A stretch of DNA of 64,000 nt from assembly GCA_018712275.1 (NCBI GenBank), contig DVHI01000030.1, positions 49,391 through 113,390 on the forward strand, read 5' to 3'. A program made the translations under genes and the position numbers. Under the pieces are notes generated by a model, which saw nothing but the letters and a program-made list of their open reading frames with translations, ran no database searches and was not told the origin of the DNA. This document shows positions 1 to 64,000 of the stretch, piece after piece. This DNA is from Candidatus Coprenecus avistercoris. Its GTDB lineage: Bacteria > Bacteroidota > Bacteroidia > Bacteroidales > UBA932. How positions within the stretch are numbered: position 1 is the first letter of the stretch; every line of letters begins with the position of its first letter.

Positions 1-286
1 TGACCTGGCTGTAGTGGTGGCGGTACTGTCCTCCACCTTCGACCTGGCCGTCAGTCCGGGCATATGCTTCGCAGCCGAAGTCGGACTGAGCGGGGAGATC
101 CGTCCTGTAGGACGTATCGAGGCCCGCATCTCCGAAGCAGCCCGCCTGGGATACCGCGAGATCTACATTTCCTCCTACAATCTTTCCGAAGACCTGCGCC
201 GCAGCATCCCCGCCACCGGTATCCGCGTGGTGGAGGTATCCGACATCGCGGCACTGTGCCGCAACCTCTTCAGGAACTCCCAATAA
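1..286 (+). CDS. radA: DNA repair protein RadA, C-terminal fragment
   Basis: This is the last ~94 residues of a frame that is open from base 2, so the gene begins before the window; the GTG at base 14 is internal. RadA is a RecA-like ATPase that helps process branched recombination intermediates. What is visible is the end of its Lon-protease-like domain, with the family block GEVGLSGEIRPVGRI-like (here AEVGLSGEIRPVGRIEARI) followed by the usual short helical tail. The ATPase core and zinc finger lie outside the window. The next gene starts 15 bp downstream on the same strand, so the two may be co-transcribed. Confidence 0.9.
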   Translation, partial: DLAVVVAVLSSTFDLAVSPGICFAAEVGLSGEIRPVGRIEARISEAARLGYREIYISSYNLSEDLRRSIPATGIRVVEVSDIAALCRNLFRNSQ

Positions 287-301
287 TTAATTCCGGCAAC
301 C

Positions 302-2002
302 ATGAGAAGACTTCTACTCTCCACCATCATCCTCACGGTCCTGACCACCGGCCTCCGGGCCCAGGACGGCAGCGGCAGGGACATCCCGGCCGAAATCTCC
401 GCCTACGCCGGTCAGGTGCTGAAACAATGGAAGATTCCCGGGCTCTCGCTGGCCGTCATACACGGAGACACCACCGTGTTCTCCGGAGGCTTCGGAGTGA
501 GGGAAAAGGGGAAGAACCCCGGCCAGGACGGAGAATGGACAGCCATCACCGACTCTACCCTCTTCCACATAGGCTCGATGACCAAGGCCTTCACCGCCAC
601 GGTCATAGCCTCGCTGGTAGATGAAGGCCTGCTGCGCTGGGACGACACCGTCAAGCACATACTGCCCGACTTCGAATGGTACGATGACAGCGTCGAGTCC
701 GTCATGCAGGTACGCGACCTCCTCACCCACACCACCGGACTGGTGGCCCAGGCCGGAACCTACATCCCCAATCTGGGTTACGGGAGGGATGATATCTACA
801 GGATGTTCAGGTACATAGAGCCGGTCTACCCGTTCCGGGAGAAATTTGCGTACAACAACATCACCTTCATCATCGCCGCCCGCATCATAGAGACCGTCAC
901 CGGCCGCAGCTGGGAAGACAACATCCGGGAGAGGATTTTCATTCCGCTGGGCATGACCTCGTCAGTGCCGGGCAGCGAAGGTTACCTGGAGGCAGGGAAG
1001 AAAGCCTCCGTAGCCCATTATTTCGGATACTCGAGGGGAAAGAACGGCGGACGCGGCTCCATCTACGTCACCCCGCTTTACGGGGAGGAAAGGGCCCTGC
1101 ACTGGGTGGACGTAATAGGACCGGCCGGCAGTATCAGTTCCACGGCTCAGGACATGGCCCGCTGGGTACGGTTCCACCTGAACAACGGAGCCGTGGTGCG
1201 CACCATAAATCCGGAGAATTCCGAATTCGAATCATCCTTCCCCATGGACTCCACCGCCCTGTCGGATTATTTTCCCGAAATAAGCCCTGCCATGACGGGC
1301 GGATTCCGCATCTACCCCTACCGGGACACCGTGCGGCTCATCTCCCGGGAGCAGATGGACTTCCTCCACACAGGCGTGGTCAAGGTACGTCAGGACAGTT
1401 CCATGAGACGGGACTACGGTTACTGCTGGTACGTGGAGCAGAATGACAGGTACAAGGTAATCTACCACACCGGCACCACCTGGGGCTTTACCGGAGTATG
1501 CGGATTCGTACCGGAGCTGGATCTGGGAATCGCAATCCTGTGCAACTCGGAGGTCTCCGAATACGCCCGGCTGGGACTGATGCGCAGGATCATAGACCTG
1601 TACCTTCCAGGAGATACCCTGAGGGACTGGAGTTCCGAGGGTCTGGAACAATGGTTTGAGGATAAAAAGAAACCGGGACGACGGGCCGTGCCCTGCATCA
1701 TTGAGCGCAGCAGCGTGACACCTGACTTCGAAAAACTGACTGGCCGCTACACGAAACCGGCCCCATTCGGGGATGCGGAGGTAACCTTGAAAAACGGCAG
1801 GCTGTATCTGACCATCGGACCGCTCGGATGGACGCACCGTCTGGACCACCACAGGGGCAATGAGTTCTGGCTCAGGTCAGACGGCCACACCTACCCCGTC
1901 TTCTTCCACCACTACACGGAGGACTCCACGGAGCCGGTGGATTTCGAGATAGACTTCAACTACAACGAGAATTTCGGACCCTGGATCAGGACTAATCCTT
2001 GA
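302..2002 (+). CDS. Secreted serine beta-lactamase-fold hydrolase (class C / PBP4*-like)
   Basis: The 566-residue protein starts with a signal peptide cut near LRAQ, so it acts in the periplasm or outside. The catalytic signatures of the serine beta-lactamase/DD-peptidase fold are present: S92-M-T-K95 (SxxK), Y184-N-N (YxN) and an HTG box near residue 390 in place of KTG. A C-terminal ~110-residue beta-rich region resembles the DUF3471-type domain often attached to this family. Members include esterases, D-aminopeptidases and penicillin-binding proteins, so true beta-lactamase activity cannot be claimed. Its 3' end overlaps the convergent Lrp gene by 11 bp. Confidence 0.85.
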   Translation: MRRLLLSTIILTVLTTGLRAQDGSGRDIPAEISAYAGQVLKQWKIPGLSLAVIHGDTTVFSGGFGVREKGKNPGQDGEWTAITDSTLFHIGSMTKAFTATVIASLVDEGLLRWDDTVKHILPDFEWYDDSVESVMQVRDLLTHTTGLVAQAGTYIPNLGYGRDDIYRMFRYIEPVYPFREKFAYNNITFIIAARIIETVTGRSWEDNIRERIFIPLGMTSSVPGSEGYLEAGKKASVAHYFGYSRGKNGGRGSIYVTPLYGEERALHWVDVIGPAGSISSTAQDMARWVRFHLNNGAVVRTINPENSEFESSFPMDSTALSDYFPEISPAMTGGFRIYPYRDTVRLISREQMDFLHTGVVKVRQDSSMRRDYGYCWYVEQNDRYKVIYHTGTTWGFTGVCGFVPELDLGIAILCNSEVSEYARLGLMRRIIDLYLPGDTLRDWSSEGLEQWFEDKKKPGRRAVPCIIERSSVTPDFEKLTGRYTKPAPFGDAEVTLKNGRLYLTIGPLGWTHRLDHHRGNEFWLRSDGHTYPVFFHHYTEDSTEPVDFEIDFNYNENFGPWIRTNP

Positions 2003-2480
2003 CAGGCACGTCATCCACCCATACCTGACGCTCGATAGCCTGGTCGAGGGATATCATCGTGTCGGTGCTGGAGATGTAGGGAATGTTCTGGATAGTGTGG
2101 ACCAGAATCCGCATGAGATGATCGTGGTCAGTGCAGTAGATCTTGACCAGCAGGGCATGCTTGCCTGTGACGAAATGGCACTCCACTACCTCCGGAATCT
2201 TACGGAGATTCTGAATCACCTCATTGTACTTGCTGGTCTCTGACAGGGACACCCCCACGAAAGCGCAGACATTCAGGCCCAGAGCCTGAGGCTTTACGAG
2301 AAGACGGGAACCGGTGATGATGCCCATATTCTCCATTTTCTTGACTCTCTGATGGATGGCTGCTCCTGAGACACCGCACTCACGGGCTATCTCGAGGAAA
2401 GGCATCCTGGCATTTTTGACTAAGAAGGACAGTATTCGCTGATCGATCCTGTCGAGCTGATATTTTGTGTTCATATTCAT
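1992..2480 (-). CDS. Lrp/AsnC family transcriptional regulator
   Basis: I place the start at the ATG at 2480, giving 162 residues. The track's longer frame runs back into topA, while this start overlaps the topA stop as TAATG, a normal translational-coupling junction. The N-terminus is a winged helix (LDRIDQRILSFLVKNARMPF, then a recognition helix around SGAAIHQRV). The C-terminal half is the RAM/AsnC ligand-binding domain that makes dimers and octamers. Such regulators sense amino acids. The effector is unknown here, and linkage to topA suggests only co-transcription, not a shared pathway. Confidence 0.88.
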   Translation of the reverse strand: MNMNTKYQLDRIDQRILSFLVKNARMPFLEIARECGVSGAAIHQRVKKMENMGIITGSRLLVKPQALGLNVCAFVGVSLSETSKYNEVIQNLRKIPEVVECHFVTGKHALLVKIYCTDHDHLMRILVHTIQNIPYISSTDTMISLDQAIERQVWVDDVPVKD

Positions 2481-4801
2481 TATTTTCTGGACGTGCCCCT
2501 GCGGGGTGAGGGCTTCTTCTCTCCCGCGGATTCTATAATGGTGCGGCACTGTTCCTCTGTAAGCGAGGCGGGATCGGTACCGCGCGGTATCTTGTAATTG
2601 GCCCCGGCATGCTTGATGTACGGGCCGAAACGGCCGTTGAGCACATATATGTCCGCCTCGGGGAAAGCCTTGATGTCCTTGTTCTTCTGCTGGGCCTCGT
2701 GCTCCTCGATGAGATTCACGGCAGTATCCAGGGTGATAGTGTAGGGGTCCTGGCCGCGCTTCAGCGAGACGTATGCGGAACCGTACTTGACATATGGTCC
2801 GTACTTGCCCTTGGAGCAGGTAATGGTCTGGCCGTTATACTCACCCAGAGTCCTGGGGAGAACGAAGAGCCTGAGGGCGTCCTCCAGGGAGACGGACTCG
2901 ATCAGCTGCCCCTTCTCCAGTCCGGTGATGCGCTTTTCGGGATCATCGTCCTCACCTATCTGCACCACCGAGCCGTAACGGCCCATACGGGCTATCACCG
3001 TCTTGCCGGTGGCAGGGTCAGTTCCGAGAACTTTGCGGGACTTCATGGGGGCACTCTCCTTCATGGTCTCCTCCACCCGCTCGTGGAAAGGCTTGTAGAA
3101 ATCGGCCACAGTCTTGTTCCACACCAGCTTACCAGCAGCCACGCGGTCAAAGGCGGTCTCTACCTTGGCGGTGAAACCGTAGTCCATAATCGCGGGGAAG
3201 GTCTGCTCCAGAAAATCGGTCACCAGCACTCCTACATCCTCCGGGCAGAGACGGCCCTTCTCCGAGCCTGAAATCTCCTTCCTGGAGACGGAGGATATGC
3301 TGTCCCCCTTGAGAGTCAGGACAGTCACAGACCGCTCCTCTCCCTTACGGTCCTGACGGATGATGTAACCCCTCTGATGGAGGGTGGAGATGGTCGGAGC
3401 ATAGGTCGAGGGACGCCCGATGCCCAGTTCCTCCATTTTCCTGACCAGCGATGCCTCGGAATAACGGGGAGGATGCGCTGTATATTTTTCCGAAGCCGTG
3501 ATGCTGTCCCTGAGCATGCCGTCTCCAACGGACAGGGGCGGGAGAATCTTCTCCTCATCCCCAGTCGGCGAGTCATCGTCAGTAGATTCTATATATACTT
3601 TAAGGAATCCGTCGAAAAGAACTGTGGAGCCGGTCACGTCAAAATGCTCCTGTATCCCATCCCCGGCTATGGTGATGTCCGTTTTCTCCAGACGGGCATC
3701 AGCCATCTGCGATGCCACGGTCCTCTTCCATATCAGGCTGTAGAGCTTCTTCTCGGCGGCAGTTCCGGGTATGTCAGTGTTGGCGATATAAGTCGGACGG
3801 ATGGCCTCGTGAGCCTCCTGAGCACCCTTCACACCTGTCTTGTACTGACGGGCCTTGTGGTACTCCGCTCCGAAATTCTCGGTAATCCATCCCTTGGCGG
3901 CGCCTATGGCGAGCTTCGAGAGAGTAGTCGAGTCGGTACGCATATAGGTGATGAATCCGGACTCATACAGATGCTGAGCTATGGACATCGTCTGGCTCAC
4001 TGAGAAACCGCACTTGCGGGCAGCCTCCTGCTGAAGGGACGAGGTAGTGAATGGAGGGGCAGGACATCTGGACAATTCCTTCTTATCCACCGAGGCTACT
4101 GTAAAACGGCTGCCGCGGCATTTCTCCAGAAATGACTCAGCCTCCTCACGGGTATCGAAACGATGGTCCAGGACTCCGGAGACCTTGGCTTTCTTTCCGT
4201 TTTCAGGGATGAATACACCTTCTATCCGGAAATACGGCCGCGGCTGGAACCCGGCTATCTCCCTCTCCCTCTCCACCACCAGGCGGAGGGCCACCGACTG
4301 CACGCGGCCGGCCGAGAGCGAGGGCTTGATCTTCTTCCACAGTATCGGTGAGAGCTCGAATCCCACGATACGGTCCAGGACCCTGCGGGCCTGCTGGGCC
4401 ATGACGAGATTCATGTCCACGTCACGGGGGGTCTCTATAGCATGCAGTATCGCGTCCCTTGTAATCTCGTGGAACACTATGCGGCGGGTTTTCTCCGGCT
4501 CCAGGCCCAGAGTCTCCCTCAGATGCCATGCAATCGCCTCTCCCTCACGGTCCTCATCGGATGCAAGCCAGACCACAGAGGCCTTGTCAGATGCCGCTTT
4601 CAGCTCCGACACCACTTTCTTCTTTTCAGGAGACACCTCGTACTGCGGGATGAAGCCGTGCTCAATGTCTATACCCAGATTTTTCTTGGCCAGATCACGG
4701 ATGTGACCATAGCTTGAACGCACTGTATAGTCCTTTCCCAATATTTTCTCGATGGTCTTCGCCTTTGCCGGCGACTCTACGATTACTAAATTCTCTACCA
4801 T
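2480..4801 (-). CDS. topA: DNA topoisomerase I (type IA)
   Basis: The 773-residue enzyme relaxes negative supercoils by transient single-strand cleavage. The Toprim start VESPAKAKTIEKILG, the acidic SDEDREGEAIAWHL block and the active-site tyrosine Y286 in FITYMRTDS are all intact. After the type IA core there are tandem C-terminal repeats with GxYGPYVKYG and GRFGPYIKH motifs (residues ~660-750), and no zinc-finger cysteines. This is the usual bacterial form outside the enteric group. It heads a two-gene unit with the Lrp regulator and is divergent from the PBP1A gene across 67 bp. Confidence 0.96.
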   Translation of the reverse strand: MVENLVIVESPAKAKTIEKILGKDYTVRSSYGHIRDLAKKNLGIDIEHGFIPQYEVSPEKKKVVSELKAASDKASVVWLASDEDREGEAIAWHLRETLGLEPEKTRRIVFHEITRDAILHAIETPRDVDMNLVMAQQARRVLDRIVGFELSPILWKKIKPSLSAGRVQSVALRLVVEREREIAGFQPRPYFRIEGVFIPENGKKAKVSGVLDHRFDTREEAESFLEKCRGSRFTVASVDKKELSRCPAPPFTTSSLQQEAARKCGFSVSQTMSIAQHLYESGFITYMRTDSTTLSKLAIGAAKGWITENFGAEYHKARQYKTGVKGAQEAHEAIRPTYIANTDIPGTAAEKKLYSLIWKRTVASQMADARLEKTDITIAGDGIQEHFDVTGSTVLFDGFLKVYIESTDDDSPTGDEEKILPPLSVGDGMLRDSITASEKYTAHPPRYSEASLVRKMEELGIGRPSTYAPTISTLHQRGYIIRQDRKGEERSVTVLTLKGDSISSVSRKEISGSEKGRLCPEDVGVLVTDFLEQTFPAIMDYGFTAKVETAFDRVAAGKLVWNKTVADFYKPFHERVEETMKESAPMKSRKVLGTDPATGKTVIARMGRYGSVVQIGEDDDPEKRITGLEKGQLIESVSLEDALRLFVLPRTLGEYNGQTITCSKGKYGPYVKYGSAYVSLKRGQDPYTITLDTAVNLIEEHEAQQKNKDIKAFPEADIYVLNGRFGPYIKHAGANYKIPRGTDPASLTEEQCRTIIESAGEKKPSPRRGTSRK

Positions 4802-4821
4802 ATCTCCGTTGAATGAAGTTG

Positions 4822-4848
4822 CAAAGTAAAGGATATTTTCTAACTTCG
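4822..4848. promoter_or_regulatory. Divergent topA / PBP1A promoter region
   Basis: The 67-bp gap between topA and the PBP1A gene must hold both promoters. On the plus strand TAACTTCG (4841-4848) is one base off the Bacteroidota -7 consensus TAnnTTTG. On the minus strand TTACTTTG (4822-4829) is a similar near match. Neither has a convincing -33 TTTG, so the assignment is tentative. Confidence 0.4.
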
Positions 4849-4868
4849 CATGAATTTATTTTGCAAAA

Positions 4869-7229
4869 ATGAAAGAGAAAACGAAGAGAAAATTAATAAT
4901 CGCTATCTGGTGCGTAGTGTTCATCCCCGTCGGAGCACTCCTGCTGTTCATCACAGGAGTGGGTCTGTTCGCGGAAATCCCGTCCTTCGAGGAACTGGAG
5001 AACCCGAAGACATACCTGGCCACTGAGCTCATCTCCGATGACGGCAAGCTGATAGGGACCTACCATATCGAGAACCGTACGCACATAGGATACAACGAAC
5101 TGTCTCCCTACATCGTATCCGCCGCCATAGCCACCGAGGACGTGCGTTTCTACAGACACTGCGGCATAGACTTCCGCAGTCTGGCCAGGGTAGGGGTCAA
5201 GACCATCCTCCTGGGCAATGCCCGCTCGGGCGGAGGAGGCAGCACCATCACACAGCAGCTGGCGAAGACCCTGTTCCCAAGGGAGGAAGCTACGGGCAAA
5301 TTCCCGGGCGAGGCAGCTTTCAAACTGGTTGTCAGTAAATTCAAGGAGTGGATAACGGCCGTCAAGCTGGAACGCAACTACACCAAGAACGAGATCATGG
5401 CCATGTACATGAACGCCATCTTCTTCGGCAGCAACTCCTACGGCATCAAGGCCGCGGCCAACACCTTCTTTAATAAGGAGCCCTATGAGCTCAACCTCCA
5501 GGAGAGCGCCGTGCTTGTCGGAGCCGTCAACAAACCCACCCGCTTCAACCCCGTGCTCAACTACGACCGCTCGATAGCCCGCCGCAACCACGTCATCAGC
5601 CAGATGAGCAAGTACGGCTTCATCTCCCAGGCCGACGCAGACTCCCTGATGGCCCTGCCCATAGTGCTGGACTACAACCAGCAGGACCACAATACCAGTC
5701 TGGCCCCGTATTTCCGCGACATGCTCCGCAAGTACATGAGCGCGTCAGAGCCCGACAGAAAGAACTACTATTTCGCGGAGGACTACAGCGCTGACCTGTA
5801 CCTGTGGGAGAACGACCCCCTCTACGGCTGGCTCAACAAGAATTTCAAGCCCGACGGCAGCCGCTACAGCCTGGACAAGGACGGACTTACCATCTATACC
5901 ACCATCAACTCCACCATGCAGCGCTATGCCGAGGAGGCCGTGACACAACATCTGAGCACGGACCTGCAGCCTGCCTTCTTCCAGGATCTGGCGGACAATC
6001 CCAACCCTCCTTTCGCAAAGGAAGTGCCCCTCGAGCTGACCGGGACCGTCATGGCACAGGCCCGCCGATGGAGCGACCGGTACCGGGAGATGCGTGCCGA
6101 CGGTATCTCCGAGAAGGAGATTGACCGCGTCTTCCGCGAGGAGAAAACCGAGATGAGGATATTCTCATGGAAAAAGCCCGGATACATCGACACCGTCATG
6201 ACGCCGGACGACTCCATCCGCTACTACAAGTCCATCCTGAGAGCCTCGCTGATAGCTATGGAGCCCTCCACAGGCCACATCAGGGCCTACATCGGAGGTC
6301 CTGACTACCGCTACTTCAAGTATGACAACGCCAGACAGGGCAAGCGCCAGGTAGGTTCGACCATCAAGCCGTTCCTCTACACCCTGGCCATGCAGGAGGG
6401 ATACTACCCCTGTGACAAGGTGCTTAACGTACCCCAGACCTTCGTTCTTGCCGACACCACATGGACTCCGGAAAGCGAGGACCGCATAGAGTTCATAGGC
6501 AAGGAAGTGACGCTCAAATGGGGCCTCACCCGAAGCAGCAACAACATCTCCGCCTACCTGATGCGCCAGTTCGGTCCGACCGCTATGGTAGAGATGTGCC
6601 GCAAGCTGGGCATCACCTCATATCTTGCCCCCTACCCCTCGTTGTGCCTGGGACCGGCCGACATCACCCTGATGGAGATGGTGGGTGCCTACAACACCTA
6701 TCCGAGCCGCGGCGTACACATCGACCCGCTTTTCGTCACCCGCATCGAGGACAGCGAGGGCAACGTACTGGGTACCTTCAGTCCCCGCAAGAGGGAGGCC
6801 ATAAGTGAGGCCACCGCCTATCTGATGGTCAATCTCATGGAAGGAGTCGTCAACGAGGGCTCAGGTGCCCGCCTGCGCTGGCGCTACGGCCTTGAAGGGC
6901 CCATAGCCGGCAAGACCGGTACCACCAACGACAAATCCGACGGATGGTTCATAGGCTACACTCCCAGTCTTACCGCAGGTGTCTGGGTAGGAGCCGAGGA
7001 CCGCCAGGTACACTTCGAAAGTATGTCCCTCGGACAGGGAGCCAACACCGCCCTGCCCATCTGGGGACTGTTCATGCAGAAGGTCCTTTCCGACGGCACT
7101 CTGGGAGTGAGGCCGGAGGACCGCTTCATAGCTCCTCCTGGAGTGCATTTCAATACCGACTGCGACGGAAGTGACGACGACACGGTAGAGGATACGCACC
7201 AGGATGAGAATTCATTCTTCAATATGTAG
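4869..7229 (+). CDS. mrcA: Class A penicillin-binding protein 1A (transglycosylase/transpeptidase)
   Basis: This 786-residue bifunctional murein synthase has an N-terminal membrane anchor (residues ~8-30). It is followed by a GT51 glycosyltransferase domain with ATEDVRFYRHCGID and GGSTITQQLAKTLFPRE, then a transpeptidase domain with S497-T-I-K, SSN and KTGTT boxes. Both activities therefore look intact. It polymerises and cross-links peptidoglycan at the outer face of the inner membrane. The D-Ala-D-Ala ligase gene follows 24 bp downstream, so two wall-building steps sit in one unit. The symbol follows the enterobacterial name; the exact paralog class is inferred. Confidence 0.93.
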   Translation: MKEKTKRKLIIAIWCVVFIPVGALLLFITGVGLFAEIPSFEELENPKTYLATELISDDGKLIGTYHIENRTHIGYNELSPYIVSAAIATEDVRFYRHCGIDFRSLARVGVKTILLGNARSGGGGSTITQQLAKTLFPREEATGKFPGEAAFKLVVSKFKEWITAVKLERNYTKNEIMAMYMNAIFFGSNSYGIKAAANTFFNKEPYELNLQESAVLVGAVNKPTRFNPVLNYDRSIARRNHVISQMSKYGFISQADADSLMALPIVLDYNQQDHNTSLAPYFRDMLRKYMSASEPDRKNYYFAEDYSADLYLWENDPLYGWLNKNFKPDGSRYSLDKDGLTIYTTINSTMQRYAEEAVTQHLSTDLQPAFFQDLADNPNPPFAKEVPLELTGTVMAQARRWSDRYREMRADGISEKEIDRVFREEKTEMRIFSWKKPGYIDTVMTPDDSIRYYKSILRASLIAMEPSTGHIRAYIGGPDYRYFKYDNARQGKRQVGSTIKPFLYTLAMQEGYYPCDKVLNVPQTFVLADTTWTPESEDRIEFIGKEVTLKWGLTRSSNNISAYLMRQFGPTAMVEMCRKLGITSYLAPYPSLCLGPADITLMEMVGAYNTYPSRGVHIDPLFVTRIEDSEGNVLGTFSPRKREAISEATAYLMVNLMEGVVNEGSGARLRWRYGLEGPIAGKTGTTNDKSDGWFIGYTPSLTAGVWVGAEDRQVHFESMSLGQGANTALPIWGLFMQKVLSDGTLGVRPEDRFIAPPGVHFNTDCDGSDDDTVEDTHQDENSFFNM

Positions 7230-7253
7230 TCAACCCTAATCCTCAATTACACT

Positions 7254-8261
7254 ATGAGACCTGTCAATGATCAGATTCTGGCTGTAGTATACGGAGGCTA
7301 CTCCTCAGAAGTCGAAATCTCCGTCAAGAGCGGCAAAAGTGTCGCCCGTTGGCTGCGCAACGCCGGCCGGAATGTATATGAAGTGCTGCTCAGCCTCGAC
7401 GGATGGTGGGCCATCACCCCCTCCGGAGACGGAACGGAACGCAAATGGCCGATAGACCGCAATGACTTCTCATTCACGCCTGATGGAGGAGAGAAGATAT
7501 GCTTTGACAAGGTCTTCATCATCATTCACGGCGACCCCGGCGAGAACGGCCGCCTGCAAGCCTATTTCGAGATGCTCAGCATCGCATACGTGGGTTGTTC
7601 ATCCCAATGCGCCACCATCGCATTCGACAAGTACGCCTGCAAGTCATACCTCAGGGACAGCGGCACATTTCTGGCCAGGGACATCATGCTGCGCAGGAAT
7701 GAGCCCTACAGACCAGAGGACATCATAGCAAGGACAGGACTGCCGGCCTTCGTAAAACCGTGCGGAGGAGGTTCCAGCTTCGGAGTGACCAAAATCCGCA
7801 GCACAGAGGAACTTGACGGCGCACTGCGTACAGCTTTCTCCGAGAGTGACACGGTCATCATAGAGCAATGCCTATACGGCAGGGAAATAGACTGTGCTGT
7901 CTACGAGGACAGTCTCGGTCCGCACGCACTGCCCTTGATAGAGATTATCCCCCGTAACGAGTTTTTCGACTACGATGCCAAATACAATGGGGCCAGCAGC
8001 GAACTCTGTCCCGCACCTCTCCCCGCAGAGGACCGGACAGTCATCCAGAACGAGGCCGTGAGGATTTTCCGGCGCCTCGGATGCAAAGGCCTGGTGCGCA
8101 TGGATTTCATCTATGGACCCGACAACCGCCCGTACTTCCTGGAAGTCAATCCCAATCCGGGCATGACCGAATCCAGCCTGGTACCCCAGATGGTCCGGGC
8201 CGCCGGAATGACCATGGAGGATTTTCTCACAGGACTGATAGACCGTGCCGGGGAGGACTAG
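7254..8261 (+). CDS. ddl: D-alanine--D-alanine ligase
   Basis: The 335-residue ATP-grasp enzyme joins two D-alanines for the peptidoglycan stem peptide. Visible signatures are the N-terminal YGGYSSEVEISVKSG substrate loop, the GCSSQCATIAFDKY stretch, the ATP-grasp loop GGGSSFGVTKI and the metal-binding LEVNPNPGMTESSLVPQM end. The length is normal for Ddl. It lies 24 bp after the PBP1A gene and 3 bp before prmC, so all three are probably one transcript. Confidence 0.95.
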   Translation: MRPVNDQILAVVYGGYSSEVEISVKSGKSVARWLRNAGRNVYEVLLSLDGWWAITPSGDGTERKWPIDRNDFSFTPDGGEKICFDKVFIIIHGDPGENGRLQAYFEMLSIAYVGCSSQCATIAFDKYACKSYLRDSGTFLARDIMLRRNEPYRPEDIIARTGLPAFVKPCGGGSSFGVTKIRSTEELDGALRTAFSESDTVIIEQCLYGREIDCAVYEDSLGPHALPLIEIIPRNEFFDYDAKYNGASSELCPAPLPAEDRTVIQNEAVRIFRRLGCKGLVRMDFIYGPDNRPYFLEVNPNPGMTESSLVPQMVRAAGMTMEDFLTGLIDRAGED

Positions 8262-8264
8262 TCC

Positions 8265-9176
8265 ATGACCAGAAAAGAATTCGTCACCAAAGCTACCGGG
8301 AGTCTGGCCGCACAGTATGCCCCCGGCGAGGCAAAAGCCATATCTATACGCATACTTTCCCACTTTCTGGGACTGTCCGAATACGAATATTCCGTAGAGC
8401 CTGACGTGGTAATTCCCAAACCGGACCTGGTCCGGGTTCAGGAAGCACTGGAAGAGCTGGCGGCAGACAGGCCGGTACAGTACGTCATCGGAGAGGAGAG
8501 CTTCGAGGGACATATTTTCCGGGTCAACGAGTCGGTACTTATTCCCCGCCCAGAGACAGCCCAGCTCTGCCGCCTCGCTGCTGCTGCCCTGCGCAGCTCC
8601 GGGGAAGTACGCGAGCCCCGCATACTCGATGCCGGAACCGGCTCAGGCTGTATCGCATGGACTCTCGCAGCAGCTTTCCCAAAAGCCGCTGTAATGGCCT
8701 TTGATGTGAGCGAGGCAGCCTTGAATATAGCCCGCAACCAGAAAGTCTGGCTGGATGAGGCCGGACGCCAGCCGGTACCGGAGTCCCCTGTATTTTTCCG
8801 TGCTGATATTCTCGAGGGGCCTCCTGGCGAAAAAGACGGCTCTGACATGCCAAATCTCGAGGAACTGGATCTGTTGATATCCAATCCCCCGTATGTCTGC
8901 GAGTCCGAGAAAGACTTCATGGCGCCCAACGTACTGGATTACGAGCCGGATGAGGCGCTGTTCGTCCCGGACAACGACCCGCTGCGCTTCTACAGGGCCC
9001 TGGCGGGATGGGCCGAGGCACTGGTCCGTCTGGGAGGACAATGTTTCTTCGAGATAAATGAGGCCTTCGGCCCCCAGGTCAGGGAGCTCTTCGAAAGCCG
9101 CGGTTTCAGCGATGTAGAGATACTTCAGGACTTCCACGGCAAAGACAGGTTTGTTTCTTTCACAAAATGGTTTTAA
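8265..9176 (+). CDS. prmC: Peptide chain release factor N5-glutamine methyltransferase
   Basis: PrmC methylates the glutamine of the GGQ motif in release factors RF1 and RF2. The 303-residue protein has the N-terminal helical RF-binding domain (to ~residue 95), a SAM-binding DAGTGSGCIAWTLA motif and the catalytic N207-PPYV motif. It is in the same transcript as ddl by spacing. Its final codons and TAA stop double as the promoter of the next gene (TAAATTTG at 9174-9181). Confidence 0.94.
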   Translation: MTRKEFVTKATGSLAAQYAPGEAKAISIRILSHFLGLSEYEYSVEPDVVIPKPDLVRVQEALEELAADRPVQYVIGEESFEGHIFRVNESVLIPRPETAQLCRLAAAALRSSGEVREPRILDAGTGSGCIAWTLAAAFPKAAVMAFDVSEAALNIARNQKVWLDEAGRQPVPESPVFFRADILEGPPGEKDGSDMPNLEELDLLISNPPYVCESEKDFMAPNVLDYEPDEALFVPDNDPLRFYRALAGWAEALVRLGGQCFFEINEAFGPQVRELFESRGFSDVEILQDFHGKDRFVSFTKWF

Positions 9177-9181
9177 ATTTG
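9150..9181 (+). promoter_or_regulatory. Bacteroidota-type promoter for the binding-protein/phosphatase/STAS unit
   Basis: TTTG at 9150-9153 is followed by exactly 20 nt and then TAAATTTG at 9174-9181, a full match to the -33/-7 consensus. It lies inside the end of prmC and overlaps its stop codon. Only 5 nt separate the -7 box from the ATG at 9187, so the transcript should be almost leaderless. Confidence 0.7.
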
Positions 9182-9186
9182 TGGGG

Positions 9187-10155
9187 ATGAGAAAACTCCT
9201 GCTCATATCCGCTGCAGCCATGCTGCTAATGTGCGCGTCCTTCCCTACTGCTTCAGCACAGCAGAAGGATTCTGTCACCGTCATGCTTCAGTGGGTGCCC
9301 CAGTGCCAGTTCGCCGGCATGATCATGGCCTACTGGAACGGCTTCTACGAGGAAGCCGGGCTGGAAGTGGAACTCTATTACGGCTCCGAGTCCTATTCAA
9401 GCACCGATGCTCTCAGGGAGGGATATGCGGACATTATCACGACCATGCTCGTGGACGCTCTGATAGTCCGTGACATGGGCATCCCTATAGTCAACATACT
9501 CCAGACCTCGGAAACCAACTCCACCATGATCATATCCCACACTCCCGTCAGAAATGCCAAGGACCTCAACGGCATGCGGATCGGACGTTGGACAAGCGGA
9601 TTCTTCGACACAGCCCTGTGCTTCACCTACTACAACTCCCTGAATGTAGAGTGGGTTCCATTCCTCTCCAACATCTATCCTTTCGCTGCAGGAGCGGTGG
9701 ACGCCATGGTGGCCACCGAATACAACGAATACTATCAGATCCAGATGGCCGGCATAGATGTCTGCGAGGACAACATCATCTACCTCCGGGACGAGGGTTT
9801 CGACATCCCAGAGGACGGAGTCTACACCACCGAGGAATACTACAGCTCCCACAGGGACATCGTGGAGCGCTTCGTAGAGGCCACACGCCGCGGATGGGAC
9901 TGGGTCCGCAAGCCGGAGAACTTCCTCGAGACAGTAAACACCATAGTTGACATCATGAGGGAGGACAACATCCCCTCCAGCATAGCCAACCAGACATACA
10001 TGCTCCGGACCGTCTTGAAACTCCAGCAGGACAAGGACGGCAAGGAGGTCCCGTACCACCTGGACAAGTCCCGCTTCGACTCCGCGGTCAGGATGCTGCT
10101 GGAGAACAATCTCATTCTCTCACCCGTCGAATATTCTGATTTTGTAAGGCCATGA
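9187..10155 (+). CDS. Orphan NMT1/THI5-like ABC substrate-binding protein
   Basis: I start at the ATG at 9187, which opens a clean signal peptide (RKLLLISAAAMLLMCASF, cut after ASAQ); the track's start lies within the prmC end and the promoter. The 322-residue mature fold matches the NMT1/THI5 periplasmic binding family (VMLQWVPQCQFAGMIMAYWNGFYEEAG near the N-terminus), whose members bind pyrimidines, nitrate, sulfonates or similar small molecules. No permease or ATPase gene is nearby. Instead its stop overlaps the next gene by 4 bp (ATGA), coupling it to a membrane SpoIIE phosphatase. I infer a sensory rather than a transport role. Confidence 0.85.
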   Translation: MRKLLLISAAAMLLMCASFPTASAQQKDSVTVMLQWVPQCQFAGMIMAYWNGFYEEAGLEVELYYGSESYSSTDALREGYADIITTMLVDALIVRDMGIPIVNILQTSETNSTMIISHTPVRNAKDLNGMRIGRWTSGFFDTALCFTYYNSLNVEWVPFLSNIYPFAAGAVDAMVATEYNEYYQIQMAGIDVCEDNIIYLRDEGFDIPEDGVYTTEEYYSSHRDIVERFVEATRRGWDWVRKPENFLETVNTIVDIMREDNIPSSIANQTYMLRTVLKLQQDKDGKEVPYHLDKSRFDSAVRMLLENNLILSPVEYSDFVRP

Positions 10156-12494
10156 GAGTATTCCGCAGATTCTCCACCCGCATCAGCCTGTACGTCATCC
10201 TGCTGACGGCAGCCCTCTTCCTGACGGCCTCGGTAACGGTGTACAAGATCAATTACGACTCCGTGCGCAAGGAGGCCGTCACCAATGCCTTCAGCCAGCT
10301 CCGGGCGCTCAACCTCGAGATGGAAAATGTACTCAGCTCAGTCGCATCGGCCATAGACAACATGGTTCCCAGGACCGAGATAATGGCCGTAGAAAACAGA
10401 GACACCTCCGACTTCCTCCTCCTCCTGAAAGACATTCTTAGAAATACCCCGCAGCTCAAGGACATAGCCATAGCCCTGGAGCCATACTACTACCGCCATC
10501 AGAAGCAGTTCGCCGCCTACTCCATCAACGAAGGCGACACCATAAAGTCGATGATGCTCACCGACCCGCTCTACACATATCCCTACTACGACTGGTATGT
10601 CATCCCCAGGTGCACTGACAGCACTTACTGGACCGACCCCTACATAGACCGGGTCTGGGGCCACCTGTCCATGTGCTCCTACACGGCGCCCCTGCATGAC
10701 GGGGACGGGAAGTTCATAGGAGTCATCTGCGCCAGCATCGAGACGCAGTGGCTGACAAGCAAGATCGACAATATCCGGCTCTACGACCATTCCTACAACT
10801 TCATCATCGGCAAGGCCGCCGGATACATCGTACACCCCGACAACAGCCTTATCATCAACGAGACGATTTTCTCCTACGCCCTCCAGACCGGCAACACGGC
10901 CCTCGCCGAGGCCGGCAGGAGAATGATCGCCGGCGAGACAGGCATGAGCGAGCTCAGCATCAACGGCAGCCCGGGCATCATCTTCTTCACCTCCGTACCG
11001 TCGAACAACTGGAGCATCGCCGCCATCTGCCCCGAAAGCGACATCTTCGCAGGGGCCTACCGGACACTTCTCATCATGCTCGTAATAGCCCTTCTCTCCA
11101 TCATCATCATGGCCGTTACCGTGAGCCTGACGGTCCGCAAGGCCACCGCTCCCCTAGCCACTCTCGCAGCCTCCGCCGACAGGATAGCGGAGGGGGACTT
11201 CAATTCCGCCATGCCCCACTTCCATGGTGAGGACGAGATAGGACGCCTGTGCCGCTCCTTCTCATCCATGCAGCAGTCCCTGTCCTCCTACATGGACAGG
11301 CTGCAGCGCACCACCGCCGCAAAGCAGAGGATAGAGAGCGAGCTGAGCATCGCCCGCGAGATACAGATGGGCATGGTGCCCAAGACCTTCCCTCCCTATC
11401 CGGAGAGGGACGACATCGACATCTACGCCGTCCTCTATCCCGCCAAGGAGATAGGCGGCGACCTGTATGACTTCTTCATCAAGGACGGCCACCTGTTCTT
11501 CGCCATCGGCGACGTATCGGGCAAGGGTGTGCCGGCATCCCTGCTGATGGCCGTGACCAGAAGCCATTTCCGTTCGGTAGCCTCCGCCCTGAAGGACCCC
11601 GTCAGGATCATTGAGTCCATGAACCGGGCACTGGCCGACACCAACGAGGCGAATATGTTCGTGACCATCTTCTGCGGCATACTCGACCTGAGCTCAGGAG
11701 CCCTGGCCTACTCCAACGCCGGTCACAATCCTCCCCTGCTCCTGTCTTCCCAGGGAGAGGTGACCATGATGAATCCCGATCCCAACCTGCCCATAGGCCT
11801 GTTCAAGGACTTCGGATATACCGGCGGAAAGATTACCATCCAGGCCGGCACCACCCTTCTGCTCTACACCGACGGTCTCACCGAAGCCGAGAATCCGGAC
11901 AGCCGGCTCTACGGCGAGCAGCGCCTGACGGAGACCCTGGAAGCCATGAAAGGCAAGTCCGCCCAGGATATCGTACTCGGTATCTACACCGATGCGCAGG
12001 ACCACGTACAGAGCGCCGTGCAGAGCGACGACATGACCATCATGGCCATCCAGTACAGGGGCACGGACACCGTCTCCGGTCCCGACAGGCGCATCCTGAC
12101 CCTGAGCAACAAGGTGTCCGAGCTCGAGAAACTCACCCTGTTCATCGACGACGTATGCAAAAGCGCCGGAGTGGACAGTGCCACGGCCATGAGCATCAAC
12201 CTGGCCATGGAGGAAGCCGTATCCAACATCATCTTCTACGCCTATCCCGGCGGAGAGACAGAGCACACCATAACAGTGCGGTACGCCAGGAAGGACCATG
12301 AGCTCCACTTCGACATCTACGACCGCGGAGTACCCTTCGACCCCACGGCCAGGGCTGAAGCCGACGTGAGCCTCAGCGCAGAGGAACGAAAGATCGGAGG
12401 CCTGGGCATCTTCCTGGTAAAACAGATTATGGACTGCGTGGAATACGAGCGGAGGGGAGATGAGAATATATTGAAATTAACTAAAATAATCTGA
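10152..12494 (+). CDS. Membrane Cache-HAMP-SpoIIE phosphatase fused to an RsbW-like ATPase
   Basis: The 780-residue protein has a first membrane helix (residues ~12-30), a ~260-residue extracytoplasmic Cache-like sensor region, a second helix (~300-320) and a HAMP linker. Next come a PP2C/SpoIIE phosphatase domain (~415-630, with EIGGDLYDFF and IGDVSGKGVPASLLM metal-binding blocks) and a C-terminal GHKL/HATPase domain (~640-775, N-box NLAMEEAVSNIIFYAY). The phosphatase would activate a STAS protein and the kinase would inactivate it, so both halves of a partner switch sit in one chain. It is coupled to the binding protein upstream and the STAS gene 2 bp downstream. Confidence 0.9.
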   Translation: MRVFRRFSTRISLYVILLTAALFLTASVTVYKINYDSVRKEAVTNAFSQLRALNLEMENVLSSVASAIDNMVPRTEIMAVENRDTSDFLLLLKDILRNTPQLKDIAIALEPYYYRHQKQFAAYSINEGDTIKSMMLTDPLYTYPYYDWYVIPRCTDSTYWTDPYIDRVWGHLSMCSYTAPLHDGDGKFIGVICASIETQWLTSKIDNIRLYDHSYNFIIGKAAGYIVHPDNSLIINETIFSYALQTGNTALAEAGRRMIAGETGMSELSINGSPGIIFFTSVPSNNWSIAAICPESDIFAGAYRTLLIMLVIALLSIIIMAVTVSLTVRKATAPLATLAASADRIAEGDFNSAMPHFHGEDEIGRLCRSFSSMQQSLSSYMDRLQRTTAAKQRIESELSIAREIQMGMVPKTFPPYPERDDIDIYAVLYPAKEIGGDLYDFFIKDGHLFFAIGDVSGKGVPASLLMAVTRSHFRSVASALKDPVRIIESMNRALADTNEANMFVTIFCGILDLSSGALAYSNAGHNPPLLLSSQGEVTMMNPDPNLPIGLFKDFGYTGGKITIQAGTTLLLYTDGLTEAENPDSRLYGEQRLTETLEAMKGKSAQDIVLGIYTDAQDHVQSAVQSDDMTIMAIQYRGTDTVSGPDRRILTLSNKVSELEKLTLFIDDVCKSAGVDSATAMSINLAMEEAVSNIIFYAYPGGETEHTITVRYARKDHELHFDIYDRGVPFDPTARAEADVSLSAEERKIGGLGIFLVKQIMDCVEYERRGDENILKLTKII

Positions 12495-12496
12495 AT

Positions 12497-12799
12497 ATGG
12501 ACCTGATAATCACAACTGAAAGCGGCAAGACACTGGCCAAGGTGACGGGCAGGCTGGACACCACCAACTCGGATGAGTTCGAGAAAAAGATGGCGCCACT
12601 GCTCCAGGGAGGCAATCCCGACATCGAGCTCGACTGCTCCGGGCTCGCCTACATCAGCAGTTCCGGTCTCCGTCTTTTCCTGACACTCCAGAAAAGCGTC
12701 AACGCCAGGGGAGGCAAACTGGTAATCAAGAACATGAACAGCCAGATCAAGGAGATATTCAACATGACCGGATTCTCCAGGATCATGACTATCATCTAG
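12497..12799 (+). CDS. STAS-domain anti-sigma factor antagonist (RsbV/SpoIIAA-like)
   Basis: This 100-residue single STAS domain starts 2 bp after the phosphatase/kinase gene. The family block LDCSGLAYISSSGLRLFL, with the serines that are the usual phosphorylation site, is intact. In known partner switches the unphosphorylated form binds the anti-sigma kinase. Here the only visible partner is the HATPase domain of the upstream protein. The downstream target is not in the window. Confidence 0.92.
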   Translation: MDLIITTESGKTLAKVTGRLDTTNSDEFEKKMAPLLQGGNPDIELDCSGLAYISSSGLRLFLTLQKSVNARGGKLVIKNMNSQIKEIFNMTGFSRIMTII

Positions 12800-12800
12800 T

Positions 12801-13484
12801 CTACTTCAAAATTCCGGAGCCGACAACGGCCCGCGCAAGGTCCAGGTCCTCCGGTGTGGTCAGTTTTAGATTGAGGCGGCTGCCTGTGCAGAAATGCAGG
12901 GGCACGCCGCTTTTTTCGACCACAGAGGCGTCGTCCGTAAACTCAGGGGAATAGGCCGCGGCATACGCCTTTTTCAATATCTCAGTATGGAAAATCTGAG
13001 GCGTCTGCACCAGCCTGAAAGCACTCCTGTCCACTATATCGGAAGCACCGTCCTCTCCTGTCCTCCGCATGGAGTCCGCTACCGGGATTACAGGAACCAC
13101 GGCTGGATACTGCTCCGCCTCCTCGAAAAGAGCAGCCACGTCCTCCTTCCTCAACAGGGGACGGACACCGTCGTGCACCGCCGCCAACGCCCCGTCAGGC
13201 AGGTACTTCATGGCCTTGCGCACCGAATGGAAGCGGGTAATGCCTCCGGTTATCAGGACACTTGGGAAAACAAAATTGTTTTTACGACAGTATTCCATCC
13301 ACATATCTTTTATAGAATCATTGATTGACACTATAACTCTCACCTCGAAAGGCTGGTCCAGGAAAAGTTCCACGGTCCGACGCAGAACTGGCTTGCCGCA
13401 GAGGTCCAGCATCTGCTTGGGCAGCTCAGAACCCATTCTGGAGCCGGTTCCTCCGGCCGGTATGATGACATATCTTTCGCGCAT
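12801..13484 (-). CDS. ispD: 2-C-methyl-D-erythritol 4-phosphate cytidylyltransferase
   Basis: IspD transfers CMP to methylerythritol phosphate in the MEP isoprenoid pathway. The nucleotide-binding motif IPAGGTGSRMGSELPKQ opens the protein, and the VHDGVRPLL and PVADSMRR blocks follow. I choose the ATG at 13484 (227 residues). The track's start is a TTG at 13511 that falls inside the -7 box TACATTTG. It ends 1 bp from the convergent STAS gene and is divergent from purH. Confidence 0.93.
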   Translation of the reverse strand: MRERYVIIPAGGTGSRMGSELPKQMLDLCGKPVLRRTVELFLDQPFEVRVIVSINDSIKDMWMEYCRKNNFVFPSVLITGGITRFHSVRKAMKYLPDGALAAVHDGVRPLLRKEDVAALFEEAEQYPAVVPVIPVADSMRRTGEDGASDIVDRSAFRLVQTPQIFHTEILKKAYAAAYSPEFTDDASVVEKSGVPLHFCTGSRLNLKLTTPEDLDLARAVVGSGILK

Positions 13485-13508
13485 GGGGATTAATTGAAAT
13501 AATTTTTC

Positions 13509-13516
13509 CAAATGTA
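13509..13516 (-). promoter_or_regulatory. ispD -7 promoter element
   Basis: The minus strand reads TACATTTG here, matching TAnnTTTG, 24 nt before the chosen ispD ATG. The longer ORF's TTG start would lie within it, which argues for the shorter protein. Confidence 0.55.
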
Positions 13517-13538
13517 CTATTTATATGTCATTTATTAC

Positions 13539-13546
13539 TATTTTTG
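13539..13546 (+). promoter_or_regulatory. purH -7 promoter element
   Basis: TATTTTTG matches the Bacteroidota -7 consensus and lies 48 nt before the purH ATG, leaving a normal leader. No clear -33 TTTG is seen at the right distance. Confidence 0.5.
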
Positions 13547-13594
13547 TGCCTTGATAAAGAAAAAGCGTTATAACAAATTAGTTATCCTCCCTTT

Positions 13595-15121
13595 ATGAAC
13601 AGCGACAGAACGATTCGGAGAGCACTTATCTCGGTGTACGATAAGAATCTCATACTGGACATTGCTAATGAGCTGGTTAACCTGGGAGTGGAGATACTCT
13701 CCACAGGAGGCACCCAGCACTATCTGACAGACCATAACATTCCTGTTACAGCCGTAGAGGACGTAACAGGATACCCCTCCATCTTCGGAGGACGCGTCAA
13801 GACCCTCCATCCGAAGGTAATGGGAGGAATCCTCTACCGCAGGGAGGAGGCCGGAGACCTCGAGGAAAGGGAAAAATATGAGATTCCCGGCATCGACCTG
13901 GTCATCGTGGACCTCTACCCCTTCGAGGAATATGTCGCCAAGGGCGCATCGGAGGAGGAGATCATCGAGAAGATAGACATCGGAGGCATCACCCTCATCC
14001 GCGCCGCCGCGAAGAACTTCCGTGACGTGATCATTGTTCCCGGCAAGGATTCCTACGCTGACCTGCTGGAGCTGCTGCGCACGAAAAAGGGAGTGTCCTC
14101 CATAGAGGACCGCCGCCGCTTCGCTGCCAAGGCATTCCTCAAGAGCTCCGGATACGACACACATATCTTCCAGTATTTCAACCGCAGGGAGGAGATACCC
14201 GCCTTTACCGCCAGCGAGACCCGTCCTACTCACCTCCGCTACGGAGAGAATCCCCACCAGAAAGCCATGTTCTACGGCTCCGAGGACGCTCTTCCCGAGC
14301 AGCTGCACGGCAAGGAGATATCCTACAACAACATGCTGGACATCGAGGCCGCCCTCGAGCTCATCTCGGACTTCGACCGCACCGCAGTGGCCGTCATCAA
14401 GCACAACAACGCCTGCGGCTGTGCCGAGGGTGACACCGTTCTGGACGCCTGGAACGCAGCCCTGGCCGCCGACCCCGTATCCGCATTCGGAGGCATCATC
14501 GTCTCGAACCGCCCGATAGACAAGGCCACGGCCGAGGAGATGCACAAGATATTCTTCGAGGTGGTCATCGCCCCTGACTATTCGCCCGAGGCCCTGGACA
14601 TCCTCGAGGGCAAGAAGAACCGCATCATCCTGCGCAGCGCCTCCGCCCGTCCCTCAACAGTGAAGTTCCGCTCGATGCTGGGCGGCGTGCTCGTTCAAGA
14701 CAGGGACACCTTCAGGGAGTTTCCCGCCGACTTGAAGACAGTGACTAAGGTTGAGCCCACCCGTGAGCAGATAGACGACATGCTCTTCGCCAACATTATA
14801 GTCAAGCACTCCAAGTCCAACGCCATCGTCCTGGCCAAGGATCACCGCCTGATAGCCAGCGGCATCGGCCAGACCTCCAGGGTGGACGCCCTCAAGCAGG
14901 CCATAGAGAAGGCACGCAGCTTCGGATTCTCCCTTGAGGGAGCCGTGATGGCCTCGGACGCCTTCTTCCCTTTCGCAGACTGCGTGGAGATAGCCGACAA
15001 GGCCGGCATCAAGGCCGTCATCCATCCGGGCGGCTCCATCCGCGACAACGATAGCGTGGAGTACTGCGACGCCCACGGTCTGGCAATGGTGATGACAGGA
15101 CACAGACATTTCAAGCACTAG
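13595..15121 (+). CDS. purH: Bifunctional AICAR transformylase / IMP cyclohydrolase
   Basis: The 508-residue enzyme carries out the last two steps of IMP synthesis. The N-terminal MGS-like cyclohydrolase domain (to ~200) has LSTGGTQHYL and FGGRVKTLHPKVMGGIL. The C-terminal transformylase has the catalytic KHNNACGCA block and the LRYGENPHQKA and HPGGSIRD motifs. The length is that of complete PurH. mreB follows 30 bp later, so read-through from purH into the rod-shape genes is possible. Confidence 0.96.
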   Translation: MNSDRTIRRALISVYDKNLILDIANELVNLGVEILSTGGTQHYLTDHNIPVTAVEDVTGYPSIFGGRVKTLHPKVMGGILYRREEAGDLEEREKYEIPGIDLVIVDLYPFEEYVAKGASEEEIIEKIDIGGITLIRAAAKNFRDVIIVPGKDSYADLLELLRTKKGVSSIEDRRRFAAKAFLKSSGYDTHIFQYFNRREEIPAFTASETRPTHLRYGENPHQKAMFYGSEDALPEQLHGKEISYNNMLDIEAALELISDFDRTAVAVIKHNNACGCAEGDTVLDAWNAALAADPVSAFGGIIVSNRPIDKATAEEMHKIFFEVVIAPDYSPEALDILEGKKNRIILRSASARPSTVKFRSMLGGVLVQDRDTFREFPADLKTVTKVEPTREQIDDMLFANIIVKHSKSNAIVLAKDHRLIASGIGQTSRVDALKQAIEKARSFGFSLEGAVMASDAFFPFADCVEIADKAGIKAVIHPGGSIRDNDSVEYCDAHGLAMVMTGHRHFKH

Positions 15122-15151
15122 AATCTATAACCGGTATAAATTTTCAGAAAT

Positions 15152-16171
15152 ATGGGATTTTCATTCCTCACACAGGAACTGGCGATGGACCTCGGTACTG
15201 CCAACACCGTCATCCTTCAGGACGACAAGATAGTGGTGGACGAGCCCTCCGTGATAGCATTTGACCAAAGCACAGGCAAGGCCATAGCCGTAGGGCAGAA
15301 GGCCAAGCTGATGTACGAGAAGACCAACCCCAACATCAAGACCATCCGTCCCCTCCGCGACGGAGTCATAGCCGACTTCAATGCCGCCGAGCAGATGATC
15401 AGGGGATTCGTCAAGATGATCAACTACCGCCGCACATTCTTCACCCCCAACCTCAAGATGGTAATCTGTATCCCCAAGGGCAGCACCGAGGTGGAAATCA
15501 GAGCTGTACGTGACTCGGCAGAACACGCCGGAGCACGTGACATATACATGATCTTCGAGCCTATGGCAGCAGCCATGGGTATAGGCCTGGATGTCAATGC
15601 CCCGGTCGGCAATATGGTTGTGGACATAGGAGGAGGTACCTCCGAGATCGCCGTCATCTCTCTTGGCGGCATCGTTACCAGCCAGTCCATCAGGGTGGCC
15701 GGAGACGTGTTCACATCCGACATACAGCAGTACATGCGCCAACAGCACAACATCAAAGTAGGTGAGATTACTTCCGAGGAGATAAAGGTCCGCATAGGCG
15801 CAGCCATTCCCGACCTGGAGGAAACCCCCGAGCCCTTCATCGTCCGCGGTCCCAACCTGATGACCGCCCATCCCGTAGAGATAGCCGTCACCAGTCAGGA
15901 AGTGGCCCACTGCCTGGACAAATCCGTGGCCAAAATCGAGGCGGCAGTACTGCAGGTGCTGGAACAGACTCCCCCCGAGTTGTATCAGGACATCGTGCAG
16001 AAAGGTATCTTCCTCACCGGAGGCGGAGCCCTGCTCAGAGGCCTGGACAAGAGACTCTACGAGAAGATCAACATTCCCTTCCACATAGGCGAGGATCCTC
16101 TGAGAGCCGTTGCCCGCGGTACAAGCATTGCCCTGAGGAATCCTTCCCAATATCCATTCCTGATGCGCTAG
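15152..16171 (+). CDS. mreB: Rod shape-determining protein MreB
   Basis: MreB is the bacterial actin that guides lateral wall synthesis. At 339 residues it is full length, with the phosphate-1 motif AMDLGTANTVIL, the phosphate-2 motif VVDIGGGTSEIAVISLGGI and the adenosine motif LTGGGALLRGLDKRL. It heads the tight cluster mreB-mreC-mreD-mrdA-rodA, which encodes the cytoplasmic filament and most of the membrane elongasome. Confidence 0.97.
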   Translation: MGFSFLTQELAMDLGTANTVILQDDKIVVDEPSVIAFDQSTGKAIAVGQKAKLMYEKTNPNIKTIRPLRDGVIADFNAAEQMIRGFVKMINYRRTFFTPNLKMVICIPKGSTEVEIRAVRDSAEHAGARDIYMIFEPMAAAMGIGLDVNAPVGNMVVDIGGGTSEIAVISLGGIVTSQSIRVAGDVFTSDIQQYMRQQHNIKVGEITSEEIKVRIGAAIPDLEETPEPFIVRGPNLMTAHPVEIAVTSQEVAHCLDKSVAKIEAAVLQVLEQTPPELYQDIVQKGIFLTGGGALLRGLDKRLYEKINIPFHIGEDPLRAVARGTSIALRNPSQYPFLMR

Positions 16172-16189
16172 TATCCCCGCTGAGAGCAG

Positions 16190-17032
16190 ATGAAAGGCAG
16201 GAACCGGTACATATTGCACCTGATCAACCTTATCGTCTTCATCCTGTTGGAGACGGCTGCACTCTGGCTCATCGCCCGCAACAGTGTGCTGCAGCGCTCT
16301 GACATCCTGAAATCTATCTCAGCGGTAACCAACGCATTATCAGCCGGCTCAGGAAATATCGGACGGTATTTCAGCCTGGGCAAGATCAATATCCGGCTCT
16401 CTGAAGAAAATGCTGCATTGCGCCGGGAGAATGACCGGCTCATGGCAGCCTTGAGCGCAGCCGCAGTCCCCGACTCCATTCTGATGGAAAGCTCTCTGTT
16501 CAACTACATACCCGCACAGATTGTATCCAACAGTACGGACCGTCTGCACAACATCGTAATCATCAACAAAGGTCTACGGGACGGTATCCGGGAGGATATG
16601 GGAGTAGTCACCGACAGGGGTATCGTCGGTTATGTCCTCAGCGCAGGGGAAAAATACTCAAAAATATCCTCAATCCTGGATATCGACAACATGGCAAGCG
16701 CTACCCTGACCAGCAGCAATACCTTCGGCGTGATTCAGTGGGACGGGAAGTCTCCCAGAAAGATCATCCTGCACGATATCCCCGTTCATACCTCCTTCAC
16801 CTACGGAGACACTGTGGTATCCAGCGGATACTCCCTCATCTATCCGTCAGGCATACCAGTAGGTACCGTCAGCGGACAAATGCTCAGGGACGGCGTCAAC
16901 TACGATCTGACTATAGACCTCTTTGAGGAATTTTCCAGGCTCAGGCAAGTATACGTGGTTTCGCGCAAGGACATCCAGGAACTGAACGACCTTATGGACG
17001 ACCAGCAGGAAAAAGGAGGTGAGCAGTCATGA
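16190..17032 (+). CDS. mreC: Rod shape-determining protein MreC
   Basis: This 280-residue bitopic protein has one N-terminal membrane helix (LINLIVFILLETAALWLIA). A coiled coil around residues 60-90 and two beta-barrel subdomains facing the periplasm follow, ending in the conserved GDTVVSSGYSLIYPSGIPVG stretch. MreC is the scaffold that activates PBP2 and RodA. Its last bases overlap mreD (ATGA), so translation of the two is coupled. Confidence 0.92.
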   Translation: MKGRNRYILHLINLIVFILLETAALWLIARNSVLQRSDILKSISAVTNALSAGSGNIGRYFSLGKINIRLSEENAALRRENDRLMAALSAAAVPDSILMESSLFNYIPAQIVSNSTDRLHNIVIINKGLRDGIREDMGVVTDRGIVGYVLSAGEKYSKISSILDIDNMASATLTSSNTFGVIQWDGKSPRKIILHDIPVHTSFTYGDTVVSSGYSLIYPSGIPVGTVSGQMLRDGVNYDLTIDLFEEFSRLRQVYVVSRKDIQELNDLMDDQQEKGGEQS

Positions 17033-17535
17033 GCGCGGCCCGTCACACGATTCTCGCACTGCTGCTGATACTGGCACAGGGGGCACTGGACAACTATATC
17101 AACCTCAGCGTCTACCTTGACATTTTCCTGTGCCTGTTCATCGTCCTGGCCCTTCCTCCTAAATGGGGATCCATTCCCTCCATGACGGCCGGTTTCGTTC
17201 TCGGACTGGCTGTGGACATTCTGGGCAACGGCATACCCGGCATGAACGCCGCAGCCATGACTGCCGCAGGGGTCTGCCGCAAGGGCATTTTCGAACTGAC
17301 TGCTCCGAAGGAGAAAGAGAAGCGCGAGGGAATCGACACCATGGGTCTCCGGAATTTCGTCCTGTACTCAATGCCTCTGGTGCTCATCTGCCTGACAGTG
17401 TATATCCTCCTGGACTCTTCCGGATTCCGGCCGGCCGGACTTTGCCTGGCCAGACTGGGAATTTCCTTCGTCGTCAACACACTGCTGATGGCTATCCTAT
17501 ATATGATCAGTATAGACCACAACAGGAGGAGGTAA
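17029..17535 (+). CDS. mreD: Rod shape-determining protein MreD
   Basis: This 168-residue polytopic membrane protein has about five hydrophobic segments, and its sequence is poorly conserved as in other MreD proteins. The block FVLGLAVDILGNGIPGMNAAAM matches the MreD family signature. The identification also rests on its place between mreC (4-bp overlap) and mrdA (6-bp gap). Confidence 0.88.
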   Translation: MSAARHTILALLLILAQGALDNYINLSVYLDIFLCLFIVLALPPKWGSIPSMTAGFVLGLAVDILGNGIPGMNAAAMTAAGVCRKGIFELTAPKEKEKREGIDTMGLRNFVLYSMPLVLICLTVYILLDSSGFRPAGLCLARLGISFVVNTLLMAILYMISIDHNRRR

Positions 17536-17541
17536 GAAGCC

Positions 17542-19416
17542 ATGAATGACGGCAAGCACAGGTACCAATATCTGATGACCGGCCTGGCAGTGGCATTCCT
17601 GCTTCTCACCGCCCAACTGTTCCGCCTGCAGCTGCTGGACAACAGTTTCAAGATCAGCGCAGACAACAACGCCCTCCTGTACCAGACCCGCCACCCGGCC
17701 AGGGGCCTAATCCTGGACCGCAACGGGAAGGTACTGGTAGGCAACAAGAACACCTATGACATCATGGTGACCCCGCGCTTCGTACGGCCTTTCGACACCC
17801 TGGAACTGTGCCGCATACTGGAACTGGACCCGCAGTACGTCAGGGACAAATTTCATGAATACCGGATGTACCGGAGCAGAATAGGAAACAGGACAGTGAC
17901 ATTCTTAAGCCAGGTATCCCAGGAACAGTACAGCCGCTTCATAGAAGCAGCCCACAAATTTCCGGAATTCCGGGGCGTACCCCGCACTACCCGCATGTAT
18001 CCCTACAATGCCGGCGGCAACCTCCTCGGCTACGTCACCGAGGTGGACCGCGACTTTCTGGAGAAACACCCCGACTACTCCTCAGGTGACTATACCGGAC
18101 GGACCGGACTGGAGGAGACCTGCGAGCCGATGCTCAGGGGCGAGAAGGGCTACAGCATATACCTTCGCGACGCCAGCAACAGGATACAGTCCTCGTACCG
18201 CAACGGAGAATTCGACAAGCCTGCTGTCCCGGGACAGGACGTAGTCTCGACCATCGACGCCGAACTGCAGAATTACGGGGAAGAGCTGATGCGCAACAAG
18301 GTGGGTTCCGTCATCGCCATCGAACCGTCCACCGGCGAGATTCTGTCCATGATATCGTCACCGGGAATAGACGTATCGGTACTGGGAGAGATCAACAAGT
18401 ACTACAAGGAAATAGCCGCCGACCCGTTCACCCCGATGTTCAACAGGGCCGTGATGTCACCCCAGCCTCCCGGGTCAGTGTTCAAGCTGGTCAACGGCCT
18501 GATAGGGCTGCAGGAAGGTGTGGTGAGTACAGACACGGAGTTCCCCTGCCGGGACGGTTTCCATGCCAGGGGCATCAGCGTGGGCTGCCACAGTCACAAG
18601 TCCCCGGTTGATTTCACCGAGGCCATCATGGTCTCGTGCAACTCTTACTTCTGCTACCTCTTCAAGGATATTCTGGAGAACCCCGTCTACGGCTCGGAGG
18701 CGGCGGCAATGGACCGCTGGGCAGAGTATGTCAGGAGCTTCGGATTCGGCACCAGGCTGGGCTCCGACTTTCCTTCCGAAATCGCAGGCTTCGTCCCGAC
18801 CTCATCCACATACGACAGAGTCTACGGCAAGGGAGGATGGAAGGCCCTCTCGGTCATTTCCCTGTCAATAGGTCAGGGAGAACTCGGATGCACTCCCCTG
18901 CATCTGGCCAACCTGGCCGCCACCATAGCCAACCGCGGCTGGTACCGCATCCCTCACATTGTACGCGGACACGGCAGCGACACCCTGGACAACCGGTTCT
19001 CGGAGAAACACTACACCCTCGTGGACACATCCCACTTCGAGAAAGTCATCGAAGGAATGTACATGGCCGTAAACGCTCCTGCAGGATATGGCGCCACAGC
19101 ACGTGTAGCCGCTGTCAATGGTCTGGACATCTGCGGCAAGACCGGTACGGCGGAGAATCCTCACGGAGACGAGCATGCCGTCTTCGTCTGCTTCGCACCC
19201 AGGGAGAACCCCAGGATAGCCATTGCCGTATACATAGAGAATGCCGGATTCGGAGCCACCTGGGCAGCGCCCGTGGCATCTCTGATGGTGGAAAAATACC
19301 TCAACGGAGAGATTGCCTCCAACCGCCGCTGGCTGGAACAGCGCATGCTGGACGCCAACCTCCTGAACAAAGTTCCCGCCAGTCCCGATTATGTACCGCC
19401 TAAAAAAGATGACTGA
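17542..19416 (+). CDS. mrdA: Penicillin-binding protein 2, elongasome transpeptidase
   Basis: The 624-residue class B PBP cross-links peptidoglycan during elongation. It has an N-terminal membrane helix (TGLAVAFLLLTAQLFRLQLL), the pedestal region beginning RGLILDRNGKVLV, and the transpeptidase boxes S312-V-F-K, SCN and KTGTAEN. It works with the RodA polymerase, whose gene follows with a 1-bp TGATG overlap. The C-terminal tail is short and lysine/aspartate rich. Confidence 0.94.
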   Translation: MNDGKHRYQYLMTGLAVAFLLLTAQLFRLQLLDNSFKISADNNALLYQTRHPARGLILDRNGKVLVGNKNTYDIMVTPRFVRPFDTLELCRILELDPQYVRDKFHEYRMYRSRIGNRTVTFLSQVSQEQYSRFIEAAHKFPEFRGVPRTTRMYPYNAGGNLLGYVTEVDRDFLEKHPDYSSGDYTGRTGLEETCEPMLRGEKGYSIYLRDASNRIQSSYRNGEFDKPAVPGQDVVSTIDAELQNYGEELMRNKVGSVIAIEPSTGEILSMISSPGIDVSVLGEINKYYKEIAADPFTPMFNRAVMSPQPPGSVFKLVNGLIGLQEGVVSTDTEFPCRDGFHARGISVGCHSHKSPVDFTEAIMVSCNSYFCYLFKDILENPVYGSEAAAMDRWAEYVRSFGFGTRLGSDFPSEIAGFVPTSSTYDRVYGKGGWKALSVISLSIGQGELGCTPLHLANLAATIANRGWYRIPHIVRGHGSDTLDNRFSEKHYTLVDTSHFEKVIEGMYMAVNAPAGYGATARVAAVNGLDICGKTGTAENPHGDEHAVFVCFAPRENPRIAIAVYIENAGFGATWAAPVASLMVEKYLNGEIASNRRWLEQRMLDANLLNKVPASPDYVPPKKDD

Positions 19417-20846
19417 TGAGCCCAGCAGGAATATCATATAAGAAACTGGACTGGATTCTGATCGGCTGCTACGTCCTGCTGGCCGTATTCGGCTGGCTGA
19501 ACATCTACGCCTCGACATGGAGCGAGGAGGCCGAGGGGATATTCTCCCTTGCCTCGCGCAGCGGCAATCAGCTGATGTGGATAGGTGTGGCGGCGCTGAT
19601 TGCCGTCATTGTCCTATTCCTCAACACCCGGTTCTACCGGACGGCGTCATGGCCCCTGTACATCCTGTCAACCATACTCCTGGCGGCCGTACTGGTACTG
19701 GGCCACGAGGTCAACGGCTCCAAGTCCTGGCTGAGCCTGCCGGGAGGAATTGCCATACAGCCCTCAGAATTCTCCAAGATAGCCACCGCCCTCTGCCTTT
19801 CCCGGGTCATGGGCTCATACGGCTTCAACCTTACCAGGGCCGCCGACTTCCTGAAGGTGGCCGCCATCATCATTGTCCCGGTGGGACTGATAGCCCTCGA
19901 ACCGGACATAGGGACGATACTGGTGTACTGTTCACTGGCCTTCATGCTTTACAGGGAGGGACTGCCCGGAAGGATACTGGGATTTACCGGATACGCCGTC
20001 CTGCTGTTCCTGGTGACACTCAAATTCTCCCCCTTCGTCTCCATACTCCTGACTGTCGGCTCCATAGGAATCATCCGGACCCTGGCCTCACGTTCCCCGG
20101 TGAGGGTCTTCCTCATATATGCGGCCTTCATCACGGCGGCGGCCTTCATTCCCAGGCTGCTGTCGGTCGAGGCGGTCGCCCGTGTCACCGGCATGGCGGC
20201 GGAGTACTGGCTGCTTATCATCATTGCCCCCTTCCTCATCTGGTTCATTGTCCACAATGTCCGCAACAAGATGAAGGGCTGGGGCATCTATGTCCTGTCC
20301 CTGGTACTCTCCCTGGTCCTGGTATTCTCGGTGGACTTCATATTCCACAATGTACTTCAGCCGCACCACCGCGACAGGATAGAGAACCTTCTGGGCATAT
20401 CCCAGGACCTGATGGGAGCCGGGTACAATGTCAATCAGTCCAAGATAGCCATCGGGTCCGGAGGACTGACCGGCAAGGGCTTCCTGGAGGGGACACAGAC
20501 CAAGTTCAACTTCGTCCCGGAACAGAGCACAGACTTCATATTCTGCACCATCGGAGAGGAATGGGGCTTCATCGGCAGCATCACCGTACTGGTCCTCTAC
20601 CTAATCATCATACTGCGCATCGTTACATCGGCAGAGAGACAGAAAGACAGGGGTGCGCGGGTGTACAGCTACTGCGTGGCCTCAATCATCTTCATGCACG
20701 TGTTCGTCAATGTGGGCATGACCATAGGCATCATGCCGGTGGTGGGCATACCGCTGCCGCTGATAAGCTATGGAGGCTCGTCCTTCCTGACTTTCACGAT
20801 ACTGCTTTTCATCCATCTGAGATTTGACCTGGAAAGATGGAAATAG
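19416..20846 (+). CDS. rodA: Peptidoglycan glycosyltransferase RodA (SEDS family)
   Basis: RodA polymerises lipid II glycan strands as partner of PBP2. The 476-residue polytopic protein carries the SEDS signatures HEVNGSKSWLSLPGGIAIQPSEFSK and, near the C-terminus, GIMPVVGIPLPLISYGGSS. It is longer than the E. coli protein, with extra sequence in the central loops, as is usual in Bacteroidota. It closes the rod-shape operon. Confidence 0.95.
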   Translation: MSPAGISYKKLDWILIGCYVLLAVFGWLNIYASTWSEEAEGIFSLASRSGNQLMWIGVAALIAVIVLFLNTRFYRTASWPLYILSTILLAAVLVLGHEVNGSKSWLSLPGGIAIQPSEFSKIATALCLSRVMGSYGFNLTRAADFLKVAAIIIVPVGLIALEPDIGTILVYCSLAFMLYREGLPGRILGFTGYAVLLFLVTLKFSPFVSILLTVGSIGIIRTLASRSPVRVFLIYAAFITAAAFIPRLLSVEAVARVTGMAAEYWLLIIIAPFLIWFIVHNVRNKMKGWGIYVLSLVLSLVLVFSVDFIFHNVLQPHHRDRIENLLGISQDLMGAGYNVNQSKIAIGSGGLTGKGFLEGTQTKFNFVPEQSTDFIFCTIGEEWGFIGSITVLVLYLIIILRIVTSAERQKDRGARVYSYCVASIIFMHVFVNVGMTIGIMPVVGIPLPLISYGGSSFLTFTILLFIHLRFDLERWK

Positions 20847-20871
20847 GTGCAGTATGAGTTGAAAAAATTAC

Positions 20872-20879
20872 TACATTTG
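20872..20879 (+). promoter_or_regulatory. gcvP -7 promoter element
   Basis: TACATTTG matches TAnnTTTG 44 nt before the gcvP ATG, just after the end of rodA. This suggests gcvP starts its own transcript. No -33 element is evident at the usual distance. Confidence 0.45.
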
Positions 20880-20923
20880 AGGTTTGTTAGAAAATCCTTT
20901 AAAATTCATAAAAAACACTGACT

Positions 20924-23746
20924 ATGCCACTCAATTTTGTAGACAGACACAACGGTCCGAGACAGTCTCAGATCAAGCACATGCTGGATGTCATCGGCGT
21001 GGGCTCCGTAGACGAGCTCATCAAGCAGACTATTCCCTCCGACATCCTGCTCAGCGAGCCCCTCAAGCTGGATGAGCACGTATCGGAGCATGCCTATCTG
21101 GCACGTCTCAAGGAAATAGCATCCAAGAACCGTAACTTCCGCTCGATGATAGGTCTGGGCTTCTACGGCACCGCATCACTGCCCGTAATCTCCCGCAACA
21201 TCTTCGAGAACCCCTCGTGGTACACCTCCTACACTCCCTATCAGGCCGAGATATCCCAGGGCCGTCTGGAGGCTCTCATCAACTTCCAGACCATGATCTC
21301 CTCCCTGACCGGCTTCCCCATGTCGAACTGCTCCATGCTGGACGACGCCACTGCCGCCGGTGAGGCCATGAGGATGATCCACGAGCTCCGTCCCCGCGAC
21401 GCCGTGAAGGCCGGAAAGAACACCTTCTTCGTGGACCGGAACATCTTCCCTCAGGTACTCTCGGTCATCGAGACCAGGGCCAAGGGTCTGGGCATAAAAG
21501 TAACCGTAGGCGACTGGAAGGAAGTCCTCGCAGCCGGTTTCGACCCCGAGTGCTACGGAGCGCTGCTCCAGTATCCCGCAGCTGACGGTGAGGTCCGCGA
21601 CTACACCGCATTCTGCGACGCAGCCCACAAGGCCGGCATGCTCGTGGCCGCCCACTGCGACATCCTCGCACTGGCAGTCATGAAGGAGCCCGCCGCATGG
21701 GGAGCCGACGTAGCTGTCGGAACTGCCCAGAGATTCGGACTCGGCATGGGTTACGGCGGTCCTACAGCAGGCTGGATGGCCACCCGCGACCAGTACAAGA
21801 GAAATATCCCCGGCCGTATCATCGGAGTCTCCGTTGACCGTCTCGGCAAGAATGCCCTCCGTCTCGCCCTCCAGACCCGCGAGCAGCACATCAAGAGGGA
21901 GAAGGCCACCTCGAACATCTGCACCGCCACAGCCCTGATGGCAGTGATGTCCGGCATGTACGCCGCATACCACGGACCCGAGGGTATCCGCGAGATAGCC
22001 ATGAATGCCTTCAACTACGCCCATGCTATGGCAGCCCTGCTCAGCAAGGGTGGCTACAGGCTCGCCAACGAGGACTTCTTCGACACCATCCGCGTGCTTG
22101 GCGTCAACGCGGGCGAGATCCGCGAGAAGGCCGAGGCCGCAGGCTTCAACTTCTACTATCCCGACGACCAGACCGTACAGATCTCCTTCGACGAGCTGTC
22201 CGACTGCGCTGAGGCCGTGAAGATCGCTGAAATCTTCGGAGTCAAGGCCGAGTGCGCCCGCGGCACCGAATATCCCGTGCCCATGAAGAGGGAGAGCGCC
22301 ATCCTCACCGAGAGCATCTTCAACAAGTACCACTCGGAGACCGAGATGATGCGCTACATCAAGAAACTCGAGCGCAAGGACATCTCCCTGACCCACTCCA
22401 TGATACCTCTGGGCTCCTGCACCATGAAGCTCAACGCCGCGGCCGAGATGCTGCCCCTGAGCTGGAGCGAGCTCACCGACGTGCATCCCTTCGCACCCAC
22501 ATGGCAGACCGAGGGCTACAACCAGATACTCTCCGAGCTGGAGCATGACCTCTGCGTCATCACGGGCTTTGACCGCTGCTCCCTGCAGCCCAACTCCGGC
22601 GCCGCAGGTGAGTATGCCGGCCTGATGACCATCCGCCGCTATCTCGAGGCTCAGGGACAGGGCTCGCGCAACACCGTCATCATCCCTACCTCCGCTCACG
22701 GAACCAACCCTGCCAGCGCCGCCATGGCCGGATTCAACATCGTCCTGGTCGGCTGCGACGAGCACGGCAACATCAACGTGGACGAGCTGCGCCAGAAGGC
22801 CGAGGCCAACAAGGACAGCCTCGCCGGCATCATGATCACCTATCCTTCGACCCACGGAGTATTCGAGGTCAAGATCCGCGAGATCTGCAACATCATCCAC
22901 GAGAACGGCGGTCAGGTCTACATGGACGGAGCCAATATGAACGGCCAGGTCGGCATCACCAACCCCGGCTTCATCGGCGCCGACGTATGCCACCTCAACC
23001 TGCACAAGACCTTCGCCATGCCTCACGGCGGCGGCGGTCCCGGAGTAGGAGCCATCTGCGTGGCAGCCCACCTCTCGCCCTATGTACCCGGACATCCCGT
23101 AATGCCTCAGTGCGGCGGTCATGACGTGACTGCAGTGGCATCGGCTCCCTACGGCAGCCCCCTGCTCGCCCCCATCACCCACGCCTACATCAAGCTGCTC
23201 GGTCCCGACGGACTGCGCAAGGCTACCGAGATGGCCATCGTCAATGCCAACTACCTTGCATCACGTCTGTCCAAGGAGTTCAACATCTACTACACCGGAG
23301 TCACCGGCCGCGTGGCACACGAGTGCATCGTAGACCTGCAGAACTTCAAGGCCGACTACGGGGTAGACGCCACCGACATCGCAAAACGCCTGATGGACTA
23401 CGGCTTCCATGCTCCTACCCTCTCCTTCCCCGTACACGAGACCCTGATGGTGGAGCCCACCGAAAGCGAGTCCCTCGAGGAACTCGACCGCTTCGTGGAC
23501 GCCATGATCAGCATCAAGAGAGAGTGCGAGGCCATCAAGGAAGGCAAGGCCGACAAGACCGACAACGTCGTAAAGATGGCACCTCACACCGCCGAGGAGG
23601 TATGCTCCGACTCCTGGAACCATCCCTACCCCCGCGAAGAGGCCGCCTATCCCCTCGAGTGGATCCGCGACAACAAGTTCTGGCCTGCCTGCGCAAGGGT
23701 GGACAACGGCTACGGAGACCGCAATCTGGCTCCTGTAGTGAAATAA
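20924..23746 (+). CDS. gcvP: Glycine dehydrogenase (decarboxylating), P protein of the glycine cleavage system
   Basis: The 940-residue enzyme is the fused single-chain P protein, holding both halves that some bacteria encode as gcvPA and gcvPB. It decarboxylates glycine and passes the aminomethyl group to lipoylated H protein. The PLP lysine is K695 in NLHKTFAMPHGGGGPG. The T and H protein genes are not adjacent, so the system is dispersed. The gene stands alone, with its own -7 box upstream and a hairpin downstream. Confidence 0.96.
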   Translation: MPLNFVDRHNGPRQSQIKHMLDVIGVGSVDELIKQTIPSDILLSEPLKLDEHVSEHAYLARLKEIASKNRNFRSMIGLGFYGTASLPVISRNIFENPSWYTSYTPYQAEISQGRLEALINFQTMISSLTGFPMSNCSMLDDATAAGEAMRMIHELRPRDAVKAGKNTFFVDRNIFPQVLSVIETRAKGLGIKVTVGDWKEVLAAGFDPECYGALLQYPAADGEVRDYTAFCDAAHKAGMLVAAHCDILALAVMKEPAAWGADVAVGTAQRFGLGMGYGGPTAGWMATRDQYKRNIPGRIIGVSVDRLGKNALRLALQTREQHIKREKATSNICTATALMAVMSGMYAAYHGPEGIREIAMNAFNYAHAMAALLSKGGYRLANEDFFDTIRVLGVNAGEIREKAEAAGFNFYYPDDQTVQISFDELSDCAEAVKIAEIFGVKAECARGTEYPVPMKRESAILTESIFNKYHSETEMMRYIKKLERKDISLTHSMIPLGSCTMKLNAAAEMLPLSWSELTDVHPFAPTWQTEGYNQILSELEHDLCVITGFDRCSLQPNSGAAGEYAGLMTIRRYLEAQGQGSRNTVIIPTSAHGTNPASAAMAGFNIVLVGCDEHGNINVDELRQKAEANKDSLAGIMITYPSTHGVFEVKIREICNIIHENGGQVYMDGANMNGQVGITNPGFIGADVCHLNLHKTFAMPHGGGGPGVGAICVAAHLSPYVPGHPVMPQCGGHDVTAVASAPYGSPLLAPITHAYIKLLGPDGLRKATEMAIVNANYLASRLSKEFNIYYTGVTGRVAHECIVDLQNFKADYGVDATDIAKRLMDYGFHAPTLSFPVHETLMVEPTESESLEELDRFVDAMISIKRECEAIKEGKADKTDNVVKMAPHTAEEVCSDSWNHPYPREEAAYPLEWIRDNKFWPACARVDNGYGDRNLAPVVK

Positions 23747-23768
23747 CGGGCACACCTGAGATTTAGTC

Positions 23769-23811
23769 AATGAGGCTGTGGCTGGAAACATCTTTCGGGC
23801 ACAGCCTCATT
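23769..23811 (+). terminator. Terminator-like hairpin after gcvP
   Basis: A perfect 12-bp stem AATGAGGCTGTG / CACAGCCTCATT encloses a 19-nt loop, followed by TCTCAATTTT. It begins 22 bp after the gcvP stop. The T tract is short, so termination may be partial. Confidence 0.6.
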
Positions 23812-23834
23812 CTCAATTTTAAACACACCTTACT

Positions 23835-26753
23835 ATGAATGACATCCTACTGTCCGGACTTCTGAATCTCTTCGCCCTCTTCGGCGCAGTGAACAGGACC
23901 GACAAGAGCCGGTCCCTGCAGATGCTCTCCAACTACCTGACCAAGCACTTCGGCGTCAGGATGCTGGACGACTACCTACCGCTGTACTCTGACCTGAGGG
24001 ACTTCTACGACATATCCCCGGAACTGGACAAGGACGCCATTATAGAAGGTATCTGCAGCAACATCAAGCATAAGATATCCCGCGAGGACCAGACCCTGAT
24101 GCTGCTGCGTCTGATGGAATTCTGCGATCCCACTCCGGGCTCCGGTAAAGGAGAGAGTATCGCGGAGGAGAACATGCAGATATTCCGCAAGGTGGCCGAG
24201 CTCTTCGAAGTGGACGGAGACATCTTTGCGGACTTCGTATGCTATGTTTCCGGAGAGACCAACGCACATGTGCTCACCCTCACCCGCGATGGGATGAACG
24301 GCGAGCTGCGCCTGATCAACCTTGAGAGATACAACAAGATTCTCTTCAGTTACAATGGCCCCGACACAGTGCTGATGAACGACATCCCCGTCCTTCCGGG
24401 CACATTCCTCGTATGGCAGCAGAGCGGCGTGCTCAAAAGCAGGCACATGCTCCCGCTCTACTACAGCAACATCTCCGCCCTGTACGACACCGGATGCCGG
24501 AAACACGAGATAGTCCTCTCCGGCAGAGACATCAACTTCCGTTTTCCCGGAAGCGACAACGGCATGCACGACCTCACATTCGACCTGCGCAGCGGACAGC
24601 TGGTAGCCGTCATGGGAGGCAGCGGAACCGGCAAGTCCACACTGCTGTCCCTGCTAAACGGCACCATACCGCCCGACAGCGGCTCCATCACCCTCAACGG
24701 CAGGGACATCTCCGACCCCAAGGTCAAGGACCTGATCGGTTTTGTACCGCAGGACGACCTGCTGATCGAGGAACTGACAGTCTACGAGAACCTGATGTTC
24801 ACCGCCCGCCTCTGCTTCGCCGACCTGAGCATGGAGGAGATATCCGCCAGGGTGGACACCATACTCCGGGAACTCGGCCTTGAGAGCACCAAGCATCTGA
24901 AAGTCGGCTCACCTATCCACAAATACATCTCCGGAGGCCAGCGCAAGCGGCTCAACATAGCCCTGGAGCTCATCCGCGAGCCCGCCGTCCTCTTCCTCGA
25001 CGAGCCCACATCCGGACTGTCATCCTCCGACTCCGAGAAAGTAATCAACCTGCTCAAGGAACAGACCTATAAAGGACGGCTGATAGTGGTCAATATCCAC
25101 CAGCCCTCCTCCGACATATTCAAGCTCTTCGACCGGCTGTGGCTGCTCGACAGAGGCGGCTATCCGGTTTACGACGGCAATCCGATCGAGGCCGTCACCT
25201 ACTTCAAGCGGGCTGCCAACTACGCCGACGCAGAAGTAAGCACCTGCTCCCTCTGCGGCAATGTCAATCCCGAGATCATCCTCAACATCATAGACGAGAA
25301 AGCCCTGGACGACAGCGGCCGGATCACCGACAAGCGGAAAGTTCCGCCACAGGAATGGCACAGGATGTACCTCGAGCGGGCGGACAGCAGCGCCCCCGTG
25401 GAGCAGAGGGACATACCTGAGACCGAGCAGAAACGCCCGTCCAGGCTGCGGCAGCTGCTGATTTTCCTGCAGAGGAACCTGCGGACCAAGCTTCCCGACA
25501 CCCAGTACCTGCTCATCACCCTGGCCGAGACCCCGCTGCTCGCCCTGATAGTAGCCCTGCTGACCCGGTACGCCCCGGAGACAGGCTATACGGTGATGGA
25601 CAACAAGAATTTCGTATCCTACATCTTCATGGCCGTCATCGTGGCCATCTTCGCAGGGATGACCGTCAGCGCCGAGGAGATATTCAAGGACAGAGCCCTG
25701 CTCAAGCGGGAGAAGTTCCTGCGGCTGTCCCGTTCCTCCTACCTCTGGTCCAAGATATTGTACCTGGGAGGAGTATCCCTTATCCAGACACTCCTGTTCA
25801 TCCTGGTCGGGAACACCGTCATGGGCGTAAGCTTCGGCTTCTGGTTCTGGTGGCTGATTCTCTTCCTATCAGCCGTGCTGGCCAACCTCACCGGCCTCAT
25901 CCTCTCCCAGTCCCTGAGTTCGATAGTCTCGATATACATCACCATACCCCTGCTGCTCATACCCCAGATACTGCTCTGCGGTCTGGTGGTCAAGTTCGAG
26001 GACCTCACACCGCGCTCCACCACAGGGAACGTACCGGTAATCGGGGACGTGATTCCCTCGCGGTGGGCCTTCGAAGCCCTGGCTGTCAGTTCATTTGCCT
26101 ACAATGATTTCGAGAGGGACATATTCGGATACGACAAGGTCAAGTACCAGACCCAATACTACCGCACCGCATACATCAGCGAACTGGACTCGAGGCTGGA
26201 GAATGCCGACAGCACGGACCTGGAGACAGTTCGCCGCGGAATACCGGTACTCTGGGACCGGTTCGACATCAGGCCATATGAGGGCCGGCTGGAAGACATC
26301 CGCTACGGGACATTCGACACGACTCTACGGGCAGACATCAGGGAATGGCTGACTTACGCAGAAGACACTCTGGGGACAATAGGCACCGGAGCCACCCTCG
26401 CTGCCGACCGGATTCTTACGGACTACCGGGACAAATACGGACGGGAAGCGTTGCTTGAGCTGCGCAGGGACAACTGGAACAATTTTCTGGAGTCTCTGGT
26501 CATCAATTCTGCCTCGGATGTGCTGTACACCGTCATCGACGGGACCATTGTGCCCAGAGCCGGGCAAGTATGGCTCGACCCTCCCTCCCATAACGGCAGG
26601 GCCCCGTTCTACAGTTCGACCAAAATTGTAGGAAATCTGAAAATCAGCACCCTGGCATACAATACAGGGATTCTTGTCCTTATGTGCCTGAGTGCCGGAT
26701 TACTGCTCTTCCTGGATATTCCCGGAAGGTTCCTGAGAAAACGTGGAAATTAG
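23835..26753 (+). CDS. Large ABC-2/ABCG-like transporter, ATPase and permease fused
   Basis: This 972-residue half-transporter starts with a helical TerB-like domain (to ~100) and a region of unclear fold (~100-230). The ATPase domain follows, with Walker A GGSGTGKST (~261-269), signature YISGGQRKRLNIA (~366) and Walker B VLFLDEPTSG. The C-terminal half has an ABC-2 permease block (helices ~575-720) with a further ~210-residue soluble stretch before a last helix (~945-962). The layout resembles ABCG exporters, but the substrate is unknown. It stands between the gcvP terminator and the next gene's promoter, so it is probably monocistronic. Confidence 0.85.
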   Translation: MNDILLSGLLNLFALFGAVNRTDKSRSLQMLSNYLTKHFGVRMLDDYLPLYSDLRDFYDISPELDKDAIIEGICSNIKHKISREDQTLMLLRLMEFCDPTPGSGKGESIAEENMQIFRKVAELFEVDGDIFADFVCYVSGETNAHVLTLTRDGMNGELRLINLERYNKILFSYNGPDTVLMNDIPVLPGTFLVWQQSGVLKSRHMLPLYYSNISALYDTGCRKHEIVLSGRDINFRFPGSDNGMHDLTFDLRSGQLVAVMGGSGTGKSTLLSLLNGTIPPDSGSITLNGRDISDPKVKDLIGFVPQDDLLIEELTVYENLMFTARLCFADLSMEEISARVDTILRELGLESTKHLKVGSPIHKYISGGQRKRLNIALELIREPAVLFLDEPTSGLSSSDSEKVINLLKEQTYKGRLIVVNIHQPSSDIFKLFDRLWLLDRGGYPVYDGNPIEAVTYFKRAANYADAEVSTCSLCGNVNPEIILNIIDEKALDDSGRITDKRKVPPQEWHRMYLERADSSAPVEQRDIPETEQKRPSRLRQLLIFLQRNLRTKLPDTQYLLITLAETPLLALIVALLTRYAPETGYTVMDNKNFVSYIFMAVIVAIFAGMTVSAEEIFKDRALLKREKFLRLSRSSYLWSKILYLGGVSLIQTLLFILVGNTVMGVSFGFWFWWLILFLSAVLANLTGLILSQSLSSIVSIYITIPLLLIPQILLCGLVVKFEDLTPRSTTGNVPVIGDVIPSRWAFEALAVSSFAYNDFERDIFGYDKVKYQTQYYRTAYISELDSRLENADSTDLETVRRGIPVLWDRFDIRPYEGRLEDIRYGTFDTTLRADIREWLTYAEDTLGTIGTGATLAADRILTDYRDKYGREALLELRRDNWNNFLESLVINSASDVLYTVIDGTIVPRAGQVWLDPPSHNGRAPFYSSTKIVGNLKISTLAYNTGILVLMCLSAGLLLFLDIPGRFLRKRGN

Positions 26754-26784
26754 TTGCTATTTTTTACAAAACATCCTATCTTTG
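26754..26784 (+). promoter_or_regulatory. Promoter of the 264-residue lipoprotein gene
   Basis: TTG at 26754-26756, a 20-nt spacer and TATCTTTG at 26777-26784 give a good -33/-7 pair starting right at the end of the transporter gene. The ATG lies 52 nt downstream. Confidence 0.6.
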
Positions 26785-26836
26785 CTCGGTAAAATATTTT
26801 TTTAGGAAAATAACTATCAAATAATATCTAACCGCG

Positions 26837-27631
26837 ATGAAAAAAATCACTCTCATCTTAGCTGCCGCCATGACGGTACTTGTGTGCGCCTGCGGCAACA
26901 ATCAAGGCAACAAGAAAAAATCCGAGACCAAAACCAACGTAGAAGAGCAGTACATCAAGGCTGATCTCAAGATCAAGCTCGACTCCCTCGTTAAGGAAAT
27001 GGGACGTCTCTCTACTCCCGTCATCGTCGATATCCAGAACGGAGAAATCACTCTTACAGACAAGGAGAAGAGGAACAAACCCGCATACCTTCTCCCTGCA
27101 TCCAAGGCAGACGAGGCCGTTACCCTCAACGAGAAATACAGAGCAGTGGTCATGCTGGGATGCGACATGACAGTCGCCCAACTCTACGGCATGCCTGTCG
27201 ACAGCTACAAGCAGGCCATTGCCAAGCTGCAGGCCGACATCAATAATCCCGCCTTCGGCAACGCCCAGTCAGAGGAGTCTCTCGAGTCCAGAATAGAGAA
27301 ATTCTACAACGAGTCCGTAAAGGCCGGTACAGTCAACCTTTTCTGGGAGGCCGTAGTTGCCGGTACCGTAGAGCAGCTCTTCATCATCACTCAGAACATC
27401 GACAAGTTCCTGCCCTGCTTCGATGACAAGGCCGCTTCAGAGGTTTCCTATCGTTTCATCCTCGTACACGAGGGTATCAAGTCCCTGATTCCCTACCATC
27501 CCGAGCTTGAACAGCTCCAGACCATTCTGAAGCCTCTCGAGGTAATCAACGCCACCAACACAGCCGAGCTCCGCGACCAGCTCCTCGAGCTCAAGGGCGC
27601 TATCGAGAATGCACGTGACCAGCTCCTCTAG
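26837..27631 (+). CDS. Predicted lipoprotein of unknown function
   Basis: The 264-residue protein begins with a lipoprotein signal (MTVLVCACGN, lipobox cysteine), then a charged Lys/Asn-rich linker. The rest is acidic and mostly helical, with no motif I recognise. It is likely anchored in a cell-envelope membrane. It has its own promoter and ends 25 bp before a strong terminator, so it is probably monocistronic. The C-terminal LRDQLLELKGAIENARDQLL repeats a DQLL unit and may form a coiled coil. Confidence 0.75.
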   Translation: MKKITLILAAAMTVLVCACGNNQGNKKKSETKTNVEEQYIKADLKIKLDSLVKEMGRLSTPVIVDIQNGEITLTDKEKRNKPAYLLPASKADEAVTLNEKYRAVVMLGCDMTVAQLYGMPVDSYKQAIAKLQADINNPAFGNAQSEESLESRIEKFYNESVKAGTVNLFWEAVVAGTVEQLFIITQNIDKFLPCFDDKAASEVSYRFILVHEGIKSLIPYHPELEQLQTILKPLEVINATNTAELRDQLLELKGAIENARDQLL

Positions 27632-27656
27632 TCCACGGACATAACACACCATAGCA

Positions 27657-27687
27657 AAAAGCGGCGGGGAAAAACCCCGCCGCTTTT
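27657..27687. terminator. Bidirectional terminator between lipoprotein gene and cydB
   Basis: AAAAGCGGCGGGG and CCCCGCCGCTTTT form a perfect 13-bp stem around AAAAA, with A/T tracts on both sides. It can serve the plus-strand lipoprotein gene and the minus-strand cydAB operon. Confidence 0.85.
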
Positions 27688-27708
27688 CGTCATAATAGAC
27701 AACACACT

Positions 27709-28809
27709 CTACCGCATCTTGCGCCATGCCCATACGATATAGGCTATGACAAAGGGAATCGCTATGGACACCCAGGCCATCACCTTGAGGGTGAAGAGGC
27801 TCGAAGAGCTGTTGTAGAGAGTCAGGGAGCTCTGCAGGTCCACGGTCGATACGTAGTAGGCAGTGTCATTGAAACCGGCGCAGAGCAGGATGGCCCAGAC
27901 AGCCAGCAAGGCTCCGCCGCCTACGATGTAGAAGTTCTGTCTGACTCCCTTGCCGAGGAAATGCCTTGCAAGTCCGGCGAGTACGAGCACCACTCCTGAC
28001 AGGAACACTACGGCTATCCACCAGGTGTGCAGCATATTGTGCAGATACTTGAAAGGCTCGGCAGATATTGTGCCTGTAGCGGGATCCACCGCATATCCGG
28101 TCTTGAGGAACATCCACAGCACGAAAGCCACGAAAGCCAGGACAAATGCAGGAGCCGTGATCATTAGCCTCTTACGGCATTTCTCCGCAAATGCACCTAC
28201 ATCCGGTTTCATCAGAAGGTAGAGCAGTCCAAGGGTCCTGGCAGCCAGGAATACCACTACTCCAAGAAGCAGGTTCATCGGATTTGCCAGAGCATCCAGT
28301 CCGTGCCAGCCGTTTGCCCAGCGGGAAATGGCCGGAGACGCAGCATCCGTTATGGACACCTTGTCCACCGTAAAGGCCCCGCCGGTGAAGAAAGTACCGA
28401 CAGCCACCCCGAGCAGGAATGTTCCGAGAGCACCGTTGAGAAAGAGGAATATCTCAAATGTACGGGCGCCGAAGAGGTTGCCTGCAGCCTTGCGGTATTC
28501 GAAGGAGAATGACTGAATTACGAAAAGCAGCAGAATACAGATCCACAGCCAGTAGGCACCGCCGAAACTGGTGGAGTAGAACAGGGGGAAGGATGCGAAG
28601 GCGGCACCTCCGAAAGTCACGAGGGTCGTGAAGGTTATTTCCCATTTATGCCCTGCATATTTTACTACAAAATCCTTTTCCTCCTCTGAGGAAGCAGTGC
28701 GGAGCAGCAGACCCTGTGCTCCCTGTACGAACAGCAGGAACACTAAAATAGCTCCGAGAAGGGCAACCAGGGCCCACCAGTAATGTTGCAGAAAATACAG
28801 TGTATCCAT
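27709..28809 (-). CDS. cydB: Cytochrome bd ubiquinol oxidase subunit II
   Basis: This 366-residue polytopic protein pairs with CydA in the high-affinity quinol:O2 oxidoreductase of the inner membrane. The CydB start (LQHYWWALVALLGAILVFLLFVQG) and about eight to nine membrane segments are visible. It follows cydA by 2 bp and is the last gene before the bidirectional terminator. Cytochrome bd in this group supports growth at nanomolar oxygen and oxygen scavenging. Confidence 0.94.
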   Translation of the reverse strand: MDTLYFLQHYWWALVALLGAILVFLLFVQGAQGLLLRTASSEEEKDFVVKYAGHKWEITFTTLVTFGGAAFASFPLFYSTSFGGAYWLWICILLLFVIQSFSFEYRKAAGNLFGARTFEIFLFLNGALGTFLLGVAVGTFFTGGAFTVDKVSITDAASPAISRWANGWHGLDALANPMNLLLGVVVFLAARTLGLLYLLMKPDVGAFAEKCRKRLMITAPAFVLAFVAFVLWMFLKTGYAVDPATGTISAEPFKYLHNMLHTWWIAVVFLSGVVLVLAGLARHFLGKGVRQNFYIVGGGALLAVWAILLCAGFNDTAYYVSTVDLQSSLTLYNSSSSLFTLKVMAWVSIAIPFVIAYIVWAWRKMR

Positions 28810-28811
28810 AA

Positions 28812-30374
28812 TTATTCTCCTCCTTTCTTAATCTGTTTGAGCATGATGCTGATCTCCACGCACAGCATGGCGGTGAACAGGATTGCAAAAATGATCAGGG
28901 TCGTGAGAACGTTGCCGGACTCGACTCCCGATACGGCCGCATTCACGGGAAGCAGGTTCTGGATCGTCCAGGGCTGACGGCCTACCTCGGCTACTATCCA
29001 GCCCGACTGCGAGCAGATGTATACCAGAGGTACGCTGATGATGCCGAGCCACAGGAGCCATTTGTGCTTATCCTTGACGATGAGGTTCTTCCACTCGAAG
29101 ATGATGTAGAGGATAAAGAGCAGGATGAAGAACATGCCGAGGGCCACCATGATATGGAAGGCGTAGAATACCAGGGGAACATTTGGCACGAGGTCCTCGG
29201 GCTCCTCCACATAGTGGTAGCCGAAGTAGTCGAAATTCTGCTCCAGCACTGCCTCGGCCTGAGCCATTGCCTGGGTGTCTCCGGACTCCTTGGCTGTCTG
29301 ATAGTCGGCCAGGGCAGTGACTGCCGCCGTACCCATTGCCTTTTTCTCGGCAAACGAGGGCTCGATGTAGGTGTTGCCCTCCCTGTCGGTGAACTCGTAG
29401 CCTCCTTTGATAATGTCATTGATGCCTGGCACGAAACCGTCTGCCTGACGGGTCGCAAGGAATGAGAGCATGTTGGGGAAGGATATTTCGAAAAGGTAAG
29501 GATCCTCGTCTGCACCCTCCCCGCCTATGATGTCCTTGTCGGGATTAAGGATACCTACGGCTACTAATGGCGCTTTCTCAGAGCCGTCGTACAGTCCCTC
29601 CATGGCAGCCAGCTTCATCGGCTGCACCTTTGCCACATTGTAGGCGGAGCCGTCACCGGTACCTATAAGCACTGCAAGGGATATTATACCGAATACCGAG
29701 GCTATGCGGATGGACTTGCGGGCCAGTGTCTGCTCCCGCTTGCGCAGCAGGAACCATGACGATACGGCAATCACGAATATCGATGCCAGCACATAACCGT
29801 TGGTCACCGAATGCAGGAACTTGTTGATGGCCACCGGCGAGAACACCACTTGCCAGAAGTCGGTCATCTCGCTGCGGGCCGTATCCGGATTGAACTCCAT
29901 TCCTATAGGATACTGCATCCAGGAATTGGCTATGAGAATCCATATTGCAGAAAGGTTGGTTCCTATGGCCGTAAGCCATGTCGATACCAGATGGGCCTTC
30001 TTGCTGACCTTGTTCCAGCCGAAATACATCACAGCGAAGAAGGTACTTTCCATGAAAAATGCGAAAATACCCTCTATGGCCAGCGGGGCACCGAATATGT
30101 CACCCACGAACCATGAATAGTTGCTCCAGTTGGTACCGAACTCGAACTCCAGGATGATACCTGTCGCCACTCCCATCGCGAAGTTGACGGCGAAAAGCTT
30201 CATCCAGAACTTCGTGGTCCTCTTCCAGAACTCATCTCCGGTCATCACGTACCGGGTCTCCATAAAGGCTATAAGAAAGCCCAGACCGAGAGTCAGGGGC
30301 ACAAACAGCCAATGATACATTGCAGTCAGAGCGAACTGCCACCTTGAAAGGTCTACCAGCGTCGTTAAAAGCAT
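28812..30374 (-). CDS. cydA: Cytochrome bd ubiquinol oxidase subunit I
   Basis: The 520-residue subunit carries the b558, b595 and d haems. The typical N-terminus DLSRWQFALTAMYHWLFVPLTLGLG is present with its haem-ligand histidine, as is the GWIVAEVGRQPWTIQ block near the C-terminus. The periplasmic quinol-binding Q-loop region (~residues 250-370) is rich in charged residues. It is preceded by the DUF4492 gene and followed closely by cydB. Confidence 0.95.
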   Translation of the reverse strand: MLLTTLVDLSRWQFALTAMYHWLFVPLTLGLGFLIAFMETRYVMTGDEFWKRTTKFWMKLFAVNFAMGVATGIILEFEFGTNWSNYSWFVGDIFGAPLAIEGIFAFFMESTFFAVMYFGWNKVSKKAHLVSTWLTAIGTNLSAIWILIANSWMQYPIGMEFNPDTARSEMTDFWQVVFSPVAINKFLHSVTNGYVLASIFVIAVSSWFLLRKREQTLARKSIRIASVFGIISLAVLIGTGDGSAYNVAKVQPMKLAAMEGLYDGSEKAPLVAVGILNPDKDIIGGEGADEDPYLFEISFPNMLSFLATRQADGFVPGINDIIKGGYEFTDREGNTYIEPSFAEKKAMGTAAVTALADYQTAKESGDTQAMAQAEAVLEQNFDYFGYHYVEEPEDLVPNVPLVFYAFHIMVALGMFFILLFILYIIFEWKNLIVKDKHKWLLWLGIISVPLVYICSQSGWIVAEVGRQPWTIQNLLPVNAAVSGVESGNVLTTLIIFAILFTAMLCVEISIMLKQIKKGGE

Positions 30375-30398
30375 TTGTTTATGGTTTTAGCATTAATA

Positions 30399-30605
30399 TT
30401 ACTTGGTAAGATTCTCTATAACCACCCGGCTCTTCTCCGCGTCCGACTCACAGTCTGCAAGAGCCGGACGGAAGAAGAACACTCTCAGGATGGCGAACAT
30501 GATAAACAGCTTCAGGAGAATTACGATCCACAAAGTCCTGCCGAGGGAAGACATGTCCCTGAAGCCTTCGTAATAGAAGAGCCAGATTCTGCGCAGGCGT
30601 TCCAT
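30399..30605 (-). CDS. DUF4492-type small membrane protein of the cyd operon
   Basis: I use the ATG at 30605, giving 68 residues; the longer track ORF is an extension back into the peptidase gene. The sequence MERLRRIWLFYYEGFRDMS followed by one membrane helix (TLWIVILLKLFIMFAILRVFFF) matches the small DUF4492 proteins found just before cydA in Bacteroidota. A role as an accessory or assembly subunit of cytochrome bd is inferred from this constant linkage. It starts 11 bp after the peptidase gene. Confidence 0.8.
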   Translation of the reverse strand: MERLRRIWLFYYEGFRDMSSLGRTLWIVILLKLFIMFAILRVFFFRPALADCESDAEKSRVVIENLTK

Positions 30606-30616
30606 TACCGTCTGAG

Positions 30617-32008
30617 TTAAAGTTCCTCCGCAAACATGGGATCCCAGGGCGGAAGCATGATAGGAGCGGTGTCCAGGAGTTTGAGAATGTTCTCGGGCAC
30701 GTACTTCTTCTCCACTACCAGACGGAACATATATTCCTCGAACCATTCGTCGGTCATCACCAGATGGCCTTTGTGGCCTGTCATGCCCCAGGAATTCTCG
30801 ACTTTCCATTTCCTGGCGTTGCCGTTCTCATCCAGGTCCACTGCCATAAGGGTCATGGCGTGGGACGAGCCGCTGGAGCCGGTGAGGATTCTCTCGCGCT
30901 TGTCCATACCGAAGGTTGTTCCCATGAGTGAGCCGTAATCGTAGTAATTCACATCCAGCACGCCGTTCTGCCTGTCGAGGAACTTGCCCACGTCGCAGGA
31001 GAAGTACATCATGGTACCGTCCTTGATAGATGCGATGGCCATTGCCTCGATCTCCTCGATAGGAAGATTGATGTACAGCCAGTTCTTGCCGTCATACTGA
31101 TGGCGGTCGTACTCTATCTCATAGACCTTGTAGAACTCGCGGGTAGGGTCGTTCATCAGCATAACATAGTTGTTCTTCAGATCCACGCCCACATACTCGT
31201 TATAGAATGACTTCGGGGTGTAGGTCTTTGTGCTGACAGGCTTGCCCTCGGCATCATACATGGTCCATGTGAACTCCATGGGGGGCTCACCGAGATTGAG
31301 CACGAGGAAGCGGTACACGAAGGCGAGCATCTCCACCTTGCGGGCCTTGAGCAGGGAAGGCAGCTCCTTCTTCGAGCCGGTCATCTCACGGAGCTCCAGG
31401 CCGAACTCCTTCAGCTTGAGGTTGAGCAGACGGGACATGCCGCTGGTGTGGTTGCTTGAATAGGTCTCGGGCATCACGTTGGAGGGCACGATACCGTACT
31501 TGGTGATAAGGTCGGACACTCCGGTGAACTGGCCGCCGTCCCCTATCGCGTGACGGAAGAGCCACTCTACCTTGCGGTCGTCCATAGGCAGGTCACGGGT
31601 ATCGATGATGCCCTGGAGGAAAAGGTTGGCCTTCTCGAGCTGGTCGTAGAAGAAGATGTAGTTCTGGGAGAACTCGAAGGGGCCGAGGCCGTATTTCTCA
31701 ATCATGGCGGCCCTCAGCACGTTCATACCGGAGAAAAGCCAGCAGCGGCCGCTGGACTCCTGGTCGGAGATACCCTTGGACTTCACCTCGTCGGAGAAAT
31801 AAAAATCGTAAGTGGACTCAATGCCCTGCCTTACCGACAGTTTGTTGATGTCGTTGGCAGAGATGGCGTTGCGAAGAGCCAGTTCCTCGGGAGTTCCCTG
31901 CCAGCCCTGACGGATCTGAGTCATCATCTCATCGGTGATGCCGCCCTGAGCCATTGCGGACACGGACACAGCCGCAGCCGCGCAGATAGTCAATACTTGT
32001 TTAATCAT
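30617..32008 (-). CDS. Exported C1-family aminopeptidase (bleomycin hydrolase/PepC-like)
   Basis: This 463-residue papain-fold peptidase has catalytic C89 in SSGRCWLFSGMNVLRA, a histidine in GSSHAMTLMAVD and the asparagine of KVENSWG. That is the C1B bleomycin-hydrolase pattern. Cytoplasmic PepC lacks a signal peptide, but this one starts with MIKQVLTICAAAAVSVSAMAQ, so export is predicted. Such enzymes trim peptides from the N-terminus. A -7 box lies 8 nt before the ATG. It shares a strand and tight spacing with DUF4492-cydAB, but a joint function is not evident. Confidence 0.88.
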   Translation of the reverse strand: MIKQVLTICAAAAVSVSAMAQGGITDEMMTQIRQGWQGTPEELALRNAISANDINKLSVRQGIESTYDFYFSDEVKSKGISDQESSGRCWLFSGMNVLRAAMIEKYGLGPFEFSQNYIFFYDQLEKANLFLQGIIDTRDLPMDDRKVEWLFRHAIGDGGQFTGVSDLITKYGIVPSNVMPETYSSNHTSGMSRLLNLKLKEFGLELREMTGSKKELPSLLKARKVEMLAFVYRFLVLNLGEPPMEFTWTMYDAEGKPVSTKTYTPKSFYNEYVGVDLKNNYVMLMNDPTREFYKVYEIEYDRHQYDGKNWLYINLPIEEIEAMAIASIKDGTMMYFSCDVGKFLDRQNGVLDVNYYDYGSLMGTTFGMDKRERILTGSSGSSHAMTLMAVDLDENGNARKWKVENSWGMTGHKGHLVMTDEWFEEYMFRLVVEKKYVPENILKLLDTAPIMLPPWDPMFAEEL

Positions 32009-32016
32009 AATAAAAT

Positions 32017-32024
32017 CAAATTTA
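32017..32024 (-). promoter_or_regulatory. -7 element of the C1 peptidase gene
   Basis: The minus strand reads TAAATTTG, with a TTG about 18 nt further upstream. The ATG is only 8 nt downstream, giving a near-leaderless message. Confidence 0.55.
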
Positions 32025-32079
32025 ATGTTGTTCTCTAATATTCAATTGGTCCTGTCCGGATTCTGCCTGCCGGCCCGGG

Positions 32080-33216
32080 CTATTTCCACGGCCTGAGAGC
32101 CGCCAGTGCGTCCAGTGCCTGCTGCATGGCCGCACGGGCCTTCGTGTCATTCTCCCTCAGCAGAGCGGCCTTCAGGTCAGCCTCGTAAGGCAGGTACTGT
32201 ATCGCCTCGATGTACTTCGCGGCCCTCGCCCTCACCTGAGGGGAGGCATCGTAGAGCAATCCCTGCAGCCAGGTCTTGCAGTCCCACGAATAATGGTCCT
32301 CGAGCCACCCGAGGGCAGCCACCTTCTCCTGAGCCGTACCGTACAGGAAGGTCTGGAAACACTGCGACTCGTAGCGCAGGTCATCCACGCTCATGAGTAT
32401 CTCCTCGGGAGCCACCGGTGGTGTAAGCACCTCTGCCGGATACGTCTTCAGCGGCTTGCCGAGGGTCCAGCGCACCATACGGGGCACCATCCACATCTTG
32501 CCGGGAGTCGCCTCCGGATGTCCCACCACCGTGAATACCTTGCCCTTGCCGTAGTCATTGCCTGTCAGGAAAGGCTTACCGTTGGTCATATTTGCCGGAG
32601 CGCCTCCCTCCTCGTGCACGTCGCTCTCCATTGTCCCGAAAGACGTGTAGGGGACGTCGCTTTCCACAAAGACGGGACCTTCATAATAGAAGACGTAGGA
32701 TGTGTCCTCCTTCGCCAGCTCGTGGAATATCTTCTTTCCTTCCTTGTTCAGAGTCATCTTGGCCATACCGTGGCCGCGGTTGTCATGCTCGCGGTCGATG
32801 GCGCGGGCACCGGTCAGGGCCATGCAGGTGTAGTCCGGAGTATTGGAGAACAGATAGGCTCCGGCGCAGATGCCGACAGCCCCTCCTCCGCGATGTACGA
32901 AATCCTTAATCAGAGCCATATTGGTCTGCCCCAGACTGAGATACTGACGGCTGCCCCCGCCTCCGGGAATCACGATAGCATCCAGGCTGTCCAGAACCCC
33001 CGCAGCGATATCACTGCTGTGCACGATCCGAACCTCCATATCCTCGTCCAGACTGAGGGCAGCCACCGTCTCGCGGATGCACGTCGCGGCACCTCCGTCT
33101 CCTTGGAACACAGCCACTTTTATCTTCTGATTGTTTCCGCCACCGCAAGAAACGAGCATCATGGCGGCAACTATGGCAGCAACTGCTGCGAACAGCGATT
33201 TTCCAACTTTTCTCAT
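32080..33216 (-). CDS. BPL_N-type glutamine-amidotransferase-like lipoprotein
   Basis: The 378-residue protein has a lipobox (MMLVSCGGG) and a class I glutamine-amidotransferase-like domain of the biotin-protein-ligase N-terminal (BPL_N) type. Its marks are AIVIPGGGGSRQYLSL and the nucleophile-elbow VGICAGAYLFS. A C-terminal helical stretch (from ~300, with SPQVRARAAKYIEAIQYLP) looks HEAT-like. It should be membrane anchored outside the cytoplasm, where no glutaminase partner is known, so its chemistry is open. Confidence 0.8.
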   Translation of the reverse strand: MRKVGKSLFAAVAAIVAAMMLVSCGGGNNQKIKVAVFQGDGGAATCIRETVAALSLDEDMEVRIVHSSDIAAGVLDSLDAIVIPGGGGSRQYLSLGQTNMALIKDFVHRGGGAVGICAGAYLFSNTPDYTCMALTGARAIDREHDNRGHGMAKMTLNKEGKKIFHELAKEDTSYVFYYEGPVFVESDVPYTSFGTMESDVHEEGGAPANMTNGKPFLTGNDYGKGKVFTVVGHPEATPGKMWMVPRMVRWTLGKPLKTYPAEVLTPPVAPEEILMSVDDLRYESQCFQTFLYGTAQEKVAALGWLEDHYSWDCKTWLQGLLYDASPQVRARAAKYIEAIQYLPYEADLKAALLRENDTKARAAMQQALDALAALRPWK

Positions 33217-33235
33217 AGGCGCAACATTTAACTTT

Positions 33236-33243
33236 CAAATATA
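33236..33243 (-). promoter_or_regulatory. -7 element of the BPL_N lipoprotein gene
   Basis: The minus strand reads TATATTTG 19 nt before the ATG at 33216, a full match to TAnnTTTG. Confidence 0.5.
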
Positions 33244-33343
33244 CGCAAATTCCCCCAATCTCTACCACTCCTCCCTCCCAAAACTCCTAAGTTTAAACGC
33301 TACTGCCCTTTGGCCGTTCCCCACTCCCGTTCCCCCACCCGTT

Positions 33344-33479
33344 CCACCTTCCGAAGGCGGGACAGAAGCCGTACTGCCCGAGAGCCCACTGTGGCCGCGA
33401 TTAACTTTCCTCCGGACACATCCCACCTTCCGAAGGTGGGACGATTTCCCGCATTTTCTGCTCACCTTCCGAAGATGGA
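33344..33479. repeat. Three short palindromes with core CACCTTCCGAAGG
   Basis: Copies at 33344-33361, 33421-33440 and 33462-33479 share ACCTTCCGAAG; the middle one (TCCCACCTTCCGAAGGTGGG) is an almost perfect palindrome. The third is nested in TTTTCTG...CAGAAAA, which lengthens its stem. Related palindromes occur at 34549-34566 and 34603-34619. Confidence 0.7.
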
Positions 33480-33500
33480 CAGAAAATATTTTGCAGAAAA

Positions 33501-33532
33501 TTTGGTTTATAAAATAAATCAGTTTATATTTG
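33501..33532 (+). promoter_or_regulatory. Promoter of the membrane protein / winged-helix pair
   Basis: TTTG at 33501-33504, a 20-nt spacer and TATATTTG at 33525-33532 match the Bacteroidota consensus. The leader to the ATG at 33612 is about 75 nt and contains AGAGAGGAGAC. Confidence 0.65.
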
Positions 33533-33611
33533 CACCGTAAACAAAGAGAGGAGACAGGCGCCCCTCTTCTTTTTGCAGAACTTGGTTTATTTTTTAAAGT
33601 ATTTTAAAGCG

Positions 33612-34211
33612 ATGGAAAACAACTTCGACAAAAACGGACTTTCAATAGAAAAGTCATTGGAAATCATCTCTGAGGCTATCAACAACAGTCGGCAGGACTT
33701 TCAGCGGCGCGGGGGCACCGCAATGCTCATCTGGGGAACAACCGTAATCCTCGTATCCGGGATTGTCCTGCTGGGGCTGACACTTTCGGACAACAATCAT
33801 CTGTGGAACCTGGCCTGGTTTCTGATTCCATTTATCGGCTGGCCTCTGAATCAGCTGGTATTCAAACGCATCGAGAGCAAGGGGAAGGGCGAGAATTTCG
33901 TATCCAGGTCCGTGGGCATCGTATGGGGCATATTCGGAATCCTGGCAATAGCCGTCGGCATCATGGCATTCTTCATCCCCATACCGACAAACGGTGTCAT
34001 AATACTGCTTCTGGGCATGGCCGGCGCAGTCACCGGGGTCCTCTGCAGTTCCTGGACTGTATTCATTCTCAGCATTATCTGCGGAATAGCGGGACTGCCC
34101 TGCGACTACTTCCTGAACATACCCACTCCGCTGATCATGGCCGTCGCAGCGCTGATGACCCTCGTCATCCCAGGCCTGATATTCAACCGTCAAACCAGTA
34201 AACTGCAGTAG
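33612..34211 (+). CDS. Small multi-pass membrane protein, unknown function
   Basis: I start at the ATG at 33612 (199 residues); the track's extra residues fall in the leader. A soluble N-terminus (SIEKSLEIISEAINNSRQDF) precedes about five hydrophobic segments. This resembles a family of Bacteroidota membrane proteins that sit before a small winged-helix regulator. The next gene starts 5 bp later and encodes such a regulator, so the two are likely functional partners. Confidence 0.78.
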   Translation: MENNFDKNGLSIEKSLEIISEAINNSRQDFQRRGGTAMLIWGTTVILVSGIVLLGLTLSDNNHLWNLAWFLIPFIGWPLNQLVFKRIESKGKGENFVSRSVGIVWGIFGILAIAVGIMAFFIPIPTNGVIILLLGMAGAVTGVLCSSWTVFILSIICGIAGLPCDYFLNIPTPLIMAVAALMTLVIPGLIFNRQTSKLQ

Positions 34212-34216
34212 CGGCC

Positions 34217-34504
34217 ATGGGAGAATTTGCAAAACTCGACCCGCTGCTGCACTCCGAACTGCGTCTGGCTGTCATGTCCACCCTGCTGACCATGGAAGAA
34301 GCCGACTTCGTGTACCTGCGCGAGGCCACCGGAGCCACTGCCGGCAATCTTAGCGTGCAGATCGACAAGCTCTCCGAGGCAGGGTACATCTCTGTCGAGA
34401 AAGGATTTGCGGGGAAGAAGCCGCGGACGGTGTGCAGGATTACGGAGACGGGGGCGCGGGCTTTCGCAGCATACGTAGAGGCCTTGAAGTCGTATCTGCA
34501 CTGA
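34217..34504 (+). CDS. Winged-helix transcriptional regulator (HTH_34-like)
   Basis: This 95-residue single-domain protein reads as a MarR/PadR-like winged helix: LDPLLHSELRLAVMSTLLTM, then a helix-turn-helix around YLREATGATAGNLSVQIDKL and a wing with VEKGFAGKKPRTV. It is separated by 5 bp from the membrane protein gene and probably regulates that pair. Its last five codons form one arm of a perfect inverted repeat. Confidence 0.85.
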   Translation: MGEFAKLDPLLHSELRLAVMSTLLTMEEADFVYLREATGATAGNLSVQIDKLSEAGYISVEKGFAGKKPRTVCRITETGARAFAAYVEALKSYLH

Positions 34505-34520
34505 GTGCAGATACGACTTC
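34486..34520 (+). terminator. Perfect inverted repeat across the stop codon of the winged-helix gene
   Basis: GAAGTCGTATCTGCA (34486-34500) and TGCAGATACGACTTC (34506-34520) are exact reverse complements around a 5-nt loop that contains the TGA stop. A C/T-rich stretch rather than a clean T tract follows. It probably protects or terminates the transcript. Confidence 0.6.
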
Positions 34521-34548
34521 GGCTTCGCCTTTTCCACCCATCCCCAAA

Positions 34549-34619
34549 CCCCTTCCGAGGAAGGGGCTTCGGTCGCTTTCGCTCCGGGTACTCATTCCAT
34601 CTACTCCTTCGGAAGGAGT
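34549..34619. repeat. Two short palindromes (CCCCTTCC..GGAAGGGG and ACTCCTTC.GAAGGAGT)
   Basis: CCCCTTCCGAGGAAGGGG (34549-34566) and ACTCCTTCGGAAGGAGT (34603-34619) are compact inverted repeats. The second shares the TTCGGAA core with the three palindromes at 33344-33479. Confidence 0.65.
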
Positions 34620-34631
34620 CAAAGAAGCTTA

Positions 34632-34772
34632 CCACAACGGCATCGAATCGCGGGAAATGCTGCCGTTGCGGCAAATGGACGAAGAGGCAATGCCGTTCAC
34701 AGGGCCTGTGGCAACGGTTCGGAGGTAAAGGCCGTTCCACAACGGCACCAAATCGCGGGAAATGCTGCCGTT
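34632..34772. repeat. Two 36-bp direct repeats, each a hairpin
   Basis: 34632-34667 and 34737-34772 start CCACAACGGCA and end ATGCTGCCGTT, and differ at only two of 36 positions. Within each copy AACGGCA and TGCCGTT can pair. Two copies 105 bp apart with unrelated sequence between do not make a CRISPR array. Confidence 0.75.
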
Positions 34773-34836
34773 ATGGTTAAGAGGCGAAGGACAATGCCAA
34801 GGACAATGCCGATTTATATGGGATATATGAAGACTT

Positions 34837-35004
34837 ACGGTAAGCAGGGGAGCGCGGATTTTCTGCAACTACTTGAATCACCGTAGGTTATGATTATAAC
34901 GAGGGCTTTTCGGAGATGTCCGGATCTGCGAAAAGCCCTCGTTGATTTTACAAATTACTAATTTGCTGCGACTTACAAAAAGCCACCGCAACACTGCTTA
35001 CCGT
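34837..35004. repeat. REPIN-like element A (168 bp)
   Basis: The ends are ACGGTAAGCAG (34837-34847) and CTGCTTACCGT (34994-35004), an exact 11-bp terminal inverted repeat. At the exact centre a 15-bp stem AACGAGGGCTTTTCG / CGAAAAGCCCTCGTT (34898-34943) forms a terminator-like hairpin. The right end overlaps the TlpA gene's stop codon. Its inner sequence differs from elements B-D, but length and symmetry are the same. Confidence 0.75.
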
Positions 35005-36050
35005 TACTCGGCTTCGGCTCCAGCAGAGGCAGCGAAAAGGGCCTCAAGCTCGGCGGCAAGGGCTTCACCGCGGAGGTTCTTGGCGATGATCTCTCCGGTG
35101 GAGGCGTCGATGAGGTAGTTCCAGGGAATACCGTCCATACCGTAACCGGCCCAGACAGGACTGGTGCTGGGGCTGCCGGTGACTTCGGTGATGACATTTG
35201 GCCAGTTCATACCGAACTCCTTCAACGCGCTGCGCCAGTTCTCGGGGGAGCTGTCGAAGGACATGCCGTAGATTTCGAAACCGGAGTTGCGGAAACGGGC
35301 GTACTGCTCGACCAGGACAGGCATTTCCTCCCGGCACGGACCGCACCACGAGGCCCACAGATCCAGCAGCACGTAGCGCACGCCGTCACGCTCCACGATA
35401 TCACTGAGCCGCACCGCATTGTCCTTGACATCCTTGCCCTCGATATCCCAGTATGGCATTCCGAGGTCGGCCTTGATCGGCTCGAGCATCTCCTCCAACT
35501 GGAGGTAGAGCGGATGCGCTTTCATGCTCTCCGGGAACTCCGCCAGGACCGCCTCGATCTCCGGCTTGGAGGACATCGCCAGCATACCCTGCAGGAGTGT
35601 AAGCCCCAGCACGTTGTGATTGGCCCGGATGATGTCCAGCGGATCCTCATAATCCCCGGCGTCTCCGAAAGACAGCTCATAGTAGAGGTCATTCATAGGT
35701 GTTCCATGCGCAAAATACATCTCATAGTCCGGGATATACTCTAACGACACGGTTCCCGGCTCGAGGAAAATCATCTCGCTCATCTGATACAGCCCCGAAG
35801 GCGCGGAACTGGCCCCCATATAAAGCATGGCCACACCCGAACCCATGTCCGCCCCCTCTATCCTGAATGATCCGTTCTCTATCAGCGCCGAGTCCAGCAT
35901 CGACCAGTCCACTCCGTCAGAGACATACATCCAGTGCCCGTCCACCAGCTGGTCCCCTGAGCCTTCGATTACATACTTGCTTCCAGATGTGCAGCCTGCA
36001 AGAAAAAGGGCAGCGGCCGCTATCACCGCCAATGATAAAAGATTTTTCAT
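35004..36050 (-). CDS. TlpA-like thiol-disulfide oxidoreductase lipoprotein with DUF4369-type N-terminus
   Basis: The 348-residue protein has a lipobox (LFLAGCTSG). A beta-rich DUF4369-like domain (to ~130), a helical linker and a thioredoxin-fold domain with redox site WASWCGPCREEMPVL follow. Such proteins are tethered in the periplasm and reduce or oxidise partner disulfides, for example in cytochrome c maturation. No partner gene is adjacent. Its stop codon lies within the end of REPIN-like element A. Confidence 0.88.
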   Translation of the reverse strand: MKNLLSLAVIAAAALFLAGCTSGSKYVIEGSGDQLVDGHWMYVSDGVDWSMLDSALIENGSFRIEGADMGSGVAMLYMGASSAPSGLYQMSEMIFLEPGTVSLEYIPDYEMYFAHGTPMNDLYYELSFGDAGDYEDPLDIIRANHNVLGLTLLQGMLAMSSKPEIEAVLAEFPESMKAHPLYLQLEEMLEPIKADLGMPYWDIEGKDVKDNAVRLSDIVERDGVRYVLLDLWASWCGPCREEMPVLVEQYARFRNSGFEIYGMSFDSSPENWRSALKEFGMNWPNVITEVTGSPSTSPVWAGYGMDGIPWNYLIDASTGEIIAKNLRGEALAAELEALFAASAGAEAE

Positions 36051-36315
36051 AAATAGGTCTGTTTGAAATTTCCTGCAATTTATAAAATTTCCTGCTATAA
36101 CATTTCAACGGGCATCTGAAATCCGCTCCTCTTTCATTCCTCTTTCCGCTCCAACCTCCCCACAGTGAGGTGTACCGTCCTGTCTGTTTCCGGCATAAAA
36201 CAATCAAAAAGCACATATTCATACAGTTACAGCAATTCACGGATTACAGACACACCACAGACACTTCGAGGGCCCGACACAAGAACAGCACACTCGACGT
36301 GCCGGGGATTCTATT

Positions 36316-36323
36316 AAATTTGC
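36316..36323 (+). promoter_or_regulatory. pgeF -7 promoter element
   Basis: TAAATTTG matches the consensus, 23 nt before the pgeF ATG. The rest of the ~300-bp divergent gap (36051-36346) shows only a short tandem AAATTTCCTGC repeat near 36068-36094 and no other recognisable feature. Confidence 0.5.
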
Positions 36324-36346
36324 GCGGTGAATAGCACGACAATACC

Positions 36347-37105
36347 ATGAGACAGATATTGACAGAGAATCACAACGGCCTGCTGCGGTATGAGATAGCC
36401 CCGGAAGTGACGGCGTTCTCCCCGCTGAGGGACGCCGTGCTGCCGACAAGGGTGGTGCAGGCGCATCAGGTGCACGGGGACCGGGTGGCCGTGGTGACTT
36501 CGGCCGGCACCACACGGGAAGAACTGAAGGGGTATGACGCGCTGGTAACGGACGTCCCTGGCGTGGCGATAGGGGCCAGGACGGCTGACTGCATACCGGT
36601 GCTGATGTACGATCCGGTACGGCGGGTAGTGACGGCAGTACATTCCGGATGGAAGGGTACGGTGCTGAAAATCGCAGCGAAAGTCCTGGCTGTGATGGCC
36701 TCCAAGTACGGCACCCGCGCCGCCGACATCATAGCGGTAATCGGTCCCGGCATCGGTCCGGACAGCTTTCAGGTCGGTCCGGAAGTCGCCGGGGCCTTCC
36801 TCGCCGCCGGATTTCCGGAGACATGGTCCCGGCCGGACACTGATGACTACGGTACGGCCGGCACCGGCAAAACCGTTGTCCGCCTTATCACCGACCGCGG
36901 CCCGCGCATCCCCGGCTCCATGTCCGGCGGCCTCCACATCGACCTTCCCCAGGCCGTCCGCCTGACCCTCATCCGGGCCGGTGTCCATGACCCCAACATC
37001 CTCATCTCCGGCATCGACACCTACACCCACCCAGGCTTCTTCTCAGCCCGCCGCGAAGGCCCCTCCTGCGGCCGAACCATCAACACCATCATGCTCAATC
37101 CCTGA
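36347..37105 (+). CDS. pgeF: PgeF/YfiH-family protein (peptidoglycan editing factor, laccase-domain)
   Basis: The 252-residue DUF152 protein has the family blocks VVQAHQVHGDRVAVV, ARTADCIPVLMYDP, AVHSGWKGTVLKI and GPGIGPDSFQVG, which supply the His and Cys metal ligands. Characterised members are purine nucleoside phosphorylases or editing factors that remove mis-incorporated serine from peptidoglycan precursors. It stands alone. REPIN-like element B begins about 100 bp past its stop. Confidence 0.88.
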   Translation: MRQILTENHNGLLRYEIAPEVTAFSPLRDAVLPTRVVQAHQVHGDRVAVVTSAGTTREELKGYDALVTDVPGVAIGARTADCIPVLMYDPVRRVVTAVHSGWKGTVLKIAAKVLAVMASKYGTRAADIIAVIGPGIGPDSFQVGPEVAGAFLAAGFPETWSRPDTDDYGTAGTGKTVVRLITDRGPRIPGSMSGGLHIDLPQAVRLTLIRAGVHDPNILISGIDTYTHPGFFSARREGPSCGRTINTIMLNP

Positions 37106-37203
37106 GTTTCCTGCTGTTCAGCCCACACGACCGGATAGAAGCGACAGGCAGCCAGCGTCTAGAAAGGTATGCAAACACCCGCGTCCGAGCCTACGAAGGA
37201 TTG

Positions 37204-37371
37204 ACCGTAAGTACTGACGCACCCCATTTTCATAATCAACTATTTTTCACAGCATTACCGACACAACGAGAATCTTTCGCGCCTTCACAACCCACCGGCA
37301 AGCACACCCCTCTTTCTTAACCCTCTGACTTCCGAGCGATTACAAAAAGTACCCGCGTCCCTGCTTACCGT
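37204..37371. repeat. REPIN-like element B (168 bp), upstream of the RAYT gene
   Basis: The ends are ACCGTAAG and CTTACCGT, with imperfect outer arms of about 35 nt (compare ACTGACGC...TTTTCATAATC on the left with GATTACAAAAAG...GCGTCC on the right). It aligns along its full length with element C, sharing blocks such as TCACAAC, GAGCG and CTGCTTACC. Length matches A and C exactly. Confidence 0.78.
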
Positions 37372-37373
37372 TG

Positions 37374-37404
37374 TTGCACAGTCAGAATATAATTCCTAAC
37401 TTTG
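37374..37404 (+). promoter_or_regulatory. RAYT promoter abutting element B
   Basis: TTG at 37374-37376, 20 nt, then TAACTTTG at 37397-37404 form a good promoter; the ATG is 20 nt on. The -33 element lies directly against the CTTACCGT end of element B (CTTACCGTTGTTG). Confidence 0.6.
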
Positions 37405-37424
37405 AGGCAGTCATTAACCGATAG

Positions 37425-38375
37425 ATGCGAAAGATTATGGAGCAGGAGAAAAATTTCCGGCACATCTGCACAGCCGGACTGGAAAAAGAAATCATTTTCA
37501 AGACTGACGCCGATTACATTTTCGGGATGAACAGCATTCCGGTATGCATGGCTGACAAAGACATATCCATGCACGCTTTCTGTCTGATGGACAATCACGT
37601 CCATTTCATAGCCCACGGCACCGAAGAGGACTGCGGTGGATTCATCAAGGCCTACCGGAAGCGACTTTTCACCCTGGCCGACATGAGCCGCGCAGACATC
37701 TGTATGAAAGAAATTGACGATACCGAGTACCTTAAACGGGCGATTGCCTACGTCCTGCGCAACCCTCCCGCAGCCGGACTGGCCGTTCTCCCGACCCATT
37801 ACCGATGGAGTTCCGGTCCTCTGTATTTCAACGACGGCAACACGCTGACAGCCAACCGGCCGGTCACAGATATCGCACACATGAGCAAGCGGCGGCAGCA
37901 GAAACTGTTCCGTACCCGCGGACAGCTGCCTGGACACTACACCGTAACGGCCGACGGACTCATCTGCCCTAAATGCTACGTAGACTACCGCGCCGTCGAG
38001 GAGATATTCCGCAGCCCTGTCAGGATGCTCTACTTCCTCTCGCGCAACGACAGTATGGAGATGGAGCTGACATCCGGAATCCTCCGGCGGGCCCGCTACA
38101 CTGACAGCGAGATGGCCTCCACCGTCACGAACCTCTGCAGCGAAATATTCAGCAAGTCTTCTCCCGATGCGCTCAGCATAGACGAGAAGTATCAGCTGGC
38201 AGACATCCTCCGGAAACAATACGGTCTGGGCATCAAGCAGCTGGCACGCCTCACCCACACCAGCATCAGTCTGCTCGGACAAGTCTTCCACCACGGCCAA
38301 AGCGCTCCGAGTCAGAACAGTCAGAAGCAGAACAGCATGGCTCAGAACAGCCCGGATTACAACCCTCAAGGATAG
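37425..38375 (+). CDS. REP-associated tyrosine transposase (RAYT), Y1/HUH family
   Basis: The 316-residue protein has a Y1-transposase domain: the HUH motif H58-V-H60 in FCLMDNHVHFIAHG, and a helix with candidate nucleophile Y109 in IAYVLRNPPAAGL. Y1 enzymes nick single-stranded DNA and join the 5' end to the tyrosine. RAYTs are domesticated relatives that move short REP palindromes rather than themselves. After ~residue 130 comes a longer C-terminus with a helix-turn-helix-like end (GLGIKQLARLTHTSISLLGQ). Elements B and C lie on either side, the expected layout of a RAYT locus. ATG at 37437 is an alternative start. Confidence 0.82.
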   Translation: MRKIMEQEKNFRHICTAGLEKEIIFKTDADYIFGMNSIPVCMADKDISMHAFCLMDNHVHFIAHGTEEDCGGFIKAYRKRLFTLADMSRADICMKEIDDTEYLKRAIAYVLRNPPAAGLAVLPTHYRWSSGPLYFNDGNTLTANRPVTDIAHMSKRRQQKLFRTRGQLPGHYTVTADGLICPKCYVDYRAVEEIFRSPVRMLYFLSRNDSMEMELTSGILRRARYTDSEMASTVTNLCSEIFSKSSPDALSIDEKYQLADILRKQYGLGIKQLARLTHTSISLLGQVFHHGQSAPSQNSQKQNSMAQNSPDYNPQG

Positions 38376-38695
38376 AAGCCCCAATTAGTCCGGCTCCGAC
38401 AGAAACAGCCACAACCTGAGCACCCACAGCAAGCACGGCTCAGAGCCACCGGTTCCCGCAACGGTAAGATGTGACGCACTCCTATTTTGCAAAACATTGA
38501 CATTCAGAACGATGCGAATCACACATGATCTTTCCGCCCCCTCACAACATCCCGAAAAGATCACACCCTTACCGTAACACGCTGATCACTGAGCGTTTGC
38601 AAAAACACCCTGCTGCACTGCTTACCATTGCCAGAGGGCGTGGGTAAGATTACAGAACAGGGATACTCCCGGCCATCTCAGGACGCACTGGTTGG
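38376..38695. other. Intergenic region carrying element C
   Basis: This 320-bp gap lies between the convergent RAYT and ATP-grasp genes. Positions 38461-38628 are a REPIN-like element. The flanks have no recognised feature, apart from CAGAGCCACC at 38441, which recurs inside element D. Confidence 0.65.
38461..38628. repeat. REPIN-like element C (168 bp), downstream of the RAYT gene
   Basis: The ends are ACGGTAAG and CTTACCAT, extended to CAACGGTAAG / CTTACCATTG. Outer arms pair through ATTTTGCAAAAC on the left and CGTTTGCAAAAAC on the right. A central hairpin GATCTTTCCG / CCCGAAAAGATC (38527-38562) sits exactly mid-element. The right half is nearly identical to that of element D (CTGATCACTGAGCGTTT). 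Confidence 0.8.
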
Positions 38696-39580
38696 TCAGA
38701 GGACGCGGACGAGATTGCGGAACAGCGCATCGGGAATGTCGGCCGAGGCGGTACGGAAGCCGGCATTGCCGTTGACCTCGCAGACCTTGAAGCCGTTATG
38801 ACCGTCGAACAGCAGGTCCACCCCCGCAAAGAAGAGCCCGCAGGCACGGGCAGCGGCCACTGCGAGAGAGGCAGCGGCGGGAGGCAGCGGAATCTGACGG
38901 AAGGAGCCCCCGGCGGCGAAATTGGACTTGAAGCTCGAGGGATTGTACCGCAGCACATGACCGGCCACCTCGTCCCCCGTCACCCACACCCGGATGTCCC
39001 GTCCGCTGCTCGTGGCCACGAACTCCTGCAGGACAGGCACACAGCCGCGGCGGACCTCCTCCGGCGTCTCCCCGAACTCACTGATTCCACGGGACAATGC
39101 CTCCAGGCGCAGAGCCTCCTCCCGCCGGCACGCCTCCAGCGCGGAACGGTATTCCAGGGCATCGCGGACGAGGAAGACATTCTCCCCCTTCGACCCGAAA
39201 TTGAGCTTGAGGATAAATGGAAATGCGTCCCCGCTCCCAGCCTCTTCAGGGGACAATGCCCCCGGCACCGGCACCCCGGCAGCGGCCAGAACCTCCCCGC
39301 AGCGGAGCTTGTCGCGGCAGAGGATCATCGCCTCGAGAGCATTCAGTACCGGTACACCCTGAGCCTCATACCACCGCGACAGGGCGATATTGTACCCCCG
39401 CATCAGGACAAAATCCGGCTTCCAGGCCGGAGCGCCCGCAGGAGCCTCAGCCGCCGGAGCGTCGTAGAACAGCACCTCGACCGACATCCCGTGACGGGCA
39501 GCCGCCTCCCGGAACCAGCCGAAAGCATTGTTCCCCCGGGGAGTCGTCGAGGGGTATATCAGCAGACCTCTTTTTTCCAT
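38696..39580 (-). CDS. RimK-like ATP-grasp ligase
   Basis: I start at the ATG at 39580 (294 residues), which opens with MEKRGLLIYPSTTPRGN; the track's longer frame runs through the next promoter region. The fold is ATP-grasp: a pre-ATP domain, FPFILKLNFGSKGENVFLV as the ATP loop, GRDIRVWVTGDEVAGHVLRY, and the metal-binding end GVDLLFDGHNGFKVCEVNGNAGF. RimK relatives add amino acids to proteins or make small peptides. The substrate is unknown and no biosynthetic partners are adjacent. It is divergent from the BF3164-like lipoprotein gene. Confidence 0.82.
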   Translation of the reverse strand: MEKRGLLIYPSTTPRGNNAFGWFREAAARHGMSVEVLFYDAPAAEAPAGAPAWKPDFVLMRGYNIALSRWYEAQGVPVLNALEAMILCRDKLRCGEVLAAAGVPVPGALSPEEAGSGDAFPFILKLNFGSKGENVFLVRDALEYRSALEACRREEALRLEALSRGISEFGETPEEVRRGCVPVLQEFVATSSGRDIRVWVTGDEVAGHVLRYNPSSFKSNFAAGGSFRQIPLPPAAASLAVAAARACGLFFAGVDLLFDGHNGFKVCEVNGNAGFRTASADIPDALFRNLVRVL

Positions 39581-39606
39581 GACGCGAAAATATGGAAAAT
39601 AATCGC

Positions 39607-39614
39607 TAAATTTG
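39607..39614 (+). promoter_or_regulatory. -7 element of the BF3164-like gene
   Basis: TAAATTTG lies 21 nt before the ATG at 39636. The divergent ATP-grasp gene has TATTTTCG on the other strand near 39584-39591. Confidence 0.5.
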
Positions 39615-39635
39615 GCGAATAACAATAAAACTGCC

Positions 39636-40721
39636 ATGAAACGTCTGCTCACACCCGCACTTCTAGCGACATCACTGCTCCTGACCGGCTGCGGCCGGAA
39701 CAATATCAGATACGAGCCGCCCGTATTTCCTGTCGAGAGGGAGGCCTGTTTCGAGATACTCGGTGACGGGCTGCTCTTCAATACCGCTCAGGATCTTTAC
39801 GTATACAAGGACTGGTTAGTGCTGCCTGCTCTCAACATGCAGACCCGGAAAACGCTGCATATCTACGACAAGCACACAGGTGCTCCGGTCGCCGGTACCA
39901 TCCGGGAAGGACGCGGACCGGGCGAGACCATTCAGGGGAACAGGACACCGTCCCTGCGGAACGACACTCTGTACTACTACGACCTGACGCAGAACCTCAT
40001 GCAGTGCTTCCCGGTGGACTCGCTCATTCACAGCAGCTATCCCGTCAGGGAGATAAAAATGGAGGGGACCGGCAGGACAAACCTGTGCATCTATATCGGA
40101 AACGGCATCCTGCTCAACCAGACATGCAAGGCCGGGTTCACCGCCGCGGTGAACGATGAGCTCCCGATAGAACTGCTGCTCCAGAACCTTGACGGAAACG
40201 TTCTGTCCCGGCACACTCTCCAGGAAATACCGGACGAAACCGGACGCATGAACGAATACCTGTACTGGAATTCCGTCTTGGACCTCTCGCCCGACGGCAG
40301 CATGTGCGTCATAGGCACGTTCTACGGAGCCGTCCTGCAGATATTTTCCATAGAGGATGACCGGCTGGAACCCACAGGCATCCAGTACTTCGTGAAGCCG
40401 GACATCGAGGCGCTGGAGTACACCTATGATTTCAACGAGAACACCATCGCAGGATTCGCCGACATCTGCTGCACCGACGACAGGATCTACACCGCCTACG
40501 ACGGACACACTCCCGTACAGAAATACTACGACGACTATACGCCTGACATGGGACAGATGTACTCAGACATCGCCGTGTTAGACCATGAGGGCCGTCCACT
40601 GGAACTCATACGGACAGACATGACAATCGTGAAACTGTGCTATGACGGGACTGAGAACACCGTCTACGCCCTGACTGAGGACACTGAAGGCACACTGCAC
40701 TTCGGACGGCTGAGGATGTAG
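39636..40721 (+). CDS. BF3164-like propeller lipoprotein
   Basis: The start is the ATG at 39636 (361 residues), which opens a lipoprotein signal ending LLLTGCG. The body looks like a beta propeller, with the family mark IREGRGPGETIQGN after the second strand. This matches the BF3164/TolB-like lipoproteins abundant in Bacteroidales. Function is unknown; a cell-surface or periplasmic binding role is a guess. The porin gene follows about 100 bp downstream with its own promoter. Confidence 0.78.
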   Translation: MKRLLTPALLATSLLLTGCGRNNIRYEPPVFPVEREACFEILGDGLLFNTAQDLYVYKDWLVLPALNMQTRKTLHIYDKHTGAPVAGTIREGRGPGETIQGNRTPSLRNDTLYYYDLTQNLMQCFPVDSLIHSSYPVREIKMEGTGRTNLCIYIGNGILLNQTCKAGFTAAVNDELPIELLLQNLDGNVLSRHTLQEIPDETGRMNEYLYWNSVLDLSPDGSMCVIGTFYGAVLQIFSIEDDRLEPTGIQYFVKPDIEALEYTYDFNENTIAGFADICCTDDRIYTAYDGHTPVQKYYDDYTPDMGQMYSDIAVLDHEGRPLELIRTDMTIVKLCYDGTENTVYALTEDTEGTLHFGRLRM

Positions 40722-40758
40722 GGCCGGCAGGGCTGTTGCATATTCCGGAGTCTTTTCC

Positions 40759-40766
40759 TATTTTTG
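40759..40766 (+). promoter_or_regulatory. Porin gene -7 promoter element
   Basis: TATTTTTG lies 53 nt before the porin ATG at 40820. The ORF-track start at 40736 lies upstream of it and is therefore unlikely. Confidence 0.5.
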
Positions 40767-40819
40767 CCGCCCTAAAACACAAAACCGATTCATCAACTCA
40801 GCTACAACACACTACAGCC

Positions 40820-41923
40820 ATGCACCTCAAGGCCACCATCCTCACCCTGATCCTGACCGCCGCTGCATGCATCAACTCCTCTGCGGCCATCGACACCCTA
40901 AGCACCGTAACAGATGACCGGAAGGACAGCAAGCTCGTCCGTTTCCTTTCGGAAAAGGTAAGCGTAAGCGGCTATGCCCAGGCCGGATACCAGTACGACA
41001 CCTACGACATGGCGCATGACGGGCCCTTCAACAAGTTCAGTCTGTACAGGGCAATGATCATCGCCGATGTCAAGCCGATCAGGCACCTGGACCTCTACTT
41101 CATGGCCGACGTGTCCAAATTCAAGCTGCATGAGCTCTTCGTCAGATACCGCCCGGTGGATGCGTTCTACATCCGCCTCGGGCAGTACAAGACCCCCTTC
41201 ACGATTGAGAGCAATATGTCTCCCTCCGTCTTAGAAATAATAAAGGGCGCCCAGGCAGTCCAGTATCTCGCGGGTATCGACGGCTCGGACGTATGCTTCG
41301 GCGCGGGAGCCGGCAGGGACCTGGGACTGGAAGTGGGAGGCGCATTTCTGAAAATAGGCAAGGACAACCGCAATCTGATAGAATACAGGGTCGGCGTCTT
41401 CAGCGGCGAGCCGTCCAATACGGCCGAGACCAACAACCGCAAGGATGTGGTGGCAAGCCTCGCCCTCAGGCCGGTCAGCTTCCTCAAGGTGCACGGCTCC
41501 GTCTACTTCGGAGAGGGCACCGCAAAGGCGGACAGCCCCTACGGGACATTCAAGGCCGGGGAGACATACCGCAGGGACAGGTGGAGCGCAGGCCTGGAGA
41601 TGGAGGCAGGACCGATGTATCTCAGGAGCGAATATATGGAAGGTCTCGACGCATCCGTCCGGAGCCGGGGCGCCTACGCCACCCTCGTGGGCTCCGCCAC
41701 TCATTTTCTCGACATCGTGGCATCGGTGGATTATCTGGACCGGAATATCGCCCTGAGCGACTGGCAGTGCAGCTACATCTTCGGACTGCAGTGGAACTTC
41801 TACCGCAAATGCCGCCTCCAGGCGCAGTACGTCTACCAGCAGCGCTCCAGTAACAGTCAGGGGGTCTTCAGCGGCATCCCCTCCTCGCACATGATCATCA
41901 CGCAGCTCCAGGTCGGCTTCTGA
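40820..41923 (+). CDS. OprO/OprP-type outer-membrane porin
   Basis: I use the ATG at 40820 (367 residues), which begins a signal peptide (ATILTLILTAAACINSSAA). The rest has alternating beta strands and the phosphate-selective porin O/P family stretch RYRPVDAFYIRLGQYKTPFTIE. It ends in an amphipathic strand closing with phenylalanine (ITQLQVGF), as expected for BamA-dependent insertion. Phosphate selectivity cannot be inferred. Element D begins 11 bp after its stop. Confidence 0.85.
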   Translation: MHLKATILTLILTAAACINSSAAIDTLSTVTDDRKDSKLVRFLSEKVSVSGYAQAGYQYDTYDMAHDGPFNKFSLYRAMIIADVKPIRHLDLYFMADVSKFKLHELFVRYRPVDAFYIRLGQYKTPFTIESNMSPSVLEIIKGAQAVQYLAGIDGSDVCFGAGAGRDLGLEVGGAFLKIGKDNRNLIEYRVGVFSGEPSNTAETNNRKDVVASLALRPVSFLKVHGSVYFGEGTAKADSPYGTFKAGETYRRDRWSAGLEMEAGPMYLRSEYMEGLDASVRSRGAYATLVGSATHFLDIVASVDYLDRNIALSDWQCSYIFGLQWNFYRKCRLQAQYVYQQRSSNSQGVFSGIPSSHMIITQLQVGF

Positions 41924-41933
41924 TACAAGGCCA

Positions 41934-42100
41934 ACGGTAAGCAGGCGAGCACCCCTTTTTCAGAAAGGCTTGTAAATTAAGACATTCCAAAAGTCACGAG
42001 TAACTTTAGTCGGGTTCAGAGCCACCCGAAAGAACACTCTGTTTTGTAACTAACTGATCACTGAGCGTTTACAAAACACCCCCGCTGCAGTACTTACGGA
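41934..42100. repeat. REPIN-like element D (167 bp)
   Basis: The ends are ACGGTAAG and CTTACGGA. Left arm GGCTTGTAAATT and right arm CGTTTACAAAACAC pair imperfectly, and a central hairpin CGGGT / ACCCG (42011-42028) lies near the midpoint. The right half matches element C closely. It fills most of the gap between the convergent porin and thioredoxin genes. Confidence 0.78.
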
Positions 42101-42134
42101 AAAAGCCGCACCGGGATTCCGGCACGGCCTTTCT
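42101..42134. terminator. Bidirectional terminator-like hairpin before the thioredoxin gene end
   Basis: AAAAGCCGCACCGG and CCGGCACGGCCTTTCTT pair with two mismatches, flanked by A-rich and T-rich tracts. It lies 32 bp past the minus-strand thioredoxin stop and directly abuts element D. Confidence 0.55.
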
Positions 42135-42165
42135 TCATGTTTTTGCGGATCGCCCGCTGGGTCAA

Positions 42166-42639
42166 CTATTTCAGCAGATGCTCGTCGATAATCTGCTTGA
42201 GCTGGGCTTTTGACGGAGCACCCGGGCTCATCGACGGCTCTCCGTCGGCGGGGATGAAGAGCAGGGTGGGCACCGAGCGGATTCCGAAGGCTCCGGCGAG
42301 CTCGCGCTCCTGGTCCACGTCCACCTTGTAGATTACGAGTCTGTCTCCGTACTCTTTCGCAAGTTCCTCGAGCACGGGGCTCAGGGCCTTGCAGGGGCCG
42401 CACCAGGTGGCGAAGAAGTCCACGATGGCGGGCTTGGTCCCCTCATATTTCCAGGCCTGGGAATCGGTCTCGTAGTTCCACACTTTCTGCAGAAATTCCG
42501 CTTTGGTCAGATGTATTGTTCCTGTTTCCATTTTTTCCTCATTTTTTCCGGACTCCCTCTCCTGTCCGTATGCCGTCAGAGGCAGGGCGGACAGAAGCAG
42601 GGTTCCGGCCATAAGCAGTGTTGTCGCTATCCGTTTCAT
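42166..42639 (-). CDS. Exported thioredoxin-family protein
   Basis: The start is the ATG at 42639, which overlaps the stop of the peroxiredoxin gene (TAATG); this gives 157 residues. A signal peptide (TTLLMAGTLLLSALPLTAYG) precedes a single thioredoxin domain with FFATWCGPCKALSPVLEELA and the cis-proline segment IRSVPTLLF. It is likely periplasmic. Co-translation with a peroxiredoxin suggests a redox-defence role, although the peroxiredoxin itself has no signal peptide, so direct electron transfer between them is doubtful. Confidence 0.88.
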   Translation of the reverse strand: MKRIATTLLMAGTLLLSALPLTAYGQERESGKNEEKMETGTIHLTKAEFLQKVWNYETDSQAWKYEGTKPAIVDFFATWCGPCKALSPVLEELAKEYGDRLVIYKVDVDQERELAGAFGIRSVPTLLFIPADGEPSMSPGAPSKAQLKQIIDEHLLK

Positions 42640-43376
42640 TATTTTCTGTAAATTTTGTCCTCTATCTTCTCCTTGGGGAGCTGACGGGTGCAGAAGAACC
42701 AGTCGTAGCACTTCAGGTCCTTGTCGTCTCCGTCCATCCGGCTCTTGGCCACTCCGCAGGAACCGGCCGTGGGCACTATCACCTCGTCTCCGGGCTGCCA
42801 GTCGGCGGGCAGGGCGACACCGAACTCATCGGCGGTCTGCAGGCCCACCAGCACTCTCTTAAGCTCATCAAAATTCCTGCCAAGCGAGAGGGGATAGTAG
42901 ACAATGGTGCGGATTACGTTCTTCGGATCGATGAAGAAGACGGCGCGGACGGCCTGGGTGGCACTCTCACCGGGCTGGATCATGCCGTACTTGCGGGCGA
43001 TGTCCATGGTGATGTCCTCGATCAGGGGGAACTTCACCTCGACGTTCTTCATACCCTTGTACTGAATCTTCTCCTGGATGGTGCGCAGCCAGGCGATGTG
43101 GCTGTAGAGTCCGTCCACGGAGAGGCCGATGAGCTGGGTACCCAGGGCCTCGAACTCGGCGGCGCGGGAGGCGAAGGTCATGAACTCGGAGGTGCAGACG
43201 GGGGTGAAGTCGGCGGGATGGCTGAAGAGGATCTTCCACTTGCCCTTGAAATCCTCGGGAAACTTTATCCGGCCCTGAGTGGTCACGGCCTCGAAAGCGG
43301 GAGCCTGGTCGCCGATGCGGGGCATGGGATAATACAGCTGCTGTGTCTGAGTCTGAATGTTGTTGTTGCTGTCCAT
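42639..43376 (-). CDS. Prx6-type peroxiredoxin (AhpC/TSA family, archaeal-like 3-Cys form)
   Basis: The 245-residue enzyme reduces peroxides. The peroxidatic cysteine is C61 in PADFTPVCTSE. Further C-terminal cysteines in KCYDWFFC, spaced by five residues, resemble the resolving pair of archaeal Prx6-like thioredoxin peroxidases. It heads an operon with a thioredoxin gene and faces an oxyR-like gene. The promoter TTTG-N20-TATCTTTG and a nearby OxyR-type site point to peroxide induction. Confidence 0.9.
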   Translation of the reverse strand: MDSNNNIQTQTQQLYYPMPRIGDQAPAFEAVTTQGRIKFPEDFKGKWKILFSHPADFTPVCTSEFMTFASRAAEFEALGTQLIGLSVDGLYSHIAWLRTIQEKIQYKGMKNVEVKFPLIEDITMDIARKYGMIQPGESATQAVRAVFFIDPKNVIRTIVYYPLSLGRNFDELKRVLVGLQTADEFGVALPADWQPGDEVIVPTAGSCGVAKSRMDGDDKDLKCYDWFFCTRQLPKEKIEDKIYRK

Positions 43377-43426
43377 AACTATTACTTTTTAATGATTAAT
43401 ATTCCGTTCTGTTTTGTTTTACGGTG

Positions 43427-43458
43427 CAAAGATATGGCGGCGGTTTTGATAAATCAAA
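43427..43458 (-). promoter_or_regulatory. Peroxiredoxin operon promoter
   Basis: On the minus strand TTTG (43455-43458), exactly 20 nt, then TATCTTTG (43427-43434) form a full consensus promoter. The leader to the ATG is 50 nt. Confidence 0.75.
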
Positions 43459-43478
43459 TCGATATTTTTTATATTCTC

Positions 43479-43493
43479 ATAGATAATTTCTAT
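43479..43493. promoter_or_regulatory. OxyR-type operator
   Basis: ATAGATAATTTCTAT matches the OxyR half-site pattern ATAGnTnnnAnCTAT at 9 of the 10 fixed positions; the single miss is the inner A. It is 21 bp upstream of the peroxiredoxin -33 box and touches the oxyR -7 box TATATTCG (43491-43498), fitting activation one way and autorepression the other. Confidence 0.6.
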
Positions 43494-43506
43494 ATTCGCC
43501 GGCAGT

Positions 43507-44520
43507 ATGAAGACAGATACCCATCTCAGCCTTACCGCCCTGCGCTACATCGTCGCAGTGGACACCCACCGCAACTTCGTCCGGGCCGCCGAAGCCTGCG
43601 GCGTCACCCAGCCGACCCTCAGCGCGGGCATCCGCAGCATAGAGACCGCCCTGGACGTGACCATATTTGACCGCGGAGCCCACCCCGTCCGCCCCACCTC
43701 CCTCGGAGAGAAGATCATCGCCCAGGCCCGGGTGACCCTGCACAATGCCTCGCAGATCGAGGAGCTGGTCGCCGTCGAGAAGGGGAACGAGGGCGGAGAG
43801 GCCGTCATGGGCATCATCCCGACCATTGCCCCATACATTCTCCCCGGACTCTTCCGGAGGATGCACGAAGAGCACCCGTCCATACATCTGCGCGTGTCCG
43901 AGATGCGCACCCGCTTCATCGTGGAGAAGCTGCTGGCGGCGGAGATTGACATGGCCATCTTAGCTACTCCGTTAGAGCAGAAGGGCCTGTTAGAAATACC
44001 ATTGTACTATGAAAAATTCGTGGCGTACATCTCCCCGTCCGACGAGCTGCACGCCCTGAGCGAAGTGCCGGCCGACCGCCTGGCCTCCGACCGTCTGTGG
44101 ATCCTCGAGGAGGGCCACTGCCTCCGCAGCCAGGTCTTCAATTTCTGCCACAGCCACCGCCGGACCCGCACCGAATACCAGGCCGGCAGCATAGACACCC
44201 TCGTGCGGATAGTGGACACCAACGGCGGCTACACCGTCATCCCCGAGCTGCACGCCGCATTCCTCACCGAAGAGCAGCGCGGGAACCTCAGGCCCATCGT
44301 CCGGCAGAACGGCGGGGCACCGGCTACTGACATTGCCCCCTCAGGCAGCATTCCGTCCCCCGACTGCCCGACCTGCGTCCCCGTCCGCGAAGTCTCCCTC
44401 GTCATCCGCGAGGACTTCGTCCGCGAGCGCCTGCTCAACGTCATCGCCGGCTGCATCAAGCACATCGTTCCGGAAGGGATGCTCGACTCGCGGCTCAAGC
44501 GCTTCGCCATCAAACTTTAG
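43507..44520 (+). CDS. oxyR: OxyR-like LysR-family peroxide regulator
   Basis: The 337-residue protein has the LysR winged helix (ALRYIVAVDTHRNFVRAAEACGVTQPTLSAGI) and an effector domain. The redox pair C205/C214 lies in LEEGHCLRSQVFNFC, in the position of the OxyR cysteines. It is ~30 residues longer than E. coli OxyR. Most of the excess is an insertion at ~266-290 that ends in CPTC (C287, C290). It is divergent from the peroxiredoxin operon and meets glsA tail to tail with a 4-bp overlap. Confidence 0.88.
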   Translation: MKTDTHLSLTALRYIVAVDTHRNFVRAAEACGVTQPTLSAGIRSIETALDVTIFDRGAHPVRPTSLGEKIIAQARVTLHNASQIEELVAVEKGNEGGEAVMGIIPTIAPYILPGLFRRMHEEHPSIHLRVSEMRTRFIVEKLLAAEIDMAILATPLEQKGLLEIPLYYEKFVAYISPSDELHALSEVPADRLASDRLWILEEGHCLRSQVFNFCHSHRRTRTEYQAGSIDTLVRIVDTNGGYTVIPELHAAFLTEEQRGNLRPIVRQNGGAPATDIAPSGSIPSPDCPTCVPVREVSLVIREDFVRERLLNVIAGCIKHIVPEGMLDSRLKRFAIKL

Positions 44521-45431
44521 AAAATGGAATTGCCGATATCGGTGGTGAAATGCTCGAGGGCGGCCATTCCGATGAGGGAGTTGCCGTGGCGGTTGAGTTC
44601 TGGGCTCCAGACGGTAATGGCGAGGTTGCCGGGGATGTAGGCCGCTATGCCGCCGCCTACGCCGCTCTTGCCGGGGAGGCCGGCGCGGAAGGCGAAGTCG
44701 CCCGACTCGTCGTAGAAGCCGCAGGTGAGCATGAGGGCTCCGAGGCGTTTGGCCTGGCTGACGGTCAGGACCTGCCTGCCGTCGAAGGGGTTCACGCCAC
44801 GGTTGCTCAGGAAGAGGAAGGCGCGGGCGAGGTCCGCACACGACATCGATATGGCGCACTGGTGGCAGTAGACGTCCAGCAGCGTCTCCACGTCATTCTC
44901 AATATTCCCGAAGCTCTTCATGAAATAGGCAAGGGCCAGGTTGCGGTCGGCATTGAGCCGCTCGGAGCGGGCTATCTCCTTGTCGTAGTAGATATCGTCG
45001 TTGGCGCAGAGGGCGCGGACAAACTCCAGCATGGCGTCCTTGGGATGAGGGTAGAGCGATATCAGGCGGTCCGTCACGACGAGGGCACCGGCATTGATGA
45101 ACGGGTTGCGGGGCAGGCCGTGCTCATACTCGAGCTGCACCAAGGAGTTGAACGGATTGCCGGAGGGTTCGCGTCCCACCGCCTTCCATATATCGTCCCC
45201 GATGCGCCCGGTCACCATCGCCAGGGTAAACACCTTCGAAATACTCTGAATCGAGAAGCACACCTGCGCGTCCCCGGTCCTGAACTCCTGCCCGTCGAGA
45301 GTAGCCACCGCTATCCCGAACTGCCTCGGATCCACCTTCGCAAGCGCCGGTATGTAATCCGCAACCCTGCCCTGTCCCCACAGTTCCTGCAGTTGACCGT
45401 GAATCCTGTCAATCACATTCTGATAATCCAT
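44517..45431 (-). CDS. glsA: Glutaminase
   Basis: The 304-residue GlsA/YbaS-type enzyme hydrolyses glutamine to glutamate and ammonia. It has a serine-hydrolase fold with the catalytic SxxK in FSIQSISKVFTLA. The NPFINAGALV, SCADLARAFLFLSNRG and GLPGKSGVGGGIAAY blocks are family signatures. A -7 box TATTTTTG lies 18 nt upstream, in a divergent gap shared with the prdX-like gene. In gut bacteria it may contribute to acid resistance. Confidence 0.95.
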   Translation of the reverse strand: MDYQNVIDRIHGQLQELWGQGRVADYIPALAKVDPRQFGIAVATLDGQEFRTGDAQVCFSIQSISKVFTLAMVTGRIGDDIWKAVGREPSGNPFNSLVQLEYEHGLPRNPFINAGALVVTDRLISLYPHPKDAMLEFVRALCANDDIYYDKEIARSERLNADRNLALAYFMKSFGNIENDVETLLDVYCHQCAISMSCADLARAFLFLSNRGVNPFDGRQVLTVSQAKRLGALMLTCGFYDESGDFAFRAGLPGKSGVGGGIAAYIPGNLAITVWSPELNRHGNSLIGMAALEHFTTDIGNSIF

Positions 45432-45449
45432 ATTCTCAGTTTAAGACTG

Positions 45450-45488
45450 CAAAAATACACAGGATACGGGAAGAATGAACTATATTTG
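45450..45488. promoter_or_regulatory. Divergent promoters for glsA and the PrdX/YbaK gene
   Basis: The minus strand has TATTTTTG (45450-45457) for glsA. The plus strand has TATATTTG (45481-45488), 22 nt before the ATG at 45511. The upstream ATG at 45475 would precede the plus-strand -7 box, so it is not the start. Confidence 0.55.
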
Positions 45489-45510
45489 CGGCCCGATAAA
45501 CGGAAAAAAT

Positions 45511-46005
45511 ATGGAGACAGCAGAAGAAAGACGCAGAAAAGTACTTGACAGACTGCAGGAAATGGGCATCAGCTACATAATCCACGAGCATCCGCCGCTT
45601 CCTACGATAGAGGAGGCCATGAAGTACTGGAAGGACTTCGACTCGACCCACTGCAAGAACTTGTTTTTCAGAAACCACAAGGGCAACCGCCACTACCTGG
45701 TCATCCTCGAGTGCCACAAGCAGATGGACATCCACGGCCTGGAGCATCAGCTGCATCAGGGCAAGCTCTCCTTCGCCTCCGAGCAGCGTATGGAGAAATA
45801 CCTCGGGACTGTCCCCGGCTCCGTCTCCCTCTTCGGCCTCATCAACGACCCTGACCATCAGGTCAAGCTCTATCTGGACAAGGACCTGCGGCAGGCAGAG
45901 AGGGTGACATTCCACCCCAACGACAATACCGCCTCGCTGGAAATCTCCCGCGACGACATGTACCGCTTCATCCAGCTTTGGGGCGGCGAATGGGAGGAGC
46001 TGTAG
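45511..46005 (+). CDS. PrdX/YbaK-type Ala-tRNAPro deacylase
   Basis: This 164-residue trans-editing domain protein (start at 45511, after its promoter) hydrolyses mischarged tRNAPro. Family blocks visible are KNLFFRNHKGNRHYLVIL, KLSFASEQRMEKYLG and PGSVSLFGLINDPDHQV, with a catalytic-type lysine in KNLFF, ending FHPNDNTASLEIS. It is a free-standing protein rather than part of prolyl-tRNA synthetase. Its stop codon lies in the left arm of a large inverted repeat. Confidence 0.9.
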   Translation: METAEERRRKVLDRLQEMGISYIIHEHPPLPTIEEAMKYWKDFDSTHCKNLFFRNHKGNRHYLVILECHKQMDIHGLEHQLHQGKLSFASEQRMEKYLGTVPGSVSLFGLINDPDHQVKLYLDKDLRQAERVTFHPNDNTASLEISRDDMYRFIQLWGGEWEEL

Positions 46006-46128
46006 AGAAGTCATAGCCCTGAAAAGCGTAATCGCCCGTGATTCCGTGAACGGGAGGGGCCCACTGCCAAGCAGTGGGAGGGATAGCGCGAAGCGCGTAC
46101 TTTTCAGGGCTATGACTTCTCTACAGCT
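45998..46128. repeat. 131-bp element with perfect 29-bp terminal inverted repeats
   Basis: The arms 45998-46026 and 46100-46128 (starting AGCTGTAGAGAAGTCATAGC) are exact reverse complements. The 73-nt interior holds a second hairpin CCCACTGC-CAA-GCAGTGGG and a third GCGCGAAGCGC. It spans the end of the PrdX gene and most of the gap to the convergent miaA, so it may terminate both. It has no sequence in common with the 168-bp elements. Confidence 0.85.
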
Positions 46129-46149
46129 GATATGTTTCCGAAAATAAGG

Positions 46150-47058
46150 TCAGACAGCGACCCAGTCGATGTGGATGCCGCGGCGCTCCATGCCCCTGAA
46201 CCAGGTCATCTGCCGTTTTGCGAACTGATGGATGGCGATGGCCAGCCTGGCGTGCATCTCGTCGTAACTCATCTGCCCGGTGAGATACAGGGTGACGAAC
46301 TTATATTCCAGACCATAGTAGATAAGGTCATCCGGTGAGAGGCCGCTCTCGAGCAGACGGCGTACCTCGTCGATCATTCCCTCCTTCAGGCGGGCATCCA
46401 GCCTCCGGTCGATACGGGCATTGCGCTCCTCCCGCGAAACTGACAGCCCGATGTAGTGCACCTCCTCCGGAGCGAAGCGGGCCAGCGAAGCATTGTCCCC
46501 GGAGAATACCCCCGCATCCTCCGGATGTTCCTTCTGATACACCGCTATCTCGATGGCCCGGATGAGCCTTTTCCGCGTATCGTAGTCCGTGGTATTGTGA
46601 GGAACGGTCAGCGACTTCAGCATGTCTATCAGATATTCATCGGAGTGCTGCTCGAGCTCCGCACGCAGAGCCGGGTTGGAAGGCACCTCCGGTATCGCAT
46701 AGTTCCGCGTCACCGACTCGATGTACAGCCCCGAGCCGCCGCAGAGAATCACCGGACGGCCTCGCGAGACGATGTCATTGTACGCCGCCGCGAAATCCCG
46801 CTGATACCGGAAGATATCGTACCTCACCCCTGCATCCACGATGTCTATCAGATGATACGGCACCGGCCGGCCCTCATAGACATACTCGCCGAGATCCTTC
46901 CCCGTACCGATATCCATCCCGCGGTATATCTGCCGCGAGTCCGCCGAGATAATCTCAGCCCCGGCCTCCCCCGCCAGCCGCACCGCATAGCGGGTCTTGC
47001 CCGAGGCCGTCGGCCCCAGGACCACCGTCAGACGATATTTTTCCAGATCACTGCTCAT
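46150..47058 (-). CDS. miaA: tRNA dimethylallyltransferase
   Basis: The 302-residue enzyme adds dimethylallyl to N6 of A37 in tRNAs reading UNN codons. It has the P-loop VVLGPTASGKTRYAVRLA, the substrate loop ISADSRQIYRGMDIGTGKD and YHLIDIVDAG. It follows an AraC-family regulator gene by 12 bp on the same strand. It ends facing the large inverted repeat. Confidence 0.95.
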   Translation of the reverse strand: MSSDLEKYRLTVVLGPTASGKTRYAVRLAGEAGAEIISADSRQIYRGMDIGTGKDLGEYVYEGRPVPYHLIDIVDAGVRYDIFRYQRDFAAAYNDIVSRGRPVILCGGSGLYIESVTRNYAIPEVPSNPALRAELEQHSDEYLIDMLKSLTVPHNTTDYDTRKRLIRAIEIAVYQKEHPEDAGVFSGDNASLARFAPEEVHYIGLSVSREERNARIDRRLDARLKEGMIDEVRRLLESGLSPDDLIYYGLEYKFVTLYLTGQMSYDEMHARLAIAIHQFAKRQMTWFRGMERRGIHIDWVAV

Positions 47059-47070
47059 AACATCATTGTT

Positions 47071-47919
47071 TTATTTGCGTGAAGCCCGGTATTCCTTGGG
47101 GGACATCCCGGTATTGCGCTTGAAAAAACGGCTCATCGAAGTATGCTCGGGAAAATTCAGGTACTGCGCTATCTCGCTAACGGAGAACAGCGGATTATCC
47201 AGCTGGACCTTGATCTCGGCTATCAGCTGCTTGTCGATCAACTGCTTGGGAGTCATCCCCCCGAAATTCTCCGCCACGATATCCCCGAGATACCGGGGCG
47301 ATATGCACAGCTTGTCAGCGTAAAAAGGCACCTGATGCTCCCGGGCGCTGTTCTCCCTGATCAGACGCATGAACTGATGGCAGAGCACCTGCCGGCGGCT
47401 GATCTCACGGGAGGCAGTCACCTTCTTGCGGGGAATGTGGTTGTACAGGCACATCAGCATGCTCTGGAGAAAATTCTGTTCTATCTGCTTCCGGAAATAC
47501 TGTACCGGGCGGGTAAACAGCAGACGGGCCATGTCCATCCACTGCAGCACGTTCTCCCACTCGTCCTCAGGGGCGCCTCCGCCGATGTGGTCCAGGAAGG
47601 GATACTCGTGCAGGTAATTCAGGAAGTCCGAATCTATCGGCAATATGGCCTTGATCACCACATCCTTGGGATACAGCAGCATCCTCACCGTGAAATCCGG
47701 GCTCGGGTCACTGACCTGCACTAAAGTACCGCCGAAGAGAAAAAGTTCAGTGCCCCGCCGCATTCCGTAGCTCTGGATACCGGTCGAAATCTCGGCCGTC
47801 CCGCACGTACACACTATCTGAATATCACAGCCGAACCGGCACGCATTGCGCACTAACGGCTCCATGTCGGTCTCGCCGTACTGGATGTGGGGAGTATCTG
47901 AAAAAAAGGCTTTATCCAT
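47071..47919 (-). CDS. AraC-family transcriptional regulator
   Basis: The 282-residue protein has a cupin-like N-terminus and a C-terminal double helix-turn-helix: ISPRYLGDIVAENFGGMTPKQLID then ALYLNF-like SEIAQYLNFPEHTSMSRFFKRNTGMSPKEYR. This matches the common Bacteroidales AraC type without a membrane sensor. The effector and targets are unknown. It is co-directional with miaA, and a TAGATTTG -7 box lies upstream. Confidence 0.9.
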   Translation of the reverse strand: MDKAFFSDTPHIQYGETDMEPLVRNACRFGCDIQIVCTCGTAEISTGIQSYGMRRGTELFLFGGTLVQVSDPSPDFTVRMLLYPKDVVIKAILPIDSDFLNYLHEYPFLDHIGGGAPEDEWENVLQWMDMARLLFTRPVQYFRKQIEQNFLQSMLMCLYNHIPRKKVTASREISRRQVLCHQFMRLIRENSAREHQVPFYADKLCISPRYLGDIVAENFGGMTPKQLIDKQLIAEIKVQLDNPLFSVSEIAQYLNFPEHTSMSRFFKRNTGMSPKEYRASRK

Positions 47920-47939
47920 CTGTCATTCTGTTTCTGTCA

Positions 47940-47947
47940 CAAATCTA
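47940..47947 (-). promoter_or_regulatory. -7 element of the AraC-family gene
   Basis: The minus strand reads TAGATTTG, 20 nt before the ATG at 47919. The rest of the 232-bp gap to 48151 has no recognisable gene. Confidence 0.5.
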
Positions 47948-48136
47948 ATGCTTTTTCTCTCATGGGCCGCATTTTCTTCGCAAAATGCACAGCGGGAAGG
48001 CACTGGAAAGGGGCTGACTCAAAAGGCACGGCTGGAAGGTGACGGGGAAAGGCCACTTTTGTCGGCACCTTCCGGATGGGAGTCGAAATGACAGGCAACC
48101 TCCGCAGTACTGTATGGAACTGTCAGAAAGTTTTAG

Positions 48137-48144
48137 TATATTTG
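48137..48144 (+). promoter_or_regulatory. -7 element of the small membrane protein / DJ-1 unit
   Basis: TATATTTG lies only 7 nt before the ATG at 48152, so the message should be near-leaderless. Confidence 0.5.
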
Positions 48145-48151
48145 CGTTACT

Positions 48152-48469
48152 ATGGAAGTTTACGACGACAGATACAATAACAGGCCGATATACGTCGTAA
48201 GACGGACCAACGGCCTCGGGACGGCGGGCTTCATACTCGCGGTCCTGACGATAGTCCTGGGCTGGGTACCCGTTTTCGGATGGTTTACCTGGGCCCTGGG
48301 ACTGCTCTTCTCCTTCATCGGCATGTTCAAGGCCCCGAGGGGTCTGGCCATCGCCGGATTCATTATTTCCCTGCTCGGCCTGGTAATGATACTCTTCGTG
48401 TTCGCACTGATAGCGGCCGCGATAGGCGTGGCAGGTGTCTCCTCAGCGGTAGTAGCCGCACTTTTCTAA
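48152..48469 (+). CDS. DUF4190-like small membrane protein
   Basis: This 105-residue protein has a short charged N-terminus and about three hydrophobic segments rich in Gly, Val and Leu (NGLGTAGFILAVLTIVLGWVP, then GLAIAGFIISLLGLVM). The repeated GLxxAGFI pattern fits DUF4190-type proteins, for which no function is known. The DJ-1 family gene follows 19 bp later and probably shares its transcript. Confidence 0.72.
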   Translation: MEVYDDRYNNRPIYVVRRTNGLGTAGFILAVLTIVLGWVPVFGWFTWALGLLFSFIGMFKAPRGLAIAGFIISLLGLVMILFVFALIAAAIGVAGVSSAVVAALF

Positions 48470-48488
48470 ACACTTAAACTCCGACATT

Positions 48489-49085
48489 ATGAACACACAG
48501 CCCAGAGCATTTCTCTTCCTAGCCGACGGTTTTGAAATCACCGAGGCAATGGCTCCCGCCGACATCCTCGTAAGAGGCGGCATCGAGCTCAACATCATCT
48601 CCATCAGCGACAGCCATACCGTGACCAGTGCCCAGCGCATCAGCGTCAACGCAGAGTTTACCTTAGACGAATACCCTCTGAACGACATCCGGACAGAGGA
48701 CATCATGATCTTCCCAGGAGGCATGCCAGGCTCAACGAACCTCGCAGCCTGCGCCCCGCTGGTGAACCGCATGCAGCGCCACTATGCTGAAGGCGGCACC
48801 GTAGCGGCCATCTGCGCGGCACCGGCTGTCGTACTCTCACTGCTGCCGCTCGAAGATGCAGTGCGCTCAAGGGGCGGCCTGAAAATGACCTGCTACGAAG
48901 GCTTCGAGCCGTATCTGACCGCAAAGGGCGTAACGGTAGTGGACCAGCGTCAGGGCGTCGTAGCGGACGCAGGCATCATCTCCGCCAGCGGAGCCGGTCA
49001 CGCCGTATCCTTCGGCCTCAAGATTCTGGAACTCATCTCCGGCAACGACGCCGCACAGAAAATCGCACAGGCCATCATGTTGTAA
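48489..49085 (+). CDS. DJ-1/PfpI (ThiJ) family protein
   Basis: The 198-residue protein has the nucleophile-elbow cysteine C109 in AAICAAPAVVLSLLP, the FLFLADGFEITEAMAPAD start and a GAGHAVSFGLKILE end. This is the YajL/DJ-1 branch (oxidative-stress or carbonyl-damage proteins) rather than the PfpI protease branch. The exact activity is debated for the family. The gap after it (49086-49265, 180 bp) shows no gene or clear terminator. Confidence 0.88.
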   Translation: MNTQPRAFLFLADGFEITEAMAPADILVRGGIELNIISISDSHTVTSAQRISVNAEFTLDEYPLNDIRTEDIMIFPGGMPGSTNLAACAPLVNRMQRHYAEGGTVAAICAAPAVVLSLLPLEDAVRSRGGLKMTCYEGFEPYLTAKGVTVVDQRQGVVADAGIISASGAGHAVSFGLKILELISGNDAAQKIAQAIML

Positions 49086-49265
49086 ACACACAGCAAAGGC
49101 TTCTCAAAAATGTAACACAATCTGTTGCGGCGCGCACGATAAGGACGCATGACGCACAGCAAGAAGTCACAAAATGCACGTCGCCCGCCGGGCCGTACAC
49201 ATACACCGACCGAAATACAGCGTATTACATACTGAGGACGACCTCAGCAAATCATCAGAACAGCA

Positions 49266-50156
49266 TCAGCCCTCAGCCGACGAAGTAATATCCGCCAGCT
49301 CCGAAGTAATCGCCTGCTGACGCCGCTTGTTGTACTCGAGGGTAAGGTCATCGGAGAGTTCCTCGGCATTGTCCGTGGCGGTCTGCATGGCGACCATGCG
49401 GGCGGCATTCTCGGCAGTGATGCTGTCGAGCAGGGCATTGTACAGGATAATGCGGATCGCCGAGGGCAGCAGCGCGTCCAGCAGGGTATCGGGAGCGGGC
49501 TCAAGGATGTAGTCCACGGCAGTGGTACGGTCCACGTTGGCACGGCTCACGCGGTTGAAGGGCAGCAGCTGCTCGCGCATGGGCACCTGGCGTCCCATCG
49601 AGTGAAAATGGCAGCGGGAGATGCAGACGCGGTCGCACCTGCCGGCCAGGAAATCCTCCATCAGCCGGTCTGCGAGGGGAATGATTCCGTCAAAGGAATG
49701 TTTCCCGACCAGATGCCGGTAATCCAGACAAATATCCACATTTTCCCCGCGTGCAGCCGCATACCGGCCCATCCCCTGCACCATCTTCTCCCCCATCGGA
49801 TACACTGTAACCTGGGAGAATCCCCCGGCGAGCAGTTCCTCCACCGCCGAGACGGCCTCGCGCAGGGCATTGGCATTGAAGGCACCGCAGAGCGAACTGT
49901 CCGAGGCAAGGGCCACGAGGCAGGCCCGCCGCTTCTCCCCATGCTCGAGAGTCAGCGGAGAGGCCACCTCCACATCCGGGTCGCTGACCAGAGCCGCCAC
50001 GATATCGGAGAAACGCCGCTCATACTCCGACAGAGCCTCCATCGAGGACTGCACCCTCAGCAGCTTGGCCGAAGCGACCATCTTCATCGCCGAGGTAATC
50101 TTCAACGTGCTCTGCACGGAAGCGATACGCTCCTTCAACTCTTTCAGCGCAGCCAT
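49266..50156 (-). CDS. atpG: ATP synthase gamma subunit
   Basis: This 296-residue central rotor shaft of F1 is made of two long helices around a Rossmann-like domain. The N-terminal LKELKERIASVQSTLKITSAMKMVASAKL block and the C-terminal LTLEYNKRRQQAITSELADI block are diagnostic. It is the last gene of the operon, 5 bp after atpA. Confidence 0.94.
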   Translation of the reverse strand: MAALKELKERIASVQSTLKITSAMKMVASAKLLRVQSSMEALSEYERRFSDIVAALVSDPDVEVASPLTLEHGEKRRACLVALASDSSLCGAFNANALREAVSAVEELLAGGFSQVTVYPMGEKMVQGMGRYAAARGENVDICLDYRHLVGKHSFDGIIPLADRLMEDFLAGRCDRVCISRCHFHSMGRQVPMREQLLPFNRVSRANVDRTTAVDYILEPAPDTLLDALLPSAIRIILYNALLDSITAENAARMVAMQTATDNAEELSDDLTLEYNKRRQQAITSELADITSSAEG

Positions 50157-50161
50157 AGTCC

Positions 50162-51751
50162 CTACGATATTTTAAGCGAGGCGGCCACCTCTTCGGCGGC
50201 TTTCTCTATGGTCCTGCACGCATCGTCAGTAAGCCCGCCGGAGACCAGCGTGTCAAATACTCCGGTAGGCTTGAGGGCTTCTATCAGCAGCCGCTCGAAA
50301 TCGGAGACATGCTCGAGAGGCACATCCTTGAGCAGTCCGTGGGTACCGCAGTAGAGCACAGCTATCTGCTCGCCCACCGGCATGGGTGTGTACTGGGGCT
50401 GCACCAGCAGGCGGGTATTCTTGCGTCCGCGGTCCAGCACGGCGGCGGTCACCGGGTCCATGTCGCTGCTGAACTTGGAGAAAGACTCCAGCTCGCGGTA
50501 CTGGGCCTGGTCTATCTTCAGGGTACCGGCCACCTTCTTCATGGCCTTGACCTGGGCGTTGCCGCCTACACGGGATACGGAGATACCCACGTCCACGGCC
50601 GGCAGGTTGCCCTCGTTGAACAGGTCGGTATCCAGAAATATCTGTCCGTCGGTAATTGAAATCACATTGGTAGGGATGTAGGCCGACACGTCCCCCGCCT
50701 GGGTCTCAATGATGGGCAGGGCCGTCAGCGAGCCGCCTCCGCGCACCTTGTCCTTCAGGGCCGGCGGAATATCGTTCATCTGCCGGGCCACCTCCTCCTG
50801 AGCGATGATCTTGGCCGCCCTCTCCAACAGACGGGAGTGCAGGTAGAAGATATCGCCCGGATAGGCCTCGCGTCCCGAGGGCCGGCGCAGGATCAGCGAC
50901 ACCTCGCGGTAGGCCACGGCCTGTTTCGACAGGTCGTCGTACACCACCAGGGCATGCCGTCCCGTATCGCGGAAATACTCCCCTATCGCCGCCCCCGCAA
51001 ACGGAGCGTAGTAACGCATCGCCGCAGAATCGGCAGCCATCGCCGCCACCACCACGGTATAGTCCATCGCCCCGTACTTGCGCAGGGTATCTACCAAGGC
51101 TGCCACCGTGGAGGCTTTCTGGCCCACAGCCACGTAAATGCAGTAGACCGGCTCCCCGGCCTCATAGCAGGAGCGCTGGTTGATGATGGTGTCCACGGCG
51201 ATGGCCGTCTTTCCGGTCTGACGGTCGCCGATAATCAGCTCCCTCTGTCCGCGCCCGATAGGTATCATCGCGTCGATGGCCTTCAGGCCGGTCTGCAGAG
51301 GCTCGCTCACCGGCTGGCGGAATATCACCCCGGGCGCCTTGCGGTCCAGCGGCATCTCCACCTTTTCCCCGGATATCTCCCCGCCACCGTCGATAGGCTC
51401 CCCGAGCGGATTGATCACCCTTCCGAGCATCGACTCGCTCACGTCTATCGAGACGGTCCGGCCGGTACGCCGCACCATGTCTCCCTCCTTGACCAGGTCG
51501 GTTGGTCCGAGCAGCACGGCCCCGACATTGTCCTCCTCGAGGTTCATCACCACGGCTTTCATCCCGCCGTCGAACTCCAGCAGCTCGCTGGCCTCGGCAT
51601 TGCGCAGTCCGAAGATACGCACCACGCCGTCACTCACCTGGAGCACCGTCCCGACCTCGGCGTACTGCGCCCCGAGATCGATGCCCTGCAGTTCGGAGAG
51701 CAGGATCTGCGGCACCTCCGAAGGCTTTATCTTATTGGATTTATCACTCAT
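50162..51751 (-). CDS. atpA: ATP synthase alpha subunit
   Basis: The 529-residue F1 subunit carries non-catalytic nucleotide sites. The P-loop is [13 protein letters not shown], and the [23 protein letters not shown] stretch is the family signature that includes the conserved arginine. It lies between atpH (30-bp gap) and atpG. Confidence 0.96.
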
Positions 51752-51781
51752 TTCTATACAATATTCAGTAAAAACTACATT

Positions 51782-52336
51782 TTAAATTTTCCTGACCGGC
51801 TCCGTCCCTAACCTCTTCCGCAGCAGCTTGATCTGCGAGGCGGTACTGGCGTCTATCAGCAGGTCCTCCATGCGGAAGACGAAACCTCCGATGATGGAGG
51901 GATCCACCTTCTCGGTGATATTGACGGAACAATGGTCAAGGTCCCTCACCCTCGAGCGGATGATACCCTCCACGTCCTTCCCGAGGGGAACGGCAGTGGT
52001 CAGCAGCGCCTCCTTGATATGATGCCTCTCCCTGTAGAGGGCAAGGAAGGAGTGAAGCATGATGTAGAAGCAGGACTCCCGGTGATGACGCAGCACCAGC
52101 AGGACAAAATCCCGCAGGGAACGGCACGGCTCCTCTTCGAAGAGACCGAATATAACCGCCGCCTTCTCCTCCTCGGACAATGAGGGGGACAGCACGGCCT
52201 CCCTCACCTGAGGCAGGAAGTCGAACTGCCGGGAGAATGGCCGCAGCTGCTCATAGACCCGGGCCTCCTCCCCGAGGGAGGCGGAATACTCCGCCAGGGC
52301 CTTGGCATAACGTCTCGATATCAATCCGGTATCCAT
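51782..52336 (-). CDS. atpH: ATP synthase delta subunit
   Basis: The 184-residue peripheral-stalk subunit links the top of F1 to the b subunits. It starts ISRRYAKALAEYS, has an N-terminal six-helix region and ends with the typical VDPSIIGGFVFRMEDLLIDAS block. It begins 6 bp before the atpF stop side and is co-transcribed. Confidence 0.93.
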   Translation of the reverse strand: MDTGLISRRYAKALAEYSASLGEEARVYEQLRPFSRQFDFLPQVREAVLSPSLSEEEKAAVIFGLFEEEPCRSLRDFVLLVLRHHRESCFYIMLHSFLALYRERHHIKEALLTTAVPLGKDVEGIIRSRVRDLDHCSVNITEKVDPSIIGGFVFRMEDLLIDASTASQIKLLRKRLGTEPVRKI

Positions 52337-52342
52337 CGCCGT

Positions 52343-52873
52343 CTACTCTTTTTCAGGTTTATCTTCCGGGGCCTTCTTCTCCGGGTCCATCTCGGCCAGC
52401 AGTCTCTCCGCCAGGGCGGTCTGACTCTGAGGGTCGGACGAGAGCCGCTCCCGCAGCAGGCGCTCGCTTATCGCTATGGAGAGCAGGGCCACCTGATGCC
52501 TGGCATCGCGGATGATGGCGTCGCTCTCGAGCTGAGCGCTGGCCTTGGCGGCGGCGATGATCTTCTCGCCCTCCTCCCCGGCCTTCCTGCGGGCCTCTGC
52601 TATGAGCTGCTCCCGGGTCTGGACGGCCGAACGGAGTATCTCCGTCTTCTGCTTCTCGGCGTCCCGGCGGACCTCGTCCATCTGCACCTGCAGGTCGTCC
52701 AGCTTCTTCTGAGCCTCACCGGCGGCGGCCAGGGAGGAGTCGATATACTCCCTGCGCCGGTCCACCGACTTCTGGATCACGGGGAAGCCGAACTTGGCCA
52801 GCAGGATGAAGACGACCGCAAAGGCCAGCGTCATCCAGATAAGCAGTCCTGGTTCCGGTTGCAACAGTCCCAT
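52343..52873 (-). CDS. atpF: ATP synthase b subunit
   Basis: The 176-residue peripheral stalk protein has one N-terminal membrane helix (LIWMTLAFAVVFILLAKFGFPVI) and a long charged coiled coil. The acidic tail is rich in Lys, Glu and Asp. It sits in the standard place between atpE and atpH. Confidence 0.94.
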   Translation of the reverse strand: MGLLQPEPGLLIWMTLAFAVVFILLAKFGFPVIQKSVDRRREYIDSSLAAAGEAQKKLDDLQVQMDEVRRDAEKQKTEILRSAVQTREQLIAEARRKAGEEGEKIIAAAKASAQLESDAIIRDARHQVALLSIAISERLLRERLSSDPQSQTALAERLLAEMDPEKKAPEDKPEKE

Positions 52874-52886
52874 GGCTCAGCTGCGT

Positions 52887-53114
<228 letters not shown>

Positions 53115-53134
53115 TTAAACGTTTTTATATTTTT

Positions 53135-54249
53135 CTACTTTTTTAATTTTTCCACTTTCTTCTCAGTCTTCCCCTCCTGGGCCAGTCCTATGAAGACTCC
53201 CGACAGCATGGTGAAGACGTAGGCCTGCAGGAAGGCCACCAGGACCTCCAGCGCATTCATGAATATCGTAAACAGCACCGACACCACCGTCATCGAGGCG
53301 TTCATCACGGCTCCCATACCGGCCGTCACGAAGACGATGCACACCAGGCAGAGGATGGCCGCATGACCGCCCACCATGTTGGCGAAGAGTCGGATCATCA
53401 GGGCAAATGGCTTGGTGAATATGCCGATGAACTCTATCACGGGCATGAAGGGCACCGGCACCTTGAGCCAGGCAGGTACGTCGGGCCAGAAGACATCCTT
53501 CCAGTAGGCCCTGCCACCGAATATGTTGATGACCAGGAATGAGGCCAGAGCCAGTACGAAGGTCACCGCGATGTTGCCGGTGACATTGACCCCTCCGGGG
53601 AAGAAGGGTATCAGGCTCATGAAATTGCACACCAGGATGAAGAAAAACACCGTCAGCAGATAGGGCGAGAACTTCTTCCAGTTCTCCCCGACGCAGGGCT
53701 TGATCAGGTCGTCCTGCAGTCCCTCTATGGCCATCTCCATAAAAGCGGTGAAACCCTTCGGGTGAGCCTTGACATCGTGCCTGTGGCGGCGGTACCACCC
53801 TGCGGGGACAAGTATCACCAGCAGGACTATGACACTGTTAAGCAGCAGGGCCGCGACCGTCTTGGTCACGGACAGGTCGAAGGGCCGGACCGTACTGCCG
53901 TCCGGCAGGGTTTCCACAATCTTCCCCTCATACTCCCCTTCCGGGGCAATGCTGAATCCCTCCCACGACGCTCCGTCCGCCAGGTGACGGGAGGAGAAGC
54001 AGTGCCAGCCGCCTCCTTCGGCCGAGGAGTGGACGATCACCGGCAGGTAAAGGGAGACATCCCGCCCCCCGAAGGTACCGATATGCCACCAGTAACTGTC
54101 GCTCAGATGCTCCAGGACGATGGCCTTGACATCGACCTCCTCCCCGGCCGCCGCGCTGCCGGCAGTATCCGCCGCAGCCGCCCGGAGAGGCAGAGCCAGC
54201 AGCACCGCCGTCAGCAGTGCCATTACCGTCCTGTATGTCATTGTTCCTT

Positions 54250-54253
<4 letters not shown>
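53135..54253 (-). CDS. atpB: ATP synthase a subunit with extended N-terminus
   Basis: I choose the ATG at 54253, which overlaps the atpC stop (ATGA) and follows GGAGGAGGTGGGAAAGC, an unusually strong ribosome-binding site for this phylum. The 372-residue protein has a signal peptide (VMALLTAVLLALPLRAAAA) and a ~100-residue exported domain before the membrane part. That long N-terminus is typical of Bacteroidota AtpB. The essential arginine region is FALMIRLFANMVGGH. Confidence 0.93.
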
Positions 54254-56039
<1,786 letters not shown>

Positions 56040-56134
56040 TTAAGTATCACCTATATACTCCAAGTATTGTGCCATCTCGACCGACATCCATATTCATTAT
56101 TATGACTTTTTTGGTACATTAACGGAATTATCCG

Positions 56135-56142
56135 TATTTTTG
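56135..56142 (+). promoter_or_regulatory. -7 element of the propeller/caspase cassette
   Basis: TATTTTTG lies 23 nt before the ATG at 56166. The track's GTG start at 56142 overlaps it and is rejected. Confidence 0.55.
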
Positions 56143-56165
56143 TGCGCATTTACAAGCCTTTACAA

Positions 56166-58211
56166 ATGAGACTCCTATCTTTTCTATTCTGCGCATTGCC
56201 CGCGCTGGGGCTGGCGTGCGGCACTCTGCACGCACAGGACAAGTCCGCCCCGGACAGAGCGGTAACCATCAGCTCAGTATACAACACCGGCAATATCCTG
56301 TACAATCTGCAAGGCCACAGCAAGGAAGTCCTGGTCCTCAACCCGACCAGAGCCTCATTTGCCATCCTGTCCGGCAACGGTGACAGAATAACAGTCCTCT
56401 CCAACCGCAACCGCAGTGAGATCATCACCCGCCTCAGAAGCACAGGACACAGTTCCGCCTTTACCGCAGTCGCCTACACCCCCGACGCAAGGGAAATCAT
56501 AACGGCAGACGGCTCGGGAAAGATATCCACCTACAACACGGACGGATACACCCCCGTAACCTCATTCCAGACGGGACACACCTACAACCTTCTCGCCATC
56601 AGCCCCAACAAATACTACATAGCAGCTGCCAGAGGCAACGTCATGGACATCTGGGATGTCGGCATGACCGCCCTGAAAAAGACGCTGTACTTTGCTGGTC
56701 CGATAAACCACATAGTCTTCTCTCCCGACTCAAAGAGCATTGCAATCAGCAGCGACACTTCCGGACTCAACATTGTGAACGCGCTGAACTACAGCAGAAG
56801 ATCCGTGACCCGCAGTGCAGTCAATGTGCTCAGAGCCTCATTCCATCCGGACGGCAAGTACATAGCCTACGCCAAGGAGGACTCCGTAATCGTCTACAAC
56901 CTGCCCGGCCGCAAGGCCGTCCACCGGATCAGGGTCTCAAGCCAGGACAGGCGGCGCACCATACCCGCCGCTCTGGACTTCCAGAAGATAGACAGCATTG
57001 TATCCCTCATCTACATATCCCCGGAGAAATTCAGGTTCTGGGACATGTCCTCCCTGCCTCCGCTATACCAGGAGCTGCTGGATGACGAGGTAGACCGCCT
57101 GATGGCAGACTGGATACAGCAGATGGACGGAGAGTCACTTGAGGACTACCGGGTCAGGGTGACGGACGACAATGCAGCACGGCAGAAGGCCATGCTCCTG
57201 GACCAGGCCGCCACAGCCATTGCCTCCAGGACCATAAAGCTTGACGACCCGTTCATCGGGGAAACCTACGATACCGGCACCCGCACTATAGACATAACCT
57301 TCACGGATGCCGGAACCATACAGCTTGAAATACCGGAAGAGGATGTCGCAGAGCTCAGAACCGGCAGTCTTTCATTCGCGAATCCTGTCTACACACTGGA
57401 TGACAACGACGAGTTCAAGCTGGCATACCTGGAAGTGGTAAACGAGGTGACAGGCAAGACCTACGTCTTCGACCGGAGGAACTACATCATCAGGGACGTG
57501 GACTTCGGAGAGGAAGAAACCACTCCTGACCTGATACCGGTGACAATGCTCCAGACGGCAAACCTGGAGATGGAGGCCCTGCAGGAGGAAACACGCAGGA
57601 TCGTGGAAGAGAAAAAGCAGGAAAATGTCATAACCGACAAGACGGAAATCACCATCAGCTCGGAAATCCAAAGCGACTTCGACGCCTCTGGAAGGCAGAT
57701 ATACAACTACCTCCTCGGCTACCGGTACGATGTGTCCGAAGGTTTCTCCTACCAGGAGGACTTCGGCCCCGGGAAATTCAAGGTAGAGGAATCGAATGCG
57801 GCCCAGACCATGCTGGAAGCAATAAAGACAACTCTCGAGGGAAGCATGAGCAGGTACGCTGAAGAGGCGACGGCCATCGAGGTCACAATAACCGGAACAG
57901 CCGATGCCATACCTGTGGGCCGCATCCCTTACGACGGCTCCTGCGGAGAATACAACGAGACCCCCTACTACGCTAAAGAAGTACTCTCCAGCATGACAGT
58001 AACCGACAAGTCCGACATAAGGGACAATGAACAGCTGGCCTTTATCCGCGCAGCCGGAGTGAAGCTGTGGCTGGAGGATAATGTTGCCGTACTGAAGGAC
58101 AACAAGGACAAATGTAAGTACAATTTCAGAACGGAAGTAAGCAATATCAGAGGAGGAGAGTTCCGCAGGATCATAGTGGAAGTCAAATTCCGCGATATAC
58201 TTGAAAATTAA
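56166..58211 (+). CDS. Exported beta-propeller / OmpA-like protein, paralog 1
   Basis: The 681-residue protein starts at the ATG at 56166 with a signal peptide (LLSFLFCALPALGLACGTLHA). Residues ~30-300 look like a WD40-type propeller, with repeats such as AVAYTPDAREIITADGSGKI and IVFSPDSKSIAISSDTSGL. A charged middle region (DDNAARQKAMLLDQAATAIA) and a C-terminal domain of OmpA/MotB flavour (VTITGTADAIPVG, then DNEQLAFIRAAGVKLWL) follow. It is a close tandem paralog of the next gene. Function is unknown; I infer an envelope-associated partner of the caspase two genes on. Confidence 0.75.
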   Translation: MRLLSFLFCALPALGLACGTLHAQDKSAPDRAVTISSVYNTGNILYNLQGHSKEVLVLNPTRASFAILSGNGDRITVLSNRNRSEIITRLRSTGHSSAFTAVAYTPDAREIITADGSGKISTYNTDGYTPVTSFQTGHTYNLLAISPNKYYIAAARGNVMDIWDVGMTALKKTLYFAGPINHIVFSPDSKSIAISSDTSGLNIVNALNYSRRSVTRSAVNVLRASFHPDGKYIAYAKEDSVIVYNLPGRKAVHRIRVSSQDRRRTIPAALDFQKIDSIVSLIYISPEKFRFWDMSSLPPLYQELLDDEVDRLMADWIQQMDGESLEDYRVRVTDDNAARQKAMLLDQAATAIASRTIKLDDPFIGETYDTGTRTIDITFTDAGTIQLEIPEEDVAELRTGSLSFANPVYTLDDNDEFKLAYLEVVNEVTGKTYVFDRRNYIIRDVDFGEEETTPDLIPVTMLQTANLEMEALQEETRRIVEEKKQENVITDKTEITISSEIQSDFDASGRQIYNYLLGYRYDVSEGFSYQEDFGPGKFKVEESNAAQTMLEAIKTTLEGSMSRYAEEATAIEVTITGTADAIPVGRIPYDGSCGEYNETPYYAKEVLSSMTVTDKSDIRDNEQLAFIRAAGVKLWLEDNVAVLKDNKDKCKYNFRTEVSNIRGGEFRRIIVEVKFRDILEN

Positions 58212-58225
58212 TGTAAAATATTTAG

Positions 58226-58233
58226 TACTTTTG
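58226..58233 (+). promoter_or_regulatory. -7 element between the paralogs
   Basis: TACTTTTG lies 26 nt before the second paralog's ATG, with TTG 22 nt upstream. It may give the second paralog and the caspase their own transcript. Confidence 0.45.
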
Positions 58234-58259
58234 CACTTTTAAAAATCTTTATAAAAGCT

Positions 58260-60416
58260 ATGAAATTCCGAATCGCCAGAGTTATCGGGCTTCTTGCCGT
58301 AACCTTGTCATCAGCCGCTGCAGCGGCTTCCCTGGACACACTTGGAGTCCAGGAACAGGAGAAAGGTATCCGTGAAAGGTCCGAATTTTCCATCTCAAAG
58401 CCATACGATCTTTTGAAAATAAGCCGGTTCAGCATCATCTACAGGAGCGGGAACAACGGCATCTTCAATCTGATGAACCATCCTGTCTACAATTCCTACG
58501 TAGAGGATTTATACATCAACCCCACAGGCGCCTCCATTGCCATACTGCCCAAGAACCGCAGGGATCTCTCAATTATTTCCAACCGCATCGAGAATCTGAC
58601 CCTCGCGAACATCAAAGGTGAGCGCAAGACCGTACCCGGCACCTCCGGAAAGGAGAAAAAAGAGGTACCGGCCATAACAGCCGTCACCTATACATCGGAT
58701 GCCAGGGAAGTTCTGACGGCGAACAGCCTCGGCGAGATATCAACCTACTCCACCGACGGATACCATCTGATGTCCGTCATCAATACCGGTAAGACTTATG
58801 ACCTGATAGCCATCAGTCCCAACAAGTATTTCATAGCCGCAAGCCATGGCAGCGAGATGGATATCTGGAACGTGGAGACTGCCGACCTCAAGCGCATCGT
58901 CCGCTTCGCCGGCCGTATCAACCACATAACATTCTCCCCCGACTCAAGGGAAATCGCTGTAAGCTGCGACACTGCCGGACTGCATATTGTCAACTCCATA
59001 GACCACCGCCGCAACACCGTAACCAGAGGAGTACTTGATGTTCGCTGCGCATCGTTCCATCCGGAAGGCAAATACCTGGCTTACGCCAGAAAGGACTCTG
59101 TTATCGTATACAACCTTATCAACCGCAGCGTAGTATGCCGCCTCGGAAGCGCCTTCGGCTCCCCCCTTTCCAATATAATAACCCTCAATTTCCACGCGAA
59201 CAACGGAGTCGTCACTCTTAGCCACAACTCCGGCAACAAGGTGATATTCTGGGACATGACATCCCTGCCTCCCCTATATAAGTCCCAGCTCAGCGAAGAG
59301 GTGGACAAACTCATGACGGACTGGATACGCCAGATGGACGGAGAGTCGATGGAAGAATACCGTGTCAGGGTAACGGACGACAACGCGGCCAGACAGAAAG
59401 CCATGCTTCTGGACCAGGCGGCCACAGCCATAGCCACCCAGACCATAAAGCTGGAGAACCCCTTCATCGGTGAAGAATACGACTCAGAGAACCACGCTAT
59501 AGACATCAAGTTCAACGAGCTCAACACCATCAAGCTGGAGATACCGGAAGACGAGTTCAACGAAGTCCGGAACGGAAACCTCTCATACGAGAATCCCGTC
59601 TACACCCTGGATGAAAACGACGAATTCCAGCTGGTCTATCTAGAGGTGGTCAACGAGGCTACTGACAAGATATACATATTCGACAAGCGCAGCTACATCA
59701 TTGAGGATGTGGCCTTCGAGGACGAAGGCCTGGACTTCATCCCCGTAGCCATGCTGCAGACCGTCAATATGGAGATGGAGGCCCTGCAGGAACAGACACG
59801 TCAGATCATGGAGGAGAGAAAGCAGGAGAATGTCATTACCGACAAGACCGAAATCACCATCAATTCAGAGATTCAGAGTGATTTCGATGCGGAAGGCAAC
59901 AAGATCTACAACTACAACCTCAACTACCAGTACGATGTCTCGGAAGGCTTCTCCTATCAGGAGGACTTCGGTCCCGGCAAATTCATGGTGAACGAGTCCA
60001 ATGCAGCCCTCACCATGCTCGAAGCCATAAGGACGGCACTTGGAGGGGACATGAAGAAATACCTGGATGAGGCCAAGGCCATCGACATAACCATCACCGG
60101 TACGGCCGATGCCATCCCTGTAGGACGCATACCCTACGACGGGGCATGCGGTGAGTTCAACGAGACCCCCTATTATGCCAAGGACGAGCTCTCCAGCATG
60201 ACCGTCACTGCCGAGACAGACATACGCAACAACGAGCAGCTGGCCTTTATCAGGGCCGCCAGCGTGAAGACCTGGCTCGAAGACAAGGTGGAAGAGCTGA
60301 AGACCTACAAGGACAAATGCATCTACAATTACAGGACAGAGGTCAGCGATGTAAGGGGTGGAGAATTCCGCAGAATAATTGTGGAGATAAAGTTCAGGGA
60401 TATATTCAACGAATAG
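58260..60416 (+). CDS. Exported beta-propeller / OmpA-like protein, paralog 2
   Basis: The 718-residue protein has a signal peptide (VIGLLAVTLSSAAAAAS), a propeller-like N-terminal half (AVTYTSDAREVLTANSLGEI, ITFSPDSREIAVSCDTAGL), the same VTDDNAARQKAMLLDQAATAIA block as its neighbour and a C-terminal OmpA-like region. The paralogs are most alike in the middle and C-terminal parts and differ in the first ~100 residues. There this one has extra sequence, including KTVPGTSGKEKKEVP. The caspase gene follows 21 bp later. Confidence 0.75.
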   Translation: MKFRIARVIGLLAVTLSSAAAAASLDTLGVQEQEKGIRERSEFSISKPYDLLKISRFSIIYRSGNNGIFNLMNHPVYNSYVEDLYINPTGASIAILPKNRRDLSIISNRIENLTLANIKGERKTVPGTSGKEKKEVPAITAVTYTSDAREVLTANSLGEISTYSTDGYHLMSVINTGKTYDLIAISPNKYFIAASHGSEMDIWNVETADLKRIVRFAGRINHITFSPDSREIAVSCDTAGLHIVNSIDHRRNTVTRGVLDVRCASFHPEGKYLAYARKDSVIVYNLINRSVVCRLGSAFGSPLSNIITLNFHANNGVVTLSHNSGNKVIFWDMTSLPPLYKSQLSEEVDKLMTDWIRQMDGESMEEYRVRVTDDNAARQKAMLLDQAATAIATQTIKLENPFIGEEYDSENHAIDIKFNELNTIKLEIPEDEFNEVRNGNLSYENPVYTLDENDEFQLVYLEVVNEATDKIYIFDKRSYIIEDVAFEDEGLDFIPVAMLQTVNMEMEALQEQTRQIMEERKQENVITDKTEITINSEIQSDFDAEGNKIYNYNLNYQYDVSEGFSYQEDFGPGKFMVNESNAALTMLEAIRTALGGDMKKYLDEAKAIDITITGTADAIPVGRIPYDGACGEFNETPYYAKDELSSMTVTAETDIRNNEQLAFIRAASVKTWLEDKVEELKTYKDKCIYNYRTEVSDVRGGEFRRIIVEIKFRDIFNE

Positions 60417-60437
60417 GAAATAAATCCAACACGATAC

Positions 60438-63176
60438 ATGAAACACATACTATTGCTCACATTGTCCGTCCTGATGACAGCAGGAACCGGACTTTACGGA
60501 CAGGACTCCCAGTCCGTTCTGGCCAAGGCAAACCAGCAGTATGTACTGTATGAGAATGCCAAGGGAGACAACAGTGCCGAGATGTACGACCATCTCTATC
60601 AGAGCTATACCCTCTACGTCAGTCTGCTTGACGCCTACTCGGACCCCAATGCCATGGACGCTGCCAGGGCAAGGCTGCTCCAGATATACCCTGCGCTGAA
60701 GAATGCGGCAATGTTCTTCTCCAACATGAACGACTCGCAGATGGCCTACAAGTTCGGAATAGCCTACATAAAGCTGCCCAAGAACCCGACCCTCACCTCT
60801 GAGCCTCTGTTCAAGGACGAGCTATACCCGCAGATAGTGTACAACACCGGCATATCGGCCTACAAGCTTCAGAACATAGATGACGCCATTCTCTGTTTCA
60901 ATGAATACCTCGCCACAGGAGAGGCTGCAAGGGCCAAGGACTGCATCGTATTCCTGAATATGATCTACCTCTCCCGCCACAATTACGTGGAACAGGAGAA
61001 AATCCTCAAGAGAGCCATCGCCGAATACCCCAACACCCTGGACTTCTACTATAACCTCATAAACCTCTACATCTCTACCCAGAACCAGGCAGAACTGATG
61101 GCCACTATCGACAAGGTGCTGCAGGTAGACCCCAACGATGTCAACGTTCTTCCCATCAAGGCCAGGATGGAGGAAGCCTCCGGAAATGTGGAGGGAGCTC
61201 TCGGCATCTACAAGAAACTGCTGTCGTTCTTCCCCGATGATCTGGCCATCATGAAGGGAATCGCAAAATGCAGTTTCAAGATAGGCTCCGAGATCAACAA
61301 CCAGGCCTATGCTGTGGTCGACGAGGCTCAGGGGATGGAGCTCAAGCAGAAAGCCTACCCCTACCTCTTCGATGCAAGGACCTATTTTGAGAAAATACTG
61401 CGCCGTGAGCCCGACTCGCAGGTATACATGAAGGGTCTGGAGGAATGCTACAAATTCATGGACATGACCGCCGAGTCCACAGTCCTGATGAGCATCATCG
61501 CCGAAGGAGGCTCCTTCGACTCCTTCGACAAGAGGCTGCAGGACTACAACCAGCTGGCCCAGAGTATCGGAGCCGTGGACACTGTCGGTACAACAGCCGT
61601 ATTCGGCGGCGATCCTCCTGTCCTTACCACCCTCATCACGGGATTCACCGAGACCAACTCCAACAAGGTAATTGACGCCGGAGAGAGCTTCTCCGTGGAT
61701 ATCTCCATCCAGAACAGCGGTCTGGGAGACGCGCACAACGTAAAGGTCCTCCTCTCCGAAAACAGCGGAATGGACCGTTATTTTGAAGGCTCAAGGGAGA
61801 TAGACGCCGGCATCATCAAGGCCGGCGAGACCAAGAGCTTCACTTTCCGCTACACCCTCAGCGAGACAGCACCCACAGCCAAAGCCAACATCATAGTATA
61901 TACCCTTGAGGAAAACGGTATGGACGCCGACCCCTCCAGTCTTGTCGTCAACATTCAGGAAATGGCCCGTCCCCGTCTGCTGATAGCCGACTACCAGTAT
62001 ATGTCCGCCAGAGGAACCTCAATTACACTTGGAGACAGAGGACAGCTCATAGTCGCCGTACAGAATGCCGGCCGCCTTCCCGCCAGGAACGCAAAGATAA
62101 CTTTCGAATGTCCTACCAACATCATAGCCACCGACGAGGTGGAGATAGCAGTGGACTCCATACAGCCCGGAGAAGTAATTCCCCTCAGCTTTGACTTCCT
62201 GGTCAACAAGAGATTTGACCTCGACTCCATCCCCATCGCAGTGAAAATCACCGAAGGCTCGACATTTGCCGTCGTCCAGGACGTATTCAAGGTCAAGCTG
62301 GGAGAATATCTCTCAACCGCAAACAAGATAGTCATCGAAGGCAAGCTGGACGCACAGCCCGTCATTGACACCGACTTCTCCCTGGCCATGGAGTCCGAGC
62401 TGCTGGAGAACGTACCCGCCGGCATCTCCCACCCCAACCGCTACGCCCTGATCATAGGTAATGAGGACTACTCCAGAGTCGGAGGCGGGGCCGAGATCAA
62501 CGTGCCGTTCGCCTGCAACGACGCCATCGTATTCAAGGAATACTGCGTGCGCACTTTCGGAATACCCGATGACCACATCCGCTACATCGACAACGCCACG
62601 GCAGGACTCATGAGAGAGTCCATAGACTGGCTCATCAACGTAGGCAAGGCCAATCCCAATTCAGAGATATTCTTCTTCTACTCCGGCCACGGCAGCAACG
62701 ACGAGGCCTCCCGCGAGCCCTATCTGCTGCCAGTGGACGTATCCGGCAAATACATCAAGCTCGGTATTCCTCTCAACGACCTCTACGCCAAACTTTCCGG
62801 GGTACCATGCCAGGGTGCCTACGTCTTCCTGGACGCCTGCTTCAGCGGCGGATACAAGAGCAAGGATCCTATCGTAGCCCAGAAGGGCGTGAGAGTAGTT
62901 CCCAAGTACTCCATGCTCGGAGGCAAACTGATAAGCTTCTCCTCCAGCTCCGGAGAACAGACATCCAGCGTATACTACGACAAGCGTCAGGGATATTTCA
63001 CATACTATCTGCTCAAGACAATACAGGACGCAAAGGGCAATATCTCACTGGGAGATCTTTACAAGAAGACAAAAGAGCAGGTTGAGGCCGCCACAGCCGT
63101 ATCCGGCAAACTGCAGACCCCCCAGGTACTCGTATCGCCCGACTGGACTGACTGGAACACCAAGGTGCTCAAATAG
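60438..63176 (+). CDS. Exported TPR-CARDB-caspase family protease
   Basis: The 912-residue protein has a signal peptide ([18 protein letters not shown]), a TPR-like helical region (~25-380) and two CARDB-like beta domains (~390-510 and ~510-620). A C-terminal caspase (C14) domain (~665-905) completes it. The dyad is intact: H751 in [10 protein letters not shown] and C801 in [11 protein letters not shown]. Caspase-fold proteases of bacteria (orthocaspases) usually cut after Arg or Lys. It forms a unit with the two propeller paralogs, all three exported, so it probably acts in the periplasm or at the surface. smpB starts 28 bp later with its own promoter. Confidence 0.87.
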
Positions 63177-63188
63177 TAGAATTTTTAC

Positions 63189-63196
63189 TATCTTTG
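63189..63196 (+). promoter_or_regulatory. smpB -7 promoter element
   Basis: TATCTTTG lies 8 nt before the smpB ATG, giving a near-leaderless transcript separate from the caspase unit. Confidence 0.55.
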
Positions 63197-63204
63197 CCGC
63201 CCTT

Positions 63205-63651
63205 ATGGGAAAGGCTAAGAGCAAAATAGAAATCCGCAACAAGAAAGCCTCGTTCGAATACGAGTTTCTTGAGAACTATACCGCTGGAATAGTCCTTACC
63301 GGCACGGAGATAAAATCCATCCGCGCCGGTAAGGCTTCTTTGGTGGACAGTTGGTGCTATTTCGCAGGCGGTGAGCTCTATGTCAAGAACATGCACATAG
63401 CCGAGTACTGGTGGGGTACCTTCAACCGCCACGACCCCAAGCGCGACCGGAAGCTGCTGCTCACCCGCAAGGAGCTCCGCAAACTCGCCCGCGCCGTCAA
63501 GGAAAAGGGCCTGACCATCGTCACCCGCCGCCTCTTCATCTCAGAGACCGGCTACGCCAAGCTCGACATCGCCCTCGCCAGAGGCAAAAAAGAATACGAC
63601 AAGCGCGAGTCCATCAAGGAAAAGGACCTCCGCCGCTACTCACCTGAATAA
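63205..63651 (+). CDS. smpB: SsrA-binding protein SmpB
   Basis: The 148-residue partner of tmRNA in trans-translation starts at the ATG at 63205; the longer track ORF runs back into the caspase gene and the promoter. Family blocks are [40 protein letters not shown] and the basic tail KREYDKR-like [14 protein letters not shown]. The tmRNA gene (ssrA) is not in the window. Confidence 0.95.
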
Positions 63652-63654
63652 GAA

Positions 63655-63984
63655 TCACAGGAACTTTGCAACCGAATGATTGTTGGTGATGTACTTAATC
63701 AGGAAAATCTGCTTCCCCTCAACCTCATAAACATTGTAAAAGACATACCAGCGAGTAGCACTACTCGACTTAAATACAGAATACAATAATCTCTGCCCGT
63801 ACTTTTCAAAATAAGCAGGAGCAGGAATCTTCACCTTTAAATGAAGATTATCGCGAATATCGTCAAGGAGATCCTCTACATAACTGAATGCACTGTCTTT
63901 AAAGCCGAAGTATCCTTTTTCATACAGAACATCCACCAGTGCATTAAAATAGCTTAAGACTTCCGGGGCAAAAATCACTCTCAT
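63655..63984 (-). CDS. RelE/ParE-family toxin
   Basis: The 109-residue protein reads as a ParE/RelE fold: MRVIFAPEVLSYFNALVDVLYEKGYFG at the start, a basic/aromatic core (SSSATRWYVFYNVYEV) and FLIKYITNNHSVAKFL at the end. Its antitoxin should lie upstream, beyond base 64000. The last 16 bases allow an upstream frame ending in TAG 3 nt before this ATG, which would fit a coupled antitoxin. It converges with smpB, with 3 bp between. Confidence 0.75.
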   Translation of the reverse strand: MRVIFAPEVLSYFNALVDVLYEKGYFGFKDSAFSYVEDLLDDIRDNLHLKVKIPAPAYFEKYGQRLLYSVFKSSSATRWYVFYNVYEVEGKQIFLIKYITNNHSVAKFL

Positions 63985-64000
63985 GGCTATTCCCTTTCAT

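Follow-up and report, generated by a model that had tools for sequence, protein, structure and literature searches.

Caspase homologues of bacteria (orthocaspases or bacterial metacaspases, PF00656) have been studied almost wholly as cytoplasmic enzymes of death and defence, and export signals on many of them have long been noted in surveys of the family. In the survey by Asplund-Samuelsson and colleagues (PMC3501461), WD40 and TPR are the commonest partner domains of bacterial caspases, and probable signal peptides and extracellular roles are mentioned; exported caspases and WD40-caspase fusions are, as such, already known. Related combinations of domains occur in PorE (PG1058) of type IX secretion, a periplasmic wall anchor formed by a single lipoprotein with TPR, propeller, CRD and OmpA (OmpA_C-like) domains and no protease, in which contacts to the diaminopimelate of peptidoglycan are made by Asp576, Asn584 and Arg591 (PMC7192894). 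They also occur in the vWA-MoxR/EACC1 conflict systems, which contain caspases, propellers and TPRs and, in the iSTAND ones, peptidoglycan-associated OmpA domains (PMC7159879).

We analysed a window, that is, a whole stretch of 64,000 nucleotides, from the 2.0-Mb draft genome of the uncultured Bacteroidales species Candidatus Coprenecus avistercoris. All results on the propeller and caspase locus that it contains are computed, and most of the genomes compared are drafts. The genes and signals of the locus are as follows:

56135-56142, forward strand: -7 promoter-like element TATTTTTG ahead of P1 (TAnnTTTG match)
56166-58211, forward strand: P1, predicted exported WD40 propeller and OmpA-like protein, 681 aa, lineage-specific paralogue (ORF, Pfam, profile match, tree)
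56265-57062, forward strand: P1 WD40-propeller domain (profile match)
57867-58202, forward strand: P1 OmpA-like domain (profile match), with the D, N and R residues retained
58226-58233, forward strand: -7 promoter-like element TACTTTTG ahead of P2 (TAnnTTTG match)
58260-60416, forward strand: P2, predicted exported WD40 propeller, dom1, mid and OmpA-like protein, 718 aa, core partner (ORF, Pfam, profile match, AlphaFold, PDB structure matches)
58422-59273, forward strand: P2 WD40 propeller, residues 55-338 (profile match, AlphaFold, PDB matches)
59277-59747, forward strand: P2 dom1, the ES..EYR.RV domain (profile match), which in other caspases lies directly upstream of the caspase domain
59748-60071, forward strand: P2 mid region, running into the OmpA-like domain (profile match)
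60072-60407, forward strand: P2 OmpA-like domain (alignment, profile-profile match); D617, N658 and R665 are the counterparts of PorE D576, N584 and R591 (PMC7192894)
60123-60227, forward strand: 35-residue insertion within the P2 OmpA-like domain (alignment, low pLDDT)
60438-63176, forward strand: predicted exported TPR-CARDB-CARDB-caspase protease, 912 aa (ORF, Pfam, motifs)
60495-61472, forward strand: TPR-like region, residues 20-345 (Pfam, profile match, AlphaFold)
61611-62357, forward strand: two CARDB-like Ig domains, about residues 392-640 (Pfam CARDB 405-477; TIGR03900 404-619)
62415-63137, forward strand: Peptidase_C14 caspase domain, residues 660-900 (Pfam, 5.5e-19)
62688-62690, forward strand: catalytic His751, in the motif FFYSGHG
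62838-62840, forward strand: catalytic Cys801, in the motif LDACFSG
63189-63196, forward strand: -7 promoter-like element TATCTTTG ahead of smpB, setting smpB apart from the unit (TAnnTTTG match)

The three reading frames are all open and point in the same direction, with gaps of 48 bp between P1 and P2 and of 21 bp between P2 and the caspase gene; the run is divergent from atpD/atpB, and smpB lies 28 bp 3' of the caspase gene. Both P1 and P2 are built, in this order, of a signal peptide, a WD40 propeller with WD40 family matches in Pfam, dom1, mid and an OmpA-like end. For the third protein, the Peptidase_C14 match reached 69.2 bits (Pfam gathering score, 21.4) and the TPR and CARDB matches were also above their cut-offs, while both catalytic motifs are present. 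The first-pass annotation of this DNA, which described two tandem exported paralogues with a WD40-like propeller and an OmpA-like C-terminus, followed closely by a TPR-CARDB-caspase protease with an intact His-Cys dyad, thus agrees with what we found.

The locus shares with other PF00656 caspases the C14 domain with its GHG and DACFSG motifs, the WD40 and TPR partners and, for some of them, the N-terminal export signals; here, however, propeller and protease are exported as separate proteins, with an OmpA-like domain on the partner, and such a domain is absent from the partner list in the part of the survey available to us (PMC3501461). Likewise, TPR, propeller and an OmpA-type domain with the same three peptidoglycan-contact residues recall PorE (PMC7192894), but these parts are split over two proteins and joined by a caspase: the P2 propeller is of the WD40 type and has more blades, P2 has neither TPR nor lipobox, and the TPR is on the caspase protein. 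Unlike in the vWA-MoxR/EACC1 systems (PMC7159879), we did not see MoxR, vWA, EACC1 or STAND beside the pair of P2 and caspase, all parts of which are predicted to be exported, and the conflict-system model NF047832 scored only 43 against a cut-off of 140. WD40-caspase single chains, such as that of 577 aa in L034 (genome G050), combine an exported propeller with a C14 domain as found here, but without OmpA-like, TPR or CARDB domains. In a literature search that covered papers outside subscription, no description of a propeller-OmpA/caspase pair anchored to the wall was found.

The AlphaFold model of P2 has a pLDDT of about 80-94 across most of the propeller; confidence is low in the linkers, which span residues 338-411, 478-494 and 619-656. 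Foldseek comparison of this model with the PDB retrieved 1825 matches at E<=0.001, and among the matches listed nearly all were WD40 propellers, so that the search was uninformative about the OmpA-like part. This part shows the expected alpha/beta order, with a pLDDT mostly of 60-87 outside the insert. Neither Pfam (PF00691, at its gathering score) nor NCBIfam detected an OmpA domain in P1 or P2. A profile built from 23 of these domains nevertheless matched a profile that represents the OmpA domains of the same genus in profile-profile comparison (hhalign), with 92.5% probability (E 5e-7) unmodified and 94.9% when the insert was removed, whereas 20 column-shuffled controls made from the insert-free profile gave 0.7% at most. 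The Asp, Asn and Arg residues (D617, N658 and R665 in P2) are invariant among the aligned members, and the spacing of seven residues between Asn and Arg is identical to that in PorE. The 35-residue insertion sits between the Asp and the Asn, near the predicted binding site. By profile similarity and these three residues, on which the assignment rests, the C-terminus of P2 is a divergent OmpA-like domain, and it is probably a peptidoglycan anchor.

It had also been proposed that every member of the locus leaves the cytoplasm. Among orthologues from six species, identity over the first 22-24 residues is only around 40%, and yet each begins with basic residues, continues with a hydrophobic core and, mostly, ends in AxA/AQ or GQ; signals with the same n/h/c pattern are found in distant propeller/caspase pairs. 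Because the pattern is kept despite this divergence, which is the manner in which true signals evolve, the signal peptides appear to be real, supporting the predicted export of P1, P2 and the caspase protein.

With P2 and its C-terminal half as queries, searches of relatives, the family and the order yielded 20 propeller genes with a readable downstream side, and in 18 of them, from several families of Bacteroidales, the next gene encodes a TPR-caspase. The intergenic gaps are short, or the genes overlap, and the His-Cys dyad is intact in 18/18 paired caspases. Conversely, all ten N-terminal TPR-type caspases in the set of relatives adjoin a propeller. Of the other two propeller genes, P1 is followed by P2 and only then by the caspase, and the only real exception is a solo gene of genome G002 located beside infB; the two group together in the tree (97/97). 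A P1-type copy was found only in this genome and, detached, in that one other species, and the tandem arrangement is confined to this genome. Judged from tree and neighbourhood, P1 is a diverged lineage-specific duplicate outside the core unit. The three-gene cassette was consequently rejected as a conserved unit, because P1 is not co-conserved and groups with the detached gene of G002. This lack of co-conservation, which the first-pass annotation had itself named as a refutation, counts against its triple and not against the pair, whose adjacency and shared deep split in the trees mark it as a co-inherited system.

The pair, which belongs to Bacteroidales of gut type, is syntenic in six species and recurs across the order. 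In the species with the type found here (type A), it occupies a constant site adjoining atpD, with smpB behind it in most of them. A type B pair of the same genus, with about 28% identity, has dom1 in place of CARDB between TPR and caspase. Type A of the window's genus, together with L119, L121 and L124, is split from all others with supports of 99/95 in the propeller tree, 100/100 in the caspase tree and 99/97 in the TPR tree, and the difference between CARDB and dom1 tracks the same deep split. As this split is common to the three trees, the propeller and caspase genes must have travelled together. In the host family, only 16 of 399 genomes gave a match at E<=0.001, and the matches include several weak ones of dom1 to other caspases; this patchy distribution suggests that the pair does not serve a general housekeeping function. 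Beyond Bacteroidales, the mid-OmpA profile was rare (2/395 genomes of the class, the window's own excluded), and in the phylum sample it matched no genome besides the window's own.

The sequence TAnnTTTG is the -7 consensus known from Bacteroides. It lies no more than 60 bp upstream of P2 and of each of its five orthologues (6/6), and it also precedes P1 and smpB, but in none of the six species was it found in the 120 bp before the caspase gene (0/6); its background is 2.4% of random 120-bp windows. A sigma-70 scan gave no excess over shuffles. From the placement of the -7 elements, P2 and the caspase look like a single transcript, with P1 and smpB transcribed separately.

Split and fused forms use the same set of parts. 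In L127 (G593), a single 733-aa lipoprotein with the signal LITGC consists of mid, OmpA-like and caspase domains, and the same OmpA-like and caspase join is found at a contig end in L129 (G570); in L174 (G851), from another order, a 985-aa exported protein combines an SBBP propeller with mid, OmpA-like and caspase domains. Fusions of WD40 and caspase without the OmpA-like part also exist, as in the single chain of L034. Directly after the caspase there is a DUF4384-type protein in L120, L124, L125, L126 and L127, and a small CarboxypepD_reg protein in L057, L059, L060 and L118. The same genus also has an exported WG-repeat caspase, unrelated to the present one, which adjoins a DUF4384 gene and, in L065, lies between two true OmpA genes. 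From these loci and those with DUF4384 after the caspase, OmpA anchor, DUF4384 and exported caspase appear to meet repeatedly.

Among type-A orthologues, the caspase domain is the best conserved (mean identity 90%, pN/pS 0.10), followed by the OmpA-like domain (82%, 0.19), and the propeller is the fastest-changing domain (65%, 0.36). Enzyme and anchor would therefore be kept while the propeller drifts, as expected for the binding face of a changing partner. For the caspase protein, AlphaFold gave a poor model of the catalytic domain. Among solved structures, metacaspases and MALT1 come nearest to this domain; these enzymes cut after Arg or Lys. Orthocaspases likewise cleave after Arg/Lys (PMC6426788). 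By analogy with the nearest solved relatives, we infer an Arg/Lys-type cleavage for this protease.

We lean, with slightly better than even confidence, towards P2 and the caspase being a two-gene unit for a periplasmic, peptidoglycan-tethered, Arg/Lys-type protease of the caspase family, with P1 as an extra anchor or adaptor; the complex, its binding to the wall, the Arg/Lys specificity and the role of the propeller are what we infer in this reading. Both proteins would leave the cytoplasm by their Sec signal peptides, and the OmpA-like domain of P2 would grip the diaminopimelate of peptidoglycan, fixing the complex to the wall. The WD40 propeller of P2 would recruit a substrate or sense a partner, the TPR and CARDB (or dom1) of the caspase protein would dock on P2, and the caspase domain would cut after Arg or Lys. 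P1, a diverged copy with its own promoter, may serve the same caspase as an additional anchor or adaptor.

Close pairing would also be expected if the propeller protein were the substrate or the inhibitor of the caspase, either holding it silent or being cut by it, with P1 as a second substrate, and the low-confidence linkers of P2 could be cleavable. We consider this improbable, since the OmpA-like domain is fused straight to the caspase in L127, L129 and L174, which fits an anchor better. Indeed, of the roles first suggested for the paralogues (substrate, regulator or anchor), these fusions favour anchor or scaffold over substrate, and a search of the low-confidence OmpA insert for basic cleavage sites found none conserved across the family, the Arg/Lys at position 623 included. 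P2 and the caspase could also be envelope proteins that share a transcript and nothing else, each with a job of its own, but this is very unlikely in view of their recurrent adjacency, their co-divergence and the three fusions.

We consider as improbable as the substrate or inhibitor reading an extracytoplasmic system of self-killing or conflict, comparable to caspase-based defence, in which the protease, once switched on by a signal that the propeller reads, destroys the envelope. Described conflict systems do contain caspases and OmpA or propeller parts (PMC7159879), the distribution is patchy and the propeller evolves fastest; however, the species share one fixed site beside atpD, the locus has atpD, atpB and smpB as its neighbours in the window and not MoxR, vWA, STAND or a nuclease, and PADLOC returned only a generic caspase model. 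The fixed position among housekeeping genes, which do not form a defence island, and the PADLOC result make defence less likely, and our guess would be that the pair processes or monitors envelope proteins rather than acting against phages. The kinds of domains match PorE (PMC7192894), and a CarboxypepD_reg protein lies downstream at some loci, as might be expected from a PorE-like accessory of type IX secretion with a processing protease similar to gingipains or PorU. Nevertheless, the protease belongs to family C14 and not C25, por genes were not found in the neighbourhoods read, and matches to type IX tails were weak, with none in the window's genome, which is incomplete, and with the SprA control matching nowhere; a type IX role thus seems highly doubtful.

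Extending the preferred reading of a wall-tethered protease, peptidoglycan-anchored caspases might patrol the periplasm of Bacteroidales, with the fast-evolving propeller as a receptor that senses a wall signal and activates the tethered caspase. We hold this as a speculative and rather unlikely proposal; if true, it would be an extracytoplasmic counterpart of intracellular caspase surveillance. In any case, with the propeller/caspase module exported caspases would have a dedicated partner and a defined, testable location at the peptidoglycan, and the natural fusions of the module show which parts belong together, so that the question of what caspases may do outside the cytoplasm becomes open to simple experiments.

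At several propeller/caspase pairs, the caspase gene is immediately followed by a gene for an exported DUF4384-type protein, and the same type of gene lies directly 3' of the fused gene of L127, whose lipoprotein product joins an OmpA-like domain and a caspase:

L120, 4631-5545, exported DUF4384-type protein
L124, 11556-12494, the same
L125, 5695-6561, the same
L126, 5168-6040, the same
L127, 5743-6666, the same

This protein is likely a third component of the propeller/caspase module; its gene is absent from the window's propeller/caspase locus. Four loci carry an alternative third gene, whose product has a CarboxypepD_reg domain and, after it, an apparent small outer-membrane barrel with a C-terminal Phe:

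L057, 13343-14224, CarboxypepD_reg protein
L059, 12194-13084, the same
L060, 3603-4484, the same
L118, 5347-6183, the same

An OmpA/DUF4384/caspase grouping of independent kind occurs where DUF4384 and OmpA genes precede an exported WG-CARDB caspase, which in L065 is followed by a second OmpA gene:

L065 (genome G017), 5756-11781, WG-CARDB caspase grouping
L066 (G014), 4556-9333, the same

Three further genes were located:

L175 (another order), 5966-8323, exported MORN-repeat, OmpA-like and caspase-like protein
L056 (G002; also L074), 1828-3858, solo propeller-OmpA gene of the P1 type (P1, the window's extra propeller paralogue)
window, 63655-63984, minus strand, 109-aa protein

The dyad region of the first is altered (SSHG, DCCYT). 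The solo gene adjoins infB and nusA, with no adjoining caspase gene in L056 or L074. The 109-aa protein, which has a relative at the same locus in L052, had no Pfam match and by eye resembles RelE/ParE-type toxins.

Alongside the paired caspase, predicted to be active, we found an exported WG-repeat homologue, and many species of the genus carry a counterpart of it:

L177 (the window's own genome, contig C44), 1118-3121, exported WG-repeat caspase homologue
L136, 4534-6492, the same
L137, 5264-7246, the same

In all three, the catalytic His is replaced by Gln (YFSGQ/YSGQ) and the Cys by Ser (DASY); judged from these dyad replacements, the homologue is a predicted conserved pseudo-caspase.
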